This document shows, piece after piece, positions 1 to 64,000 of a stretch of 64,000 nt of DNA. Location of the stretch: positions 1,054,001-1,118,000 of the forward strand of contig NZ_JARGNB010000001.1 of the NCBI RefSeq assembly GCF_030167915.1. Direction: 5' to 3'. The first letter of the stretch is position 1. Each line of letters opens with the position of its first letter. Source of the stretch: Aquabacterium humicola. Lineage in GTDB: Bacteria; Pseudomonadota; Gammaproteobacteria; Burkholderiales; Burkholderiaceae_C. The translations under genes were made by a program, and so were the position numbers. The notes under the pieces were generated by a model. It was given only the letters and a program-made list of their open reading frames with translations. It was not told the origin of the DNA and did not search any database.

Positions 1-246
1 GGGGTAGTCGGGCAGCGCATCGGGCCACACCGGCACGCCGAATGCCGCATAGGCCTCGAGGTGGCGGTTGGCATTGAGCATCGTGCGGCCGACCTGCGGC
101 GCCAGGCGCTCCAGCGCATGCAGCGCCAGCGGCCGGCCGCGGTGCAGCTGCAGGCCCTTGTCGACCCCGCCCATGCGGCTGCCGCGGCCACCGGCCAGCA
201 CCAGACCGGTGATGTGGTCGCGGTCGATCCGGGCGGCGATGTCCAT
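1..246 (-). CDS. mobA: Molybdenum cofactor guanylyltransferase MobA (N-terminal part)
   Basis: MobA transfers GMP from GTP to molybdopterin, giving the bis-MGD cofactor used by enzymes such as formate dehydrogenase. Only the first 82 residues lie in the window; the gene runs off the left edge. After a short N-terminal tail comes the nucleotide-binding signature [15 protein letters not shown], typical of MobA rather than of MocA-like cytidylyltransferases. The ATG at 246 is divergent from fdhD, 66 bases away, so the two cofactor genes probably share a promoter region. The C-terminal half cannot be judged. Confidence 0.88.
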
Positions 247-312
247 CGCGCCGACTGTAGCGTCGGGCAGGCCCTGGCATCGGCCGGAGCCGCTTGGGTC
301 TATGCTGGCGCG

Positions 313-1191
313 ATGGCTTCCCCTTCGCCGCTCGACCACGCCGCGCCCCTGCCGCGCCTGACCCAGGCCGCGGCCGAGTCGATGCGCGAGATCACGATCG
401 TCGACGAGTACGGCACGCAGCGGACCATCCACATCCCCGCCGAACGCCCGCTGACCCTCTTCGTCGACAAGCGCGAGCTGGTCACGCTGATGACGCTCGG
501 CGCCTCGCCCGAGCTGCTGGTGCTGGGCTACCTGCTGAACCAGCGGCTGATCGGGGCGGCGGCGGAGGTCGAGTCGGTCACCGTCGACTGGGACGTCGCC
601 GCCGCGGCGGTGAAGACGCATGCCGGCATCGCCGACGTCGAGGCCCGCACCGCGCGGCGCGTGGTGACCACCGGCTGCGGCCAGGGCACGGTGTTCGGCG
701 ACCTGATGGCGCAGCTCGGCGCCGTGCACCTGCCCGATGCGCAGTCCGCGCGCATCCGCCAGCGCACGCTGGTCGGCGTGCTGGAGTCGATGCGGCAGCA
801 GGACAGCATCCACCGCCGCGCCGGCTCGGTGCACGGCTGCGCGCTCTTCGCCGGGACCCAGCTGCTGCACTTCGTCGAGGACGTCGGCCGCCACAACGCG
901 ATCGACACGATCGCCGGCTGGATGGCGATGCGGGGCATCCGCGGCGCCGACAAGCTGTTCTACACGACCGGCCGGCTGACCAGCGAGATGGTGATGAAGG
1001 CCGCGCACATGGGCGTGCCGATCATCGTGTCGCGCAACGGGGTGACGGCGATGGGCCATGCGCTCGCGACGCAGCTCGGCATGACGCTGTTCGGCCGCGC
1101 GGCGAACCGCCACTTCCTCTGCTACACGGGCTTCGAGCGATTCGAACCGGAACCCGAGACACCCGGCGCGGTGCGCGTGGTGGCGGGCTGA
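313..1191 (+). CDS. fdhD: Formate dehydrogenase accessory sulfurtransferase FdhD/FdsC
   Basis: FdhD delivers sulfur to the molybdenum cofactor of formate dehydrogenase, and FdsC is its counterpart in Fds-type enzymes. The 292-residue product has the family landmarks: TTGCGQGT near residue 120, [21 protein letters not shown] and a C-terminal CYTGFERF. The usual CxxC of the E. coli enzyme appears here as C-G-Q-G, so the second cysteine is missing, a state reported for FdsC-like proteins. The ATG at 313 is chosen because the frame upstream of it runs antisense through mobA. The location beside mobA and near fdsGBA supports the role. Confidence 0.92.
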
Positions 1192-1198
1192 GCCCGCC
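1182..1198. terminator. Terminator-like hairpin between convergent genes
   Basis: GGCGGGC TGA GCCCGCC is a perfect 7-base stem with a 3-base loop. The loop is the fdhD stop codon, and the stem abuts the stop codon of the convergent gene that begins at 1678. There is no T tract, so intrinsic termination is uncertain. Confidence 0.45.
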
Positions 1199-1678
1199 CT
1201 ACTGCATCGCCCAGCTGATGCCCACCACCAGCACGACCAGCAGCACGATGAACGGCCCCCACAGCGTGGTCACCTGCGCGGCGCCGCGCAGCGCGGGACT
1301 GCCCGCACCCAGCACGCCACGACGGCCGCTGCCGTTCTTCTCGCCGGGATAACGCCGGTAGCGCTGGGTGCGCTGCTCCCAGTCGGCGACGTCGAGGTAG
1401 GGGCGACGATGCGCGCTGTACACCTGCGCGCCGAGCCGGTCGGCCAGCACGAACATCGCGGCGACGAGCCGCGCGTTGGCATGGTGCGCCGAGATGTAGC
1501 CGTCGTGCCAGCTCAGCCCCCGGCGCTGGCTGCCCCGCAGCATCGCGCGCACGGGCCCGCCACCCTGCACGTGGTGTACTTCGAGTTCCGGCAAGGTGAC
1601 CACCGCGTCGTGCCATTCGTCCGCCGTGATCGGGGTTTCGCGCCAGCCACTGCGCGCTACGTAGGCCCGAAGTCCCAT
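1199..1678 (-). CDS. Hypothetical protein with C-terminal membrane anchor
   Basis: This 159-residue protein was not recognised as a named family. It has a soluble N-terminal part of about 110 residues rich in H, R and W, including [16 protein letters not shown], followed by a glycine/serine stretch. The last 22 residues form one hydrophobic helix ([20 protein letters not shown]), suggesting a tail-anchored membrane protein. It is convergent with fdhD. A G-rich stretch precedes the ATG at 1678. Coding bias matches the neighbours, so it is probably real. Confidence 0.6.
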
Positions 1679-1688
1679 GGATCCATTG

Positions 1689-1714
1689 CCCCCAACGACG
1701 GGGGTTTCCTTTTG
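1689..1714 (+). terminator. Possible rho-independent terminator
   Basis: CCCCC AACGAC GGGGG is followed on the plus strand by TTTCCTTTTG, an intrinsic-terminator layout. It lies between the divergent genes starting at 1678 and 1870. It would stop transcription entering from the left, or act in the leader of the hydrolase gene. Confidence 0.4.
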
Positions 1715-1869
1715 TTACCGCACTGTGGCTTGGCGTGCAGGCAGCGTCAAGACAGCGGGCGACGCAAACCACGTCGCGCTCGCCATTGACGCGGACAATG
1801 CACGGCACAGGGCCGCCTGGACGAGCTTATCGGCGTGCCCGCAACGAACTGAAGACCGGGGATTCCCGC

Positions 1870-2643
1870 ATGAAAGTGATTGCCGGCCTGATCGGCTGGC
1901 TGCTGCTGGTGGCCGTGCTGGCCTATGGCGCGCTCTGCCTGGCGATGGCCCTGATGCAGGACTCGCTGCTGTACTTCCCGACGCCGCCGTCCAAGCGCGC
2001 CTACGCCACGCTGCGGGTCGACGGCATCGAGCTGCGCTATGCCGAGCAGCCGCGCGGGGGCGAGCGGGCGCTGCTGTACCTCGGGGGCAATGCGGAGGAC
2101 CCGTCCCTGGCGCTGGCCGGTTTCGCCGACGCGTTCCCCGGTCACGCGGTCTATGGCCTGCACTATCGGGGTTACGCCGGCAGCGAAGGCCTGCCCGGCG
2201 AAGACGCGCTGCATGCCGACGCGCGCGCGCTGTTCGATGCGCTGCGCCACCGTCACCCCCGGATCACGGTGGTCGGCCGCAGCCTGGGAACCGCGCTGGC
2301 GGTGCGCCTGGCCGCCGAGCGCGCGGTCGAACGGCTGGTGCTGATCACGCCCTACGACAGCATCGCCGCCGTCGCGGCGCGGCACTACCCCTGGCTGCCG
2401 GTGCGCTTCCTGCTGCGCGACCGCTACGAAGCCTGGCGCGATGCGCCGCGCGTGCGTGCACCGGCCTTGCTGCTGCTGGCCGGTGACGACACGCTGATCC
2501 CGCCGCAGCACGGCCATGCGCTGGCCGGTCACTTCGCCTCCGGCGTCGCCAAGGTGCGCGTGCTGCGCGGCACCGACCACAACAGCATCGGCGACGCGCC
2601 GGCCTACTGGCAGGCGCTGCGCGAGCTGCAGACGGCGCCGTGA
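1870..2643 (+). CDS. Alpha/beta hydrolase, membrane-anchored
   Basis: This 257-residue serine hydrolase belongs to the alpha/beta fold (BEM46/YfhR-like) and its substrate is unknown. An N-terminal hydrophobic helix (residues 3-28) should anchor it to the inner membrane or serve as a signal peptide. The catalytic elements are visible: the nucleophile elbow GRSLG with Ser138, an acidic residue in LLLLAGDDTLIP, and a histidine in GTDHNSIG. The ATG at 1870 is preferred because it opens directly on the hydrophobic segment. Its stop overlaps the GTG start of the helicase gene by four bases, so the two are probably co-translated. Confidence 0.85.
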   Translation: MKVIAGLIGWLLLVAVLAYGALCLAMALMQDSLLYFPTPPSKRAYATLRVDGIELRYAEQPRGGERALLYLGGNAEDPSLALAGFADAFPGHAVYGLHYRGYAGSEGLPGEDALHADARALFDALRHRHPRITVVGRSLGTALAVRLAAERAVERLVLITPYDSIAAVAARHYPWLPVRFLLRDRYEAWRDAPRVRAPALLLLAGDDTLIPPQHGHALAGHFASGVAKVRVLRGTDHNSIGDAPAYWQALRELQTAP

Positions 2644-5033
2644 GCGGCGTCCGGCCGCAAGCCGCGCTGCTGCTGCAAACGCTGACGCGCGGCGATGGCC
2701 TGCTCGGCCTGCGCCCCTGCGGCCCGGTGCTGCCGCCGGCGCGCACGCCGCTGTTCGGCGCGCGTGGCCCGCAGGTCACCGTCGCCCGGCTGAGGTGGTT
2801 CGAGCCCGGCACCCAGCGCGCAAGCGTTGCCCCGGCCGAGGCCGTCGTCGCCGACGCCGTCGCCCGCCTGCAGGCCACCGGCCTGCGCCGCCTGCCGGCC
2901 GACGCGCTGCAGTGGCGCGGCGCGGCACCCGAGGGCTTCGGTGAGCACGCGGTGCTGTGGTCGATGGTGCAGGAAGCGGCCTTCGGCGACTGGTGGGCCG
3001 AGCAGCTGCCGGCGCTGCAGCAGGCGGGCTGGGCGGTGGTGGTATGGCCCGGCTTCGCGCACCAGAGCACGCCGGTCGAGGCCTGGCGCCTGGTGCTGGA
3101 GCCGATCGACGGTGTCGAGACCACCGCCGGCCGCGCCGTCGCCGCGCCGCTGGCCGTGCCGCCGCCGCGGCTGAAGGGCCTGAAGCCCGAGGGCTCGTGG
3201 CTGCTGAGCCTGGGCGTGGTGGTCGACGGCGAGCTGCTGGACCTTGCGCCGATGCTGATCCGCCTGCTCGGCCAGGACCGGCGCTGGCTCGATGCCGCGC
3301 AGCTCGAGTCGATCGAGGACGCGGCGACCATCCGCCTGCGTGCACCCGGCGGGCGCCACATCGATGCGCCGGCGGCGCCGCTGAAGGCCATCCTGCGCAC
3401 GATGCTCGACCTGCTGGGGCCGCGGCCACCGGTCGACGGCCGGCTGGTGCTGCAGCGCTGGGAAGCGCGCCGGCTCGAAGCGCTGCGCCTGCAACTGGCC
3501 GCACCCGGCTGGGCCCTGGCCGGCGACGAAGGACTGCGCCGGCTCGCCGCCGTGATGGCCGAGTCCGGTTCGCCGCGGCCGGTCGCGCCGCCCGCGGGGC
3601 TGGGCATCACGCTGCGCGGCTACCAGCGCGACGGCCTCGCGAGGCTGCAGCAGTGGCGTGCGCAGGGCGCCGGCGGCATCCTGGCCGACGACATGGGCCT
3701 GGGCAAGACCGCGCAGGCGCTCGCCCACCTGCTGCTGGAGCAGCAGGCCGGCCGCCTCGACCGGCCGGCGCTGGTGGTCGCACCGGCCTCGCTGCTGTTC
3801 AACTGGCAGGCCGAGTGCGCGCGGGTCGCGCCGGCGCTGAAGCTGCTGACCCTGCAAGGTGCCCAACGCATGAAGGACGCGGCCACGATCGAGCACCACG
3901 ACGTCGTGCTGATCTCCTACCCGCTGCTGTGGCGCGATGCCGGCACGCTGCGCCGGCGCCGCTGGCACGTCGTGATCCTGGACGAGGCGCAGACGGTGAA
4001 GAACGCCGGCAGCCGCACGGCCACCGCCGCACGCCGCCTCGAGGCGCGCCACCGCCTGTGCCTGACCGGCACGCCGGTCGAGAACCACCTCGGCGAGCTG
4101 TGGGCGCAGTTCCACTTCCTGATGCCCGGCTTCCTCGGCGACGCGCGCAGCTTCGCGCGGCGCTGGCGCACGCCGATCGAGAAGAACGGCGAGACGCTGC
4201 GCGCACAGCTGCTGGCGCAGCGCATCGCGCCCTTCGTGCTGCGGCGGCGCAAGGACGAGGTCGCGCCCGAGCTGCCGCCGCTGACCGAGCAGCTGCACCG
4301 CGTGAAGCTCGACGGCGCGCAGCGGCTGCTGTACGAAAGCGTGCGCACCGCCGCCGACGAATCGCTGGAACGCCTGCTGCAGCGCATCGGCTTCGCGCAT
4401 GCACGGCTGTCGATCCTCGACGCGCTGCTGAAGCTGCGCCAGGTGTGCAACGACCCGCGGCTGCTGCGCGGGCGGGCGGTTCCGGAAGGCGCCGGCAGCG
4501 CCAAGCTCGACTGGCTGCGGGCGATGCTGCCCTCGCTGGTCGAGGACGGCCGGCGCGTGCTGGTGTTCTCGCAGTTCACCCGCATGCTGGCGCTGATCCA
4601 GGCCGAGCTCGAAACGCTGCAGCTGCCCTGGCTGGCGCTGACCGGCGCGACACCGCCGGCCGAACGCGGCGAGATCGTCGGCCACTTCCAGTCCGGCACC
4701 GTGCCCTTGCTGCTGCTATCGCTCAAGGCGGGCGGCGTGGGTCTCAACCTGACCGCGGCCGACACGGTGATCCACGTCGACCCGTGGTGGAACCCGGCCG
4801 TCGAGGACCAGGCCAGCGCCCGCGCGCACCGCATCGGGCAGGACAAGCCGGTGCTGGTCTACAAGCTGATCGCCGCCGGCAGCATCGAGGAGCGCCTGCG
4901 CGCGCTGCAGTCGCGCAAGCGCGTGCTCGCCGACAGCGTGCTCGACGCCGACGCCGGGCCAACGCTGCCCTTCGACGAAGCCGAGCTGCGCACGCTGATG
5001 GCGCCGCTGGACGACGAGGAAACGGCGCGATGA
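2640..5033 (+). CDS. SNF2/RapA-type DEAD-like helicase
   Basis: This 797-residue Swi2/Snf2 ATPase probably remodels protein-DNA complexes or translocates on double-stranded DNA. The first 320 residues are unassigned. The SNF2_N domain follows, with Walker A DDMGLGKT (Lys356) and motif II DEAQ (Asp448), then motif III LTGTPVENHLGELW. The C-terminal helicase domain has VLVFSQFTRML and motif VI ARAHRIGQDKPV. All core motifs look intact. The GTG start at 2640 overlaps the hydrolase stop and the end overlaps the next ATG, giving a three-gene operon. No restriction or defence partner was seen next to it. Confidence 0.9.
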   Translation: MSGVRPQAALLLQTLTRGDGLLGLRPCGPVLPPARTPLFGARGPQVTVARLRWFEPGTQRASVAPAEAVVADAVARLQATGLRRLPADALQWRGAAPEGFGEHAVLWSMVQEAAFGDWWAEQLPALQQAGWAVVVWPGFAHQSTPVEAWRLVLEPIDGVETTAGRAVAAPLAVPPPRLKGLKPEGSWLLSLGVVVDGELLDLAPMLIRLLGQDRRWLDAAQLESIEDAATIRLRAPGGRHIDAPAAPLKAILRTMLDLLGPRPPVDGRLVLQRWEARRLEALRLQLAAPGWALAGDEGLRRLAAVMAESGSPRPVAPPAGLGITLRGYQRDGLARLQQWRAQGAGGILADDMGLGKTAQALAHLLLEQQAGRLDRPALVVAPASLLFNWQAECARVAPALKLLTLQGAQRMKDAATIEHHDVVLISYPLLWRDAGTLRRRRWHVVILDEAQTVKNAGSRTATAARRLEARHRLCLTGTPVENHLGELWAQFHFLMPGFLGDARSFARRWRTPIEKNGETLRAQLLAQRIAPFVLRRRKDEVAPELPPLTEQLHRVKLDGAQRLLYESVRTAADESLERLLQRIGFAHARLSILDALLKLRQVCNDPRLLRGRAVPEGAGSAKLDWLRAMLPSLVEDGRRVLVFSQFTRMLALIQAELETLQLPWLALTGATPPAERGEIVGHFQSGTVPLLLLSLKAGGVGLNLTAADTVIHVDPWWNPAVEDQASARAHRIGQDKPVLVYKLIAAGSIEERLRALQSRKRVLADSVLDADAGPTLPFDEAELRTLMAPLDDEETAR

Positions 5034-6190
5034 GTGCGACATCGATCCGCACCGTGCTGCCGCTGGCCGTGCTGACCGGCTCGAGCATGCTGGCGATGGA
5101 CCTCTTCCTGCCGGCGGTGCCGGCGCTGCAGCAGGCCCTGGGCATCGGCATCGACCAGGCCCAGGCAACGGTGGCGATCTTCCTCGGCGGCCTTGCGGCC
5201 TCGCAGCTGCTGTGGGGCGAGCTGCTGAACCGCATCGGCCCGCGCCGCTGCGTTCAGGCGGGCGTGGGCCTGCTGCTGCTGGCCAGCGTCGGCTGCGCGC
5301 TGGCGCCCGACATCACCTGGCTGCTGGCGATGCGGCTGCTGCAGGGCATCGCGGCCGGTGCAGCGACGGTGGTCGCGCCCAGCGTGGTGCGCGCGAGCCT
5401 CGCCGATGTCGACGCGGTGCGCGGCATGGCGACGATCGCGTCGATCGAGGCCATCGTGCCCGCCGCGGGTCCGGTGCTGGGCACCGCGCTGCTGGCCTGG
5501 ACCGACTGGCGCGGCACCTTCTGGGTGCTGGCCGCGGCCTTCCTGGCCGTGCTGCCCTTCGTGGTGCGCATCGCGCCGGCCAGTCTGCCGGGCCTCGATC
5601 GCCGCGTGCCCGCGCGTTACGTGGACATCCTCGGCAACCGCCGCTACCTGCGCCTGGCGCTGTCGCATGCGCTGTGCATCGGCGCGCTGATCAGCTTCGT
5701 CGCCAGCGCGCCGCAGCTGCTGCCGCGGGTCTTCCTGCTGGGGACCTCGGCCTTCGCGGTGCTGCAGGTGTTCGGCGTCGGCGCGTTCATGCTGGCGGCC
5801 AGCCAGTCGGGGCGGGTCAGCCAGCGGCTGCAGCCCTTGCGGGCGGTGCGCTGGGGGGCCGCGGCGCACGTGCTGCTGTGTGCGGCGCTGCTGGTGGCCG
5901 CGCTGCTGCACGCCGTGAGCTTCGCCGGTCTGGTGGTCTTCTGGTGCGCCTACTGCGCGGTGATCGCGCTGCGCGGGCCGGCGGCCTTCAGCCTCGCGCT
6001 GCAGCTGCCGCCGGCGCAGATGGGTCGGGCGTCGGCGCTGATGGTGCTGGCGCTGCTGGCGGTCAGCGCGATCGCGACACAGGCGATCGCGCCCTTCGTC
6101 GGCGGCGCGTCGCTGGTGCCGGCGGCGACGATGCTGCTGCTGGTCAGCATCGCGAGCGCCGCGCTGGTGCCGCGCAGCGACCTGCCCTAA
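5030..6190 (+). CDS. Bcr/CflA family MFS drug efflux transporter
   Basis: This 386-residue major facilitator protein has about 12 hydrophobic helices and resembles bicyclomycin/chloramphenicol exporters. The first helix carries the MDLFLPAVPAL element typical of Bcr/CflA (usually Y-LP-P). The loop after helix 2 has RIGPRRCVQAG, in the position of MFS motif A. It should exchange protons for a drug or metabolite across the inner membrane; the substrate cannot be read from sequence. The ATG at 5030 overlaps the helicase stop. The 3' end overlaps the convergent DUF488 gene by four bases. Confidence 0.88.
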   Translation: MSATSIRTVLPLAVLTGSSMLAMDLFLPAVPALQQALGIGIDQAQATVAIFLGGLAASQLLWGELLNRIGPRRCVQAGVGLLLLASVGCALAPDITWLLAMRLLQGIAAGAATVVAPSVVRASLADVDAVRGMATIASIEAIVPAAGPVLGTALLAWTDWRGTFWVLAAAFLAVLPFVVRIAPASLPGLDRRVPARYVDILGNRRYLRLALSHALCIGALISFVASAPQLLPRVFLLGTSAFAVLQVFGVGAFMLAASQSGRVSQRLQPLRAVRWGAAAHVLLCAALLVAALLHAVSFAGLVVFWCAYCAVIALRGPAAFSLALQLPPAQMGRASALMVLALLAVSAIATQAIAPFVGGASLVPAATMLLLVSIASAALVPRSDLP

Positions 6191-6576
6191 CGCGCAATCG
6201 CCGCGCCGCGGGCCTCGAAGTGCTGGCGCAGGATCGAGCGGTGGCAGCGCGCTTCGTTCTCGCAGTAGCAGCCGACAGCGAAGTCGCTGGTGTGCGACAG
6301 CGCGGCCAGCGCATCCAGCAGGTGCGCGGTGTCGGGTTGCTTCAGCTGCGCGGTGAAGCGACGCGCGAAGGCTTTCCAATGCGCCTCGGTCTCCGCGGCC
6401 TGGCCGAGCTTCATCAGCTCGTCCTCGGGCGACAGCTGCGGCAGCCAGACGTCGTAGAAGTCGCGCTTAGCGAACTCGGCTTTCGGCACGCCGCGCGGCG
6501 GGCGGCGCACGGTGCCGATGCGCAGGCCTTCGCCGGCCGCGCGCGGGGTGCCGAGGCGAACGATGCTGAGGCTCAT
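6187..6576 (-). CDS. DUF488 family protein in the formate dehydrogenase operon
   Basis: This 129-residue protein matches DUF488, a small family of unknown biochemical role. The C-terminal signature is visible: GCYCENEARCHRSILRQHF, with two cysteines and a CHR motif that could bind metal. Its ATG at 6576 overlaps the end of fdsA, so it is the last gene of the fdsGB-fdsA operon. It occupies the place where other Fds operons carry fdsC/fdsD. A role in formate dehydrogenase maturation is only inferred from position. Confidence 0.8.
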   Translation of the reverse strand: MSLSIVRLGTPRAAGEGLRIGTVRRPPRGVPKAEFAKRDFYDVWLPQLSPEDELMKLGQAAETEAHWKAFARRFTAQLKQPDTAHLLDALAALSHTSDFAVGCYCENEARCHRSILRQHFEARGAAIAR

Positions 6577-9413
6577 GCCGAAGTCTCCTGCTGCGACGTG
6601 ATGCCGCCGCCATAACCGACGTCCGCCGGTGCGGCGCCGCCCGGCGTGAGCCGCACCGCGCAGTACTTGACCTCGGCGATCTTGCCGACCGGGTCGAGCG
6701 CGGCGTTGGTCAGCAGGTTGGCCGCGGCTTCGGCGAAAGCGAACGGAATGAACACGGTGCCCGGCGGCGTGCCGTCGTCGCGCCGCGCATGCAGCGTGAC
6801 GCGGCCGCGGCGCGATTCCACCGTCAGCAGGCCGCCGGGCGCGACGCCCAGCCGCTGCAGATCGAGCCCGTGCAGGCTGGCCACCGGCAGCGGCTCGATC
6901 GCATCGAGCACGTCGGTACGGCGCGTCATGCTGCCGGTGTGCCAGTGCTCCAGCTGGCGGCCGGTGATCAGCACGAACGGGTACTGCTCGTCGGGCCGCT
7001 CGTCGGCCGGCACGATGTCCGCCGGCACGAGGTGGATGCGGCCGTCGTCGGTCGGCACGCGGTCGATGAAGACGATCGGATGGCCGGGGTCGTCCTCGGT
7101 CAGGCACGGGTAGGTCACGCTGTGCTCGCGCTCGAGGCGTTCCCAGGTGATGCCGGCGATCGCGCCGTGCATCGCCTGGCGCATCTCGTCGTAGACGGCG
7201 GCCACGCCCGCGTCCTCGCCCTCGTAGTGCCAGTGCAGGCCCATGCGCTGCGCGATCTGCTGCACGATCCACAGGTCCAGTCGTGCGTCGCCCGGCAGTG
7301 GCAGCGCCTTGCGGCCGAGCTGCACCATGCGGTCGGTGTTGGTCACGGTGCCGGTCTTCTCGGGCCAGCCGGATGCCGGCAGCACGACGTCGGCGAGCCA
7401 CGCCGTCTCGGTCAGGAAGAGGTCCTGCACGACGAGGTGCTCGAGCGCCGCGAGGCCGGCGCGGGCATGGTTCAGGTCCGGGTCGCTCATCGCCGGGTTC
7501 TCGCCCAGGATGTACATGCCGCGCACCTTGTGCGGATCGCTGTCGTCGGCGAGCGCCTTGTGCAGGATCTCGACCACCGTGTAGCCGGGCGCGGCGTCGA
7601 GCGGCGTGCCCCAGAACTTCTCGAACCAGGCGTGCGCGCCGGCATCGTTCACACGCTGGTAGTTCGGGAACATCATCGGGATCAGGCCCGCGTCGCTGGC
7701 GCCCTGCACGTTGTTCTGGCCGCGCAGCGGATGCAGGCCGCTGCCCGGCTTGCCGATCTGCCCGGTCGCTGCCACCAGCGAGATCAGGCAGCGTGCGTTG
7801 TCGGTGCCATGCACATGCTGGCTGATGCCCATGCCCCACAGCACCATCGCCGCCTTCGCGGTGGCGAAGGCGCGCGCGACCTCGCGGATGGTCGCGGCCG
7901 GGATGCCGCACAGCGGTGCCATGCGCTCGGGCGAATAGTCTGCGACGTGAGCGGCCAGCGCCTCGTAGTTCTTGGTGCGCTCGCGGATGAAGGCCTGGTC
8001 GGCGAGCCCTTCGTCGATCACCGCATGGATCAGCGCGTTCAGCAGCGCGACATCCATGTCGGCCTTGAACTGCAGCGAGCGCCAGGCATGGCGCGACAGG
8101 TCGGTGCGGCGCGGATCGGCCAGCACGATGCGCGTGCCGCGCGCCGCGGCGTTCTTCATCCAGGTTGCGGCCACCGGGTGGTTCGACGTGGGGTTCGCGC
8201 CGATCACCAGGATCAGGTCGGCATGCTGCACGTCGCTGACCGGGTTGCTGACCGCCCCCGAGCCCACGCCTTCGAGCAGCGCCGCGACGCTGGAGGCATG
8301 GCACAGCCGCGTGCAGTGGTCGACGTTGTTGCTGCCGAAGCCGGTGCGCACCAGCTTCTGGAACAGATACGCCTCCTCGTTGCTGCCCTTGGCCGAGCCG
8401 AAGCCGGCGAGCGACTTCGGGCCGTGGGCGTCGCGCAGCCGCTTCAGGCCGCTGGCGGCCAAGTCCAGCGCTTCGTCCCAGCTCGCTTCGCGGAACACCT
8501 CGGACCATTGCTCGGGCTTGAGCCCGGTGATTTCCTTCGGCACGCCGGCCTTGCGGATCAGCGGTTTCGTCAGCCGCTGCCGGTGGTGCACGTAGTCGAA
8601 GCCGAAGCGGCCCTTGACGCACAGGCGCCCGCGATTGGCCGGGCCGTCGCGGCCCTGGACCGCGACGATGCGATCGTCCTTCACCTGGTAGGTGATCAGG
8701 CAGCCGACGCCGCAGTACGGGCACACCGAGTCGACCTCGCGGTCGACCGTGCGGTCGCCGATCAAGGTCTTCGCGCTCAAGGCGCCGGTCGGGCAGGCCT
8801 GCACACATTCGCCGCAGGCCACGCACGAGCTCGCGCCCATGCCGTCGGCCAGGTCGAAGACGATCGCCGCGTCGGCGCCGCGGTGCGCGACGCCGATCAC
8901 GTCGTTGACCTGCACCTCGCGGCAGGCGCGCACGCAGCGCGTGCACTGGATGCAGGCATCGAGGTTGACGGCCATCGCCGGGTGGCTGACATCGGCCGGC
9001 GGCTGCGCGCGGCGCAGCGCGGTGAGCGCCGGACGCGGCGTCACGCCCAGGCGCGCAGCCCAGTCGCTCAGCTCGCCGTGCGGGCGCTGCGCATCGCCGT
9101 CGACCCACTGGTAGCCGTGCTCGGGCAGGTCGGCCAGCAGCAGTTCCAGCACCATCTTCTGGCTGCGCTGCACCCGCTCACTTTGCGTGTCGATGACCAT
9201 GCCCGGCTGCACCGCGCGGCAGCACGAGGGCGCGAGCACGCGTTCGCCCTGCACCTCGACGACGCAGGACCGGCAGTTGCCGTCGGCGCGCAGGCCATCG
9301 GCGTAGCACAGGCGCGGGATCGGCACGCCGAGGCGGTCGGCGGCCTGCAGGATGGTCTCGTCCGGCTGCGCTTCGCAAGCGACGCCGTCGAGCGTGAAGT
9401 TCACGGTGTCCAT
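6573..9413 (-). CDS. fdsA: NAD-dependent formate dehydrogenase, catalytic alpha subunit FdsA
   Basis: FdsA oxidises formate to CO2 at a bis-MGD molybdenum centre and passes electrons to the FdsB/FdsG diaphorase. The 946-residue protein shows the family order: an N-terminal [2Fe-2S] domain (Cys36, 47, 50, 64), two [4Fe-4S] ferredoxin motifs (CIQCTRCVRAC, CVACGECVQAC), the CPYCGVGC cluster motif, then the molybdopterin oxidoreductase and dinucleotide-binding domains. Cys371 in HCTRLCHASS is the probable Mo ligand, so no selenocysteine is needed. The ATG at 9413 overlaps the preceding stop (TGATG); a GTG three bases upstream is the alternative. Confidence 0.95.
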   Translation of the reverse strand: MDTVNFTLDGVACEAQPDETILQAADRLGVPIPRLCYADGLRADGNCRSCVVEVQGERVLAPSCCRAVQPGMVIDTQSERVQRSQKMVLELLLADLPEHGYQWVDGDAQRPHGELSDWAARLGVTPRPALTALRRAQPPADVSHPAMAVNLDACIQCTRCVRACREVQVNDVIGVAHRGADAAIVFDLADGMGASSCVACGECVQACPTGALSAKTLIGDRTVDREVDSVCPYCGVGCLITYQVKDDRIVAVQGRDGPANRGRLCVKGRFGFDYVHHRQRLTKPLIRKAGVPKEITGLKPEQWSEVFREASWDEALDLAASGLKRLRDAHGPKSLAGFGSAKGSNEEAYLFQKLVRTGFGSNNVDHCTRLCHASSVAALLEGVGSGAVSNPVSDVQHADLILVIGANPTSNHPVAATWMKNAAARGTRIVLADPRRTDLSRHAWRSLQFKADMDVALLNALIHAVIDEGLADQAFIRERTKNYEALAAHVADYSPERMAPLCGIPAATIREVARAFATAKAAMVLWGMGISQHVHGTDNARCLISLVAATGQIGKPGSGLHPLRGQNNVQGASDAGLIPMMFPNYQRVNDAGAHAWFEKFWGTPLDAAPGYTVVEILHKALADDSDPHKVRGMYILGENPAMSDPDLNHARAGLAALEHLVVQDLFLTETAWLADVVLPASGWPEKTGTVTNTDRMVQLGRKALPLPGDARLDLWIVQQIAQRMGLHWHYEGEDAGVAAVYDEMRQAMHGAIAGITWERLEREHSVTYPCLTEDDPGHPIVFIDRVPTDDGRIHLVPADIVPADERPDEQYPFVLITGRQLEHWHTGSMTRRTDVLDAIEPLPVASLHGLDLQRLGVAPGGLLTVESRRGRVTLHARRDDGTPPGTVFIPFAFAEAAANLLTNAALDPVGKIAEVKYCAVRLTPGGAAPADVGYGGGITSQQETSA

Positions 9414-11182
9414 CACTTCACCTCGTCAGGGAAGTGCCGCTGCACGCAGCGCACGACGTTCGGCGCCGCCTGGCCGAGGCCGCAGATCGACGCATCGATC
9501 ATCACCGCCGACAGGTCGTCCAGCGTCGCCTGGTCCCATTGCGCCGCTTCCATCAGCTGCGCGGCCTTCTGCGTGCCGACGCGGCACGGCGTGCACTGGC
9601 CGCAGCTCTCGTCGGCGAAGAAGCGCATCGCGTTCAGCGCCGCATCGCGTGCACGATCGGCCTGCGACAGCACCGTCACCGCGGCCGAGCCGATGAAGCA
9701 CCCGTGCGGCTGCAGCGTGTCGAAGTCCAGCGGCACGTCGGCCAGGGTGGCCGGCAGGATGCCGCCCGACGCGCCGCCCGGCAGGTAGCCGTAGAGCACA
9801 TGGCCCTCGGCCATGCCGCCGCAGTATTCGTCCACCAGCTCGCTCAGCGTGATGCCCGCCGGCGCCAGCTTCAGCCCCGGCTCGCGCACGCGGCCGCTGA
9901 CCGAGAACGAGCGCAGCCCCGTGCGCCCATGCCGGCCGAAAGACGTGTACCAGGCGGCCCCCCGCTCGACGATGTCGCGCACCCAGTACAGCGTCTCGAA
10001 GTTGTGCTCCAGCGTCGGGCGCCCGAAGAGGCCGACCTCGGCGATGTACGGCGGCCGCAGCCGCGGTTCGCCGCGCCGGCCCTCGATGCTCTCGATCATC
10101 GCGGACTCCTCGCCGCAGATGTAGGCGCCGGCGCCGCGGCGCAGTTCGAATCGCGGCAGCGGGCAGGGCGGGTCGGCCTGCAGCTGCGCGAGCTCGGCTT
10201 CGAGCAGCGCGCGGCAGCCGGCGTACTCGTCGCGCAGGTACAGGTACACGGCCTCGATGCCGACCACCGCGGCGGCGATCAGCACGCCTTCGAGGAAGCG
10301 GTGCGGATCGCGCTCGAGGTAGGTGCGGTCCTTGAAGGTGCCGGGCTCGCCTTCGTCGATGTTCACCGCCATCAGCCGCGGCGCCGGGTAGCCGCGCACG
10401 ATGCGCCACTTGCGGCCGGCCGGGAAGCCCGCGCCGCCGAGACCGCGCAGGCCGGCGTGGTCGAGCGCGTCGATGACCGCGTCGCCAGGCCGCTCACCTT
10501 GCGCGATGGCCGCCGCGGTGCGGTAGCCGCCACGCGAACGGTAGGCCGCGTAGCCGACATGGCCCGGCGTGATGCCGTGCTGCGGCGGCGTGATCGCGCA
10601 GGGGGCCATCGCAGCCGGATCGAAATCCGCCTCGGCGTCCGGGCCGGGGTCGTGGCTGAAGCCGCCGCCGGCCAGCGCGGCCTGCACGGCGGCCACGTCG
10701 GCTCGCGGCAGCGGCCGCTGGCCGACCACCGCGACCGGCGCCTGCTCGCAGCGGCCGACGCAGGGCACGTGGCCGACGCGCACGTCGGCCGGGGCGATGG
10801 CTTCGACCCCCGCCTGCAGCGCGGCCGCACCCGCCATCGTGCAGGCCAGGCCATCGCACACCCGCACCAGGGCCCGCGGCGCCGGCACGTCGTCGGCGGC
10901 CACCTCGAAGTGGTGATAGAAGCTCGCAACCTCGTAGACCTCGACCACAGACAGGCGCATCTCGGCGGCCAGCGCGACGAGGTGGCGCTCGTAGATCAGG
11001 CCGTAGCGGTCGTTGAGTGCGTGCAGCAGCTCGATCAGGCGGTCGCGCGCCTGGGGGCCCGCGCCGACCAGCGCACGCACGTCGGCGAGGGCCTGCTCAT
11101 CGGGCTGGCGGCCTTTCAGGCGGCCGGGGCCGCGGCGGCGGCCGGGCGACGGATCTTCGGAAGCGGCATCGGCGCGGGTCAT
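9413..11182 (-). CDS. fdsB: Formate dehydrogenase diaphorase, fused gamma-beta subunits (FdsG-FdsB)
   Basis: This subunit takes electrons from FdsA and reduces NAD+. The 589-residue chain fuses two usual subunits. Residues 25-180 are NuoE/FdsG-like with a [2Fe-2S] set (Cys109, 114, 141, 145). Residues 200-589 are NuoF/FdsB-like, with the NAD/FMN motifs GLGGAGFPAGRKW, NIDEGEPGTFKDR and ICGEESAMIESIEG, and a C-terminal [4Fe-4S] motif SCGQCTPCRVG plus CGLG. The start is placed at ATG 11182, before the first conserved helix; no strong ribosome site is visible and upstream in-frame codons exist. It is the first gene of the operon and is divergent from a DUF885 gene. Confidence 0.93.
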   Translation of the reverse strand: MTRADAASEDPSPGRRRGPGRLKGRQPDEQALADVRALVGAGPQARDRLIELLHALNDRYGLIYERHLVALAAEMRLSVVEVYEVASFYHHFEVAADDVPAPRALVRVCDGLACTMAGAAALQAGVEAIAPADVRVGHVPCVGRCEQAPVAVVGQRPLPRADVAAVQAALAGGGFSHDPGPDAEADFDPAAMAPCAITPPQHGITPGHVGYAAYRSRGGYRTAAAIAQGERPGDAVIDALDHAGLRGLGGAGFPAGRKWRIVRGYPAPRLMAVNIDEGEPGTFKDRTYLERDPHRFLEGVLIAAAVVGIEAVYLYLRDEYAGCRALLEAELAQLQADPPCPLPRFELRRGAGAYICGEESAMIESIEGRRGEPRLRPPYIAEVGLFGRPTLEHNFETLYWVRDIVERGAAWYTSFGRHGRTGLRSFSVSGRVREPGLKLAPAGITLSELVDEYCGGMAEGHVLYGYLPGGASGGILPATLADVPLDFDTLQPHGCFIGSAAVTVLSQADRARDAALNAMRFFADESCGQCTPCRVGTQKAAQLMEAAQWDQATLDDLSAVMIDASICGLGQAAPNVVRCVQRHFPDEVK

Positions 11183-11269
11183 GTCGGTGTGCGGGCGAAC
11201 CTTGGCTGGAGCCGGATCATTGTGCCGCCCACCTATCATGGCCGCCCTCGACAACGATCAAGCCGCACG

Positions 11270-13108
11270 ATGCCCACGAAGCGCCCTGCCCTCGCCCTGA
11301 TCGCCCTGGTCGCCACGGGCGCGCTGACCGCCGCCGGCGCCTCGGCCCAGACCGTCACCACGCCCGCCGCCGCACCGGCCGCCGCGGCCAGCCCGGACGC
11401 CGACGAAGCGCGCAAGCTGCACGCCTTGTTCGACGCCCACTGGGAAGCGTCGGCGCGCGATTTCCCGGAGTGGGCCACCTTTCGCGGCGACCAGCGCTTC
11501 AACGACCGCTGGACCGACAACCGCCCGGCCGCCCGCGACGCCCGCGACCGCGCCACGCGCGAGCGGCTGCAGCAGCTGCGCGGCATCGATCGCTCGAAGC
11601 TCGGCGCCACCGACCAGGTGTCGCTGGACATGGCGCTCGAACGCGCCGAGCGCGACGTCAGGCACCAGGCCTTCGCCGGCTTCCGATCGATGACGATCGG
11701 TGCGATGCGCGGCGTGCACACCGCGCTGGCCGAGGTGCTGCGCTTCAACCCGAGCGGCACGAAGGCGCAGGTCGAGATGATGCTGGCCCGCCTGGCCGCG
11801 GCGCCGGCCTTCCTCGACCAGGAGATCCTGAACCTGCGCGAAGGCATGCGGCTGGGTTGGGTGCCGTCGAAGCCGGTGCTGCAGCGTGCGCTGGTGGCGC
11901 TGGACGGCCTGCTGGTCGCGCCCGAGGCGAGCCCGATCTTCGACCCTTTCAAGACGCTGGGGTCGGCCATTCCGCCCGACGAGCAGCGCCAGCTGCGCGA
12001 GCGCGCGCTGAAGTCGATCGCGACCGAAGCGCAGCCCGCACTGCGCCGGTTGCGCGAGTTCATCGCCGGCCCGTACATGGCGGCGGCGCCGGCCGAGGGC
12101 GCGCTGTCCGGTTATCCCGGCGGCGCCGAGGTCTACGCGGCGCTGGTGCAGGAGCACACGACCACCACGATGACGCCGGACCAGATCCACCAGATGGGGC
12201 TGGATCTCGTCGCCCAGCTGCGGCGGCAGATGGAAGAAGTGATGCGCGGGAGCGGCTACACCGGCACCTGGGACAACTTCATCAAGTACCTCAACACCGA
12301 CCCGAAGTTCTTCCACGCCAGCCCGGAGGCGATGCTGGCCGGCTACCGCGAGATCGCCAAGCGCATCGATCCGGAGCTGCCCAAGCTCTTTGCCGAACTG
12401 CCGCGCATGCCCTACGGCATCCGCGCGATACCGGCGTACCTGGGCCCCGGCGCCGCGGCCACCTACGTGCGCGGCACCGCCGACGGCCTGCGCCCCGGCT
12501 GGTTCAACGCCAATACCCAGGCCTACAAGGCGCATCCGATCTGGACGATGGAAACCCTGGTCGCCCACGAGGCCGTGCCCGGCCACCACCTGCAGGGCGC
12601 CCGCGCCGTCGAGCAGAAGGACCTGCCGGCCTTCCGCCGCGGCGCGTTCTACACCGCCTACGGCGAAGGCTGGGCGCTGTATGCCGAGACGCTGGGGCCG
12701 GAGCTCGGCCTGTACGCCGACCCCTACAGCCGCTTCGGCCACCTGCAGGCGCAGATGTTCCGGGCGGCGCGGCTGGTGGTCGATACCGGCCTGCATGCCA
12801 AGGGGTGGACGCGTGAGCGGGCGCTCGCCTACATGATCGAGCAGACCGCCAAGGACGGCGAGTCGATGGCCGCCGAAGTCGACCGCTACCTGTCGAACCC
12901 GGGCCAGGCGCTGGCCTACATGGTGGGGCAGCAGCGCATCCTGGCGCTGCGGCAGAAAGCGCAACAGACGCTGGGGAACCGCTTCGACATCCGCCAGTTC
13001 CACCAGGTGATCCTCGACCAGGGGCCGATGCCGCTGGACGTGCTGGAGCGTCAGGTCGACGCCTGGATCGCCCGGGTGAACGCGACCCCGGGCGCGCCTG
13101 GCCGGTGA
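11270..13108 (+). CDS. DUF885 family protein, probable secreted metallohydrolase
   Basis: This 612-residue protein has a signal peptide (about 25 residues, ending in ASA-Q) followed by a DUF885 domain. The family is distantly like zinc peptidases. The candidate metal motif HEAVPGHH is present (His433, Glu434, His439), and a conserved YGEGWALYAE segment follows. It should act in the periplasm on an unknown peptide or ester. Length and domain order are normal. Divergent from fdsGB with 87 bases between the starts, it looks monocistronic. Confidence 0.85.
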   Translation: MPTKRPALALIALVATGALTAAGASAQTVTTPAAAPAAAASPDADEARKLHALFDAHWEASARDFPEWATFRGDQRFNDRWTDNRPAARDARDRATRERLQQLRGIDRSKLGATDQVSLDMALERAERDVRHQAFAGFRSMTIGAMRGVHTALAEVLRFNPSGTKAQVEMMLARLAAAPAFLDQEILNLREGMRLGWVPSKPVLQRALVALDGLLVAPEASPIFDPFKTLGSAIPPDEQRQLRERALKSIATEAQPALRRLREFIAGPYMAAAPAEGALSGYPGGAEVYAALVQEHTTTTMTPDQIHQMGLDLVAQLRRQMEEVMRGSGYTGTWDNFIKYLNTDPKFFHASPEAMLAGYREIAKRIDPELPKLFAELPRMPYGIRAIPAYLGPGAAATYVRGTADGLRPGWFNANTQAYKAHPIWTMETLVAHEAVPGHHLQGARAVEQKDLPAFRRGAFYTAYGEGWALYAETLGPELGLYADPYSRFGHLQAQMFRAARLVVDTGLHAKGWTRERALAYMIEQTAKDGESMAAEVDRYLSNPGQALAYMVGQQRILALRQKAQQTLGNRFDIRQFHQVILDQGPMPLDVLERQVDAWIARVNATPGAPGR

Positions 13109-13128
13109 GGTCGACCGCGCGGACGGCC

Positions 13129-13163
13129 GATAAAGATTGGCAATGACACTTATCTGTTCAATC
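13129..13163. promoter_or_regulatory. Inverted-repeat site upstream of ahpC (possible OxyR site)
   Basis: GATAA at 13129 and TTATC at 13150 form an inverted repeat 21 bases apart, and GATTG/CAATC overlap it. This lies in an AT-rich stretch within otherwise GC-rich DNA, about 75 bases before the ahpC ATG. The spacing of about two helical turns suits OxyR, a usual regulator of ahpC. The match to the OxyR consensus is partial. Confidence 0.35.
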
Positions 13164-13237
13164 AAACCACGCAATGCTGCGCCGCAGCTAAAGTCTGGCT
13201 CGTTGTGACCCCTCTACCCACTACAAGGAGCCGGAAC

Positions 13238-13801
13238 ATGTCCCTCATCAACACCCAGATCAAGCCCTTCAAGGCAACCGCGTACCACGCCGGCAAGTTC
13301 GTCGACCTGACCGAAGCGAGCCTGAAGGGCAAGTGGTCGGTGGTCTTCTTCTACCCGGCCGACTTCACCTTCGTCTGCCCGACCGAGCTCGGCGACCTGG
13401 CCGACCACTACGACACCTTCAAGTCGCTGGGCGTGGAGATCTACGGCGTGTCGACCGACACCCACTTCACCCACAAGGCCTGGCACGACACGTCGGACAC
13501 GATCAAGAAGATCAAGTACCCGCTGGTCGGCGACCCCACCGGCACGCTGACGCGCAACTTCGGCGTGATGATCGAGGAAGAAGGCCTCGCGCTGCGCGGC
13601 ACCTTCGTGATCAACCCCGAAGGCCAGATCAAGCTGATGGAAGTGCACGACAACGGCATCGGCCGCGACGCCTCGGAGCTGCTGCGCAAGGTGCAGGCGG
13701 CCCAGTACGTGGCGAGCCACCCGGGCGAAGTCTGCCCCGCCAAGTGGACGCCGGGCGCCGAGACCCTCGCGCCGTCGCTGGACCTGGTCGGCAAGATCTG
13801 A
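13238..13801 (+). CDS. ahpC: Alkyl hydroperoxide reductase, peroxiredoxin subunit AhpC
   Basis: AhpC reduces hydrogen peroxide, organic peroxides and peroxynitrite in the cytoplasm and is recycled by AhpF. It is 187 residues, the same length as E. coli AhpC. The peroxidatic Cys47 lies in DFTFVCPTE and the resolving Cys166 in GEVCPAKW, as in typical 2-Cys peroxiredoxins. A strong ribosome site (AAGGAG) precedes the ATG at 13238. ahpF follows 182 bases downstream in the same direction, separated by hairpins that may set the AhpC:AhpF ratio. Confidence 0.97.
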
Positions 13802-13857
13802 CCTTCCCACCCCCGTAGCGGCCTGGCGGCCGTTGCCCCCTCGGGCCTTCGCCCTCT

Positions 13858-13948
13858 CCCCCTCAAGGGGGCACCACCAGCGGCCCGGCGGAGCCGGTTC
13901 CGCGGTGGTCGCTTGACGAAGCCCTGACACCTGCGCTGCGCGCAGGTG
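13858..13948. repeat. REP-like palindromic cluster between ahpC and ahpF
   Basis: Three stem-loops follow each other in this non-coding gap. CCCCCT-CA-AGGGGG is at 13858-13871. A nested palindrome CCACC...GGTGG enclosing CCGGC-GGA-GCCGG is at 13874-13908. CACCTGCG-CTGCG-CGCAGGTG is at 13928-13948. I recall similar strings between genes of related Burkholderiales, so a REP-type element is likely; partial terminator or mRNA-stabiliser activity for ahpC is inferred. Confidence 0.55.
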
Positions 13949-13983
13949 CCGGGCTGACTTTCGCCTTCGCACGGAGATTCGCC

Positions 13984-15570
13984 ATGCTGGACACCGCCCT
14001 GAAGACGCAACTGAAGGCCTACCTCGAGAAGCTGCAGCGCCCGATCGAGCTGGTCGCCGCGCTCGACGACACGCCGAAGTCGCAGGAACTGCGCGCGCTG
14101 CTGGTCGACATCGCCGGGCTGTCGGCCAAGGTGAGCCTGGTCGAACGCACCGACGCGGGCCAGCGCACGCCGTCGTTCTCGATCGGCCTGCCCGGCGAGC
14201 CGGCGCGCATCCGCTTCGCCGGCATCCCGATGGGCCATGAATTCACGTCGCTGGTGCTCGCGCTGCTGCAGACCGGCGGCCACCCGGCGAAGGTCGAGGC
14301 GGCGCTGATCGAGCAGATCCGCGCGCTCGATCCGGCGCAGGACCTGGTCTTCGAGACCACCATGTCGCTGTCGTGCCAGAACTGCCCGGACGTCGTGCAG
14401 GCGCTGAACCTGATGGCGGTGCTGAACCCACGCGTGCGCCACACGACGATCGACGGCGCACTGTTCCAGGCCGAAGTCGAAGCGCGCCAGATCATGGCGG
14501 TGCCGACCGTGCACTTGAACGGCGCCGTCTTCGGCCAGGGCCGCATGGGCCTGGAGGAGATCGTCGCGAAGCTGGACACCGGTGCCGCGCAGCGCGACGC
14601 CGCGCGCCTGCATGCCAAGCCGGTGTTCGACATGCTGATCGTCGGCGGCGGCCCGGCCGGCGCCGCGGCCGCGGTGTACGCGGCGCGCAAGGGCATCCGC
14701 ACCGGCGTGGTCGCCGACCGCTTCGGCGGCCAGACGCTGGACACGCTGGGCATCGAGAACTTCATCTCGGTCAAGGAAACCGAAGGGCCGAAGTTCGCGG
14801 TCGCGCTGGAGCAGCACGTGCGCGAGTACGAGGTCGACGTGATGAACGCGCAGCGCGCCGAACGCCTGCTGCCGGCCGACGAACCGGGCGCGCCGATCGG
14901 CGTGCAGCTGGCCAACGGCGCGACCTTGCGGGCGCGCAGCATCGTGATCTCCACCGGCGCGCGCTGGCGCGAGGTGGGCGTGCCCGGCGAACGCGAGTAC
15001 CGCAACCGCGGCGTCGCCTACTGCCCGCACTGCGACGGCCCGCTGTTCAAGGGCCAGCGTGTCGCGGTGATCGGCGGCGGCAACTCGGGCGTCGAGGCGG
15101 CGATCGATCTCGCGGGCCTCGCGCGCGAGGTCACGCTGCTGGAGTTCGCGCCGCAGCTGCGTGCCGACGCGGTGTTGGTGAAGAAGCTCGAGAGCCTGCC
15201 GAACGTGCGCGTGGTCGTGAACGCGCAGACCACCGAGATCACCGGCGCGGCCGGCAAGGTCAACGGCCTGCGCTACCGGGACCGCACCGTCGGCGCGGAA
15301 CACGAGATCCCGCTCGAAGGCATCTTCGTGCAGATCGGCCTGCAGCCGAACACCGAGTGGCTCAAGGGCACGCTCGCGCTCAGCAAGCACGGCGAGATCA
15401 TCGTCGACGCCCGCGGCGCGACCAGCCTGCCCGGCGTGTTCGCGGCCGGCGACGTCACCACGGTGCCGTTCAAGCAGATCATCATCGCCGCCGGCGATGG
15501 CGCGAAAGCCGCGCTCGGCGCCTTCGACCACCTGATCCGCACGCCGGAGCCGGTGCTCGCTGCCGCGTAG
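13984..15570 (+). CDS. ahpF: Alkyl hydroperoxide reductase, flavoprotein subunit AhpF
   Basis: AhpF carries electrons from NAD(P)H through FAD and two disulfides to AhpC. The 528-residue chain has the expected order. The N-terminal double-thioredoxin domain has CQNC (Cys131, Cys134). The FAD-binding motif [12 protein letters not shown] lies near residue 220. The redox pair CPHC is at Cys347/Cys350, and a second nucleotide-binding motif is [14 protein letters not shown]-terminal GVFAAGDVT motif closes the FAD site. All redox residues are intact. Confidence 0.97.
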
Positions 15571-15578
15571 ATCGAGTG

Positions 15579-16376
15579 TTACTGCGTCGCGGTGATGCCG
15601 CCGTCCAGGTACAGCACCTGGCCGGTGACGAAGGCCGCGCCGGGGCTGCAGAGAAACACCGCCGCGCCGGCCACGTCGGCCGGCTCGGCGATCCGCCCGA
15701 GCGGGATGCGGGCGGTGATCTGCTCGCGCGTCGCCGGGTTGTCGAGCCAGTGGCGGGCCATCTCCGTGCGCACGACCGTCGGCGCGAGGCCGTTGACGCG
15801 GATGCCGTGCGGCGCCAGCTCGGCCGCATGCTGGCGCACCAGCATCTGCAGGCCGCCCTTGCTGCTGCAGTAGGCCGAGTAACCGCGCCCGCGCAGGCCC
15901 AGCTGCGCCCGCACCGACAGCAGCTGCAATTGCGCGCCGCCCCGGCCACCGGCGATCTGCGCTTTCGCCGCCGCCTGCGCGAGGAACATCGCCGCCTTCA
16001 GGTTCAGCTGCAGCACTTCGTCGTACGCCGCTTCGGTCACGTCGAGCAGCGGCTCCTCGCGCTGGATGCCGATGCAGTTGACGAGGACGTCCAGCGGTCC
16101 GGCGGCGGCCACGCCGTCGCGGATCGAGGCCACCGAATGGGCATCGATCACCGTGATCGCGGCCTCGTGGCCCGCGGCGCGCAGCCGCTCGGCGACAGCG
16201 GCCGCCTTCGTCTCGTCGCGCCCGCCCACCACCACGCCGGCGCCGGCGATCGCCAGCGCCCAGGCGATCGCCTCGCCGATGCCGCCGGTCGCGCCGGCGA
16301 CCAGTGCGCGCTGTCCGCGCAGGTCGAACAGCCCGCGCAGGCTGGCGGAATCGAGCGGCGGCGTGAGGCTCGTCAT
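15579..16376 (-). CDS. Short-chain dehydrogenase/reductase (SDR)
   Basis: This 265-residue classical SDR resembles gluconate 5-dehydrogenase-type enzymes. The cofactor loop is GATGGIGEA; the Asn-containing segment is VNCIGIQ; the catalytic Ser is in LLSVRAQ, with Tyr and Lys in YSAYCSSKG. The C-terminal YLDGGITATQ is typical. Substrate is unknown; its place at the end of the RpiR/IolC/Liv gene set suggests oxidation or reduction of a sugar, polyol or sugar acid. The start at 16376 is four bases from the LivH stop, so it is translated as part of the same operon. Confidence 0.85.
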   Translation of the reverse strand: MTSLTPPLDSASLRGLFDLRGQRALVAGATGGIGEAIAWALAIAGAGVVVGGRDETKAAAVAERLRAAGHEAAITVIDAHSVASIRDGVAAAGPLDVLVNCIGIQREEPLLDVTEAAYDEVLQLNLKAAMFLAQAAAKAQIAGGRGGAQLQLLSVRAQLGLRGRGYSAYCSSKGGLQMLVRQHAAELAPHGIRVNGLAPTVVRTEMARHWLDNPATREQITARIPLGRIAEPADVAGAAVFLCSPGAAFVTGQVLYLDGGITATQ

Positions 16377-16380
16377 GGGC

Positions 16381-17301
16381 TCAAGTGTCCAGCACGCTCT
16401 TCTTGCCGAACAGCCCGCGTGAACGCCAGGTGACGATGGCGATGAAGAGCAGGTACATGCTCATCAGCGACCACTCCGACGCGTAGGCGCCGGTCAGGCC
16501 GACGACCAGCCCCACCATCAGTCCGGCGATCACCGCGCCCCACAGCGAACCGACGCCGCCGAGCACGATGATCAGGAAGGCCGGCACCACCGCATCGACC
16601 CCCACCTGGGGCCGGATGCCCCAGATCGGCGCCATCACCACGCCGGCCAGCGCCGCCAGGGCGACGCCGAGCGCAAACACCAGCATGCGCAAGCGCGAGA
16701 GGTTGATGCCCAGCGCGCGCACCATCTCGCTGTCGTGCGCGCCGGCCTTGATGATCGCGCCATAGGGCGTGAACTCGAGGAACAGCCACAGCAGCACGAT
16801 CATCGCCAGCGCGAAGCCGGTGGCGAAGAAGCGGTAGCGCGCGTAGATCAGGTCGCCGATCAGGACGGCGCCATTGAGTGCCTCCGGCAGCGGCAACTGC
16901 TTCTCGGTGGCGCCCCAGCCCAGGCGGATCAGCTCCTCGATCACCAGCGCGGCACCGAAGGTCAGCAGCAGGCCGTAGAGCGGATCGCGGCCGTAGGTGC
17001 GGCGCAGGCACAGCTCGAGCAGCAGCCCGAAGGTGCCGACGAACACCGGCGCCAGCGCCAATGCCAGCGCGTAGCGCAGCTCGACCGGCAGGCCGCGGTA
17101 CCACTGCTGCAGCTCGGGGAACCAGCCGAGCTGCGGCGCAATCACGAACAGCGCCGCGTACATGCCGAGCGCGAACAGCGAGCCGTGCGCGAGGTTGATC
17201 GTCTCCATCACGCCGACGATCAGCATGAAGCCGAGCGCGATCAGCGCGAACAGCAGGCCGAGCGACAGCCCGTTCAGCAGGTGCGGCAGCAGCTGAGCCA
17301 T
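16381..17301 (-). CDS. livH: LIV-type ABC transporter permease (LivH family)
   Basis: This 306-residue inner-membrane permease belongs to the branched-chain amino acid (HAAT) family. It begins with the conserved LLNGLSLGLLFALIALGF helix, then GVMETINLAHGSLFALGMY, typical of LivH, and continues with about eight helices. It should pair with the LivM-like permease encoded divergently at 22465. The ligand need not be an amino acid: neighbours are sugar-acid/polyol enzymes. It lies ten bases downstream of the binding-protein gene. Confidence 0.9.
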   Translation of the reverse strand: MAQLLPHLLNGLSLGLLFALIALGFMLIVGVMETINLAHGSLFALGMYAALFVIAPQLGWFPELQQWYRGLPVELRYALALALAPVFVGTFGLLLELCLRRTYGRDPLYGLLLTFGAALVIEELIRLGWGATEKQLPLPEALNGAVLIGDLIYARYRFFATGFALAMIVLLWLFLEFTPYGAIIKAGAHDSEMVRALGINLSRLRMLVFALGVALAALAGVVMAPIWGIRPQVGVDAVVPAFLIIVLGGVGSLWGAVIAGLMVGLVVGLTGAYASEWSLMSMYLLFIAIVTWRSRGLFGKKSVLDT

Positions 17302-17311
17302 GCGGGAAGGA

Positions 17312-18625
17312 TCAGACCTCGTAACTCGGCGTGGCCTCGTAGCTCTCCAGCTTGCACGCCGCCGCCGCGTCCTTGTCCTGCACCTCCTTCGGATCGACCT
17401 GCGCGAGGATCTTGAAGATGTCGTCCTTCTCCGCCGGCGCGTCGTTGTAGCTGGCCATGTAGATCGTCTGCTGGCACTGGTGCGTGGCCGGGTCGATCCA
17501 CGCATCGAAGTGCTGCAGCCGGTCGGCCGCGGCCATCTTGCGGCCCTCAAGCTTCTTGATGACGGCCAGGTTGTTCGTCGTGCCGGCCTCCTCGACGCAG
17601 CGCAGCAGCTCGCGCGTGGCCATGTAGGCGTTGTGATAGACGTTGCCCGGCACGCGGATCGCCATGCCCGGGTACTGCTTCTGGTACGCGGCGACGAACT
17701 CCTTCACGCCGGGCAGGTTCAGCCGGTAGTACCAGGTGGTGCCGAAGACACCGAAGATCGCCTCCGGCCCCAGGCCGTAGACGTCGGGCCAGTCCTGCTG
17801 GTTGTTGATCCACGCGGCGGCCTGGTGCATCTTCAGCTGCACCACCTGCTGGCGCAGCGCCTTGATGTCGTCGCCGCCGACCGCGGTGGCCACCACCTGC
17901 GGCTTCAGCTGCTGCAGCTTCAGCAGGTAGGGCGAGAAGTCGCGCGTGTTCTGCGGCACCAGCAGTTCGTCGATCACCTTGCCGCCATTGGCCTCGATCA
18001 CCGCGCGCGTGGCCTTCGAGGTGTTGTGGCCCCACACGTAGTCGTTGGTCAGCAGCACCCAGTTCTTGCCGCTGGTCTTCATCGCGTTCTTGACGATGGC
18101 CTGCGAGAAGTTGCTGCCGTTGCCGTCCCAGACGAACTTGACGCGGTGGCAGTCCTTGCCGGCCTCGGTCGGCGAGCTGGAGTTGGTGTTGAGGAACACC
18201 GTGCCGTACTTCTGCGCCACCTGCGAGATCGCATTGGCGACGCCCGAGTGCACCGCGCCGATCAGGAACGCGGCCTCGTTGCGCGTGATCATGCGTTCGG
18301 CCACGCGCGAGCCGGTGGCCGGCGTGGTCTCGGTGTCCATGTGCAGCGCCTCGATGCGCCGGCCGAGCACGCCGCCTTTGTCGTTGAACTCCTTGATGGC
18401 CATCATCGCGCCCAGCCGCTCCTCGCCGCCGGAGGCCGCGTACTGGCCCGATGCGTCCATCGTCAGCCCGATCACCAGCGGCTTTTTCTGCCCGGCCTGG
18501 GCCCACGCATGGTTGTGCTTCCACGGGCCGTAGAACGGCGCGACGCCGTAGAGCCCCGCGCCCAGCAGCGCCAGGCCCGATTGCCGCAGCAGCGCGCGGC
18601 GGTTCGGATGCTCGAGTTCGCTCAT
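17312..18625 (-). CDS. LIV-type ABC transporter substrate-binding protein, Tat-exported
   Basis: This 437-residue periplasmic binding protein belongs to the Leu/Ile/Val receptor class (type 1 fold). The N-terminus has a twin-arginine signal (NRRALLRQSGLALLGAG) with probable cleavage after HAWAQA near residue 43. The mature part starts with LVIGLTMDASGQYAASG, the usual first strand and ligand loop, and includes IGAVHSGVANAI and the hinge region. Ligand specificity cannot be read. It feeds the LivH/LivM/LivG/LivF parts encoded around it. Confidence 0.9.
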   Translation of the reverse strand: MSELEHPNRRALLRQSGLALLGAGLYGVAPFYGPWKHNHAWAQAGQKKPLVIGLTMDASGQYAASGGEERLGAMMAIKEFNDKGGVLGRRIEALHMDTETTPATGSRVAERMITRNEAAFLIGAVHSGVANAISQVAQKYGTVFLNTNSSSPTEAGKDCHRVKFVWDGNGSNFSQAIVKNAMKTSGKNWVLLTNDYVWGHNTSKATRAVIEANGGKVIDELLVPQNTRDFSPYLLKLQQLKPQVVATAVGGDDIKALRQQVVQLKMHQAAAWINNQQDWPDVYGLGPEAIFGVFGTTWYYRLNLPGVKEFVAAYQKQYPGMAIRVPGNVYHNAYMATRELLRCVEEAGTTNNLAVIKKLEGRKMAAADRLQHFDAWIDPATHQCQQTIYMASYNDAPAEKDDIFKILAQVDPKEVQDKDAAAACKLESYEATPSYEV

Positions 18626-18642
18626 GTTGATCTCCTCGGGGG

Positions 18643-19557
18643 TCAGGCGCGCGGCACGATGCGCACGTCGTTGAGCTGCTCCTGCGCTTCGAACAGCGAG
18701 GCGATCAGGCGTCCGCCTAGCCCCAAGTTCGTCGCCTGCACCAGCGCCTGGTGCGCGGCGGTGCCGATCGGTGCGGCCACCGGCAGCGTCTCGGCCAGGT
18801 GCGCGAAGTAGCGCAGGTCCTTCTGCGCATTGCCGATGCCGAAGCGGAAGCCGTCGACCGCGCCCTCCTTCAGCATGCGCGTGGCCATCATCTGGAAGAT
18901 GCCGCAGTTGACGCCGCCGACCGACACCACGTCGTAGAGCCGGTTCAGGTCGAGCCCGGCCTTCGCGGCGACGGCGAAGGCCTCCGCGATCGCACAGGCG
19001 AAGCTCATCGCCATCATGTTGTTGACGAGCTTGAGCACATGGCCGTGGCCCGGCGGGCCGACGTGAAAGATGTTTTCGCAGAACGCGCGCAGCACCGGCT
19101 CGATGGCTTCGAAGTCGGCGGCTTCGGCCCCGACCATCGTGTTCAGGCGGCCCTCCTCGGCCTCCTTCGGCGTGCGCGCGAGCGGTGCGTCGATCAGGAC
19201 CGCGCCGCGTGTCGCGAGCTCGGCGCGCAGCTGGGTCGTCGAGGCCGGCTCGGCGGTCGAGCAGTCGACGATGCGCAGCCCCGACCGCGCGCCTTCGAGC
19301 AGGCCCTGGCGGCCGCGCACCACCTCCTCGACCTGCGGCGAGCCGGTGACGCAGACCAGCACCACGTCGCAGTCGCGCGCCAGTGCCGCGTGGCTGTCAA
19401 CCTCGACCGCGCCGGCGGCGGTCAGCTCGTCGATGCGCTCGCGGCTGCGGTGCGCCTTGAACTTCAGCGAGAAGCCCTTGGCGAGCAGGTTGCGCGCGAT
19501 GCCATGGCCCATCATGCCGAGGCCGACCAGGCCGATGCGTTGGGCTGCAGTCGTCAT
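18643..19557 (-). CDS. Beta-hydroxyacid dehydrogenase (3-HIBADH / tartronate semialdehyde reductase family)
   Basis: This 304-residue NAD(P)-dependent oxidoreductase starts with the Rossmann motif IGLVGLGMMGHGIARNL. It also has DAPLARTPKEAEEG, the family substrate-binding segment, and the catalytic lysine region GHVLKLVNNMM. Such enzymes interconvert 2-hydroxy-3-oxopropionate/glycerate, 3-hydroxyisobutyrate and similar acids. The start overlaps the end of iolC by four bases, so it acts in the same pathway; which acid it uses is not clear. Confidence 0.88.
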   Translation of the reverse strand: MTTAAQRIGLVGLGMMGHGIARNLLAKGFSLKFKAHRSRERIDELTAAGAVEVDSHAALARDCDVVLVCVTGSPQVEEVVRGRQGLLEGARSGLRIVDCSTAEPASTTQLRAELATRGAVLIDAPLARTPKEAEEGRLNTMVGAEAADFEAIEPVLRAFCENIFHVGPPGHGHVLKLVNNMMAMSFACAIAEAFAVAAKAGLDLNRLYDVVSVGGVNCGIFQMMATRMLKEGAVDGFRFGIGNAQKDLRYFAHLAETLPVAAPIGTAAHQALVQATNLGLGGRLIASLFEAQEQLNDVRIVPRA

Positions 19558-21470
19558 GCGACGCTCCTTTCAGGGGCGGGGTGCCGGGCGGCATCCCAGT
19601 GAGAGATCAGCCGTGCGTAGCGGCGTGCGACGTCGTCGACCACCGCGTCGTCGGACATCTCGTCCGCGAACCAGGCGCGGGCTGCCGGCCCGAACACCGA
19701 GCGGCCGATCGCGAAGCCGCGGCACAGCGCATGCGGCGCGGCCTCGTGGAACTGGCGGGCGAGCGCGGCCTCGTCGGCCTCGTTGCCGAGCAGCAGCACG
19801 CCGCGGCAGAACGGATCGCGTTGACCGATCAGGTCGACGATCGCGCTCCACGCGGCGGCCGATGGCGCCGGCAGCTTCCACCAATCCGGGCGCAGGCCGG
19901 CGTCGTAGAGCTGCGCCAGCGAGGCCACGGTGGTGAGCGCGTCCACCACGCTGTCGCGCGGCGCCATCACCTCCAGCAGCCAGGCGCGGCCCTCGGCGAT
20001 GCAGACCCGCTGCAGCGCCGCCAACCGCTCGACCTGCTGCGCCCGCAGCGCGGCATCGTCGTCCGGATGGTGCAGCAGCAGGCACTTCGCGACCTGCCCG
20101 GTGGGCCACTGCCGCAGCTCGAGCGCGAGGTCGGGCGCCTCGAAACGCAAGGGCCGCGATCCCGGCTGTTCGACAGCCCGCGCGATCCACCAGCCGCGCC
20201 GGTGCAGCGCCGGCAACAGCGCTTCCCCATAACCGCTGTCGACGATCAGGCCGGCGCCCGGCCGCTGCACCGCCACCTGCTGCGCGGCAGCATCGACCAG
20301 GCGCTTGAAGTGACGGATGCGCCGGGCCGCCGCGTCGCCACTGCCCGCCAGCCGTTCCAGCTGTGCGCGGTGATCGATCGCCAGCACCAGCAGCTCGGGC
20401 GGATCGGCGCGGCGCGTGGTCGCGCGGTGCACGTGTTCGAGCTGTTCATCCTCGCGCAGCCGCGGCGTCGTGACGCCGTGCGTGAGGAAGTGCTGCAGCT
20501 CGGTCCAGCTGGGCATCGCCGGCGCGCAGCCGTGGCGCGAGACGACCAGCGCGCCGCAGGCATTGCCCCAGCGGCTGCTGCGCTCCAGCGGCTCGCCGAC
20601 CAGCCAGCCGCGCAGGAAACCGGCCATGAACGCGTCGCCCGCGCCGAGCACGTTGAAGACCTCGATCGGGAAGCCCGCGTCTTGCAGGCCGTCGTCGATG
20701 CCGCCGGGGATCGCGCCGTCGAAGACGACACAGCCCGCGGCGCCGCGCTTCATCACAAGCGTGGCGTCGGTCAGCGCGCGCAGGCGGCGCAGCGCGTCGA
20801 TCGTTGTCGTGCTGCCACCGGCGATGTGGATCTCTTCCTCGGTGCCGACGACCAGGTCGCACTGCGGCACGACCGCCTGCAGCACCGCGCTGACCTCGGC
20901 GCTCTCGACGTAGCGCTGCTCGCCCAGGCCCGGCGCGGTCAGGTTCCACAGCACCGGCCGGTAGTCGATGTCCAGCACGATGCGCGTGCCGGCCGCGCGC
21001 GCCGCGGCGATGGCCGCGTCGCAGGCCGCGCGTGTGCCGGGCTGCGACAGGTGCGTGCCGGAGACCAGCAGCGCGCCGGCGTCGGCAATGACCGCGGGAT
21101 CGATGTCGCCGGCGCACAAGCCCATGTCCGCGCAGTTTGCGCGGTAGAAGATCAGCGGAAAGGTGTCGCGGTCCTGGATGCCGAGGAAGACCAGCGCGGT
21201 CAGCCGGGCCGGATCGGTGCGCACCTGGCTGACGTCCACCCCTTCGGCGGCCAGCGATTCGCGCACGAAGCGGCCGTTGTGCTCGTCGCCGACGCGGGTG
21301 AGCATCGCGGCCCGAAGCCCCAGGCGCGCCAGGCCCACCGCGGTGTTCGCCGGCGAGCCGCCGAGGTACTTGCTGAAGCTGCGCATGTCCTCGAGGCGAC
21401 CGCCGACCTGGTCGCCGTAGAGGTCGACCGCGGCACGGCCGAGGCAGATCAGGTCGAAGCGACGACTCAT
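19554..21470 (-). CDS. iolC: 5-dehydro-2-deoxygluconokinase fused to DUF2090 domain (IolC-type)
   Basis: Residues 1-325 are a PfkB/ribokinase-family kinase of IolC type, which phosphorylates 5-dehydro-2-deoxygluconate in inositol breakdown. Seen are the start FDLICLGRAAVDLYGDQ, the glycine-rich KYLGGSPANTAVGLARLG and the catalytic NVLGAGDAFMAGFL. Residues 350-638 match DUF2090, a TIM-barrel aldolase-like domain often fused to IolC and annotated as the following aldolase. The ATG at 21470 overlaps the rpiR stop (ATGA). No iolB, iolD, iolE or iolG lies in the window, so an inositol role is uncertain and another deoxy-ketose may be the substrate. Confidence 0.9.
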   Translation of the reverse strand: MSRRFDLICLGRAAVDLYGDQVGGRLEDMRSFSKYLGGSPANTAVGLARLGLRAAMLTRVGDEHNGRFVRESLAAEGVDVSQVRTDPARLTALVFLGIQDRDTFPLIFYRANCADMGLCAGDIDPAVIADAGALLVSGTHLSQPGTRAACDAAIAAARAAGTRIVLDIDYRPVLWNLTAPGLGEQRYVESAEVSAVLQAVVPQCDLVVGTEEEIHIAGGSTTTIDALRRLRALTDATLVMKRGAAGCVVFDGAIPGGIDDGLQDAGFPIEVFNVLGAGDAFMAGFLRGWLVGEPLERSSRWGNACGALVVSRHGCAPAMPSWTELQHFLTHGVTTPRLREDEQLEHVHRATTRRADPPELLVLAIDHRAQLERLAGSGDAAARRIRHFKRLVDAAAQQVAVQRPGAGLIVDSGYGEALLPALHRRGWWIARAVEQPGSRPLRFEAPDLALELRQWPTGQVAKCLLLHHPDDDAALRAQQVERLAALQRVCIAEGRAWLLEVMAPRDSVVDALTTVASLAQLYDAGLRPDWWKLPAPSAAAWSAIVDLIGQRDPFCRGVLLLGNEADEAALARQFHEAAPHALCRGFAIGRSVFGPAARAWFADEMSDDAVVDDVARRYARLISHWDAARHPAPERSVA

Positions 21471-22342
21471 GAGACCCGCCTCGTCGTCCCGCGCGGCTTC
21501 GCCGCCTTCGCCGCCGCCAGCTCCGCCAGCCGGTGCCCGGTTCCGACCACCAGCGCCTGCGCGAGGCACAGCGGCGCGACAAGCGAGCGGAAGGGCCGCG
21601 ACGAGTCGTCGGCGATCTCGAAGCACACCTCGGCCTGCGCCTGCAGCGGCGACAGCGGCGCATCGGTCAGTGCGATCACCGGCACGCGGCGCTCGCGGCA
21701 GGCCTGCGCGGCCTCGAGCACCTCGGGCGAATAGGGCCGGAAGCTGGCGACGATCAGCAGGTCGTTCTTGCCGATCAGCCGCAGGCCGTCGCGCAGCATG
21801 CCGCCGACGCCGTCGAGCAGCTGCGCGCGCAACTCCAGCCGGCCGAGCGCGTAGGCCAGGTAGCAGGCCACCGGGAACGCGCGCCGCTGGGCGAGCACGT
21901 GGATGCGCTCGGCCTGGGCGATGCGCCGGACCGCCGCCTGCAGGTCGGCGGCGTGGATGCCCTCTTCCAACTGCCCGAGGTCGGCCACCGCATCGCCGAC
22001 CAGCTCGTGCAGCACGCCGCCAGGCGTGCCCCGGCCATTGACCGGCGTGCGCCGCAGCTGCGCGATGCGGTCGCGGTAGCTGCCGCCGGAGCGTTCAACG
22101 AGGTGGCCGCGGAAGACCTGCTGCATCTCCGAGAAGCCGCGGTAGCCCAGCGCATTGGCGAAACGCACCATCGCCGAGGGCTGCACCTCGTTGGCCTCGG
22201 CCAGCGCCGCCACCGTGCCCAGCGCCAGCTCGTGCGGCTTCTCCAGCGCGTAGCGCGCGATGCGCTGCTGCTGCTTCGACAGCGTCGGGAACGCGGCGGC
22301 GATCACGCCCTTCAGTTCCTCGTAGCTTGCGGCCGGGGTCAT
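21467..22342 (-). CDS. RpiR family transcriptional regulator
   Basis: This 291-residue regulator has an N-terminal RpiR helix-turn-helix (residues 10-85, with TVAALAEANEVQPSAMVRFANALG) and a C-terminal SIS sugar-phosphate sensing domain (LLIVASFRPYSPEVLEAA, then VIALTDAPLSPL). It heads the minus-strand operon with iolC and probably controls both that operon and the divergent liv genes through the palindromes in the shared 122-base gap. The inducer is probably a phosphorylated sugar intermediate made by the kinase it precedes. Confidence 0.9.
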   Translation of the reverse strand: MTPAASYEELKGVIAAAFPTLSKQQQRIARYALEKPHELALGTVAALAEANEVQPSAMVRFANALGYRGFSEMQQVFRGHLVERSGGSYRDRIAQLRRTPVNGRGTPGGVLHELVGDAVADLGQLEEGIHAADLQAAVRRIAQAERIHVLAQRRAFPVACYLAYALGRLELRAQLLDGVGGMLRDGLRLIGKNDLLIVASFRPYSPEVLEAAQACRERRVPVIALTDAPLSPLQAQAEVCFEIADDSSRPFRSLVAPLCLAQALVVGTGHRLAELAAAKAAKPRGTTRRVS

Positions 22343-22366
22343 CTCGGGAAAGTCCTCGTTCGGATC

Positions 22367-22421
22367 AGAACGACATCAGAACAAACGTTCTTGCATGTGG
22401 AATGATGAGAACGTACATTCC
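22367..22421. promoter_or_regulatory. Operator region between rpiR and livM
   Basis: Two inverted repeats sit in the AT-richer divergent gap: AGAAC-AAAC-GTTCT (22378-22391) and GGAATG-N11-CATTCC (22399-22421). In addition AGAACGACAT (22367) recurs as AGAACGTACAT (22408). Arrayed dyads between an RpiR gene and the transport genes are what an autoregulated RpiR operator would look like. Binding is inferred. Confidence 0.6.
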
Positions 22422-22464
22422 AATCACGGCCTTGTCCAGTCTTGTTGCGAAAGGGTTTTCCAGC

Positions 22465-23481
22465 ATGCGCCGATCGAGCGGTCCCGCGAGCCTGTTGCCG
22501 TGGCCCATGCTGCTCACGCTCGGCCTGCTGCTGTCGACACCGCTGTGGCTCAAGCAGGTCGGCCTGTACCAGTACCTGGCGCTCGAGGTCGCGATCTGGA
22601 TGCTGTTCGCGCTCGGGCACAACCTGCTGCTGGGCATCAGCGGCCTGCCCTCCTTCGGCCACGGCGCCTACTTCGGCATCGGCGCCTATGCCTTCGGCCT
22701 GCTGCAGCAGCGCCTGGTCGCCAACCTGTGGCTGGACCTGGCCGGCGCAGTGCTCGCCGCGGCGATGGCAGGCGCCCTGGTCGCCCTCTTCATCTCGCAC
22801 CGGCGCGGCATCTACTACGCGCTGCTGACCATCGCCTTCGGCCAGGTGGCGTGGTTCATCGCGATCAAGTGGCACTCGGTCACCGGCGGCGAGGACGGGC
22901 TGCTGAACATCCGGCGCCTGCCGATCGAGCTGGGCTTCGCGACGCTGCCGCTGCACAGCAACGAGGCGCTGTTCTTCTTCTGCCTCGGCGTGCTGGCGAT
23001 CGTGATGGCGGCGCTGTGGCGCCTGCTGCATTCGCCCTTCGGCCATGTGCTGTCGGCCATCCGCCAGAACGAGCTGCGCGCGGCCTTCATCGGCCACCAC
23101 GTCTGGCTGTGCAAGGCACTCGTATTCACGCTGTCGGCGGCAATCGCCGGCCTTGCCGGTGCGCTGTTCGCGATGGCCCAGCAATCGGCCTATCCGAACG
23201 TGATGAGCCTGCACAACTCGGGCTTCGTCGTGATGATGGTGCTGATCGGCGGCGGGCTCGTCAGCTTCTGGGGGCCGCTGGCAGGCGCGGCCTTCTTCAT
23301 CCTCGCGCGCGACCTGCTGGGCGCCTACACCGAGACCTGGCTGCTGTGGTACGGCCTGGTCTTCATCGCGATGGTGCTGGTGAAGCCGGAGGGGCTAGCG
23401 GGGCTGTGGCAGGACGGGGCCGCATGGTGGCAGCGGCGACGCGGGCTGCCATCGGCGCGCATCGAGCACCGGGAGGCTTGA
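22465..23481 (+). CDS. livM: LIV-type ABC transporter permease (LivM family)
   Basis: This 338-residue inner-membrane permease has the LivM hallmarks GISGLPSFGHGAYFGIGAY and RRGIYYALLTIAFGQ, with about ten helices. It should form a heterodimer with LivH encoded at 16381-17301. The ATG at 22465 is preferred as it precedes a short basic segment and helix 1; in-frame codons further upstream fall in the operator region. The ATPase genes follow after an unusual 438-base gap containing mirrored repeats. Confidence 0.9.
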   Translation: MRRSSGPASLLPWPMLLTLGLLLSTPLWLKQVGLYQYLALEVAIWMLFALGHNLLLGISGLPSFGHGAYFGIGAYAFGLLQQRLVANLWLDLAGAVLAAAMAGALVALFISHRRGIYYALLTIAFGQVAWFIAIKWHSVTGGEDGLLNIRRLPIELGFATLPLHSNEALFFFCLGVLAIVMAALWRLLHSPFGHVLSAIRQNELRAAFIGHHVWLCKALVFTLSAAIAGLAGALFAMAQQSAYPNVMSLHNSGFVVMMVLIGGGLVSFWGPLAGAAFFILARDLLGAYTETWLLWYGLVFIAMVLVKPEGLAGLWQDGAAWWQRRRGLPSARIEHREA

Positions 23482-23556
23482 CGTGAGGACACGCTGCGCG
23501 ACGGCGGCTGACGGCCTGTTGCGGACGTTCGCCGTCGCGTGCGGAGGTCTGCACAA

Positions 23557-23856
23557 GATCAGGCCGACGGGGCGCTCTGTTCCGCTCATGTCCCCCGGGC
23601 CGGGCTGCGTAGATACGCCCCGGGTGGTGCTCGGCCGGCCCTCCTCCTTGACTTCGCTCCACAGAGCGCCCCGCCGTCCTGATCCGCACCGCCCTGGCAA
23701 GGGATCGCACGCCACGGTGTCGCATGAGCCAAGGGCGCTGGGTGCCCGGCGTAGCGAAGTCAAGGAGGAGGGCCGGCCGGGATCCAGCCTGAGGCGTATC
23801 AGCGGCGCACGGCCCGGGGGACATGAGCGGAGCCGGGCACCCAGTGGCCTTGGCGC
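23557..23856. repeat. Pair of inverted palindromic intergenic elements
   Basis: The 438-base gap between livM and livG (23482-23919) contains two palindromic units in opposite orientation. Unit 1 (23557-23684) is A-B-C-A', where A (23557-23583) and A' (23659-23684) pair. Unit 2 (23726-23856) is D-C'-B'-D', where D (23726-23750) and D' (23832-23856) pair. C (23633-23658) is an exact inverted copy of C' (23753-23778), and B (23582-23602) of B' (23810-23830). The layout resembles a BIME built from two REP-like units of about 130 bases. No gene is seen in the gap. Confidence 0.8.
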
Positions 23857-23919
23857 GCTCGGTGACCGCATGCATGACTTCAACGGACCGCCAGCGGCCG
23901 GTCCCCACGGCGGCGCGGA

Positions 23920-24669
23920 ATGAACATGCCCCTCTTCGAAGCCAAGGGCCTCGCCAAGCGCTTTGGCGACCAGGTCGTGCTGCAGAACGTCTCGCTGCGG
24001 GTCGACGAGGGCCAGCTGGCCGGCATCATGGGTCCGAACGGCGCCGGCAAGACGACGACTTTCCACCTGCTGACCGGCCGCTACAAGCCCGACCGCGGCC
24101 GCGTGCATTTCGCCGGCGAGGACATCACCGGGCTGGCGCCGCGCGAGATCGCGCGCAAGGGCATCGCGCGGTCGTTCCAGGCGATGAACCTGTTCGACGC
24201 CGACAGTGCGCTCGACAACGTGCTGGTCGCGCTGCCGGCGGTGCGCGCGCGCGGCTTCGATGCGTGGCGCGATCTCGGGCGCGACGGCGCGGCGCAGGAC
24301 GCGGCGGCCGCGGTGCTGGCGCGCGTGGGGCTGAAGGGCAAGGAACACGTGAGCGCGAAGCGCCTGTCCTACGGCGACCGGCGGGCGCTGGAGATCGGCG
24401 TCGCGCTGGCCGCGGCGCCGCGGCTGCTGTTCCTCGACGAGCCGACCGCCGGCCTCGGGGCCGACGGCACGGCACGCCTCATCGAGCTGATCCAGGAGTT
24501 GAAGCGCCGGCTGACCATCGTGGTCATCGAGCACGACATGCGCTTCCTGTTCGGCCTGGCCGACCGCATCACGGTGATCCACTGGGGCCAGGTGATCGCC
24601 GAAGGCACGCCCGATGCGCTGCGCAGCAACGAGTGGGTGCGGCGCTCGAACCTGGGGGCCTTGCAGTGA
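23920..24669 (+). CDS. livG: LIV-type ABC transporter ATP-binding protein (LivG family)
   Basis: This 249-residue ATPase energises the Liv-type importer. Walker A is GPNGAGKTT, the Q-loop is in RSFQAMNLF, the signature is the variant LSYGDRR usual in LivG, Walker B is LLFLDEP and the H-loop is VIEHDM. The C-terminal LivG tail (IAEGTPDALRSNEWV) is present. All catalytic elements are intact. The stop overlaps the GTG start of livF. Confidence 0.92.
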   Translation: MNMPLFEAKGLAKRFGDQVVLQNVSLRVDEGQLAGIMGPNGAGKTTTFHLLTGRYKPDRGRVHFAGEDITGLAPREIARKGIARSFQAMNLFDADSALDNVLVALPAVRARGFDAWRDLGRDGAAQDAAAAVLARVGLKGKEHVSAKRLSYGDRRALEIGVALAAAPRLLFLDEPTAGLGADGTARLIELIQELKRRLTIVVIEHDMRFLFGLADRITVIHWGQVIAEGTPDALRSNEWVRRSNLGALQ

Positions 24670-25376
24670 GCGGCGATCCGATGCTGGCCGTCGACCGCAT
24701 CGACACCTTCTACGGCGAGACGCAGGTGCTGTTCGGTGTGTCGCTGCAGGTGCGCGCCGGCGAGGTGCTGGCACTGCTGGGGGCCAGCGGCGCCGGCAAG
24801 ACGACGACCTTGCGATCGATCCTCGGCCTGACGCCGCCGCGGCGCGGTGCGATCCGGTTCGACGGCCGCGACATCAGCCGCGCGCCGACGCATGCCATCG
24901 CGCGCGCCGGCATCGGCTGGGTTCCGGACGACCGCCGCATCTTCCCGACGCTGACCGTCGCGCGCAACCTGGCCATCGCGCGCAAGGCCACGCGCTTCAA
25001 GCGCTGGACCCTGGCCGACTGCTTCGGCCTCTTCAGCGCGCTGGAGCACCTGATGCCACGTGAATGCGAGAACCTGTCAGGCGGCGAGATGCAGATGGTG
25101 GCGATCTCGCGCGCGCTGCTCGGTGCGCCGGGCCTGGTGCTGTTCGACGAACCGAGCCAGGGCCTCGCGCCGAAGGTGGTGCAGGACGTGATGGCGATCA
25201 TCGGCCGTCTGAAGCATGAAGGCGTCGCGGCGATCGTCGTCGAGCAGAACGTGTCGAGCGCCCTGGCGGTGGCCGACCGCATCTGCGTGATGAGCAGCGG
25301 CCGCATCGTGCACGACGGGCCGGCGGACGTGCTGCGCGGCGATGCGGCACTGCGCCGGCAGCTGCTGGGAGTCTAG
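24666..25376 (+). CDS. livF: LIV-type ABC transporter ATP-binding protein (LivF family)
   Basis: This 236-residue second ATPase has Walker A GASGAGKTT, the typical LivF stretch IGWVPDDRRIFPTLTV, signature LSGGEMQ, Walker B LVLFDEP and H-loop VVEQNV. The start is taken as GTG 24666, which gives a four-base overlap with livG; ATG 24681 is the alternative. With LivG it would complete the transporter formed by LivH, LivM and the Tat-exported binding protein. Confidence 0.92.
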   Translation: MSGDPMLAVDRIDTFYGETQVLFGVSLQVRAGEVLALLGASGAGKTTTLRSILGLTPPRRGAIRFDGRDISRAPTHAIARAGIGWVPDDRRIFPTLTVARNLAIARKATRFKRWTLADCFGLFSALEHLMPRECENLSGGEMQMVAISRALLGAPGLVLFDEPSQGLAPKVVQDVMAIIGRLKHEGVAAIVVEQNVSSALAVADRICVMSSGRIVHDGPADVLRGDAALRRQLLGV

Positions 25377-25379
25377 GCC

Positions 25380-26024
25380 ATGAAGGACGCGGCCATGCCG
25401 TCACCGACAGACACCCCGCTGTTGCAGGTCGACGGACTCGCGCGCCACTACCGCCGCGGCCTGCCGCTCGCGCGGCGCACGACCTTCTCGCTGGCCGCCG
25501 ATTTCCGCATCGACGCGCCGGCCGTGATCGGCGTGCTGGGGCCGAACGGCTCGGGCAAGACGACGCTCTTCGAGCTCATCACCGGCAGCAACCGGCCCGA
25601 CGCCGGGCGCGTGCTGGTGCGCGGCCAGGACATCCACGCGGTGCGCACCCGCGAACGCGACCGGCTGGCCATCCACTACCACCAGTCCTACCAGCTGCGG
25701 CGCTTCCGCCGCCGCCGGCCCGACTGGATGCTGGCGCCGGCCCGGTCGGACGCGCCCTGGGTGCACCTCTTCGACGAGCCGCAGTTCAATACGCAGGACG
25801 GCTACATCGGCTTCATGCTCGACTTCTTCCGCCGCCTGCGCGGCGAGGGCCGGCTGGTGCTGCTGTGCCTGCACCCGAACGAACCCTTCCACGTGCAGAT
25901 CCTGCGCGAGATCTGCGAGGGCTTCCTGTTCGTGCAGACCGGCAGCGTGACGCGCCTGCCGGACTTCGAAACGCTGGCGGCCGAGCCGCGCGTGCGGCAA
26001 TACTTGGGCGCGCTGGCGCCGTGA
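25380..26024 (+). CDS. Reduced ABC ATPase lacking the signature subdomain
   Basis: This 214-residue protein is clearly ABC-ATPase derived. It has Walker A GPNGSGKT (residues 54-61), a Q-loop-like HQSYQ (Gln102), Walker B HLFDEP (Asp132, Glu133) and an H-loop-like LCLHPNE (His165). Only about 30 residues separate Q-loop and Walker B where about 75-80 are normal, so most of the helical subdomain with LSGGQ is missing. The frame is open and codon use is normal, so it is not an obvious pseudogene. It starts three bases after livF. Without a signature it cannot make a canonical ATP sandwich; a regulatory or non-transport role is possible. Confidence 0.8.
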   Translation: MKDAAMPSPTDTPLLQVDGLARHYRRGLPLARRTTFSLAADFRIDAPAVIGVLGPNGSGKTTLFELITGSNRPDAGRVLVRGQDIHAVRTRERDRLAIHYHQSYQLRRFRRRRPDWMLAPARSDAPWVHLFDEPQFNTQDGYIGFMLDFFRRLRGEGRLVLLCLHPNEPFHVQILREICEGFLFVQTGSVTRLPDFETLAAEPRVRQYLGALAP

Positions 26025-26025
26025 G

Positions 26026-27444
26026 TCAGGTTGATGGCGGCGCGATGGCGGCTTCGGCCTCGGCCGGGGCGTCGGCCGCCGCTGCCGGCATCTGCGGAAT
26101 GCGCGCGCGCACCCGTGTGCCCCGGCCGGGCGCCGACGTGACTTCGAATTCGCCGCCGTCTGACTCGACGCGGTAGCGCATGCCGCGCAACCCGTGGCGC
26201 CCCTGCGCCTCGGCGCTGACGTCGAAGCCGCGCCCGTCGTCGTCGACCTCGATGCTCGCCATGCCGTCGTCATCGTCGGTCAACGTCACCTTGACGCTGC
26301 GCGCCTTCGCGTACTTGGCGATGTTGGTGAAGGCCTCCTGCACGAGGCGGAAGACCGTCAGCTCGGCCTCGGGCGTCAGGCGCACCGGCGCGAACGACGC
26401 GTCGACGTCCAGCCCGATGCGTTCGCCGAACTCGCGGCACTGGATCTCCAGCGCGGCCACGAGGCCCAGCGTGCTCAGCGACGACGGGCGCAGGTCCTCG
26501 ATGATGCGGCGCTTCAGCGCGATGCCGCTGTTGAGCGTGGCCGTCAGGTGGTCCAGGCGCTCCAGCGCCTCGGGGGCGGCATTGGCCAGCCGTGGCTTGA
26601 TGCGCGCGGCGTCGAGCTTGGCGGCGGTCAGCAGCGCGCCGAGCTCGTCGTGCAGCTCGCGCGCCAGGCGCTGGCGTTCGTCCTCGCGTGCGGTCTGCAG
26701 GTGGCGCGCGAGCTCGGTGAGGTCGGTGGTGCGGCGGCGCACCTGCACTTCGAGCCGGTCGCGCTCGGCCTGCAGTGCCTGCTGCTGGCTGCGGCGCTGC
26801 GTTTCCATCGACTGGCGCTGGCGCAGGAAGAGGATCAGCGCCAGCAGGCTCGCCCCGGTCAGCGTCGCGACGCCGATGCGGTTCAGCAGCAGCGTGCCGA
26901 AGATGCGCTTCAGGCTCTGCTCGGCACGCCGGTTCTCCAGCGCCATCAGCTGCTCGCTGCGCACGCGGATGAACTCCATCTGGTCGCGGCCGATGTTGGT
27001 CATCACCACCTCGCGCGCGGTGTCGATGCGGCCTTCGCGCGCGAGGCGTATGGTCTCCTTCGCTTCGCTGACACGCAGCGTCACCGTCTCGGCGAGCTGG
27101 CGCGCCACCGGCTGCGCGGCCGGGTCGCCCAGGTGCTCGTAGTAGTCGCGCAGGGTCAGCAGGCTCTGCTCGAGCTCGGCCACCGCGCTGTCGAAGGGCG
27201 CGAGGTACTCGTCGCGCAGGGTCAGCAGGTAGCCGCGCTGGCTCGATTCGACGTCGACCGTGCGCCGCATCACCGCGTAGACCGCCAGCCGCGCCTGGCC
27301 GACCTCGACCAGCCGGTCCAGCGTGGTGCGCGCCTGCTGGTAGCCGCCTTCGCTGACCGCGATGATCAGCCCGCCCGCCAGCACCGCCAGCGGCAGCGCG
27401 AATGCGCTGTCGCGGAACCGGCGCAGCCAGTCCGGAAGTTTCAC
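26026..27444 (-). CDS. Sensor histidine kinase, CHASE3 plus NarX/DegS-type kinase core
   Basis: This 472-residue membrane sensor has helix 1 at residues 16-32, a periplasmic four-helix CHASE3-like domain with the typical ESSQRGYLLT motif (about 35-175), a second helix near 190-208, a coiled coil, then a HisKA_3 domain with the phospho-acceptor His265 in ARELHDELGALL. A HATPase_c domain follows, with VFRLVQEAFTNIAKYAKA and VDDDGRGFD. The C-terminal 25 residues are alanine-rich. It is divergent from a NarL-type regulator 56 bases away, its probable partner. The signal is unknown. Confidence 0.9.
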   Translation of the reverse strand: MKLPDWLRRFRDSAFALPLAVLAGGLIIAVSEGGYQQARTTLDRLVEVGQARLAVYAVMRRTVDVESSQRGYLLTLRDEYLAPFDSAVAELEQSLLTLRDYYEHLGDPAAQPVARQLAETVTLRVSEAKETIRLAREGRIDTAREVVMTNIGRDQMEFIRVRSEQLMALENRRAEQSLKRIFGTLLLNRIGVATLTGASLLALILFLRQRQSMETQRRSQQQALQAERDRLEVQVRRRTTDLTELARHLQTAREDERQRLARELHDELGALLTAAKLDAARIKPRLANAAPEALERLDHLTATLNSGIALKRRIIEDLRPSSLSTLGLVAALEIQCREFGERIGLDVDASFAPVRLTPEAELTVFRLVQEAFTNIAKYAKARSVKVTLTDDDDGMASIEVDDDGRGFDVSAEAQGRHGLRGMRYRVESDGGEFEVTSAPGRGTRVRARIPQMPAAAADAPAEAEAAIAPPST

Positions 27445-27500
27445 CGTGCGCCCTCCCCAGGCCTACACTCGCGCGAGCATCGCCAGGAGGCTGCCCGCGC

Positions 27501-28133
27501 ATGATCCGCATCGCGATCGTCGACGACCATGCCGTGGTGCGCGCCGGGCTGCGGCAGTTCTTCTCCGACCAGGTCGACCTGCGCGTCACCGGCGAGGCGG
27601 CCAACGGCCGCGAGGCGCTCGACCTGCTGCGCGCCGGCGAGATCGACGTGATGCTGATGGACCTGTCGATGCCGGGCCAGGGCGGCGTCGACGCGCTGGC
27701 GGCGATCAAGGCGCGCGCGCCCGACCTGCCGGTGCTGATCCTGTCCGGCCTGCCCGAGGAACACTACGCCACCGCCCTGCTGAAGCAGGGCGCCAGCGGC
27801 TACCTGACCAAGGACTGCGATCCCGAGGACATCCTGCGCGCGATCCGCACCGTCGTGCGCGGCCGCAAGTACATCACCCCGTCGGTCGCCGAGCGGCTGG
27901 CCGACAGCCTGGCCGGCGACGCCGACAAGCCGCCGCACGAGCTGCTGTCCGAGCGCGAGTTCCAGGTCTTCCTGCGCCTGGCCAGGGGGGAGACGATCGG
28001 TCATATGGCCGACAGCATGTCGCTGTCGGTGAAGACCGTCAGCACCTACCGCACGCGCGTCATGGAGAAGATGAAGCTGTCGACCAACAGCGACCTGACC
28101 TACTACGCGCTGAAGAACGGCCTGATCCAGTGA
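27501..28133 (+). CDS. NarL/FixJ-type response regulator
   Basis: This 210-residue DNA-binding regulator has a receiver domain with acidic pocket Asp8/Asp9, phospho-acceptor Asp54 (LMDLSMP) and the conserved Lys in YLTKDCD. The LuxR-type helix-turn-helix is at about residues 148-208 (LSEREFQVFLRLARG ... SLSVKTVSTYRTRVMEKM). The ATG at 27501 is preceded by AGGAGG. It is divergent from, and probably phosphorylated by, the CHASE3 kinase at 26026-27444. A NarL-family-like palindrome at 29014 is a candidate target. Confidence 0.93.
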   Translation: MIRIAIVDDHAVVRAGLRQFFSDQVDLRVTGEAANGREALDLLRAGEIDVMLMDLSMPGQGGVDALAAIKARAPDLPVLILSGLPEEHYATALLKQGASGYLTKDCDPEDILRAIRTVVRGRKYITPSVAERLADSLAGDADKPPHELLSEREFQVFLRLARGETIGHMADSMSLSVKTVSTYRTRVMEKMKLSTNSDLTYYALKNGLIQ

Positions 28134-28168
28134 GGTCCGTCCCTCGGCCGACGAGCCCGTCGGCCGGT

Positions 28169-28660
28169 TCATGACCGCTGCTCGCCGGCGCCGAGCTCGG
28201 CGCAGAAGGCGATCAGCTCGTCGAGCTCGCTGGACTTGTCGAAGACGCGGTCGGCGCCCAGCGCGGCGCAGCGGCGGCGGATGTCGGGCGTCGCATAGTT
28301 GCTCAGCACCACCAGCTTGCCGGCGCGTCCGCTGGCCTGCGCGGCAGCCAGCACCGGCAGCCCGGAGCCGACCTTCAGGAAGACGTCGATCAGCAGCAGG
28401 TCGCAGTAGCCTTCGGCCGAGTCCAGCCATTCCAGCGCGCGCTTCTCGTCCTCGGCGTAGCCCACCACGTCGACGGGCAGCAGGTCCTCGAGCATCGCGA
28501 CGAGGTTCTGGCGGATCACCGCGCTGTCCTCGACGATGAAGCAGCGCAGCCGGCGCGCTGCGCCGGCGACCGAAGCGCGCTGGGAGAGGTGGGAATCGGG
28601 TTCGCGCACGACAGGCTGCAGGCGTGTTGCGGGAATCGGATGCTTTCCGGGGTCGTGCAT
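28169..28660 (-). CDS. Stand-alone receiver-domain protein
   Basis: This 163-residue protein consists of a 38-residue N-terminal tail and one receiver domain. The acidic pair is in FIVEDSA, the phospho-acceptor is Asp92 in LLLIDVFLKVGSG, and the switch region contains VVLSNYATPDIRR and DRVFDKSSE with the conserved Lys. There is no output domain. Convergent with the NarL-type regulator gene, it may be a phosphate sink or a second target of the same kinase. Confidence 0.85.
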   Translation of the reverse strand: MHDPGKHPIPATRLQPVVREPDSHLSQRASVAGAARRLRCFIVEDSAVIRQNLVAMLEDLLPVDVVGYAEDEKRALEWLDSAEGYCDLLLIDVFLKVGSGLPVLAAAQASGRAGKLVVLSNYATPDIRRRCAALGADRVFDKSSELDELIAFCAELGAGEQRS

Positions 28661-28739
28661 TATCGAAGTCCCGGGCTGAAACCCAAGCAGTCGTGCATTC
28701 GCAGTCGTCCTGCTGTGCGGCAGCCGGCTCGCCCGGCGC

Positions 28740-28940
28740 TCAGCCCGGCAGCGCCAGCATCGCCGCCGCGACAGCCGCCAGAAGCGAACGGGCGCCGCTG
28801 CGGCCGCTGCGCCGGCGCGACGCACCGGGCAGGGTGCCGGCAGGCAGAGTCAGGTGCGGCGTCGCCGCTTCGTAGCCCAGCAGCGTGTCATCGATCTTGC
28901 TGTCGATCTCGCGGGGCCGGGGGCGGCGGCTGAGCTTCAT
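28740..28940 (-). CDS. Small hypothetical protein (66 aa)
   Basis: This small gene was not recognised. The product starts MKLSRRPRPREIDSKIDD, has a basic arginine/serine stretch and ends in a short hydrophobic segment (SLLAAVAAAMLALPG) that could touch the membrane. An AGGAGA ribosome site sits seven bases before the ATG at 28940, better than expected by chance. It lies beside the two-component genes, and a palindrome about 75 bases upstream could be bound by the NarL-type regulator. Confidence 0.45.
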   Translation of the reverse strand: MKLSRRPRPREIDSKIDDTLLGYEAATPHLTLPAGTLPGASRRRSGRSGARSLLAAVAAAMLALPG

Positions 28941-29013
28941 CGGCTGTCTCCTGGTACCGCGCCCACTCTAGGCAGCGAGCGCTGGCCGCCGAATCGGCGC
29001 AGCACCGTTTCGC

Positions 29014-29033
29014 GTGTAGGACAACGCCTATAC
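29014..29033. promoter_or_regulatory. Palindrome GTNTAGG-N6-CCTANAC
   Basis: GTGTAGG ACAACG CCTATAC is an interrupted palindrome in the gap between the small gene starting at 28940 and rdgC at 29125. The core TAGG-N6-CCTA has the size and symmetry of sites bound by NarL/FixJ-family regulators. It is flanked on both sides by CCGTTTCG, a short direct repeat. Binding by the regulator at 27501 is inferred. Confidence 0.4.
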
Positions 29034-29124
29034 GCCGTTTCGTGCGCAGCGCCGGAGCCGAGGCGCCCGGACCCGGCAGGCACAATCGCGCTCCCTCGGT
29101 TCACCCCTTCCGGTCCCCTCTTCC

Positions 29125-30156
29125 GTGTTCAAGAATCTGATCGTTCATCGCCTCGCGCCCGGCTGGTCGGCGACCCCGGCGGACCTCGAAGCCGCCCTCG
29201 ACGCGGCGCGTTTCCTCGAATGCGGCGCGACGCAGCCGCGCTCGGCCGGCTGGGTCGAACCCCGCGGCGTGGCCCACGGCCCGCTGGTCGAGGTGGTCGA
29301 CGGCCAGTGGCTGCTGCAGTTGCTGATCGAGCAGAAGGTGCTGCCCGGCGCCGTCGTGCGCCGCCAGGTCGAGGCGCTGGCCGAACGCATCGAGCGCGAC
29401 AGCGGCCGCAAGCCCGGCAAGAAGCAGCTGCGCGAGCTGAAGGAACAGGTGCAGCTGGCGCTGCTGCCGCAGGCCTTCACCAAGCGCGTGCACGTCAAGC
29501 TGTGGATCGCGCCGGCCGAACGCCTGCTGCTGATCGACGCCGGCAGCACCAAGGTGGCCGACGAGGTGATCACGCTGCTGACGAAGTCGCTGCCCGGCTT
29601 CGCCGCGCCGGCGGTGCAGACAGCGCTGTCACCGGCCGCGGCGATGGCCGACTGGCTGGTGAGCGGCGAAGCGCCGTCGGGATTCACCGTCGACCGCGAC
29701 TGCGAGCTCAAGGCCAGCGACGGCGAAAAACCCGCCGTGCGCTACGCCCGCCACGCGCTCGACATCGACGAGATCCGCGGCCACATCACCGCCGGCAAGC
29801 AGCCCACGCGCCTGGCGCTGACCTGGAACGGCCGTGTCTCGTTCATGCTGACCGAGTCCGGGCAGATCAAGAAGCTGGCCTTCCTGGACGGCGTGTTCGA
29901 GGGCCGCAAGGCGAGCAAGGATGACGGCTTCGACGCCGACGCCGCGATCGCCACCGGCGAGCTCGCGCCGCTGCTGGGCGACCTGATCGACGCGCTCGGC
30001 GGCGAGCAGGCGATCGGCGGCGGCGGCGGCGCACCGGCGCCGGCGCCCGCGGCGACGGCCCCGGCGGCGGCACAAGCGACGACACAAGCGGCGGCACGAG
30101 CGACCGGCACCACCGACCTGCCGCCCTGGGAGACGGCGGAGGCCGCCGCCAGCTGA
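29125..30156 (+). CDS. rdgC: Recombination-associated protein RdgC
   Basis: RdgC forms a ring-shaped dimer around DNA and limits RecA action; it acts on the nucleoid. The 343-residue product starts with GTG at 29125 (MFKNLIVHRL, the typical RdgC N-terminus) and contains WLLQLLIEQKVLPGAVVRR, SGRKPGKKQLRELKEQV and a C-terminal segment typical of the family. The last 40 residues are an alanine/proline-rich tail of low complexity, longer than in E. coli RdgC. It is convergent with mrp. Confidence 0.93.
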   Translation: MFKNLIVHRLAPGWSATPADLEAALDAARFLECGATQPRSAGWVEPRGVAHGPLVEVVDGQWLLQLLIEQKVLPGAVVRRQVEALAERIERDSGRKPGKKQLRELKEQVQLALLPQAFTKRVHVKLWIAPAERLLLIDAGSTKVADEVITLLTKSLPGFAAPAVQTALSPAAAMADWLVSGEAPSGFTVDRDCELKASDGEKPAVRYARHALDIDEIRGHITAGKQPTRLALTWNGRVSFMLTESGQIKKLAFLDGVFEGRKASKDDGFDADAAIATGELAPLLGDLIDALGGEQAIGGGGGAPAPAPAATAPAAAQATTQAAARATGTTDLPPWETAEAAAS

Positions 30157-30167
30157 CGTGTCTGGCG

Positions 30168-30186
30168 GCGCCGCGCTTCGCGGCGC
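30168..30186. terminator. Terminator-like hairpin between rdgC and mrp
   Basis: GCGCCGCG CTT CGCGGCGC is a perfect 8-base stem with a 3-base loop in the 37-base gap between two convergent genes. No clear T tract follows on either strand. Confidence 0.45.
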
Positions 30187-30193
30187 TGCAGGA

Positions 30194-31288
30194 TCAGGTG
30201 TTCTTGCTCAGCGTGATGGTCGGGAACTTCGCGCTGAAGTCCTTGGCCCTCTCGGCGATCTTCACCGCCACCTGGCGGGCGATCGCGCGGTAGGTCGCGG
30301 CGACCTCGCTGTCAGGTGCGGCGACCACCGTCGGCGCGCCCGAGTCGGCCTGCTCGCGGATCGCGCGCGTCAGCGGCAGCGCGCCGAGGTAGTCCATGTT
30401 GTATTCGGCGGCCATGCGCTTGCCGCCGTCGGCGCCGAAGATGTGCTCGGTGTGGCCGCAGTTCGGGCAGCTGTAGACGGCCATGTTCTCGATCAGCCCG
30501 AGGATCGGCACGCCGACCTTCTCGAACATCGCGACGCCCTTCTTCGCATCGAGCAGCGCGATGTCCTGCGGCGTCGTGACGATCACCGCGCCGGTCAGCG
30601 GCACGCGCTGCGACAGCGTCAGCTGGATGTCGCCGGTGCCCGGCGGCAGGTCGACGATCAGGTAGTCGATGTCGCGCCAGTTGGTCTGCCGCAGCAGCTG
30701 CTCCAGGGCCTGCGTGGCCATCGGGCCGCGCCAGATCATCGCCTGGTCGGGTTCGACGAGGAAGCCGATCGACATCACCTGCACGCCGTGGCCGACCAGC
30801 GGCTCCATGGTCTTGCCGTCGGCGCTCTCGGGCCGGCCGGCGACGCCCAGCATCATCGGCTGGCTCGGGCCGTAGATGTCGGCATCGAGCACGCCGACCG
30901 ACGCGCCTTCGGCCGCCAGCGCCAGCGCGAGGTTGGCCGCCGTCGTGCTCTTGCCGACGCCGCCTTTGCCCGAGGCGACCGCGATGATGTTCTTCACCGA
31001 CGGCAGCAGCTGCACGCCGCGCTGCACGACGTGCGCAATCACCCGGCTCTGCACGATCGCGTTGACCTTGTCGACGCCGGCCACGCTGCGCGCCGCATCG
31101 ACCAGCTGCGCGTGCAGCTGCGGGATCAGGCTCTTCGCCGGGTAGCCCAGCGTGACCTCGAACGAGACGTCGCCGCCGCGGATCTGCAGGTTCTTCAGCT
31201 GGCGGCCGGACACGTAGTCCTTGCCGGTGTGGGGATCGGTGACGGTCTTGAGCGCTTCGAGCAGCGCGGCTTCGGTGACGGTGGCCAT
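30194..31288 (-). CDS. mrp: Iron-sulfur cluster carrier ATPase Mrp/ApbC
   Basis: Mrp/ApbC is a cytoplasmic P-loop scaffold that carries Fe-S clusters to target proteins. The 364-residue protein has an N-terminal MIP18/DUF59-like domain (residues 5-85), a deviant Walker A ASGKGGVGKSTT near residue 105, DADIYGPSQP, LIVDLPPGTGD, and the cluster-binding CPNC motif in YSCPNCGHTEHIFG. The start at ATG 31288 is chosen because the DUF59 domain begins immediately after it. The tail of about 25 residues is normal. Confidence 0.94.
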   Translation of the reverse strand: MATVTEAALLEALKTVTDPHTGKDYVSGRQLKNLQIRGGDVSFEVTLGYPAKSLIPQLHAQLVDAARSVAGVDKVNAIVQSRVIAHVVQRGVQLLPSVKNIIAVASGKGGVGKSTTAANLALALAAEGASVGVLDADIYGPSQPMMLGVAGRPESADGKTMEPLVGHGVQVMSIGFLVEPDQAMIWRGPMATQALEQLLRQTNWRDIDYLIVDLPPGTGDIQLTLSQRVPLTGAVIVTTPQDIALLDAKKGVAMFEKVGVPILGLIENMAVYSCPNCGHTEHIFGADGGKRMAAEYNMDYLGALPLTRAIREQADSGAPTVVAAPDSEVAATYRAIARQVAVKIAERAKDFSAKFPTITLSKNT

Positions 31289-31411
31289 AGGCAGGCAGTC
31301 TATCGCCCTGCACCCATCCCCTCCCGCCGTCCCGCGGGCGACAGCGCTGCCGGCGGGGGTGCTGCCTAGAATGAATCGACCCCTGGCTGCCCCAGGCCGC
31401 GACCGCACGCC

Positions 31412-32962
31412 ATGACCATTGCCTCGACGACGGCCGCACCGGCCGATTTCCGCGACCTCGCCGCGCTGGTGCGCGCGCATGCCGACGCCCGGCCGACGGC
31501 GCCGGCGGTCGTCTGCGGCGACGAGGGCATGGACTACCGGCGCTTCGACGCCCGCGCCGACCGCATCGCCGCCTCGCTGCAGCGCGACGGCCTGCAGCCG
31601 CGCGACACGATCGCGATCTGCGCGCCGTCCAGCATCGACTACCTCGCGCTCTTCATCGGTGCGCTGCGCGCCGGCGTCGCCGTCGCGCCGCTCGCGCCGA
31701 GCTCGACCGCGGCGCAGCTGGTCGCGATGGTGGGCGATGCCGATGCGCGCCTGTTCTTCGTCGATGCTGCCGTCGCAGACTCGCTGGCCGCCGCGGGCGC
31801 CACGCTGCCGCCGGGCGCGCGAAGCGTGCGGCTCGACGACAGCGCCGGCGACCTGCGCTTCGGCGACTGGCTGGCGCCCGCGGGCACCGCCCCCGCGCCG
31901 GTGGCCATCGATCCCGACTGGGCCTTCAACCTGATCTACTCGTCCGGCACCACCGGCACGCCCAAGGGCATCGTGCAGCCGCATGCGATGCGCTGGGCGC
32001 ACATCCAGCGTGCGGCGATGTCGGGCTACGGGCCGGACACGGTCACGCTGACCGCGACGCCGCTCTATTCCAATACCACGCTGGTCTCGGTGATCCCCAC
32101 GCTCGCCTACGGCGGCTGCGTCGTGCTGATGCCGAAGTTCGAGGCCGGCCAGTACCTGGCGCTCGCCGAGCGCCACCGCGCGACGCACACGATGCTGGTG
32201 CCGGTGCAGTACCAGCGGCTGATGGCGCGGCCGGACTTCGACCGCTTCGACCTGTCGGCCTTCCGCTTCAAGTTCTGCACCAGCGCACCCTTCCATGCCG
32301 AGCTGAAGGCGGACGTGCTCGCGCGCTGGCCCGGCGCGCTGGTGGAGTACTACGGCATGACCGAAGGCGGCGGCACCTGCATCCTGCAGGCCCATCTGCA
32401 TCCGGACAAGCTGCACACGGTCGGCCAGCCGGCCGAGGGCCACGACATCCGGCTGATCGACGAAGACGGCCGCGAGGTGCCGCCCGGCGAGAGCGGCGAG
32501 GTCGTCGGCCGCTCGCCCGGGATGATGAGCGGCTACCACAAGCAGCCTGCGAAGACCGCCGAAGCCGAGTGGTTCGACGCCGAAGGCCGGCGCTACATCC
32601 GCACCGGCGATGTCGGCCGCTTCGATGCCGACGGCTTCCTGGTCCTGCACGACCGCCGCAAGGACATGATCATCAGCGGCGGCTTCAACATCTACCCGAG
32701 CGACCTCGAGGCGGTGCTGCGCCGCCATCCCGCCGTCGCCGATGCCGCGGTCATCGGCATCCCGTCGGCGGAGTGGGGCGAGACGCCGGTGGCCTGCGTA
32801 GTGCTGCGCGCGCCTGCCGACGCCGACGCCATCCGCCAATGGGTCAATGATCAGGTCGGCAAGACGCAGCGCCTGGCTGCCGTGCGCGTGCTCGACGAAC
32901 TGCCGCGCAGCGCGATCGGCAAGGTGCTCAAGCGGGATCTGCGCGAGCGCTTCGCAAAGTAA
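31412..32962 (+). CDS. AMP-binding acyl-CoA synthetase / ligase
   Basis: This 516-residue member of the ANL superfamily should activate a carboxylic acid with ATP and join it to CoA. The ATP loop is YSSGTTGTPKG (about residue 171), then YYGMTEGGGT, the TGDVGRFDADGFL segment, the hinge region DRRKDMIISGGFNIYPSDLE and the catalytic lysine in SAIGKVLKRDLR. The substrate is not evident; similarity is to medium-chain or aryl acyl-CoA ligases. It is divergent from mrp and stands alone. Confidence 0.88.
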   Translation: MTIASTTAAPADFRDLAALVRAHADARPTAPAVVCGDEGMDYRRFDARADRIAASLQRDGLQPRDTIAICAPSSIDYLALFIGALRAGVAVAPLAPSSTAAQLVAMVGDADARLFFVDAAVADSLAAAGATLPPGARSVRLDDSAGDLRFGDWLAPAGTAPAPVAIDPDWAFNLIYSSGTTGTPKGIVQPHAMRWAHIQRAAMSGYGPDTVTLTATPLYSNTTLVSVIPTLAYGGCVVLMPKFEAGQYLALAERHRATHTMLVPVQYQRLMARPDFDRFDLSAFRFKFCTSAPFHAELKADVLARWPGALVEYYGMTEGGGTCILQAHLHPDKLHTVGQPAEGHDIRLIDEDGREVPPGESGEVVGRSPGMMSGYHKQPAKTAEAEWFDAEGRRYIRTGDVGRFDADGFLVLHDRRKDMIISGGFNIYPSDLEAVLRRHPAVADAAVIGIPSAEWGETPVACVVLRAPADADAIRQWVNDQVGKTQRLAAVRVLDELPRSAIGKVLKRDLRERFAK

Positions 32963-33288
32963 CGGCGCAGGTTCATCGCGAGGCCGTCCGGCGTCCGCTG
33001 AGGGACGTCCGCGCTGGCACGTCACGTGCATGCAAACGTGTCGATCCCCCTGGAAACGACCGATTTGCCTACCTCAACGGCGATGAAACTTCAAGCACAT
33101 GACGGCCCGTAACCGCGTTGACGCTTTAAGGTGTTGCACCGAGCGAACACGAGATTCATTCAAGCTATATTCACGCCCTTCGCAGCCGGGCGAGCTGCCA
33201 TGGGCCGGGTCTGGCCCCTGATATCAATACACACCCAAGTCGCAGAGACCCGATGCACTCGCGCGTCGGGCCTTCTGGAGGTCAACGA
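32963..33288. other. 326-base non-coding gap upstream of tonB
   Basis: No gene was seen here. The right half is unusually AT-rich for this genome and probably holds the promoter of the tonB operon; TATATT at 33166-33171 is a candidate -10 element. No convincing Fur box (GATAATGATAATCATTATC-like) was found. Confidence 0.5.
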
Positions 33289-33963
33289 GTGGATTACGCT
33301 CAACAGCAACGCAACCCTGGCAAGCACCTGACCGGGTTCTCGATAGTCGTCGTCCTGCACATCATCCTGGGTTACGCGCTCGTCGCCGGCCTCGGCCGCA
33401 AGATCGTCGAAGTGATCAAGGCGCCGATCGAAACCAAGATCATCGAAGAGGTCAAGCCGCCCCCGCCGCCGCCGCCGGAGAACCTGCCGCCGCCGCCGAA
33501 GATGGCACCACCGCCGCCGTCCTTCGTGCCGCCGCCGGAAGTGCAGATCGCGAACCCGCCGCCGGCGCCTTCGATCACCGTGACGCGTGAAGCACCGCCG
33601 CCGGCACCGCCGGTGGCGCTGGCGCCGCCGCCGGCACCGGCCGCTCCGCCGGCCCCGGCCGCGCCGCGCCAGGCCGTCGCCGCGCAGATCAACGTCGCCG
33701 GCTGCGACAAGCCCGAGTACCCGGCCGCGGCCACGCGCGCCGAAGCCACCGGCACCACGCGCATCCGCTTCACCGTAGATGCCCAGGGCAAGGTCTCCAA
33801 GGCCGAGATCCTGCGTCAGTCCGGCGCTTCGCGCGAGCATCGCCTGCTCGACCGCGCCGCTGCAGATGCGTTGAGCAAGTGCCCGTTCAAGCCTGGTACG
33901 GACGAGAACGGCAAGCCCGTCGGTGCGACCGCCGAGGTCGACTACGTCTGGAAGCTCGAATAA
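33289..33963 (+). CDS. tonB: TonB energy-transducing protein
   Basis: TonB couples inner-membrane proton flow to outer-membrane receptors. The 224-residue product has a cytoplasmic start, one N-terminal helix (residues 17-38, FSIVVVLHIILGYALVAGL), a long proline-rich spacer (about residues 56-135, many PPP repeats) that can span the periplasm, and a C-terminal TonB domain (about 140-224) beginning near CDKPEYPAAATRAE. The start is GTG 33289, eight bases after GGAGG. It leads the operon tonB-exbB-exbD-exbD-TPR. Confidence 0.93.
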   Translation: MDYAQQQRNPGKHLTGFSIVVVLHIILGYALVAGLGRKIVEVIKAPIETKIIEEVKPPPPPPPENLPPPPKMAPPPPSFVPPPEVQIANPPPAPSITVTREAPPPAPPVALAPPPAPAAPPAPAAPRQAVAAQINVAGCDKPEYPAAATRAEATGTTRIRFTVDAQGKVSKAEILRQSGASREHRLLDRAAADALSKCPFKPGTDENGKPVGATAEVDYVWKLE

Positions 33964-34062
33964 GCGGTCGACCCGCTTTCGCCTCGCCCGTCTTTCCTTT
34001 CACCCCGCGCAGCACGACATCCGAACGAGAACTGCGCGACTGTCCCTGCCTGGAGTCACCCC

Positions 34063-34896
34063 ATGTTCCTGAACAAACTCTTGCGCGCGCCGCTGGCGGC
34101 CGCTCTGTTGGCGATCGCCGCCCTGGCCACCACCGCCGCCCCGACCCCCGCGCTCGCTCAGGCCGCCTCGGCCCCGGCCAACGCCGCCCCGGCACCGGCC
34201 ATCGCCACCGAGCCGGCCGTGAAGGTCGAGAAGGCGGAAGTCGCGAACCCCTACGGCCTCGAAGCGCTGTGGACGCAGGGTGACTTCGTTGCCCGCGGCA
34301 CGCTGATCATCATGATCATCATGTCGATGGGCAGCTGGTACATCATGTTCACGAAGCTGTGGGAGCAGCGCAAGCTGCTGAAGGCGGCCGACGCCGTCAG
34401 CGAAGGCTTCTGGAAGTCCGGCTCGGTCGCCAAGGGCGCCTCGACGCTGGACGAAGGCAGCGCCTTCCGCTTCATCGCCGAGTCGGGCATCAAAGCCGAC
34501 GAGCACCATGAAGGCACGCTGACCGAGCAGATCGACCGCCACACCTGGATCGGCATGAGCGTGCAGCGCGCCGTCGACAACATCAACAGCCGCCTGCAGG
34601 ACGGCCTGGCCTTCCTGGCGACGGTCGGTTCCACCGCCCCGTTCGTCGGCCTGTTCGGCACCGTGTGGGGCATCTACCACGCGCTGACGGCCATCGGCAT
34701 CTCGGGTCAGGCGTCGATCGACAAGGTGGCCGGCCCGGTGGGTGAAGCGCTGATCATGACGGCCTTCGGCCTGGCGGTCGCGGTGCCCGCGGTGATGGGC
34801 TACAACTGGCTGATCCGCCGCAACAAGACCGTGATGGAGCGCGTGCGCGCCTTCTCGGCCGACATCCACAACGTGCTGCTGGCCGGCAAGCGTTGA
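34063..34896 (+). CDS. exbB: ExbB proton channel subunit (MotA/TolQ/ExbB family)
   Basis: This 277-residue inner-membrane protein forms the pentameric channel that powers TonB. Unlike E. coli ExbB it begins with a cleavable-looking signal sequence (to about residue 32, ALAQA) and a short periplasmic extension. Three helices follow: about residues 80-100, and two in the conserved MotA/ExbB block (FLATVGSTAPFVGLFGTVWG near residue 185, and AFGLAVAVPAVMGYNWLIRR near 230). The next gene, exbD, is 178 bases downstream behind two hairpins. Confidence 0.94.
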   Translation: MFLNKLLRAPLAAALLAIAALATTAAPTPALAQAASAPANAAPAPAIATEPAVKVEKAEVANPYGLEALWTQGDFVARGTLIIMIIMSMGSWYIMFTKLWEQRKLLKAADAVSEGFWKSGSVAKGASTLDEGSAFRFIAESGIKADEHHEGTLTEQIDRHTWIGMSVQRAVDNINSRLQDGLAFLATVGSTAPFVGLFGTVWGIYHALTAIGISGQASIDKVAGPVGEALIMTAFGLAVAVPAVMGYNWLIRRNKTVMERVRAFSADIHNVLLAGKR

Positions 34897-34900
34897 ACCC

Positions 34901-34965
34901 GCGGCCGCCCGGCGGCCGCCCCGAGGGGGTTGTCGAAACCGGACCGGTCCACCCGATCCGGTTTC
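34901..34965 (+). terminator. Two hairpins between exbB and exbD
   Basis: GCGGCCGC-CCG-GCGGCCGC (34901-34919) and GAAACCGGA-N13-TCCGGTTTC (34935-34965) are strong stem-loops just after the exbB stop. Neither has a T tract. They may give partial termination or protect the exbB end of the transcript, giving more ExbB than ExbD. Confidence 0.45.
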
Positions 34966-35074
34966 GCGCTTCGGTCGACACCGCCCCCTGGTCGCAACGC
35001 GGCCGGTCCCCGACGGGGACTACCAGCCGCGTTGCGGACTTCCCGCAAGGGAACACAGATTGAGGACCTGAATC

Positions 35075-35506
35075 ATGGCCATGGCAGTCGGATCGCCCGA
35101 CGGCGATGAAGACGCGATGAACAAGGACATCAACACGACGCCCCTCGTGGACATCATGTTGGTGCTGCTGATCATCTTCCTGATCACCACGCCGGTGATC
35201 ACGCAGAGCGTGAAGCTCGAGCTGCCGAAGGAAAAGAACGTCCCGACGCAGACCAAGCCGGAGAACATCCTGCTGGCCGTCAGCAAGGATGGCGACGTGT
35301 ACTGGAGCACGCGTCGCATGCCGGACATGGAGAAGCTCGTCGAAGAGCTGAAGAAGGAAGCGGTCAAGGATCCGCAACCGGAAGTGCACATCCGCGGCGA
35401 CCAGGACGCGCGCTACGAAAGCGTCGGCCGGCTCGTCGTCGCCTGCCAGCGTGCAGGCATCGCGAAGGTCGGGTTCATCACCGAACCGCCGGCGCTCAAC
35501 CAGTAA
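35075..35506 (+). CDS. exbD: ExbD biopolymer transport protein (first copy)
   Basis: This 143-residue protein has a cytoplasmic tail, a single helix (about residues 24-42) preceded by DINTTPLVDIMLVLLIIFLI, and a periplasmic domain. The conserved membrane Asp (in PLVDIML) carries protons with ExbB. A second exbD follows 12 bases downstream; the two are only moderately alike, which suggests a heteromeric or function-split ExbD pair, as in other Burkholderiales. Confidence 0.93.
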   Translation: MAMAVGSPDGDEDAMNKDINTTPLVDIMLVLLIIFLITTPVITQSVKLELPKEKNVPTQTKPENILLAVSKDGDVYWSTRRMPDMEKLVEELKKEAVKDPQPEVHIRGDQDARYESVGRLVVACQRAGIAKVGFITEPPALNQ

Positions 35507-35518
35507 GAGGAGCCGATC

Positions 35519-35941
35519 ATGGCCATGTCAGTAGGCTCGGGCGAGGGCGAAGGCGACGTGATGATGGACATCAACACCACGCCGCTGATCGACGTGATGC
35601 TGGTGCTGATCATCATGCTGATCATCACGATCCCGATCCAGACGCACGCGGTGAAGATGAACATGCCGGTGGGGCCGAGCTCGGCACCGCCGAAGCCGCC
35701 GGAGATCGTGCGCATCGACGTCGACTTCGACGGCACGATCGGCTGGAACGGCACCATCGTTTCGAAGGATGAACTGATCAACAACTTGGCACAAACCGCG
35801 GCCTTGCCGGACCAGCCCGAGGTGCACCTGCGTCCGAACAAGCTCGTTAGCTACAAGGTGGTGGCGATGGTGATGGCCAATGCGCAGCGACTGGGCGTCA
35901 CCAAGATCGGCATCATCGGGAACGAGCAGTTCCTGAACTGA
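35519..35941 (+). CDS. exbD: ExbD biopolymer transport protein (second copy)
   Basis: This 140-residue paralogue of the upstream ExbD has the same layout: MDINTTPLIDVMLVLIIML helix with the conserved Asp, then a periplasmic domain with EVHLRPNKLVSYK. It differs in the region after the helix (NMPVGPSSAPPKPPEIV), which may contact a different partner. A ribosome site (AAGAGGAG) precedes ATG 35519. Confidence 0.92.
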   Translation: MAMSVGSGEGEGDVMMDINTTPLIDVMLVLIIMLIITIPIQTHAVKMNMPVGPSSAPPKPPEIVRIDVDFDGTIGWNGTIVSKDELINNLAQTAALPDQPEVHLRPNKLVSYKVVAMVMANAQRLGVTKIGIIGNEQFLN

Positions 35942-35978
35942 TCGCACCGTCATCCATTCCTCCGATTCGAGACAGACG

Positions 35979-37190
35979 ATGAAGACCTTGCACGCCCTCG
36001 CCGCCGCCGCGGTGCTGGCCTGCGCGCTGGGGACCGCCCAGGCGCAGTCCGTGCGGCCCGAAGTCGGCAAGCCGCTGCAGCAGGCCAACGAGCTGCTGCG
36101 CGCCGGCAAAGCCAAGGAAGCGCTCGCCAAGGTGCGCGAGGCCGATGCCGTCGGCGGCAAGACCGGCGCCGAGCAGATCATGATCGACCGCATGCGGGCC
36201 GCCGCCGCGCAGCGCGCGGGCGACACCGGCAGTGCGATCCAGGCCCTCGAGTCGCTGTACCCGAAGGTCTCCGGCAACGACGCCGCGCAGGTCGCCGAGC
36301 AACTGGCCTTCGCTTATTCGCAGGCCAAGGACTGGGGCAAGACCGGCCAGTGGATTGCCAAGGCGCAGGCCGCCGGCAGCAACAGCGCCCAGCTCAAGCA
36401 ACTGCAGGCCTACGTGCAGGGCCAGAGCGGCGACTACGGCGCGATCGCCAAGGAGGCCGCGGCCGCCGTGGCCGCCGCCGAGCAGGCCGGCCGCCGCCCC
36501 GACGAGGGCGATCTGCTGCGCCTGCAGGACGCGCAGGCCAGGACGAACAACACCGCCGGCCAGACCGCCACGCTCGAGAAGCTGCTGACCCACTACCCCA
36601 AGAAGGACTACTGGGGCATCTACCTCGCCCGCGTGCAGCGCAAGAGCGGCTTCTCGGATCGTTTCGCGCTCGACGTGATGCGGCTGAAGCTCGCCACCGG
36701 CAACCTGACGAAGACCGAAGACTTCATGGAGATGGCGCAGCTCGCCATCCAGGCGGGCTACCCGACCGAAGGCAAGGCGATCGTCGACAAGGGCTTCGCC
36801 GCCGGCGCGCTGGGCTCCGGCGCCGAGGCCGACCGCCACAAGCGCCTGCGCGACCTCGCCGCGCAGCGCGAGGCCGACGCCAAGGCCTCGATCGAGCAGC
36901 GTGCCACCGAAGCCGCCGCGCAGAAGGATGGCAACGACCTGGTGCAGGTCGGCTACGCCTACGTCACGATGGGCCAGGCCGACAAGGGCATCCCGATGAT
37001 CGAGCAGGGCATCGCCAAGGGCGGGCTGAAGCGTCCCGAGGACGCCAAGCTGCGCCTGGGCATGGCGATGCTGCAGTCGGGCAAGGGCGGCAAGGCCAAG
37101 GCGGTGCAGACGCTGCGCAGCGTGCAGGGCAACGACGGTGCGGCCGACCTCGGCCGGCTGTGGGCGCTGCACGCGAACCAGGCCGGCTGA
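35979..37190 (+). CDS. Periplasmic TPR-repeat protein of the TonB operon
   Basis: This 403-residue exported protein has a signal peptide ending near AQA (residue 23). The mature part is all-helical with TPR-like units, for example LLRAGKAKEALAKVREA and LAFAYSQAKDWGKTGQWIAKAQ. It is the last gene of the tonB-exbB-exbD-exbD run, 38 bases after exbD. TPR partners of TonB systems are known in other bacteria (TtpC/TtpA-type), so a periplasmic scaffold for TonB action is the likely role; this is inferred from position. Confidence 0.8.
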   Translation: MKTLHALAAAAVLACALGTAQAQSVRPEVGKPLQQANELLRAGKAKEALAKVREADAVGGKTGAEQIMIDRMRAAAAQRAGDTGSAIQALESLYPKVSGNDAAQVAEQLAFAYSQAKDWGKTGQWIAKAQAAGSNSAQLKQLQAYVQGQSGDYGAIAKEAAAAVAAAEQAGRRPDEGDLLRLQDAQARTNNTAGQTATLEKLLTHYPKKDYWGIYLARVQRKSGFSDRFALDVMRLKLATGNLTKTEDFMEMAQLAIQAGYPTEGKAIVDKGFAAGALGSGAEADRHKRLRDLAAQREADAKASIEQRATEAAAQKDGNDLVQVGYAYVTMGQADKGIPMIEQGIAKGGLKRPEDAKLRLGMAMLQSGKGGKAKAVQTLRSVQGNDGAADLGRLWALHANQAG

Positions 37191-37224
37191 TCGGCCAAAC
37201 GACCTCGTCTCGCGCGCCGGTCCC

Positions 37225-38178
37225 GTGTCGCTGCCCGACTTCGTCGAGCCGCTCGGCGATGGCCTCTACGCCGTCGACACCGGCTTCCACCGGCCGCGCT
37301 TCGATGCGGCCTACCTGCTCGTCGAACGCGGCCGCGCCGCGTTCGTCGACACCGGCACCAACCACGCGGTGCCGCGGCTGCTGGCCGCCCTCGAGGCGCT
37401 GGGCCTGGCGCCTGCCGATGTCGACTTCGTGATCCCGACGCACGTGCACCTCGACCACGCGGGCGGCGCCGGGCTGCTGATGAAGTCGCTGCCGCGCGCG
37501 ACGATGCTGGTGCATCCGCGCGGCGCGCGCCACATGATCGACCCGCTCGCGCTGTACATGGGCGCGCAGGCGGTCTACGGCGAAGACGAGATGCAGCGCT
37601 CCTATGGCACGCTGCACGCCGTGCCCGCCGACCGGGTTCGCAGCCCGGCCGACGACGACGTGATCGAGCTCGCCGGCCGGCCGCTGCGCTTCATCGACAC
37701 GCCTGGCCACGCGCGCCACCACCACTGCATCTGGGACGAAGCCTCCGGCGGCTGGTTCACCGGCGACACCTTCGGCCTGTCCTACCGCGAGCACGACACC
37801 GCGCGCGGCGCCTGGATCCTGCCGACCTCGACGCCGGTGCAGTTCGATCCCGATGCACTGCGCCGTTCGATGGATCGCCTGCTGGCCCGATCGCCGCGCG
37901 CGATGTACCTCACGCACTACAGCCGCGTCGGCGACGCGCCCCGACTGGCCGGCCTGCTGCACGAACAGCTCGACGCGATGGTCGCGCTCGGGCTGTCGCT
38001 GCGCGATGCACCCGAGCGCCACGCGCGGCTGAAGGCCGGCCTGGCCGACATCTACCGCTCGCAGCTCGCACGCCACGGCGTGCAGGATCCGGCCGCGGCG
38101 GTCGAGCAGCTGGCGCTGGACATCGAGCTGAACGCGCAAGGGCTTGCGGTCTGGCTCGACCGCGACAAGCAGGCCTGA
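37225..38178 (+). CDS. MBL-fold metallo-hydrolase
   Basis: This 317-residue metallo-beta-lactamase-fold enzyme has the metal motif THVHLDHAGG, a later His in DTPGHARHHHC, Asp in FTGDTFG, and the final His in TPVQFDPD...LTHYSR. The metal ligands look complete. The substrate is unknown; the nearest named relatives are glyoxalase II/lactonase-type enzymes. The start is GTG 37225, since frames further upstream run into the TPR gene. It may be co-transcribed with the TPR gene, 34 bases away. Confidence 0.82.
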   Translation: MSLPDFVEPLGDGLYAVDTGFHRPRFDAAYLLVERGRAAFVDTGTNHAVPRLLAALEALGLAPADVDFVIPTHVHLDHAGGAGLLMKSLPRATMLVHPRGARHMIDPLALYMGAQAVYGEDEMQRSYGTLHAVPADRVRSPADDDVIELAGRPLRFIDTPGHARHHHCIWDEASGGWFTGDTFGLSYREHDTARGAWILPTSTPVQFDPDALRRSMDRLLARSPRAMYLTHYSRVGDAPRLAGLLHEQLDAMVALGLSLRDAPERHARLKAGLADIYRSQLARHGVQDPAAAVEQLALDIELNAQGLAVWLDRDKQA

Positions 38179-38241
38179 TGCGGGCCTGATGCAGGGTGCG
38201 GGCCTGATCCGCACCGGCGGCGACGTGCGTCGCCGCGTCCT

Positions 38242-38718
38242 TCAGGCAAGCTCGTCGTCGGCGTCCAGCTGTGCGAGGCAGTCGTCGAGCAGCGCATGCA
38301 GCGCGGCCACGCGCTGATCGCCCAGCCGCGCATTCAGCGCCAGCTGCGCCTGTTTCCATGCGCGCTGGCCTTCGGCGCGTTTCGCGCGGCCCGCCTCGGT
38401 GGCCACCACCGAGCGGCTGCGCGCATCTTCCCCCGGCCCCTGTTCGATCCAGCCCAGCGCCAGCAGCGGCTGCAGGTTGCGCGTCAAGGTCGACGCATCC
38501 AGCCGCATGCGCTGCGCCAGCGCCGAGGGCTTGAGCGGGCCGAAGAGCACGACCTGCGACAGCAGCGCGTACTGCGTGTTCTTCAGCCCGGTCGGCGCGA
38601 CGTAGGCGTCGTAGTGGCGCGTCACCGCGCGGCTCAGCTGGCGCAGCTTCAGGTTGGTGCAGCCGCGCGGGGCGGCGGCGGTGCCCGGTTCGGTGGACGC
38701 GCTGGTTGATCGGCTCAT
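38242..38718 (-). CDS. MarR family transcriptional regulator
   Basis: This 158-residue winged-helix regulator has a MarR core at about residues 25-140. Its recognition region is LKPSALAQRMRLDASTLTRNLQPL, and the wing GWIEQGPGEDARSRSV has the usual D-x-R. It is divergent from a thioesterase gene 54 bases away; two matching operator half-copies lie between the starts, so it probably represses both itself and the thioesterase. The ligand is unknown. Confidence 0.9.
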   Translation of the reverse strand: MSRSTSASTEPGTAAAPRGCTNLKLRQLSRAVTRHYDAYVAPTGLKNTQYALLSQVVLFGPLKPSALAQRMRLDASTLTRNLQPLLALGWIEQGPGEDARSRSVVATEAGRAKRAEGQRAWKQAQLALNARLGDQRVAALHALLDDCLAQLDADDELA

Positions 38719-38724
38719 CAGATG

Positions 38725-38754
38725 ATTGTATATACAATGGTTGCAGGTACAACC
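38725..38754. promoter_or_regulatory. Tandem MarR-type operator
   Basis: ATTGTATATACAAT (38725-38738) is a perfect 14-base palindrome. A second, weaker copy follows: TTGTATATACAA (38726) recurs as TTGCAGGTACAA (38741), 15 bases later, inside GGTTG-N6-CAACC. Both lie in the 54-base gap between the divergent marR and thioesterase starts, where a repressor would block both promoters. Confidence 0.75.
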
Positions 38755-38772
38755 GTTTGGAGCCGCAAAGCG

Positions 38773-39327
38773 ATGTCCAGCCCCACCCCTGAAGAGACCC
38801 TGGCCGCCTGGCAGGCGCGCGAAGCCGAGCTGCGCGCGCGCATGCACGCGCCGGGCGTCAGCCGTCCGGAGCAGTTCGCCGGCAGGACCGGCACGCAGAT
38901 CTTCGAGGCCATGTTCTCCGGCGAGCTGCCGACCGCGCCAATCGCGCACACGCTGGACTACCTGCTGATCGAGGCGCGCCACGGCCATGCCGAGTTCCAG
39001 GGCCGACCGCAGTTCGCGCACTACAACCCGCTGGGCACCGTGCACGGCGGCTGGATCGCGACCCTGCTCGACTCGGCGGTGGCCTGCGCGGTGCATTCGA
39101 CGCTGGCGCCCGGCAAGGCCTACACGACGCTGGAGCTCAAGGTGAACTACGTGAAGGCGCTGACCGAGCGCGTGCCGCTGGTGCGCGCGATCGGCGACGT
39201 CATCAGCGTCGGCAATCGCGTCGGCACGGCCGAGGGGCGGCTGGTCGGCCCCGACGGCACGCTGTACGCGCACGCCACGACGACCTGCCTGATCTTCGAG
39301 ATGAACGGCGGCGGCAACGGCCGCTGA
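38773..39327 (+). CDS. PaaI-type hotdog thioesterase
   Basis: This 184-residue protein has an extended N-terminus of about 55 residues and a hotdog domain with the PaaI-type signature [23 protein letters not shown] and the strand [16 protein letters not shown]. Such enzymes cleave aromatic or acyl-CoA thioesters. Start ATG 38773 (MSSPTPEE) lies just beyond the operator, with AAAG upstream. Its expression is probably relieved by an acyl or aromatic ligand of the MarR regulator. Confidence 0.87.
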
Positions 39328-39364
39328 CTTCGCGCGTCAGCAGCTGCTGGCGCACGCGCAGGCC

Positions 39365-39997
39365 TCAGCGGCGCAGCGCGCCCGCTTCGCGCGCGAGCCG
39401 CGTGATGCGCGCCCAGTCGCCCTGCTCCACCGCGTCGGCCGGCGTCAGCCACGAGCCGCCGCAGACCTTGACGTTGGGCAGCGCGAGGAACTGCGGCGCC
39501 GTCTCCGGCGTGATGCCGCCGGTGGGACAGAAGACGATATCCGGGAACGGGCCGGCGAAGGCCTTCAGCATGCCCACGCCGCCGGCCTGCTGCGCCGGGA
39601 AGAACTTCAGGAAACTGTGGCCGTCGCCGTGCGCGCCCATCACTTCGCTGGCAGTGGCGACGCCCGGCAGCAGCGGCAGGCCGAGCTCGCGGCAGGCGCG
39701 GCCGACCTCCGGCGTGTAGCCCGGGCTGACGGCGAAGGTGCTGCCGGCATCGCGCGCGGCGCGCGCATCGGCCGCCGAACGGATCGTGCCGGCGCCGACC
39801 AGCGCCTCCGGCACCGCCTTGGCGATGGCCTCGATGCACTGCAGCGCGACGTCGCTGCGCAGCGTCACCTCCAGCACCTTGACGCCGCCGGCCAGCAGCG
39901 CCTCGGCCAGCGGCACGGCGTCGGCCACGCGCTGCAGCACGATCACCGGGATCACGGGGCCGTGCGCGGCCAGGCTCAGGGGGTCGATCATGTTCAT
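39365..39997 (-). CDS. eda: 2-dehydro-3-deoxy-phosphogluconate (KDPG) aldolase
   Basis: Eda splits KDPG into pyruvate and glyceraldehyde 3-phosphate, the last step of the Entner-Doudoroff pathway. The 210-residue enzyme has [16 protein letters not shown] with the active-site Glu, [12 protein letters not shown], and the Schiff-base lysine in [11 protein letters not shown]. The start is MNMIDP at 39997; ATG 39991 is an alternative. The upstream edd gene ends three bases away, so the two form an operon. Confidence 0.95.
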
Positions 39998-39999
39998 CC

Positions 40000-41835
<1,836 letters not shown>

Positions 41836-41918
41836 GGCACGATGGTAATCGATGAGTCGAAAATCAGGTAACTTGGTTACAGACCGAGTACCCGGGCGGG
41901 GTATTCGGCAGTTCTGGC

Positions 41919-42527
41919 ATGCTGCGTGCCTCGCCCATGCTGACCCCGCTCCGCGACCCGCTGGCGCTGCTCGAGCGCACCCGTGCCGACTGGCCCGACC
42001 ACGGCGACCTCTGGGTCTTCGGCTACGCGTCGCTGATCTGGCGGCCGGAATTCGAGGCCGTCGAATGGCGGCCGGCGCTGGTGCGCGGCTGGCACCGTTC
42101 GTTCCGCATGCGCTCGCGCGTCAACCGCGGTTCGCCGGACCAACCGGGCCTGGTCTTCGCGCTGATGTCGGGCGGCATGTGCCGCGGCCGTGTCTACCGC
42201 ATCCCGCGCGAGCGCGCCGACGACGAGCTGGTGCGGCTGTGGCAGCGCGAGATGCCCACCGGCGTGTACGACCCGCGCTGGCTCGCCTGCCAGACCCCGG
42301 GCGGCGTGCTGCATGCGCTGGCCTTCACCTTGAGCCGCCGCAGCCCGAACTACACCGGCCGGCTCGACGACGAGCAGCTGCTGCACATCCTGCGCCATGC
42401 CGAGGGCCGCTACGGCACGACGCTGGACTACCTGCTGCAGACCGCCCATGCCTTGCGCGACTGCGCGGTGCGCGACCGGGAAATCGAGCGCCTGGTCGCG
42501 CTGGCGCGCGGCCAGGGACTGGTCTGA
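41919..42527 (+). CDS. Gamma-glutamylcyclotransferase (ChaC-like)
   Basis: This 202-residue protein belongs to the ChaC family, which releases 5-oxoproline from glutathione. The family start motif [12 protein letters not shown] and the segment [19 protein letters not shown] are visible; the catalytic acid would be the Glu in [10 protein letters not shown] or its downstream equivalent. Two in-frame ATGs occur, 41919 and 41937 (MLTPLRD); neither has a strong ribosome site. It is divergent from edd with 83 bases between. Confidence 0.85.
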
Positions 42528-42534
42528 TCCGCCG

Positions 42535-43155
42535 CTAACTTGCCGGGTAAGCGGGCGGCGGTGGGCTCGAGGCCCGAAGCGCCGCGAGATCGTCCTCGGT
42601 ATCGACGTCGATCAGCACGCCCGGGTCCTCGAGCTCGAGCCCGATCGACGGGTAGCGCGCGACAACGCGGCGAGCACCCTCGTCGCCGCTCAACTGCACG
42701 AGGTCGGAGAACAGCTCGGACGAAAAGCCCACCGGGTGCCCACGGCGGCCGCGGTGCTGCGCGAAGACCACCGGGTGCTGGTCCAGCGCCGCAGCCACCG
42801 CCTGCAGCGAGCCCGGCTTCACCATCGGCATGTCGCCCGGCAGCACCAGCCAGCCCGCCGCTTCCGGCCGGGCCGCGACGCCGGCAGCGATCGAATAACC
42901 CATGCCGAGCCCGGACGGGCCGGTGCCGACCTCGGGCAGCACGACGACATCGCGCCGCGCGACCCAGCGCGACGATTCGGTCGCCAGCGGCTCGGTGGTC
43001 ACCACCACCACGGGCAACCCGCTGGCGATCGCCTGCCCGATGGTGCGGCCCAGCACGCTCTGGCTGCCGAGCTGCTGCACCAGCTTGTGGTCACGCCCGC
43101 GAAAACGGCTTCCGCGGCCCGCGGCCAACACGACGATGACCGGTTGCGGTTTCAT
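42535..43155 (-). CDS. MobA-like NTP transferase (MocA/xanthine dehydrogenase accessory type)
   Basis: This 206-residue nucleotidyltransferase has the N-terminal loop VVLAAGRGSRFRGRDHKL and the central LVLPGDMPMVKPGSL. The LAAGxGSR-F-G-x-K-L pattern fits MocA-like cytidylyltransferases of molybdopterin more than MobA. It would make the cytosine dinucleotide cofactor used by xanthine dehydrogenase-family enzymes, none of which lies in this window. Start ATG 43155 is chosen directly before the conserved strand. Confidence 0.83.
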   Translation of the reverse strand: MKPQPVIVVLAAGRGSRFRGRDHKLVQQLGSQSVLGRTIGQAIASGLPVVVVTTEPLATESSRWVARRDVVVLPEVGTGPSGLGMGYSIAAGVAARPEAAGWLVLPGDMPMVKPGSLQAVAAALDQHPVVFAQHRGRRGHPVGFSSELFSDLVQLSGDEGARRVVARYPSIGLELEDPGVLIDVDTEDDLAALRASSPPPPAYPAS

Positions 43156-43279
43156 GCTGCGTTGCATCGATGGGCCAAGCATGGGGGCGCCCGGCGCCGA
43201 TCGACAGTGGGAGCATCACTTAAGGCGTTCCACGTAGGGGTTCCGCCCCAAGCGGGAGGGGGCGGCATACTGCACCCTC

Positions 43280-43918
43280 ATGGACCGCCGCCTCGCCGAC
43301 CTGCGCAAGAGCTACGAGCGGGCCGAGCTCGACGAGTCGGCCGCCGATCCGCAACCGTTGCGCCAGTTCCAGCTGTGGCTGCAGCAGGCACTGGAGGCCG
43401 AGCTGCCGGAGCCGAACGCGATGACGCTGGCCACCGTCGGCGCCGATGGCCGGCCGTCAACGCGCATCGTGCTGATCAAGGGCTGCGACGAGCGCGGCAT
43501 CGTCTGGTACACGAACTACGACAGCCGCAAGGGCCGCGAGCTCGCCGTCCATCCGGCCGCCGCGCTGCAGTTTCACTGGGTCGAGCTCGAACGTGTCGTG
43601 CGCATCGAGGGCACGGTCGAGAAGGTGAGCGCGGACGAATCCGACGCCTACTTCGCGTCGCGCCCGCTCGATTCGCGCCTCGGCGCCTGGGCCTCGCCGC
43701 AGAGCCAGGTGATCGGCTCGCGCGCGGTGCTGGTGGCCAACGCCGCGCGTTACGCCGCGCAGTTCGCGCTGTCGCCACCGCGGCCGCCGCACTGGGGCGG
43801 CTACCGCCTCGTGCCGGACGCGTGGGAGTTCTGGCAGGGGCGCAAGAGCCGCCTGCACGACCGCCTGCGCTACCGGCTCGACGGCGGCCAGTGGCTGCGC
43901 GAGCGTCTCGCGCCCTGA
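43280..43918 (+). CDS. pdxH: Pyridoxamine 5'-phosphate oxidase
   Basis: PdxH uses FMN to make pyridoxal 5'-phosphate, the cofactor of enzymes such as GlyA. The 212-residue protein has the family pattern: the N-terminal [31 protein letters not shown] with the FMN/substrate lysine in [26 protein letters not shown], and the C-terminal [14 protein letters not shown] plus WLRERLAP. It is normal length with all landmarks present. Confidence 0.96.
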
Positions 43919-43939
43919 TCGCCCGGGTCCCTCAGCCCT

Positions 43940-46597
43940 TCAGTCCGGCGTGATCGCCACCGCCTGCACGAGCTGGTCGATCGCGGCGAGGAAGCGTCGC
44001 ACGTCGATCGGCTTGGTCCAGTAGTCGTCGAAGCCTGCGTCGCGCGCGGCCTGCACGTCGTCGGGCATCGCGTTGGCCGACAACGCGATGTAGCGGCGGC
44101 GGGCGTGGCGCGGATCGGCGCGCAGGCGCTGCATCACTTCGACCCCCGACATGTCCGGCAGCTGCAGGTCCAGCAGCACGACGTCCGGCTCGAAGGCCGC
44201 GGCGCGCTCGATCGCACTGGTGCCGTCCTCGCAGAGCTCGACCGCCAGCGCGGGGCGCATGCCGAACACTTCGCGCAGCAGCAGCAGGTTGACCGGGTTG
44301 TCTTCCACGGCGAGCACGCGCAGCAGCGGCGAACCGCCGGCGGATGTGGGCGCAGGCTTCGCGGCTGCCGACACGGGCGCCGCGGGAGCGGTCACCACGG
44401 TCCCCGGCACGCCGGCCGCCGACGACGAGGCGGCCGGCTCCGGCGCACTGGGCAGCCAGATGTGGAACTCGCTGCCGCGGCCGGGCCGGCTGTCCACATC
44501 GATGCGGCCGCGCAAGCGCTCGACGTAGCGGCGCACGATGGCCAGGCCGATGCCGGGCCCATCGATCGCCTCGTGCTCGGCGCCCAGGCGCTGGAAAGGT
44601 TCGAAGGCCGCCTGCAGCTGCTCCGCGCTCATGCCGCGCCCGGTGTCGCGCAGCGCCAGTACCCAGCCCGGCGCGTCGTCGCGCTCGCGCGCAAAGCTGC
44701 GCAGCTCGACGATGCCGCCGGGCCAGTTGAAGCGGATCGCGTTGTCGATCAGCTGGTCGAGCACACGCGACAGGCGCAGGCGGTCGCTCAACACCCATCC
44801 GGGCAGCGGCCGCGACAACACGTGCAGTTCGACACCGGCCTCGCGCGCCGCGGCCTGCGCGCGCTGCACGGCCTCGGTCGCCAGCTCGTCCACCGCCAGC
44901 GGCTCGAACACCAGCGGCGCGGCACTGCTGTCGTCGCCGGCCAGATCGAGCACTTCGTCGATCATCAGCAGCAGCTTGCGGCCGGCGGTCTCGATGCGCG
45001 CCAGGCGTTCCTGCTGGCGCGTGCTCGGCGGTTCGTCGCGGTCGTGCATCAGCAAGGTCGCGAAGCCGAGCACCGCGTTCAGCGGCGTGCGCAGCTCGTG
45101 GCTCATGCGAGCGAGGAACTCGGTCTTCGCGCGGCTGGCCTGCTCGGCCTGCAGGCGCTCGCGGGCCACCGCTTCGGCATGGCGCCGTTCGGTGATGTCG
45201 ATGTCGATGCCGGCGACATAGAGCGCACGGCCGGCCGAATCGCGCACCGCCCGGCCGAAGGACGCGAGCCAACGCAGTTCGCCGTCGGGCCAGCGCACGC
45301 GGCTCTCGTGGCGGTAGGTCTCGCCGCGCTCGATGTCGCGGCGCAACGCGGCTTCGCCGGTCGCGAAGTCACCCGGGTCGGTGGATTCCGCGATGACGTC
45401 CTCGACCGGCAGCGGCGACGGCACGCGGCCGCGCAGGCGGTAGCCGACGTCGCTGAGGTAGGAGGGCCGGCCATCGAGGCGACGCTCCCACACGCCGACA
45501 CCGGCGGCTTCCAGCACGAAGCCCAGCCGCTCGCGCTCGCGCGCCAGCGCCAGGCGGGCCATCTCCTGCTCGGTGACGTCGACGTGCACCCCGAAGGACA
45601 CCCGCCGGCCGTCGCGCACGACGCGGCGCGTGCGCGCATGGATCCAGCGCACCTCGTCGCTGCCGGGGACCGGGATGCGGAACACCAGGTCGTCGACCTG
45701 CGGCCACTGGGCCTGCGATTGGCGCTGGCGCTCGCGCATCCAGTCGCGGTCCAGCGCATGCACATGGCGCTCGATGTACTCGTCGATCGACGGCGGCCCT
45801 TCGGCAGCGGCCCGGTGGTGCATCCGGTACATCTGGTCGTCCCACTCGACCGGGCCGGTGTCGACGGGCCGCGACCAGAACGCGAGGCCGATCGTCTCCG
45901 CAGCGAGCCGCATGCGATCGGACAGCCGCAGGCTGCGCTCGCGCTCGGCGGCCAGCTCGCTCAGGTCGATCGAGATGCCCAGCAGCCCCAGCAGCCGACC
46001 TTGTGCGTCACGCTGCGCGACGCGCCGCGTCAGCAGCGTGCGAAAGCCGCCCTCGGGCAGCGAATAACGCACCATCGCATCGGCCACGCGGTCGCTGCCC
46101 AGCGCCTGCTGCATCGCGCGGGCGGCGCCCGCCACGTCGTCCGGGTGCATGTGCGCGCGGTGCTCCGCCAGCGGCACCTTGAAGACGTCGCCGCTGTTGC
46201 CCAGCGCCATCGCGCCGCGCCGGATGAAGTGGATGTGGCTGAGCTCGGCGTCGATCCACCAGACCGACACGTCCGACAGGTACAGCGCGCGCTCGATCAG
46301 CTCGCGGTCGTCCTCGGGCCCCACGCGCGGGGCGGCATCGGGCAGCAGCCAGATCAGGCGGCCGTCGGGCAGGGCGATGGTGCGACTGCGGACGCGCTGC
46401 GCGATCGGATGACCGAACAGGCGGTCGGCGTCGCCGGGCACGCGCAGTCCGTCGATCCAGTGTTCGAAGGCGACCGGTGACAGCCCGCTGCCGGCGAGCC
46501 ACTGGCGGGCCGCATCGTTCATTTCCCATCCCGGCTCGTCGCCGCCTTCGCGCACGCGAACGGCCGGCAACGGTGCCTGGCGCCAGAGCTGGTCCAT
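43940..46597 (-). CDS. Hybrid histidine kinase with multiple PAS domains
   Basis: This 885-residue protein has no obvious membrane helix, so it is probably cytoplasmic. Three or four PAS-like segments fill the first 475 residues (PAC-type ends at GLLGISIDLSELA, VSFGVHVDVTEQE and LYVAGIDIDITERR). A HisKA domain has phospho-acceptor His500 in ARMSHELRTPLNAVLG, then a HATPase domain (GPGIGLAIVRRYVERL), an Ala/Pro linker and a C-terminal receiver with Asp810 (LLDLQLPDMSG). The start is placed at ATG 46597; one 14 codons upstream is possible. No regulator gene is adjacent; the signal is unknown. Confidence 0.9.
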   Translation of the reverse strand: MDQLWRQAPLPAVRVREGGDEPGWEMNDAARQWLAGSGLSPVAFEHWIDGLRVPGDADRLFGHPIAQRVRSRTIALPDGRLIWLLPDAAPRVGPEDDRELIERALYLSDVSVWWIDAELSHIHFIRRGAMALGNSGDVFKVPLAEHRAHMHPDDVAGAARAMQQALGSDRVADAMVRYSLPEGGFRTLLTRRVAQRDAQGRLLGLLGISIDLSELAAERERSLRLSDRMRLAAETIGLAFWSRPVDTGPVEWDDQMYRMHHRAAAEGPPSIDEYIERHVHALDRDWMRERQRQSQAQWPQVDDLVFRIPVPGSDEVRWIHARTRRVVRDGRRVSFGVHVDVTEQEMARLALARERERLGFVLEAAGVGVWERRLDGRPSYLSDVGYRLRGRVPSPLPVEDVIAESTDPGDFATGEAALRRDIERGETYRHESRVRWPDGELRWLASFGRAVRDSAGRALYVAGIDIDITERRHAEAVARERLQAEQASRAKTEFLARMSHELRTPLNAVLGFATLLMHDRDEPPSTRQQERLARIETAGRKLLLMIDEVLDLAGDDSSAAPLVFEPLAVDELATEAVQRAQAAAREAGVELHVLSRPLPGWVLSDRLRLSRVLDQLIDNAIRFNWPGGIVELRSFARERDDAPGWVLALRDTGRGMSAEQLQAAFEPFQRLGAEHEAIDGPGIGLAIVRRYVERLRGRIDVDSRPGRGSEFHIWLPSAPEPAASSSAAGVPGTVVTAPAAPVSAAAKPAPTSAGGSPLLRVLAVEDNPVNLLLLREVFGMRPALAVELCEDGTSAIERAAAFEPDVVLLDLQLPDMSGVEVMQRLRADPRHARRRYIALSANAMPDDVQAARDAGFDDYWTKPIDVRRFLAAIDQLVQAVAITPD

Positions 46598-46687
46598 CGA
46601 ACACCCGTGTTGAAGTTCGCCGTTCGCTGCGGCAACCACGCCCCGGGTCAGTGTAGCGCCGGGTCCGGCGCGGGAAAGCCGTCGCCG

Positions 46688-47218
46688 TCAGCGGCGCACG
46701 CGCGCGGCGAAGGTGCGCCGGAACTTGTCCACCTTCGGCGCGACCACGAACGCGCAATAACCCTGACCCGGATTGCGCGCGAAGTAGTGCTGGTGGTAGT
46801 CCTCCGCACGCGAGTAGTTGCGCTCGGGCGCGACCTCGGTGACCACGCGGTCCTTGTTCGCCCGGTTCACCTCCACCAGCACCTCGTCGATCACGGCCTG
46901 CTGCGACGGCTCATGCCAGTAGATGCCGGAGCGGTACTGCGGACCGACATCGTTGCCCTGGCGGTTGAGGGTCGTCGGGTCGTGGATCACGAAGAAGATC
47001 TCGAGCACCTCGCGCAGCGTGATGCGGTGCGGGTCGAACTGCACGCGCACGACCTCGGCGTGGCCGGTGTCGCCGCCGCAGATCTGCTCGTAGGTCGGCG
47101 CGATGACCTGCCCGTTGCTGTAGCCGGACTCGACCGCGGTGACGCCGTCGACTTGCTCGTACACCGCCTCCAGGCACCAGAAGCAGCCGCCGCCCAGGGT
47201 GATCGTCTCGAGGTCCAT
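46688..47218 (-). CDS. msrA: Peptide methionine sulfoxide reductase MsrA
   Basis: MsrA repairs methionine S-sulfoxide in proteins. The 176-residue enzyme has the active-site motif GGGCFWC (Cys12) right after the start, then GYSNGQVIAPTYEQIC, GHAEVVRVQFDP and YHQHYFARNPGQGYC with the recycling cysteine. Start ATG 47218 fits the family; the frame continues upstream without conserved sequence. Confidence 0.95.
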   Translation of the reverse strand: MDLETITLGGGCFWCLEAVYEQVDGVTAVESGYSNGQVIAPTYEQICGGDTGHAEVVRVQFDPHRITLREVLEIFFVIHDPTTLNRQGNDVGPQYRSGIYWHEPSQQAVIDEVLVEVNRANKDRVVTEVAPERNYSRAEDYHQHYFARNPGQGYCAFVVAPKVDKFRRTFAARVRR

Positions 47219-47328
47219 CGGATCGTCCTTGTTGTGTTCGATGACGCATTGTCGAGGCGCGGCGCAAGGCCTTACAGCCCGCACAATGCGCGCCGCGGGC
47301 GCCGGGATCGGCCGCCCGGGAGAAACCA

Positions 47329-48135
47329 TTGGACAGCCTGCTCGCCACCCTCGACTGGGTGCATGTGAAACCGGTGTTGACAGCGTTGGCGCTGCCGCCG
47401 GTGCCGTGGATGCTGCTGATCCTGTTCGCGCTGCTGCGCGGGCGCGGCCGCACGCGGCGGGTGGTGGTGATCGCCTCCCTGCTCGGCCTGTGGTTCAGTT
47501 GCACGACGGTGCTCGGGAACGCACTCGAGCAGTGGCTGCTGTCGCCGCCGCCGGCGTTGAGCGAAGCGCGCATCGCCGCGATGAAGCCGACGGCGGCACG
47601 GCGCATCGCCGTGGTCGTGCTCGGCGGTGGGCGTGAGCGGCTGGCGCCGGAATACGGCGAATCGCACCTCGCGCCGCGCTCGATGCAGCGGCTGCACTAC
47701 GGCATCTGGCTCGCGCGCCGGCTCGACGCGCCGCTGATGTTCGCCGGCGGGATCGGCCTGGCGCAGGACGAGGGCCCGGCCGAAGCCGACATCGCCGCCC
47801 GCATCGCCGAACGCGACTACGGCCGCAAGCTGCGCTGGGTCGAGAACGGCTCGCGAGACACGCGCGAGAACGCGGCGTCGGGCTTGGCGATGCTGGCCGG
47901 CTCCGGCGTGACCGAGGTCGTGCTGGTCACGCACGACTGGCACATGCGGCGCGCGCAGCGGGCCTTCGTCGAAGCGGCGCAGCGCAGCCGCAGCCCGATG
48001 CAGGTGACGGCCGCACCGATGGGCCTGGCCGCGGCCGACGATCGGATGGTGCTGCGCTGGCTGCCCTCGAGCGAGGGCTTCGTGCAGGTGCGGCTGGTGC
48101 TGCGCGAGGCGCTCGGCCTGCTGATGGGGGCTTGA
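47329..48135 (+). CDS. YdcF/DUF218 family membrane protein
   Basis: This 268-residue protein has two N-terminal hydrophobic helices (about residues 22-37 and 45-60) and a DUF218/YdcF domain (about 80-250) with VVVLGGGRERLAPEYG, ENGSRDTRENA and VLVTHDWHMRRA. Family members such as ElyC/SanA act in cell-envelope metabolism. The start is TTG 47329 with GGGAGA upstream; no ATG fits. It is divergent from msrA. Confidence 0.8.
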   Translation: MDSLLATLDWVHVKPVLTALALPPVPWMLLILFALLRGRGRTRRVVVIASLLGLWFSCTTVLGNALEQWLLSPPPALSEARIAAMKPTAARRIAVVVLGGGRERLAPEYGESHLAPRSMQRLHYGIWLARRLDAPLMFAGGIGLAQDEGPAEADIAARIAERDYGRKLRWVENGSRDTRENAASGLAMLAGSGVTEVVLVTHDWHMRRAQRAFVEAAQRSRSPMQVTAAPMGLAAADDRMVLRWLPSSEGFVQVRLVLREALGLLMGA

Positions 48136-48174
48136 ACGCGGCAGCGCGTGAAAACGCGTGACCCACAAAGTCAA

Positions 48175-48345
48175 ACCCCCCCGGACCCTGAGGCACGGAG
48201 GGGTGGGTGGCAACCAGCCACCATATGGAGCTCCAGAGGAAATTGGTCCAGGGCCCCTGCAGCGCAGAGACTGCGCAACGGTTGATGCCTTGTTCATTCA
48301 AGGCAACCCAACAATAGGCGAGCACCGGAGGGCTTTCAAGCCCCG
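48175..48345 (+). ncRNA. ssrS: Structured RNA, candidate 6S RNA (ssrS)
   Basis: The 255-base gap between the YdcF-like gene and ubiD holds a run of perfect stem-loops: GGTGGC-AACCA-GCCACC (48206-48222), the palindrome TGGAGCTCCA (48226), GCGCAG-AGA-CTGCGC (48262-48276), TGCCTTG-TTCATT-CAAGGCA (48286-48305) and GGGCTT-TC-AAGCCC (48330-48343). The order CCCTGAG ... GGTCC ... ACTGCG ... CCTTG-loop-CAAGG recalls the order of landmarks in E. coli 6S RNA. The segment is less GC-rich than its surroundings and codes for nothing convincing. Strand and ends are estimates. Confidence 0.42.
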
Positions 48346-48390
48346 GGGAGACCCGGGTTGCGCTCGATCAAGCGCTCGGCTTGTGCGCCT

Positions 48391-49959
48391 TCAGGCGGCG
48401 CCGTCCGTCTTCATCAGCGCATCGAACAGCGGGGCGATCCGGTCCTGCACGTCCTGGGGCATCGTGATCGGGCGGCCCCATTCGCGGCTCGTCTCGCCGG
48501 GCCACTTGTTGGTCGCATCGAGGCCCATCTTGCCGCCCAGGCCGCTGACCGGCGACGCGAAGTCGAGGTAGTCGATCGGCGTCTCGGGCACCAGCGTGGT
48601 GTCGCGCACCGGGTCCATGCGCGTGGTGATCGCCCAGATCACGTCCTGCCAGTCGCGGATGTTCACGTCGTCGTCGGTCACGACGATGAACTTCGTGTAC
48701 ATGAACTGGCGCAGGAAGCTCCACAGGCCGAACATCAGCCGCTTCGCATGGCCGGGGTAGCTCTTGCGGATCGAGATCACCGCCAGCCGGTAGCTGCAGC
48801 CCTCGGGCGGCAGGTAGAAGTCGACGATCTCCGGAAACTGCCGCTGCAGGATCGGCACGAAGACCTCGTTCAGCGCGACGCCGAGCACGGCGGGCTCGTC
48901 GGGCGGCTTGCCGGTGTAGGTCGAGTGGTAGACCGGATCGCGCCGGTGCGTCAGCCGGTCGATGCGGAAGACGGGGAACCAGTCCTGCTCGTTGTAATAG
49001 CCGGTGTGGTCGCCGTAAGGCCCTTCGAGCGCATGCAGGTAGCCGCCGATCTCGCGCAGCGGCACGCCGCGTTCGCTGCGGCCTTCGAAGCCCGGCGGGG
49101 CCGGCGGCAGGTGACCTTCGAGCACGATCTCGGCGTGGGCCGGCACCTGCAGCGGGCGGCCGGGCTCGCCGACGCGGCAGTCGACCAGTTCCGTCGCGCT
49201 TCCGCGCAGCAGGCCGGCGAACTGGTATTCCGACAGGCTGTCCGGGACCGGCGTGACGGCGCCGAGGATCGTCGCCGGATCGGCGCCCAGCGCCACCGCC
49301 ACCGGGAACGGGCGTCCCGGCTGCACCCGCGCGAAGTCGCGGAAATCGAGTGCGCCGCCGCGGTGGGCGAGCCAGCGCATGATGACCTCGCGCCGCCCGA
49401 TGACCTGCTGCCGGTAGATGCCGATGTTCTGGCGCAGCCGTGGCTTGTCCACGCCCTGCTGCGGCCCCCGGGTGACCACCAGCCCCCAGGTGAGCAGCGG
49501 TGCGGCGTCGCCCGGCCAGCAGGTCTGCACCGGCCAGCGCCCGAGATCCACGTCATCCCCTTCGAGCTCGACCTCGCGGCAAGGCCCGTCGCCGCGGCGG
49601 GTCGGCTTCATGGCCCACACCGCCTTGGCCAGCTGCATCAGCCGGCCGGCGTCCTTCAGGCCTTGCGGCGGCTCGGGTTCCTTCAGCCGCGCCAGCAGCG
49701 CCCCGATCTCCCGCAGCTCCGCCGTGCTGTCGGCGCCCATGCCCAGCGCCACCCGGCGCGGCGTGCCGAACAGGTTCGCGAGCACCGGCACGTCGAAGCC
49801 CTGCGGCCGCTCGAACCACAGCGCCGGACCGCCGCTCCGAAGCACCCGGTCGGCCAGCGCCGTCATCTCCAGCACCGTCGAAACAGGGGGGGTGATGCGT
49901 TTCAGCTCCCCCTGGCGCTCCAGCTGAGCGCAAAAGTCCCGCAAATCACGGTACTTCAT
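48391..49959 (-). CDS. ubiD: UbiD family decarboxylase (3-octaprenyl-4-hydroxybenzoate carboxy-lyase)
   Basis: UbiD removes the carboxyl group of the ubiquinone precursor using prenylated FMN made by UbiX. The 522-residue protein starts [19 protein letters not shown], the usual UbiD N-terminus. It includes [45 protein letters not shown] with the catalytic Glu area and [15 protein letters not shown]. Length is normal. ubiX is not in the window. Confidence 0.94.
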
Positions 49960-50212
49960 GCCTTGGTGATATTAGAGGTCGAGCCCTTATGCTTGACCGG
50001 TTATTAGATGTCTTCCAGAATCCCGCCAACCTGATCTCGTCAGGGTTTACACGGTGTCCTTCCTCGTTGGGAGGCAAGGGCTCCGGAAGCTTGGAACAAG
50101 GCCGCCCGGCAACCGCCGCGAGCGGCTTTACAGCGAGCAGTCATTATCGTTGTCGCCTTCGCCGTGCCGCCTGTCGGCCGGCCGTGGAAGCGGCGACGTG
50201 GAAAGGAAGGAC

Positions 50213-51082
50213 ATGACAGCGATCGCCAACGTGCGCGCTGCCCTCGAGGCCTGCGCACGATCGTGCAACGTCTTCGTGCGCGACATCGGTGCCGGCCTGC
50301 TCGAGGTGTGCCACAACTCGCTGGCGCTGCTCGGCCTGTGCGTGGTGGCCGCGACCCTGTTCGCCGGCGGCCGGGACGACATGCGGCTGAGCATCGAGCA
50401 GCGTGCGCTCGACTGGCTGCTGGCGCGCCAGGAAGCCCGCGAGCCGGCCCCGCTGCCTGCCGAATTCAGCGAGCCGGACGCCATCGCCCGCGCCACCGCG
50501 CTCGATCCCAAGGACCTGCCGCGCCAGCAGGCGGCCGTCGCGCACTGGCTGTCCCGGCGCTACCGCGTCGCGCCCGAGCCGGTGGGCAGGCTGGTGCAGG
50601 AAGCATGGCACGTCGGCCAGCGCGTCGGCATGGACCCGACGCTGATCCTCGCGGTGATGGCCGTCGAGTCCAGCTTCAACCCGTTTGCGCAGAGCCCGGT
50701 CGGCGCGCAAGGCCTGATGCAGGTGATGACCCGCATCCACGATGACAAGTACGAAGCCTTCGGCGGGACGCGCGCGGCCTTCGACCCGGTGACCAACCTG
50801 CGGGTCGGCGTGCAGGTGCTCAAGGAGTGCATCGCCCGCGCCGGCGGCCTCGAGGCGGGCTTGCGCCACTACGTCGGTGCGGCCAACCTCGGCGAGGACG
50901 GCGGTTACGTCGGCAAGGTGCTCGCCGAGCAGCTGCACCTGCGCCGCGTCGTCGAAGGCAAGACGGTGTCGGTCACCGCGCCGCTGGTCAGCCCGCTGCC
51001 TGCCGCGACGCCGGCCCTGTCGATCGACGCTGCGCCGTCGCAGCCGGCCGCCGGCATCGAGCGCGTCGCGCTGGCGCGCTGA
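50213..51082 (+). CDS. SLT-domain lytic transglycosylase
   Basis: This 289-residue protein has a hydrophobic N-terminal segment (about residues 34-50), which should place it in the periplasm as an anchored enzyme. The transglycosylase SLT domain starts near residue 135 with [28 protein letters not shown]; the catalytic Glu is in [27 protein letters not shown] segment follows. It would cut peptidoglycan glycan strands. A strong ribosome site (AAGGAAGG) precedes ATG 50213. The 253-base gap upstream probably holds its promoter. Confidence 0.87.
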
Positions 51083-51149
51083 CGCCCAGGCGCGGGGCGC
51101 TTCAGACGCCCTGCTCCGCTACACTGCAAGCCTCGCGCGACTGGCGATA

Positions 51150-51216
51150 GGGCCGTCCCGGCCCGAGGTGGATCACCACCATGGAGCGCGACCGGCGGGC
51201 GTCGATGCGCCGCCGG
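51150..51216 (+). promoter_or_regulatory. Structured leader upstream of glyA
   Basis: Three consecutive stem-loops lie between the transglycosylase gene and glyA: GGGCCG-TCC-CGGCCC (51150-51164), GGTGG-ATCA-CCACC (51167-51180) and CCGGCGG-N11-CCGCCGG (51192-51216). A TACACT (51119-51124) upstream could be a -10 element, giving a leader of about 180 nt. It did not match a riboswitch class I know. Confidence 0.4.
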
Positions 51217-51308
51217 CTTTCGTAGCCGTTCGCCTGGGCAGCCCGCCCGAGCCCTCCCGACCGAGCGGAGGCCCGCGCGGGACCAACCTTCGACGAGGAC
51301 TGCCCTCC

Positions 51309-52556
51309 ATGTTCGACCGCAACCAATCCACCGTCGCCAACGTCGACCCCGAGCTCTGGAACACCATCCTGGCCGAGAACCGCCGCCAGGAAGAGCACAT
51401 CGAGCTGATCGCCTCGGAGAACTACGCCTCGCCCGCGGTGATGGCGGCGCAGGGCTCCCAGCTGACCAACAAGTACGCCGAGGGCTATCCCGGCAAGCGC
51501 TACTACGGCGGCTGCGAGCACGTCGACGTCGTCGAGCAGTTGGCGATCGATCGGCTGAAAGCCTTGTTCGGCGCCGAGAACGCCAACGTGCAGCCGAACT
51601 CCGGCTCGCAGGCCAACCAGGCCGTGTTCTTCGGCCTGCTGCAGCCCGGCGACACCATCATGGGCATGAGCCTCGCCGAAGGCGGCCACCTGACGCACGG
51701 CATGCCGCTGAACATGAGCGGCAAGTGGTTCAAGGTCGTCAGCTACGGCCTCGACGCCAACGAGGCGATCGACTACGACGCGATGGAGCGCCTGGCGCAC
51801 GAGCAGAAGCCCAAGCTGATCATCGCCGGCGCTTCGGCCTACTCGCTGCGCATCGACTTCGAGCGCTTCGCCAAGGTGGCCAAGGCGGTCGGCGCGTATT
51901 TCATGGTCGACATGGCGCACTACGCCGGGCTGATCGCCGCGGGCGTCTACCCGAACCCGGTGCCGCATGCCGACGTCGTCACGTCGACGACGCACAAGAC
52001 GCTGCGCGGCCCGCGCGGCGGCCTGATCCTGATGAAGGATGCGGTCGCCAAGCAGATCAACAGCGCCATCTTCCCCGGCATCCAGGGCGGCCCGCTGATG
52101 CACGTGATCGCCGCCAAGGCGGTGGCCTTCAAGGAAGCGCTGTCGCCCGACTTCGAGGCCTACCAGCAGCAGGTGGTGAAAAACGCGGCCGCGATGGCCG
52201 AGACGCTGGTGCAGCGCGGCCTGCGCATCGTCTCGGGTCGCACCGAGAGCCACGTGATGCTGGTCGACCTGCGCGCCAAGGGCATCACCGGCAAGGAAGC
52301 CGAGAACGTGCTGGGGCAGGCACACATCACCTGCAACAAGAACGCGATCCCGAACGACCCGCAGAAGCCGATGGTGACCAGCGGCATCCGCCTCGGTTCT
52401 CCGGCGATGACGACGCGCGGCTTCGGCGAGGCCCAGGCCCGCGCCACCGCGAACCTGATCGCCGACGTGCTCGACAACCCGCACGACGAGGCGAACATCG
52501 CCGCGGTACGCGCGAAGGTGGCCGCGCTGACGCGCGACTTCCCGGTCTACCGCTGA
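51309..52556 (+). CDS. glyA: Serine hydroxymethyltransferase
   Basis: GlyA interconverts serine and glycine with transfer of a one-carbon unit to tetrahydrofolate and needs PLP. The 415-residue enzyme has normal length. Seen are [32 protein letters not shown], the PLP lysine in [15 protein letters not shown], and [14 protein letters not shown] near the end. nrdR follows 39 bases downstream, the usual arrangement in Burkholderiales. Confidence 0.97.
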
Positions 52557-52595
52557 TCGGCGGCAACAGCCGGGGCAGCCCTCCACGACCCATCG

Positions 52596-53039
52596 ATGCG
52601 CTGCCCCTACTGCGCCCACCACGAGACCCAGGTCGTCGAGACCCGCGAATCCGACGAAGGCGACGTCATCCGTCGGCGTCGCCGCTGCCTGAAGTGCGAC
52701 AAGCGCTTCACGACCTACGAGCGCGCGGAGATCGCGATGCCGGCGGTCGTCAAGAAGGACGGCGCGCGCGTCGACTACGACCCCGCCAAGCCTCGCTCGT
52801 CGATGATGCTGGCGCTGCGCAAGCGGCCGGTCAGCGTCGAGCAGGTCGACGCCGCGCTCGAACGCATCCAGGACAAGCTGCTGGCCACCGGCGCCCGTGA
52901 GGTGCCGAGCTCGCGCATCGGCGAGCTGGTGATGCGCGAGCTCAAGCGCATGGACAAGGTGGCCTACGTGCGCTTCGCGTCGGTGTATCGAAGCTTCGAG
53001 GACGTCGACGCCTTCCGCCAGCTGATCCGGGACATCTGA
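52596..53039 (+). CDS. nrdR: Ribonucleotide reductase transcriptional repressor NrdR
   Basis: NrdR represses nrd genes in response to bound ATP/dATP. The 147-residue protein has the N-terminal zinc ribbon ([13 protein letters not shown] ... [12 protein letters not shown]) and an ATP-cone domain (VKKDG, then [18 protein letters not shown]). Length is normal. A GC-rich hairpin (CCCCC-TCC-GGGGG, 53048-53060) separates it from the pilin genes. Confidence 0.97.
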
Positions 53040-53047
53040 TTCCCCTC

Positions 53048-53060
53048 CCCCCTCCGGGGG
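53048..53060 (+). terminator. Weak terminator-like hairpin after nrdR
   Basis: CCCCC-TCC-GGGGG begins eight bases after the nrdR stop, without a T tract. It is placed to separate glyA-nrdR from the pilin operon. Confidence 0.3.
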
Positions 53061-53142
53061 TGGCCGATCCCCACCTCGGGGCGACGCGCGCCGGCGCGGC
53101 GATTCCTACAGTGGACGCATACCGAACACAGGGAGCGTCCAC

Positions 53143-53706
53143 ATGAACACCGCCAGCCACTTCCAGCCCACCTTCCGCCGCGCCGCCGCGCGCGGCATGA
53201 CGCTCGTCGAGACGCTCTGCGCGACCTCGATCGTCGCGACGGCCCTGGGCGTCGCGGTACCGAACTTCACCGACTGGCAGCGCATCCAGGCGCTGCAATC
53301 GGCCGCCGCCGAGCTCGAGACCGACATCCAGTACGCCCGCTCGCTGGCCGTTGCCCGCAACGCCCCGGTGCGCCTGTCGGCACGCCCGCTCGACGGCGGT
53401 GGCAGCTGCTACGCCATCCACACCGGCGAGGCGCACGCCTGCGTCTGCCAGGGCGCTGGCCAGGTCCAGTGCGAAGGTCAGTCCGAGGTGCTGCGGCTGG
53501 TCGAGCACCGGGCCGGCGGTCCGGCGCAGCTGGTCAACGGCAAGCTGTCGATCGCATTCGCGCCGGACCACGGCACGGTGACGCCGACCGCCACCTTCAA
53601 GCTGGCGGATCCCAAGGGCCGGGCGCTGCACCAGGTGGTCAACATCATGGGCCGCACGCGCACCTGCTCGCCCGACGGAGCGGTGCATGGCGTCAAACCG
53701 TGCTGA
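53143..53706 (+). CDS. fimT: Minor pseudopilin, GspH/FimT type
   Basis: This 187-residue type IV pilin-like protein has a long leader and a prepilin peptidase site ARG|MTLVE followed by the hydrophobic helix TLCATSIVATALGVAVP. The +5 Glu is present. The body has the GspH/FimT pattern with the segment ETDIQYARSLAVARNAPV and ends with KPC; several cysteines could form disulfides. It is the first of six pilin-like genes. Confidence 0.87.
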   Translation: MNTASHFQPTFRRAAARGMTLVETLCATSIVATALGVAVPNFTDWQRIQALQSAAAELETDIQYARSLAVARNAPVRLSARPLDGGGSCYAIHTGEAHACVCQGAGQVQCEGQSEVLRLVEHRAGGPAQLVNGKLSIAFAPDHGTVTPTATFKLADPKGRALHQVVNIMGRTRTCSPDGAVHGVKPC

Positions 53707-53800
53707 AGTCCCCCAAGGACGTGGGGGGAGACGACGAGCGGCTGGTCATGGCGGACAAAAGGCGCGTCGACCGGCGACCACGCGGACGATCAATGCCACC

Positions 53801-54280
53801 ATGCGGGCCATGCGTCAATCGATTCCGCCACGTCTTTGCCGGCAAGGCTTCACGCTGATCGAGCTGCTGATAACGATCGCCATCATCGGCATCCTGGCCT
53901 CCATCGCGTACCCGAACTTCATGGGTTCTGTGCGCAAGGGCCGACGCGCCGACGCCGTCGAGGGCATGACCAGGCTTCAACAGGCGCAGGAACGCTGGCG
54001 CGGCCGGAACGCGGCCTACACGACCAGCTTCGCCGACCTGGGCCTGCCCAGCGGCAACGTGTCGCCGAACGGGTACTACACCTATACGCTGGCCGTCGGG
54101 GCCGGCGCCGATGCGGGCTCGCAGTACACCATCACCGCCCAGGCGCAGGGCTCGCAGGTCAGCGACACGGCCTGCAAGTACCTGCGCGTGGCGATGGTGG
54201 GCGGAAACATGACCTACAGCTCTTCCGCCGACGGCAGCGCCTGGAATTCCGCGGGGGTCAACGCATGCTGGGCCAAGTGA
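53801..54280 (+). CDS. pilE: Type IV pilin PilE
   Basis: This 159-residue pilin has the classic site RQG|FTLIELLITIAIIGILASIAYPNF with Glu at +5, then the alpha-helix ADAVEGMTRLQQAQERWRG typical of PilE minor pilins. The C-terminus has a DTACKYL...NACWAK cysteine pair that should form the D-loop. The start is at ATG 53801 or 53810. The stop overlaps the next gene. Confidence 0.9.
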   Translation: MRAMRQSIPPRLCRQGFTLIELLITIAIIGILASIAYPNFMGSVRKGRRADAVEGMTRLQQAQERWRGRNAAYTTSFADLGLPSGNVSPNGYYTYTLAVGAGADAGSQYTITAQAQGSQVSDTACKYLRVAMVGGNMTYSSSADGSAWNSAGVNACWAK

Positions 54281-54837
54281 CCGTGCAAGCGCCTCGCCGG
54301 GCACGGCGCGGCTTCACGATGATCGAGCTCTTCGTCGGCGTCGCCATCGTGGCCATCATCCTCGCGCTCGGCGTGCCGTCGCTGCGCAACTGGATGGTCG
54401 CGCAACGCGTCTCCTCGGTGGCCACCGAACTGGTCACCGACATGCGCTACGCGCGTGCGGAGGCGATCAGCGCGAACGTGCAGGCCTTCATCGCTTTCTA
54501 CAACATCGGCAACGGCTGCTACATCGTCTTCCGCGGTCCCCCCAATCGCGGCGAGGCCTGCGACTGTGCGGCCACGCCGAAGTGCCAGGCTCAATGGACC
54601 GAGCTGAAGACGGTCATCCTGCCGGACCCGGGTGATGTCCGCCTCACGACCCCGATGTCGCAACTGGCGTACGAGACCGGCAGTTCGCTCAGTCTGGACA
54701 CGAATCTCTCCGCCACCGTGACGATCAACGGCGGCAGCCCGTCCCGCCAGTTGTCGGTCATTCCCACGTACGGCGTCAGCCAGCCGAAGATCTGTGCGCC
54801 CACCGGTTCCAAGATCCCCGGGTTCAAGCCATGCTAG
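54265..54837 (+). CDS. fimU: Minor pilin, FimU/GspH type
   Basis: This 190-residue pseudopilin has the prepilin site RRG|FTMIELFVGVAIVAIILALGVPSL with Glu at +5. The body has ELVTDMRYARAEAISANVQ, the FimU/GspH mark, and cysteine clusters (CDCAATPKC, C-terminal KPC). ATG 54265 gives a leader of 16 residues; GTG 54277, which makes a four-base GTGA overlap with pilE, is the alternative start. Confidence 0.87.
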   Translation: MLGQVTVQAPRRARRGFTMIELFVGVAIVAIILALGVPSLRNWMVAQRVSSVATELVTDMRYARAEAISANVQAFIAFYNIGNGCYIVFRGPPNRGEACDCAATPKCQAQWTELKTVILPDPGDVRLTTPMSQLAYETGSSLSLDTNLSATVTINGGSPSRQLSVIPTYGVSQPKICAPTGSKIPGFKPC

Positions 54838-55550
54838 TCACACCGCGTTTCGTCATTCGCGCGCGCCGAACAGGCCCGGTGCAGGGTTTGTCCATCGTCG
54901 AATTGCTGGTCGGTATCGCCGTCGGCATGTTCGTGCTGGCGGGCGCGACGATGGTGGTTTCCAACCAAATCTCTGACAACAAGCGGCTGCTGCTCGAGAC
55001 ACAGGTACAGCAGGACATGCGCGCCGCGATGGACATCATCGTGCGCGACATCCGGCGCAGCGGCTACACAAAGTTTGCCGACAGCCTCGTGCAGCCTGTC
55101 AACGCGCCAGCGAAGGCGGCGGTGGCCTATCGCCCGGCCGGCTACAACAACTTCTCTGCGACGCTGGGCAGTTCCATCACCTACAGCTATTCGAGCGAAC
55201 CGGACAACGCCGCGAAGAACACTATCGAGGCCGACGACATGCACGGCTTTCGCCTGACAAGCGGAAAGATCGAGGCCCTGCTCGGTGCCGGCGGCTACCA
55301 GGCGCTGACCGATCCCAACGTCGTCACGATCACGTCGTTCGACATCACCCAGCAGGTCAGCGCCCCGATGCCGCTGCCGACCTGCGAAACAACGCCTTGC
55401 GCGACGGCCGCCTGCCCGCTGCCGAACGGCCAGTACGTCGCGACGCGCCACCTCGTGCTGACGATGAACGGACAGGCCGTGCATGACGCCAGCGTCCGGC
55501 GCCAGATCCGGGCCACCGTGCGCGTCCGCAACGACGAGGTGTGCCTGTGA
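54831..55550 (+). CDS. pilW: Type IV pilus minor pilin PilW
   Basis: This 239-residue protein has the leader VQG|LSIVELLVGIAVGMFVLAG with Glu at +5, then the long PilW helix LLLETQVQQDMRAAMDIIVRDIRRSGY. In minor pilin complexes PilW works with PilV and PilX in priming pilus assembly. The start overlaps the end of fimU by seven bases, and the stop overlaps pilX. Confidence 0.9.
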   Translation: MLVTPRFVIRARRTGPVQGLSIVELLVGIAVGMFVLAGATMVVSNQISDNKRLLLETQVQQDMRAAMDIIVRDIRRSGYTKFADSLVQPVNAPAKAAVAYRPAGYNNFSATLGSSITYSYSSEPDNAAKNTIEADDMHGFRLTSGKIEALLGAGGYQALTDPNVVTITSFDITQQVSAPMPLPTCETTPCATAACPLPNGQYVATRHLVLTMNGQAVHDASVRRQIRATVRVRNDEVCL

Positions 55551-56911
55551 AGCCGTCACTCTCCCGAGCCTTCCTTCGCCAACGGGGCGCCGCCACGCTC
55601 GCCGTGGTGATGGTGCTGTTCTTCATCCTCGCCATGGTCGCGGCATACACGAACCGCAACATGATCTTCGAGCAGCGCACGTCGTCCAACAGCTTCCGCG
55701 CCGCGCAATCGATGAGCGCCGCCGAGGCCGGTCTCGACTGGACCTTGTCGATGCTCAATGGGGGCATCGTCGGCCCCAGCTGCACGTCGATCGGTGCCAC
55801 CGACGACTTCCGCAACCGCTACCTGACGCTGAAGGCCGACGGAACGTTCGAGGCGAAAGTCTGGGGGGGATTGCAGGCCCAGCCAGCCTGCATCGCCACC
55901 GACACCGGATGGAACTGCACCTGCCCGGTCGGACCGCCCGGCAACCTGACGCTGGGCGCCGAGGTCACGCGCCCGGTCTTCACGACCCGATTCGATCCCA
56001 TGAACAACCTGCCGGGCGTCATCGTGCTCAACACCCGCGGTTGTGATGCCGCGCGCAGCGGTGCGATCAACGGTGGCAACGTCAACAGCGCGGGCAGTTG
56101 CCACATCGAGCCGATCAACCTCAACCTGGGTGGCTCCGGCGCGGTCAAGGTCGACTCGATGGCGACCTTGCGGGTGGCCGTCGCACTGGTGCCGGCGATG
56201 CCAGTGTTTCCTTCGGCCGCGATGACGGTTCGTGGCACCGTCGATCAGAGTGCCGGCGAACTCCGGGTGATCAATCCCGACAGCTCGACCGGCGTCGCGC
56301 TCCGCGTCGGCGGCGCGATCGTCGATCCGCTCGCCGTCAAGGCAGCCGGCCCGGCCGGCGGCACCGGCGAGGTCACCAAGGCCGGCGACACTACGCTGAC
56401 CGACGTGCCGGCCAGCGACTTCTTCCGCCGCAGCTTCAACCTGCCGGCGACGCGTTACGGCGAGCAGCCGGCAGCGGTCTTCGTCAGTTGCCCGCTCGGA
56501 TGCGATGCCAGCGCGGTCTTGTACAACGGCGTCACGTTGCCGCTCACAACGCTGGCTGCGCAGAATCCGACGCGCATCATCTACGTCAACGGCAACCTGA
56601 CCTTCGCCGGCCTGCCGGGCCCGGTAACCATCGGAACCGCCGCGCTGCCGACCATGCTGGTGGTGAACGGGAACCTCACCTTCAACCAGCAGGTGGCATT
56701 CAACGGGCTGATCTACGTCGAAGGCGACGTGACCTGGAACGCGGCGGCAGCCGACGGCATCGTGCGAGGGGCGCTGCTGGTTCGGGGCAACTACGCAGGC
56801 TCCGGCACGGCGGCGGTTTCCTACGACCGGGCCATGGTCCAGCAGATTCGAGACGGCTACGGTTCGTTCGTCCGCGTCCCGGGCAGCTGGAGCACACGAG
56901 CGGGCACATGA
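55547..56911 (+). CDS. pilX: Type IV pilus assembly protein PilX, extended
   Basis: The N-terminus matches PilX: RQRGAATLAVVMVLFFILAMVAAYTNRN, then FEQRTSSNSFRAAQSMSAAEAGLDW. PilX in Pseudomonas is about 200 residues; this one is 454. The extra C-terminal region contains strand-rich repeats such as IIYVNGNLTFAGLPG, MLVVNGNLTFNQQVAFNG and LIYVEGDVTWNAAAADG, which look like turns of a beta-helix. The start is GTG 55547, overlapping the pilW stop; GTG 55541 is possible. Confidence 0.87.
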   Translation: MKPSLSRAFLRQRGAATLAVVMVLFFILAMVAAYTNRNMIFEQRTSSNSFRAAQSMSAAEAGLDWTLSMLNGGIVGPSCTSIGATDDFRNRYLTLKADGTFEAKVWGGLQAQPACIATDTGWNCTCPVGPPGNLTLGAEVTRPVFTTRFDPMNNLPGVIVLNTRGCDAARSGAINGGNVNSAGSCHIEPINLNLGGSGAVKVDSMATLRVAVALVPAMPVFPSAAMTVRGTVDQSAGELRVINPDSSTGVALRVGGAIVDPLAVKAAGPAGGTGEVTKAGDTTLTDVPASDFFRRSFNLPATRYGEQPAAVFVSCPLGCDASAVLYNGVTLPLTTLAAQNPTRIIYVNGNLTFAGLPGPVTIGTAALPTMLVVNGNLTFNQQVAFNGLIYVEGDVTWNAAAADGIVRGALLVRGNYAGSGTAAVSYDRAMVQQIRDGYGSFVRVPGSWSTRAGT

Positions 56912-58371
56912 AGATGACACGCCTTCCCTTCTCTCGTCGGCGCGGCGTCTCGCTCGTCGAAGCGCTGGTTGCGATGGCCGTCATGGCCTTCGGGATGCTG
57001 GCCGTGGTCGGCGTGCAAAGCACGCTGCGGTTCAATTCCGACATGGCCAAGCAGCGGGCCGAAGCCACGCGCCTGGCCGAGCAGGTCATCGAAGCGGCGC
57101 GGGGGTTCAACCTCGTGGGCACGGCCGGCGCCACCGACGCGGAGTTCGACGCCATCGCCGACCTCGCACCGGCCACCGTGAGCGGGCCCGAATACAACAC
57201 GACCTATACCGTCGTGCGGAACGTGACGCCCGACCCCGCGGCGGGCGTGCGGCGGGCCGCGGTGATCATCGCCGCGACGGTGACCTGGACCGACCGCCAA
57301 GGCCTGGCCCAGGCGGTCACGCTGCGCGACACCATTTCCCGCGTCGATCCGGTGCTCTCGGGCATGGTCATCGCGCCGAAGACCCTGACGCCGATCGGCC
57401 GCCGCGACAACCGCCACCCGACCATTCCGCCGCGCGCGCACGACCTCGGCGACGGCACGAGCGTCTTCAAGCCGATCGAAACGGGCACGACGGCCTGGAT
57501 GTTCAACAACACCACCGGCGTGATCACGCACATCTGCGTCGTTAGCGCGGCCAGCACGTCGAGCTCCTTCGTCGTCGCGCCGGCGACCTGCACCGCGCTG
57601 AGCTATGGCGGGCAGCTGCTGGCCGGCGAAATCCGCTTCAACCTGCGCGACATCGCCCAGGACCTGGGGAACGGCACCAGTGCGATGAAGCCGGTGCCGA
57701 CCGACACGGTGGCGTGGGTGATCGATCACGCGACGTCGAAGATCGTCAAGAACTGCACCTCGATCGGCACCGGTACGCCGACTTCGTCCTTGACCGATAC
57801 CCTGGTGGCCGGCTGTCCCCTGGCGAACGCGGCGATCGCGCCCTTCGCCGTCACCGACGCCGCTTATGTGCTCACCGCAGCCGACTCGGAGAACCCGCGC
57901 TGGCCCGTGCTGCCGGTCGAGGTGCGAATGGGCGCGGGCGGCGTGTTGTCGACCGGGCAGCCCTGGACCTGCTTCAGCTCGGCCGCGAGCTTGCTCAAGA
58001 CTGCCGTGGCGACAGCACCCGTCCAGATGTCGGCGGAGTATTTCTGCGTCATCAGCGGCACGGGCGTCACTTCGTGGTCCGGCCGCTCCGAGCTTCGTCC
58101 CGTGGGGTACGGGGGTCTATCGTCGCCCAAGTGGGCCATCGGCAACGCCGCCTACGAATACAAGGTGTGCCGATACACCCAGTCGACCCTGCCGGTCACG
58201 ACGAACGCTGACCATCCGCTGGACTACACGAGTGTGGTGGGCAACCTGATCAACCAGAACTTCCTCGTGATCAGCGCGCTGAAAGCCTGCCCGAGCGACA
58301 GTGCGGCCAATCCGGTCACGGGTGACATGGTCAACAGCAATACGCTCCAGCACCAGCCCACGCCCCCTTGA
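56908..58371 (+). CDS. pilV: Type IV pilus minor pilin PilV, large variant
   Basis: The first 60 residues match PilV: RRRGVSLVEALVAMAVMAFGMLAVVGVQ (cleavage after RRRG) and AKQRAEATRLAEQVIEAARGF. Common PilV is about 170-190 residues; this protein has 487. The extra 300 residues have many Thr/Ser/Ala and paired cysteines (HICVVS, CTAL, KNCTS, GCPLA, WTCFSS, YFCVIS, YKVCRY, KACPS), suggesting a disulfide-stabilised extracellular domain. ATG 56908 overlaps the pilX stop. It is the last pilin gene; pilY1 does not follow. Confidence 0.85.
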   Translation: MKMTRLPFSRRRGVSLVEALVAMAVMAFGMLAVVGVQSTLRFNSDMAKQRAEATRLAEQVIEAARGFNLVGTAGATDAEFDAIADLAPATVSGPEYNTTYTVVRNVTPDPAAGVRRAAVIIAATVTWTDRQGLAQAVTLRDTISRVDPVLSGMVIAPKTLTPIGRRDNRHPTIPPRAHDLGDGTSVFKPIETGTTAWMFNNTTGVITHICVVSAASTSSSFVVAPATCTALSYGGQLLAGEIRFNLRDIAQDLGNGTSAMKPVPTDTVAWVIDHATSKIVKNCTSIGTGTPTSSLTDTLVAGCPLANAAIAPFAVTDAAYVLTAADSENPRWPVLPVEVRMGAGGVLSTGQPWTCFSSAASLLKTAVATAPVQMSAEYFCVISGTGVTSWSGRSELRPVGYGGLSSPKWAIGNAAYEYKVCRYTQSTLPVTTNADHPLDYTSVVGNLINQNFLVISALKACPSDSAANPVTGDMVNSNTLQHQPTPP

Positions 58372-58390
58372 GCGCGTGGATGAGCAGGGG

Positions 58391-58609
58391 TCAGTGCAGG
58401 CCGCTGACCCGCACCGCCGGCGTGCTGAACTCGCGGCCGACCACCGCCCGCGCGTAGAGGTAGTTGCAGCGGGCCCGTTCGCTCAACGCGTCAAGGTCTA
58501 CTTGACCCGCCGCATCACACGGGAAGGACATGCCGCGGCCTTCGATGAACAGCGAGTCGAAGCGCAGTTCGTAGCTGCTGGCGTCGTGGCTGCGGGCGCT
58601 GTGCGACAT
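58391..58609 (-). CDS. Small conserved protein (72 aa)
   Basis: This compact protein resembles an uncharacterised family common in Burkholderiales. It starts MSHSARSHDASSYELRF and carries DSLFIEGRGMSFPCDAAG and VDLDALSERARCNYLYARAVVG, with tightly spaced conserved-looking residues. A GAGG ribosome site precedes the ATG at 58609; a longer in-frame start at 58660 lacks one. Function is unknown. It faces pilV tail-to-tail. Confidence 0.7.
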   Translation of the reverse strand: MSHSARSHDASSYELRFDSLFIEGRGMSFPCDAAGQVDLDALSERARCNYLYARAVVGREFSTPAVRVSGLH

Positions 58610-58836
58610 GGTGTCCTCGGTGCAGTGCTTTGCGTTTCGGATGAACCAAAGCATAGACAAGGCGTCGCGGCGGCGCGCTCGGTCAGTGACTGAGCGTGAG
58701 GTCGGCGCGACGGTGCGCTGCGTGTAGGAATCCGCCCGACAAGGCAGCCGGCGGATGGAGACGGCGCCGGCAGCAGTTCACGATCGAGCGGGAGACATTC
58801 GGCGGGAGCCGACCGAAGCCACGAGGACACGGAGTG

Positions 58837-58862
58837 CGTACGGCACAAGACGTACGGCACAA
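58837..58862. repeat. Short direct repeat
   Basis: CGTACGGCACAA occurs twice (58837-58848 and 58851-58862), two bases apart, immediately beyond the tRNA-Asp terminator. The 293-base stretch 58610-58902 shows no gene; besides this repeat and the terminator nothing was seen in it. Confidence 0.6.
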
Positions 58863-58887
58863 AAACAAACGCCACCTGACGGTGGCG
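58861..58887 (-). terminator. Rho-independent terminator of tRNA-Asp
   Basis: On the minus strand CGCCACC-GTCA-GGTGGCG is a 7-base stem with a 4-base loop, followed by TTTGTTTTTG. It starts 15 bases after the tRNA 3' end, a textbook intrinsic terminator. Confidence 0.85.
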
Positions 58888-58902
58888 CGGCTGCTTGAAG
58901 TT

Positions 58903-58979
58903 TGGCGGAGTGGACGGGACTCGAACCCGCGACCCCCGGCGTGACAGGCCGGTATTCTAACCGACTGAACTACCACTCC
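58903..58979 (-). tRNA. tRNA-Asp (anticodon GTC)
   Basis: The 77-base gene reads GGAGTGGTAGTTCAG at the 5' end. The D-loop is AGTCGGTTAGA, the anticodon loop is CTGTCAC (anticodon GTC), the T-loop is GGTTCGAGTCC, and it ends CCACTCC-G-CCA. All stems pair, the discriminator is G as expected for Asp, and the CCA end is encoded. It is nearly identical to E. coli tRNA-Asp in the anticodon and T arms. Confidence 0.97.
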
Positions 58980-59096
58980 GCTGTCGGCTCAAGCAAGTCT
59001 TGCACTATAGCATGGAGCAAAAGGCGTTGGCAACATTGCGAGGCAAATCTTCGTGCAGCGCCTGCATCGCGCGTCGCGCTGGCGAGAATCGTCCGC

Positions 59097-59984
59097 ATGC
59101 AAGCCGCGCTGCTGATGATCGTTGCCGCCTTTCTCTTCGCGACGATGGGCGTGGCCGTGAAGCTCGCGTCGGCGCTGTACGGCACCGGCGAGATCGTCTT
59201 CTACCGTGGCCTGATCGGCACGCTGATGATCGCGGCGATCTCGCGCTGGCGCGGGGTGCCCCTGCGCACGCCGGTGCCGGCGATGCACTTCTGGCGCAGC
59301 ACCAGCGGCGTCGCGGCGCTGATGCTGTGGTTCTACGCGATCGGCAACCTGCCGCTGGCGACCGCGGTCACGCTGAACTACATGTCGTCGGTGTGGATGG
59401 CGCTGTTCCTGCTCGGTGGCGCGGTGCTGCTGGGCGCCTCGCGGGTCGACTGGCGACTGCTGCTCGCGGTGATGGTGGGCTTTGCGGGCGTCGCGTTGAT
59501 CCTGCGGCCGACGATGGCGCAGAACCAGCTGTGGCACGGCATGGCGGGCGTGCTGTCGGGCATGCTCGCCGCGATGGCCTACCTGCAGGTCACCGCACTC
59601 GGCCGCGCCGGCGAGCCCGAACTGCGCGTGGTGCTGTATTTCTCGCTCGGCAGCGCGATCGCCGGCGCCGTCACCGCGGTCTTCGAGGGTTTCCACGCGC
59701 ACAGCTGGCGCGGGGCAATGCTGCTGCTGGCCACGGGGCTGCTGGCGACGGTCGCGCAGCTCATGATGACGCGGGCCTATTCGATCGGTCGGCCGCTGGT
59801 CAACGCCAGCCTGCAATACCTGGGCATCGTGTTCTCGTTCTTCCTCGGCGTCTGGATCTTCGGCGACCCGGTGACCTGGATGGCACTGGCCGGCATGGCG
59901 CTGATCGTCGCCGCCGGCATCGGGGCGAGCCGCTTGCGCAGCCAGGCCGCGCCGCAGTCCAATAGGCCGACGAGCGAGTCCTGA
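59097..59984 (+). CDS. EamA/DMT family transporter
   Basis: This 295-residue membrane protein has ten predicted helices in two repeated halves, as in EamA drug/metabolite transporters. The first helix is LLMIVAAFLFATMGVAVK and the second half repeats the pattern (LATGLLATVAQLMMTRAYSIG; VFSFFLGVWIFGDPVTWMALAGMALIVAAG). The substrate cannot be predicted. Start ATG 59097 opens directly on the first helix. It is divergent from tRNA-Asp. Confidence 0.87.
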   Translation: MQAALLMIVAAFLFATMGVAVKLASALYGTGEIVFYRGLIGTLMIAAISRWRGVPLRTPVPAMHFWRSTSGVAALMLWFYAIGNLPLATAVTLNYMSSVWMALFLLGGAVLLGASRVDWRLLLAVMVGFAGVALILRPTMAQNQLWHGMAGVLSGMLAAMAYLQVTALGRAGEPELRVVLYFSLGSAIAGAVTAVFEGFHAHSWRGAMLLLATGLLATVAQLMMTRAYSIGRPLVNASLQYLGIVFSFFLGVWIFGDPVTWMALAGMALIVAAGIGASRLRSQAAPQSNRPTSES

Positions 59985-60124
59985 GGCGCTGCGCGGCCAG
60001 CCCGCTTGCATCCGCTTGCGGCATGTCATGCGCGGTCGCACCTGCGGCGGCACACTGGCCACGGGGCGGATCTGGCGGCGTGCAGCACACGGGCCTCGCC
60101 CCGGTTCCCACCAGGAGGTTGACC

Positions 60125-60559
60125 ATGTACAAGCGCATCCTCGTTCCGACCGATGGTTCCGAGATCACCGCCAAGGCGGTGCAAACCGCGCTGACGCTGG
60201 CCAAGGCCGTCGGTGCGACGCTGGCCACCGTCAGCGTCAAGGAGCCCTTCCCGTACAGCGCGATTTCCGAGATGCAGCCGGTGCCGCCGCAGGAGTTCTA
60301 CGACGCGCAGGAACGTATCGCGGCCTCCCGCGTGAAATCGGTGGTCGACGCCGCCCAGGCGGCCGGCCTGCCCTGCGAGGCCTACACCGTCGAGGCGCTG
60401 CACCCATGGGAAGCGATCCTCGACCAGGCCAAGCAGCTCGGTTGCGACCTGATCGTGATGGCCTCGCACGGCCGCCGCGGCGTCGCCGCGATGCTGCTGG
60501 GCAGCGAGACCAACCGCGTGCTGACGCACAGCCACCTGCCGGTGCTGGTCGTCAAGTAG
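60125..60559 (+). CDS. Universal stress protein, UspA family
   Basis: This 144-residue single-domain Usp protein starts with KRILVPTDGSEITAKAV. It carries the ATP-binding motif G-x2-G-x9-G-S/T in ASHGRRGVAAMLLGSETNRV and ends with HLPVLVVK, so it belongs to the ATP-binding UspFG/MJ0577-like group. A very strong ribosome site (AGGAGG) precedes the ATG at 60125. Its 3' end overlaps the convergent HD-GYP-like gene by eight bases. Confidence 0.92.
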   Translation: MYKRILVPTDGSEITAKAVQTALTLAKAVGATLATVSVKEPFPYSAISEMQPVPPQEFYDAQERIAASRVKSVVDAAQAAGLPCEAYTVEALHPWEAILDQAKQLGCDLIVMASHGRRGVAAMLLGSETNRVLTHSHLPVLVVK

Positions 60560-61706
60560 CCACGGCGGCTTCCGGATAGAAGGCCTGCGGCGCCAGCCGC
60601 GGGCGCGCCACTGGCTCGGGCACGCTGCTGGTGATCGCGAACTCGCTGCGCGAAGTGTCGCGCAGCGCCGGCGCGATCACCGCCCGGCCCTGCGATGTCG
60701 TCAAGGTCGACACCCACGGCGCATTCGCGCTGCGGCCGCGCCGCACGACGATCGCCAGCTCGCCCGATACCAGCCGCACCAGGCAGCCGGGCGGGTAGAT
60801 GCCGAATTCCTTGATCAGCAGCGCCGCGAGCGGATCGCCCGGGTTGTCCATGAACAGCTGCCGCGCGGCGATCTGCGCCGGCAGCGCCGGCCGTGTCGCG
60901 CGGGCGCTGTGCTTGGCGGTGAACTGGTCGGTCAGCCGCAGCAGCTGCGCCATCGTGCCGGGTTCGGCGCGGCTGCGCGGATAACCACCACCGCCGCGGC
61001 GCTCGTGGTGATCCTCGACGGCGGCCAGCCAGGGCTCGTCGTCGAGCCCGGCGTTGCGCAGCAGGCGTGCGGACTGCGTCGGGTGTTCGACGATCAGCTC
61101 GCGCTGGCGCCTGGTCGGCGGGGTCGGCTGGCGCGCCAGCACGCCCTGCAGCTCGATCATCGCGAGGTTCATCGTCAGCGCCGCGCCGATGATGCGCTGC
61201 TGGTCGGCGCGGTCCCAGCCCAGGCGCTGCGCCATCAGGTTGCAGACGCAGGCGACATGCAGCGCATGCGTGATGCCGTAGGTCTCGAAGCGGCCGTGGT
61301 CCTGGCGCAGGATCAGGAACAGCAGCAGGTCGGTGTTCATCGCCGACAGCGCCTGCACATGCAGCGCGGCGTCGCGCACGCGCTGCAGGAAGAGCTTCTC
61401 GAGCGGGTTGGCGAGCACCTGCGCCAGGTTGCTGCACAGCCTGTCCCAGCGCTCGAACGGCGTGCCGGCAGCCAGTTCCGGTGCCGGCGCTGGGGCCGGC
61501 GCCGCGGGCTGGGCGACGGCATCGGCGGCCGCTTCGGCGGCTTCGACGAAGACGCCGCGCGCGAACAGCGCCTCCAGCATCACCTCGCTGTCGACGAGGT
61601 GCCCCTTGCCGAGCAGCAGGTTGCCGCGCTCGTCGCGCACGCCCCACGGCAGCGGCTGGCCGGGGGCGAGGCGATCGCGCAGGTCGGCCAAGGGCAGCAG
61701 TTTCAT
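60552..61706 (-). CDS. HD-GYP-like protein with a degenerate metal site
   Basis: This 384-residue cytoplasmic protein has an N-terminal PilZ-like or DUF3391-like part (to about 110, with an Ala/Pro linker) and an HD-GYP-like domain (about 140-300). THALHVACVCNLMAQRLGW and EDHHERRGGGGYPRS correspond to the usual THS.RV and HHE..DG.GYP elements. The LHDIGK that gives the HD pair reads ALTMNLAM here, so metal binding and c-di-GMP hydrolysis are probably lost. It may be a c-di-GMP sensor or a binding partner. Confidence 0.82.
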   Translation of the reverse strand: MKLLPLADLRDRLAPGQPLPWGVRDERGNLLLGKGHLVDSEVMLEALFARGVFVEAAEAAADAVAQPAAPAPAPAPELAAGTPFERWDRLCSNLAQVLANPLEKLFLQRVRDAALHVQALSAMNTDLLLFLILRQDHGRFETYGITHALHVACVCNLMAQRLGWDRADQQRIIGAALTMNLAMIELQGVLARQPTPPTRRQRELIVEHPTQSARLLRNAGLDDEPWLAAVEDHHERRGGGGYPRSRAEPGTMAQLLRLTDQFTAKHSARATRPALPAQIAARQLFMDNPGDPLAALLIKEFGIYPPGCLVRLVSGELAIVVRRGRSANAPWVSTLTTSQGRAVIAPALRDTSRSEFAITSSVPEPVARPRLAPQAFYPEAAVAT

Positions 61707-61751
61707 GCCGTCGTTCTTCGGCCCCGGCGACGGCCGCCTTGAGGGTTCGCG

Positions 61752-62528
61752 TCAGTGACTGTGCAACAAACTGCGAGCGAGCCAGACCAGGGCCAAGCCG
61801 GCGCCGATGAGCCCGAGCTGCGTCGCGGTGTCGCGCAGCGGCAGCCGGCGCTGCAGCTGCGGCAGCAGGTCGGCCACGGCGACGTAGATGAAGCTGGAGC
61901 TCGCGATCACCAGCAGATACGGAAACAGCGCTTCCCAGGCGCCGACGACGAAGTAGCCGAGCACGCCGCCGACCACCGCGGCCAGGCCCGACAGCGCGTT
62001 GTACAGCAGCGCCTTGGCCCGGCTGAAGCCGGCGTTGAGAAGCACGATGTAGTCGCCGACTTCCTGCGGGATCTCGTGCGCGATGATGGCCGCGGAGGTC
62101 ACCACGCCGAGCTTCGGATCGGCGAGGAAGGCCGCGGCGATGATGATGCCGTCGCAGAAGTTGTGGATGCTGTCGCCCAGCAGCACGCTCCAGCCGCCAC
62201 GTCCGGCCTGCTCGGCATCGAAATGGTGGTGGTGGTGGTGCCCGTCACCCTCGTGATGGTGTCCATGGCGGTAGAGCTCGGCCTTCTCCAGCAGGAAGAA
62301 GAACAGCAGCCCGGCCAGCAGCGTGAGGAACAGCCGCTGCGGCTCGACATGGCTCTCGAAAGCCTCCGGCATCACGTGCAGCAGCGCGGTGCCCAGCAGC
62401 ACGCCCACCGACAGGCTCACCAGCTGGCGCACCAGCACGCCGAGCAGCGCCTGCGTGACCGACGCGGCGATCAGCACCGACAGCAGCCCGCCGGCGGTGG
62501 TCGCCAGCACGATGTAGAGCAGGGTCAT
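61752..62528 (-). CDS. ZIP family metal transporter
   Basis: This 258-residue membrane protein has eight helices in the ZIP fold. Helix 4 has HNFCDGIIIAAAF and helix 5 has IIAHEIPQEVGDY, the two ZIP metal-binding motifs. The loop between helices 3 and 4 is very histidine-rich (HGHHHEGDGHHHHHH), typical of a zinc sensor or capture loop. It should move Zn2+ or another divalent metal into the cytoplasm. The downstream gene on the same strand is an HD-GYP-like gene. Confidence 0.92.
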   Translation of the reverse strand: MTLLYIVLATTAGGLLSVLIAASVTQALLGVLVRQLVSLSVGVLLGTALLHVMPEAFESHVEPQRLFLTLLAGLLFFFLLEKAELYRHGHHHEGDGHHHHHHFDAEQAGRGGWSVLLGDSIHNFCDGIIIAAAFLADPKLGVVTSAAIIAHEIPQEVGDYIVLLNAGFSRAKALLYNALSGLAAVVGGVLGYFVVGAWEALFPYLLVIASSSFIYVAVADLLPQLQRRLPLRDTATQLGLIGAGLALVWLARSLLHSH

Positions 62529-62542
62529 CGATCAGCGGCGCG

Positions 62543-63418
62543 TCAGGCGACCCCGTGCTGCCTGAACCAGGCGAGGCAGCGTTTCCAGCCGTCGTCGGCG
62601 GCTTCCCGGCGATAGCTGGGCCGGTAGTCCGCGTGGAAGGCATGCGGCGCCTCCGGGTAGACCACGAACGCCGAGCGCTTCGCGGCGGCGCTGCCGCCGG
62701 CCAGCGCCCCCTTCATCTTCTCGACGTCGGCCAGCGGGATGCCGCCGTCCTTCTCGCCGTACAGGCCCAGCACCGGCGCGTGCAGCTTGCCGACGAGGTC
62801 GACCGGGTGCGCCGGCGTCAGCGGCGACGCCGGCCCGGTCAGCCGGCCGTACCACGCGGCCGCGGCCTTCAGCGCCGGGTTGTGCGCCGCATAGAGCCAG
62901 GTGATGCGCCCGCCCCAGCAGAAGCCGGTGATCGCCAGCTTCGAGGCATCGGCGCCCTGCGCCTTGGCCCAGGCCACCGTCGCGTCGAGGTCGCCCATCA
63001 CCTGCGCATCGGGCACCTTGTTGACCACCTCGGCCAGCAGCTTGGCGATCTCGCCGTACGAACCGGCGTCGCCCTGGCGCACGAAGAGCTCCGGCGCGAC
63101 CGCGCAGTAGCCCTGCTTCGCGAAGCGCCGTGCCACGTCGGCGATGTATTCGTGCACGCCGAAGATCTCGCTGACCACCAGCACCAGCGGCGCGCCGGTC
63201 TTGCCGGCGGGCTGCGCACGGTAGGCCGGCATGCGGAAGTCGCCCACGGGGATGGTCACCTCGCCGACGGTCAGGCCGTCAACGTCGGTCTTGACCACTG
63301 TCTGCGCCGACACCGGCAGCACCGCGGCGGCGAAGCCGGCGCCGACGCTGCCACGCACGAAGTCGCGGCGGCTGAAGTCGCGGGTGGGGGTCAGGCTGTC
63401 GAGGTCCTGCTGCAGCAT
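62543..63418 (-). CDS. Dienelactone hydrolase family protein, Tat-exported
   Basis: This 291-residue alpha/beta hydrolase has a twin-arginine signal (SRRDFVRGSVGAGFAAAVL, cleavage near VSAQT), so it acts in the periplasm. The DLH family features are EIFGVHEYIADVARRFA, the cysteine nucleophile in ITGFCWGGR, Asp in GLYGEKDGGIP and His in EAPHAFHADY. The substrate is unknown; DLH-like enzymes open lactone or ester bonds. It lies 14 bases upstream of the ZIP gene and is divergent from ppx. Confidence 0.88.
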   Translation of the reverse strand: MLQQDLDSLTPTRDFSRRDFVRGSVGAGFAAAVLPVSAQTVVKTDVDGLTVGEVTIPVGDFRMPAYRAQPAGKTGAPLVLVVSEIFGVHEYIADVARRFAKQGYCAVAPELFVRQGDAGSYGEIAKLLAEVVNKVPDAQVMGDLDATVAWAKAQGADASKLAITGFCWGGRITWLYAAHNPALKAAAAWYGRLTGPASPLTPAHPVDLVGKLHAPVLGLYGEKDGGIPLADVEKMKGALAGGSAAAKRSAFVVYPEAPHAFHADYRPSYRREAADDGWKRCLAWFRQHGVA

Positions 63419-63505
63419 GGTGGAGAAGCTCCTCTCGAAGGAAGGACCGGTCCGGCGGACGAAAGGCGAGATTCTAGAGAGCCGTTGCCGCTAGCATGCC
63501 GCCCC

Positions 63506-64000
63506 ATGCCTTCCCGCCCGCCTTCCGCCAGCGCCCCGCTCGCCGCCATCGATATCGGCTCCAACAGCTTCCGCCTCGAGATCGGCCAGCTGCAACATGG
63601 CCGCTACCGCCGCATCGCCTACCTGAAGGACACGGTGCGCCTGGGCGCCGGGCTCGACGCCGACGGCTACCTGACTGAAGACGCCGCACAGCGCGGCCTG
63701 GCCTGCCTGCAGCGCTTCGCCGAGCGCCTGCAGGGCTTCGAGCTGTCGCAGGTGCGGGCGGTCGCGACGCAGACGCTGCGCGAGGCGCGCAACCGCGATG
63801 CCTTCCTCGTGCGTGCGCAGGCCGCGCTGGGCTTCCCGATCGAGGTGATCTCCGGCCGCGAGGAAGCGCGCCTGATCTACGCCGGCGTCGCGCACCTGCA
63901 GCCCTCGGAAGCGCCGCGCCTGGTCATCGACATCGGCGGGCGCAGCACCGAGATGATCCTCGGCAGCGGCGTGGTGCCCAAGGTCGCCGAGTCGTTCAAG
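63506..64000 (+). CDS. ppx: Exopolyphosphatase Ppx/GppA (N-terminal part)
   Basis: Ppx removes phosphate from the ends of polyphosphate chains. The first 165 residues lie in the window and the gene continues past the right edge. The acetate kinase/Hsp70-like fold signature is seen: LAAIDIGSNSFRLEIG (phosphate 1), VRAVATQTLREARNRDAFL, EVISGREEARLIYAGVAH and VIDIGGRSTEMILG (phosphate 2). Start ATG 63506 gives a short leader before the first strand. Confidence 0.93.
   Translation, partial: MPSRPPSASAPLAAIDIGSNSFRLEIGQLQHGRYRRIAYLKDTVRLGAGLDADGYLTEDAAQRGLACLQRFAERLQGFELSQVRAVATQTLREARNRDAFLVRAQAALGFPIEVISGREEARLIYAGVAHLQPSEAPRLVIDIGGRSTEMILGSGVVPKVAESFK

Follow-up and report, generated by a model that had tools for sequence, protein, structure and literature searches.

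Positions 15579-26024 of the window, by which we mean the whole 64,000-nucleotide stretch of DNA that was analysed, hold ten genes in two divergent operons. They can be read as an RpiR-controlled catabolic unit in which an ABC importer of the HAAT class would take up a carboxylated sugar derivative (a 2-deoxy-hexonate is the likeliest) for use via an SDR dehydrogenase and an IolC-DUF2090 fusion protein. We give this reading a probability of about 40%. The features of the locus are:

15579..16376, minus strand: SDR dehydrogenase (SDR1), 265 amino acids (PF13561, 1.9e-52; PDB matches 4egf, 4ibo and 5u9p)
16381..17301, minus strand: livH-type permease (PF02653)
17312..18625, minus strand: periplasmic receptor (SBP) of the HAAT class with a possible Tat signal (PF13458, 1.7e-66)
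18643..19557, minus strand: beta-hydroxyacid dehydrogenase of the HIBADH family (PF03446 and PF14833)
19554..21470, minus strand: IolC-DUF2090 fusion, 5-dehydro-2-deoxygluconokinase plus 2-deoxy-5-ketogluconate-6-phosphate aldolase (NF047869)
21467..22342, minus strand: RpiR-family regulator, HTH_6 plus SIS (PF01418, PF01380)
22379..22390, no strand: operator-like site 1, GAACAAACGTTC (GAA-N6-TTC)
22409..22420, no strand: operator-like site 2, GAACGTACATTC, 30 bases from site 1
22465..23481, plus strand: livM-type permease (PF02653, 2.6e-37; start set by eye against the related locus L016, other starts possible)
23482..23919, no strand: spacer of 438 bases between livM and livG with a dispersed palindromic repeat
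23920..24669, plus strand: livG-type ATPase (PF00005, 1e-30)
24681..25376, plus strand: livF-type ATPase with an LSGGE signature (PF00005, 2.7e-31)
25380..26024, plus strand: extra ATPase (ABCx), of ABC type without the signature motif and helical subdomain

The sequence-only reading had described a divergent locus, with rpiR to the SDR gene on the minus strand and livM, livG, livF and an extra ATPase on the plus strand, and all ten genes are placed in this way. The tight packing that it reported is true of the minus strand, where the gaps between SDR, livH, receptor, dehydrogenase, IolC-DUF2090 and rpiR are 4, 10, 17, -4 and -4 bases, but not of the plus strand, where livM is parted from livG. 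The repeat in that spacer occurs at 16 places in the window's own genome and as a diverged copy in L016, while 35 other betaproteobacterial loci that were measured have no room for one; it is outside the system. Each operon holds one of the two permease genes, as had been stated, but this arrangement belongs to betaproteobacterial loci only. Alphaproteobacterial loci have the single-strand order SBP-H-M-G-F-ABCx.

The gene set is conserved beyond the window. Of the best 80 of 172 relatives, 26 were dropped for short flanks, which left 54 loci with 7.5 kb or more on each side. The counts per locus, which include near relatives, come from tblastn with self-chosen identity thresholds and record presence in the fetched stretch rather than adjacency. 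All six genes of the importer and RpiR are found together in 54 of 54 loci, and so is the extra ATPase. The enzymes vary: the SDR is present in 49/54, the HIBADH-type dehydrogenase in 34/54 and IolC-DUF2090 in 31/54. The absence of IolC-DUF2090 from 23 of the 54 loci counts against a deoxy acid as the substrate, as does the lack of the HIBADH-type enzyme in 3 of the 31 that carry the fusion. Where the fusion is missing, 11 loci carry a Gfo/Idh oxidoreductase, mostly beside sugar-acid enzymes, six retain the HIBADH-type enzyme and the SDR, two the SDR alone, and in four none of the enzymes of the set lies in the vicinity. A HAAT importer with RpiR and sugar-type enzymes occurs in Betaproteobacteria, Alphaproteobacteria and MAGs labelled Myxococcota and Binatota, so that the pairing proposed from the window alone proves to be conserved over those lineages in the genome search. 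This conserved cluster suggests that an importer family of the amino-acid/urea type also takes up a sugar-type acid. A literature search of open papers brought up no recognisable description of the cluster among the matches listed.

The HAAT assignment follows from a Peripla_BP_6 receptor, two BPD_transp_2 permeases and two ABC ATPases. The importer had been called Liv-type, which is right as to class, but the transporter subunits score closer to the Urt than to the Liv models of NCBIfam (LivG and UrtD being nearly equal) and miss every cut-off. In bits against cut-off, the scores are 93/379 for LivH, 108/366 for LivM, 195/362 for LivG and 172/441 for LivF, and 97/493 for UrtA, 177/250 for UrtB, 135/296 for UrtC, 203/304 for UrtD and 206/286 for UrtE. 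The N-terminal region of the receptor has an NRRALLRQ stretch, with RRxLLK in the family consensus. If such an RR-type stretch is, as we assume, a Tat export motif, the receptor start is compatible with the Tat export previously claimed for it, which is possible. In the AF2 model of the receptor (mean pLDDT 83.7), the best Foldseek matches are 4maa, 8tg1 and 3i09 at 21-23% identity, and the nearest solved structures include binders of amino acids, urea and amides. The amino-acid receptors among these best matches count against a deoxy acid. A polyol is a less likely ligand than an acid, since the entry enzymes for inositol are missing and the ligands of solved relatives are amino acids, amides, urea or aromatic acids. 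On plasmids, the receptor had no match at 1e-60.

An ordinary importer of amino acids, amides or urea, standing beside sugar genes by chance, would account for subunits that are all of HAAT class and nearest to Urt models, for the structural neighbours of the receptor and for the four loci of 54 without any enzyme of the set. It is nevertheless distinctly improbable, given that the subunits stay below all Urt and Liv cut-offs and that IolC-DUF2090 or Gfo/Idh is present in 42 of the 54 loci. A weak further point against it is that the Glu of the LivJ GPEG motif, which presumably binds the ligand's amino group, faces Ala or Tyr depending on the alignment, both alignments being weak at 18% identity.

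The IolC-DUF2090 fusion passes two NCBIfam models, NF047869 at 720 bits (cut-off 600) and TIGR04382 at 404 bits (cut-off 300). D279, K462 and E500 do not vary among 55 sequences, 38 of them Liv-linked and 17 taken for comparison; K462 and E500 form the LacD-type Lys/Glu pair of DUF2090, 38 residues apart, and the aldolase pair is named in PMC9007349. Of the 17, only six (from G197 and five plasmids) are shown to lie in inositol clusters; the others are ten sequences of family genomes that lack IolE and one of an unannotated plasmid record. A shift in the substrate site was considered and rejected: 40 differences against 11 betaproteobacterial sequences fell to two after six plasmid-borne alphaproteobacterial ones were added, and these two class-specific changes are both conservative. 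A single origin of the Liv-linked fusions is not supported: those of Betaproteobacteria group in a single clade (35 rows, 99/99), which the three alphaproteobacterial ones do not join. In the tree, the alphaproteobacterial Liv-linked fusions are not separated from alphaproteobacterial inositol IolC, which counts against the deoxy acid.

Among 250 family genomes, 41 have the fusion above cut-off, 34 of them at 964-1036 bits and seven at 724-808 bits, and in these seven the receptor lies a few kb away. IolE is above cut-off in 0/7 of the lower-scoring and 24/34 of the high-scoring genomes (Fisher p 0.0009), a contrast that speaks for the 2-deoxy-hexonate reading. However, 10 of the 34 also do without IolE; its absence is therefore not peculiar to the importer-linked class, which again counts against the deoxy-acid reading.

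The absence of iolB, iolD and iolE, earlier reported for the window, extends to the whole genome (listed as 100% complete), where none of them is found above cut-off; the sole iolB match, at 42 bits, is by eye KduI. The import of myo-inositol or another inositol via the classical pathway, to which RpiR, IolC-DUF2090 and the IolR-like sites would otherwise point, is largely refuted because of these missing genes and very unlikely. In addition, the inositol cluster of the genome G197 has, by eye, its own separate sugar-type ABC importer. In favour of the 2-deoxy-hexonate reading, the importer locus of G197 lacks IolC-DUF2090, but a complete inositol cluster with the fusion starts some 5 kb away; this is, however, a single genome.

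The importer might instead bring in 5-deoxy-D-glucuronate, 2-deoxy-5-ketogluconate or another late inositol intermediate released by other microbes, with the SDR catalysing a side reaction. For 2-deoxy-5-ketogluconate, IolC-DUF2090 alone would suffice, and there is a parallel in the ten family genomes with a high-scoring fusion and no IolE above cut-off: IolB lies beside the fusion in 9/10, and a TctC receptor is present in the stretch in 10/10, close by in eight (stretches L098-L107, six read gene by gene and four by tblastn alone). Without an iolB above cut-off, however, 5-deoxyglucuronate could not be isomerised by IolB, and the SDR is more widely kept than IolC (49/54 against 31/54); this explanation is unlikely.

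The nearest solved relatives of the SDR are L-xylulose reductase and gluconate (5-)dehydrogenases. Among the 25 NCBIfam matches listed for it, no cut-off is reached, which counts against the deoxy acid. The HIBADH-type dehydrogenase has no NCBIfam equivalog above cut-off, and in an alignment of 45 sequences with GarR, YgbJ and YihU, it has PLxxTP where GarR and YgbJ have PVSGG. In the alphaproteobacterial loci, the importer is followed by Gfo/Idh, SDR and ALDH, in part also by an IlvD/Edd dehydratase and an HpcH aldolase, and the single dehydratase tested passed the cut-off for L-arabinonate dehydratase (1037 vs 882 bits). These loci count in favour of the 2-deoxy-hexonate reading. On the other side, the dehydratase cannot act on a 2-deoxy acid; either the substrates differ between loci, or the deoxy-acid reading is wrong. 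It could be that a hexose or pentose acid (an aldonate) is imported in all lineages and that the substrate of the betaproteobacterial kinase-aldolase is a keto-aldonate distinct from the inositol intermediate, which would suit the dehydratase, ALDH and aldolase of part of the alphaproteobacterial loci and the SDR common to both gene sets. We consider this rather improbable, as the fusion shows no catalytic change, only the two conservative class differences, and lies near alphaproteobacterial inositol IolC in the tree.

A PfkB kinase, a LacD-type aldolase and a HIBADH reductase in one lineage, against a dehydratase, HpcH aldolase and ALDH in the other, also match in kind what we take to be the enzyme classes of sulfo-EMP and sulfo-ED. 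Such a sulfo-sugar route would fit the RT step of YihU from E. coli, which at least 90% of the 45 HIBADH sequences from these loci retain. It is highly improbable, as L059 has lost this step (LALTP), YihU is no closer in identity (27%) than GarR (29%), and YihV and YihT match IolC-DUF2090 weakly.

For the 2-deoxy-hexonate reading, the following sequence of events can be proposed. The importer would take in 2-deoxy-D-gluconate or an epimer, which the SDR may oxidise to 2-deoxy-5-keto-D-gluconate. IolC-DUF2090, judging from its family and conserved catalytic residues, would phosphorylate this at C6 and cleave the product to dihydroxyacetone phosphate and malonate semialdehyde, and the HIBADH-type enzyme might conceivably reduce the semialdehyde or a related product. 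The lower inositol route would thereby be entered without iolB, iolD or iolE.

Control by RpiR, as suggested earlier, would be exerted at the paired GAA-N6-TTC sites that lie before rpiR, between the operons. Such sites are present upstream of rpiR in 71 of 73 regions, with two or more in 49; 140 sites were observed against 7.5 expected, and the commonest spacing is 30 bases (30 cases). The conserved operator-like sites argue for co-regulation through probable RpiR binding. The regulator itself shares no more than 35-40% identity with eight RpiR proteins encoded next to iolC genes elsewhere.

ABC ATPases need the signature motif to work as pairs. The extra ATPase noted earlier is of ABC type but lacks this motif: in alignments of 66 and 37 sequences, the Walker A, Q-loop, Walker B and H-loop are conserved, with Walker A GxNGxGKTT and HLFDEP invariant, while neither LSGGQ nor the helical subdomain was found there or in the AF2 model (pLDDT 93.3). 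In the window protein, 23 residues separate the Q-loop from HLFDEP. ABCx occurs in 8 of 250 family genomes, exactly the eight with the receptor. Its co-occurrence and lost motif point to a putative nucleotide-binding accessory subunit of the importer, and the locus exposes a conserved ATPase-like subunit devoid of the signature.

A broader proposal, which we regard as doubtful, is that a HAAT branch has exchanged amino acids for sugar acids as its substrates and has a third ATPase, signature-less and not known from Liv/Urt, together with an inositol-independent use of IolC-DUF2090 for 2-deoxy-hexonates and an IolR-like RpiR. If a sugar acid is indeed imported, an importer class that is annotated by default as a carrier of branched-chain amino acids would gain a sugar-type substrate.

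Compared with Liv/Urt HAAT importers, the system shares the receptor fold, two permeases and two ATPases, but falls below their cut-offs and has the extra ATPase, RpiR and sugar-type enzymes attached. Some alphaproteobacterial loci resemble the L-arabinonate dehydratase route in carrying a dehydratase (one tested, above cut-off), ALDH and HpcH aldolase, enzymes that are absent from the window locus; the importer class also differs from the sugar importers that we presume to be usual for such routes. In the Caulobacter IolR regulon, GGAA-N6-TTCC lies upstream of IolR-regulated inositol genes (PMC2597717); the window has an RpiR-family regulator, the GAA-N6-TTC core and two sites, as before Caulobacter iolC, but these two sites do not both retain the outer G and C. 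PMC9007349 ties DUF2090 to inositol use and also places it in 22 of 232 genomes of organisms not known to use inositol. The window fusion resembles that of the inositol pathway in scoring above cut-off with its catalytic residues kept, and differs in a genome without iolB, iolD and iolE above cut-off. The locus represents one concrete way for IolC-DUF2090 to occur without the inositol pathway and provides a testable alternative.

All ten genes that the sequence-only reading assigned to the locus were found where it had placed them, and the overlaps or short gaps it described on the minus strand correspond to spacings of 4, 10, 17, −4 and −4 bases, as in one operon. The genome is 7.39 Mb in size and listed as 100% complete. 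The nearest named record is that of Aquabacterium terrae (L016), with a receptor 94% identical. By eye, ahpC and ahpF-like genes flank the locus on one side (13205–15570), the ahpF-like gene directly following SDR1, and a histidine kinase and a response regulator lie on the other (26026–28133). A second short-chain dehydrogenase, SDR2, is found in 44 of the 80 loci of receptor relatives and is not found in L016. The livM–livG spacer holds a repeat some 320 bases long (23545–23860), palindromic and self-complementary, which is predicted to form one long hairpin and is present at 16 places in the genome with 74–100% identity. A diverged copy occupies the same position in L016 and in L110; livM and livG are −36 to 57 bases apart in the other 35 betaproteobacterial loci for which this distance was measured.

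The receptor, permeases and ATPases belong to the HAAT class (Liv/Urt importers). The earlier label of a Liv-type importer thus holds at the level of the class, but the NCBIfam scores, all below cut-off, are nearer for the urea models (UrtB 177 of 250 bits, UrtC 135/296, UrtD 203/304, UrtE 206/286) than for those of branched-chain amino acids (LivH 93/379, LivM 108/366, LivG 195/362, LivF 172/441). Modelled with AlphaFold2 (mean pLDDT 83.7), the receptor best matches 4maa, 8tg1 and 3i09 in Foldseek, at 21–23% identity; among the first ten matches are binders of urea, amides, aromatic acids and also amino acids. In E. coli LivJ, the glutamate of the GPEG motif binds the ligand's amino group. 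Two alignments of the receptor with LivJ (18% identity) set this motif differently, and the glutamate faces either alanine or tyrosine, a weak hint that the receptor may bind no amino acid. Twelve of the 80 loci (L017, L022, L024, L027, L029, L031, L033, L037, L039, L040, L044 and L065) carry a second receptor gene in tandem behind the first. These copies are 56–63% identical to the window receptor, and the eight included in the tree group together as a single deep clade.

A receptor search with one genome per species yielded 172 relatives. The best 80 were retained; 54 of their loci extend at least 7.5 kb to either side of the receptor, and the other 26 were excluded. Many of the 54 are close relatives (Variovorax, Polaromonas, Rhizobacter), while the locus set includes Alphaproteobacteria and MAGs labelled Myxococcota and Binatota, with receptor identities of 61–68%. 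Scored as presence in the fetched stretch by tblastn, livH, livM, livG, livF, the extra ATPase ABCx and RpiR each occur in 54/54 loci. The enzymes vary: SDR is present in 49, HIBADH in 34, IolC-DUF2090 in 31, Gfo/Idh in 11, ALDH in 10, and IlvD and HpcH in 7 each. The exact gene set, for which a genome search had been proposed, is therefore conserved in its importer, RpiR and ABCx, but the combination of IolC, HIBADH and SDR is found in only 28 loci, one of which also has an IlvD match. The remainder have Gfo/Idh (11), HIBADH and SDR only (6), IolC and SDR (3), SDR only (2) or none of these enzymes (4), and IolC and Gfo/Idh never share a locus (0/54). Likewise, the division of the two permease genes between operons is true of Betaproteobacteria, but alphaproteobacterial loci run receptor, livH, livM, livG, livF and ABCx on one strand.

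The 11 Gfo/Idh loci also carry ALDH (10), HpcH (7) and IlvD (6), and one protein of each kind was scanned against family models. The IlvD/Edd protein exceeds the cut-off for L-arabinonate dehydratase (1037 vs 882). The ALDH and HpcH proteins match Aldedh and HpcH/HpaI, with no model over cut-off among the matches listed. With 94 of 355 bits for IolG, the Gfo/Idh protein is not assigned as IolG. The enzymes of these loci are those of sugar-acid catabolism, which lends independent support to a sugar-type substrate for this importer branch, a reading to which we give a probability of about 0.7.

In the portions consulted, PMC9007349 links IolC-DUF2090 fusions with inositol use through fitness data from nine bacteria, puts DUF2090 forward as the 2-deoxy-5-ketogluconate-6-phosphate aldolase on the strength of a conserved Lys and Glu, and reports that DUF2090 is present in 22 of 232 genomes from organisms without known inositol use. 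Three residues, D279 (of a GAGD motif), K462 and E500, do not vary among 38 Liv-linked sequences (those beside this importer) and 17 comparison sequences, the latter taken from G197, a family genome with a complete inositol cluster, from ten IolE-lacking family genomes and from six plasmids (five annotated with adjacent iolD and iolE, one unannotated). Only positions 583 and 601 are class-specific, both with conservative changes. The window protein is 48–50% identical to the 11 sequences from family genomes and 50–56% to the six from plasmids. In the tree, the 35 betaproteobacterial Liv-linked proteins form one clade (99/99), and the three alphaproteobacterial ones fall near plasmid-borne alphaproteobacterial IolC, unseparated from them. 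Judged from these comparisons, the reaction of the Liv-linked proteins can be read as unchanged.

Of the iol genes reported as absent from the window, iolB, iolD and iolE are missing above cut-off genome-wide: iolE has no match, all iolD matches are under cut-off (best 269/715), and iolB has a single match of 42 of 205 bits. By eye, the latter is KduI, adjoining a KduD-like SDR. IolC-DUF2090 is present as a single copy, with four other matches of at most 74 bits covering the kinase domain only. Across 250 family genomes, NF047869 is over cut-off in 41, of which 34 score 964–1036 bits and 7 score 724–808 bits. The receptor occurs in 10: the 7 lower-scoring genomes, G197 and two at 39–40% identity. 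IolE is over cut-off in 26, comprising 24 of the 34 high-scoring genomes, none of the 7 low-scoring ones (24/34 vs 0/7, Fisher p 0.0009) and two with only fusion fragments. The other ten high-scoring genomes have no IolE over cut-off, so its absence is not peculiar to the Liv-linked class. IolB lies next to the fusion gene in nine of these ten, and a TctC receptor lies within the same stretch in all ten, a close one (69–100%) in eight. They resemble a further entry that does not depend on inositol, perhaps one for 5-deoxyglucuronate, and IolC-DUF2090 would seem to be the endpoint of several routes. By eye, an RpiR-like gene adjoins IolC-DUF2090 in the six of these stretches that were read.

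The importer locus of G197 is without IolC-DUF2090. About 5 kb from its importer genes begins an inositol cluster with iolB, iolE, iolD and iolG over cut-off and IolC-DUF2090 at 993 bits, in which an ABC importer of sugar type and another RpiR were recognised by eye. This single case fits a requirement of the Liv substrate for IolC-DUF2090.

ABCx is conserved in 66 sequences, near-copies included. It keeps Walker A, an HYHQSYQ Q-loop, Walker B and the H-loop; the LSGGQ signature is missing, and in the window protein only 23 residues separate the Q-loop from HLFDEP. Its model is confident (mean pLDDT 93.3) and matches ABC ATPases. ABCx (E up to 1e-25) is found in 8 of the 250 family genomes, exactly those with a receptor of at least 82% identity. 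ABC ATPases work in pairs in which each Walker A faces the signature of the other subunit. ABCx could thus bind ATP at a site completed by its partner, but has no signature to offer in return; LivF has LSGGE. A regulatory or asymmetric role may be envisaged.

Established family knowledge and the findings on the locus together suggest a route in which the importer would take up a sugar-type acid, SDR1 would oxidise it, IolC-DUF2090 would phosphorylate the product and then carry out aldol cleavage, and the HIBADH-type enzyme would handle the C3 semialdehyde. Among solved structures, SDR1 is nearest to L-xylulose reductase and gluconate (5-)dehydrogenases; 2-deoxy-D-gluconate 3-dehydrogenases rank lower. 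The simplest compound to give the kinase substrate in a single SDR step is a 2-deoxy-hexonate, and this specific route is put tentatively, at somewhat under even odds. Such a use of a 2-deoxy acid is not open to the alphaproteobacterial loci with a dehydratase, and the importer branch as a whole therefore probably serves two or more sugar acids. A search of open papers brought up no recognisable description of the gene combination or of ABCx; every part of the locus is from a known family.

The regulatory sites were sought at the start of rpiR in the window and in 72 of the 80 loci, which gave 73 regions no longer than 275 bases. Of these, 71 contain GAA-N6-TTC and 49 contain at least two copies, giving 140 sites against 7.5 expected by Markov resampling. 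Its density is about thirty times that elsewhere in the loci, and 30 bases is the most frequent spacing. Of the 38 betaproteobacterial regions, 37 have the stricter GAAYN4RTTC, as do 24 of the remaining 35.

GAAYN4RTTC sites in the window
22379, site between rpiR and livM
22409, site between rpiR and livM
49219, third site, elsewhere

The window RpiR, which we infer to bind the GAA-N6-TTC sites, shares 35–40% identity with eight RpiR proteins encoded next to other iolC genes, and some from distant Liv loci are hardly closer (L063 38%, L072 40%, L089 42%, L059 48%). Among eight stretches examined, one GAA-N6-TTC lies between rpiR and iolC in four of the IolE-lacking genomes (L098, L100, L102 and L103), and there is no intergenic copy in the G197 inositol cluster (L097) or in L116. 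A second pair, spaced by 30 bases, precedes the HIBADH gene in the G197 importer locus (L096, 11352–11393). A published parallel is in Caulobacter, where, in the portion of PMC2597717 consulted, GGAA-N6-TTCC is described upstream of inositol genes under the RpiR-family regulator IolR, with two copies before iolC, and mutating one increased expression. The likeness between these IolR sites and those of the locus is strong.
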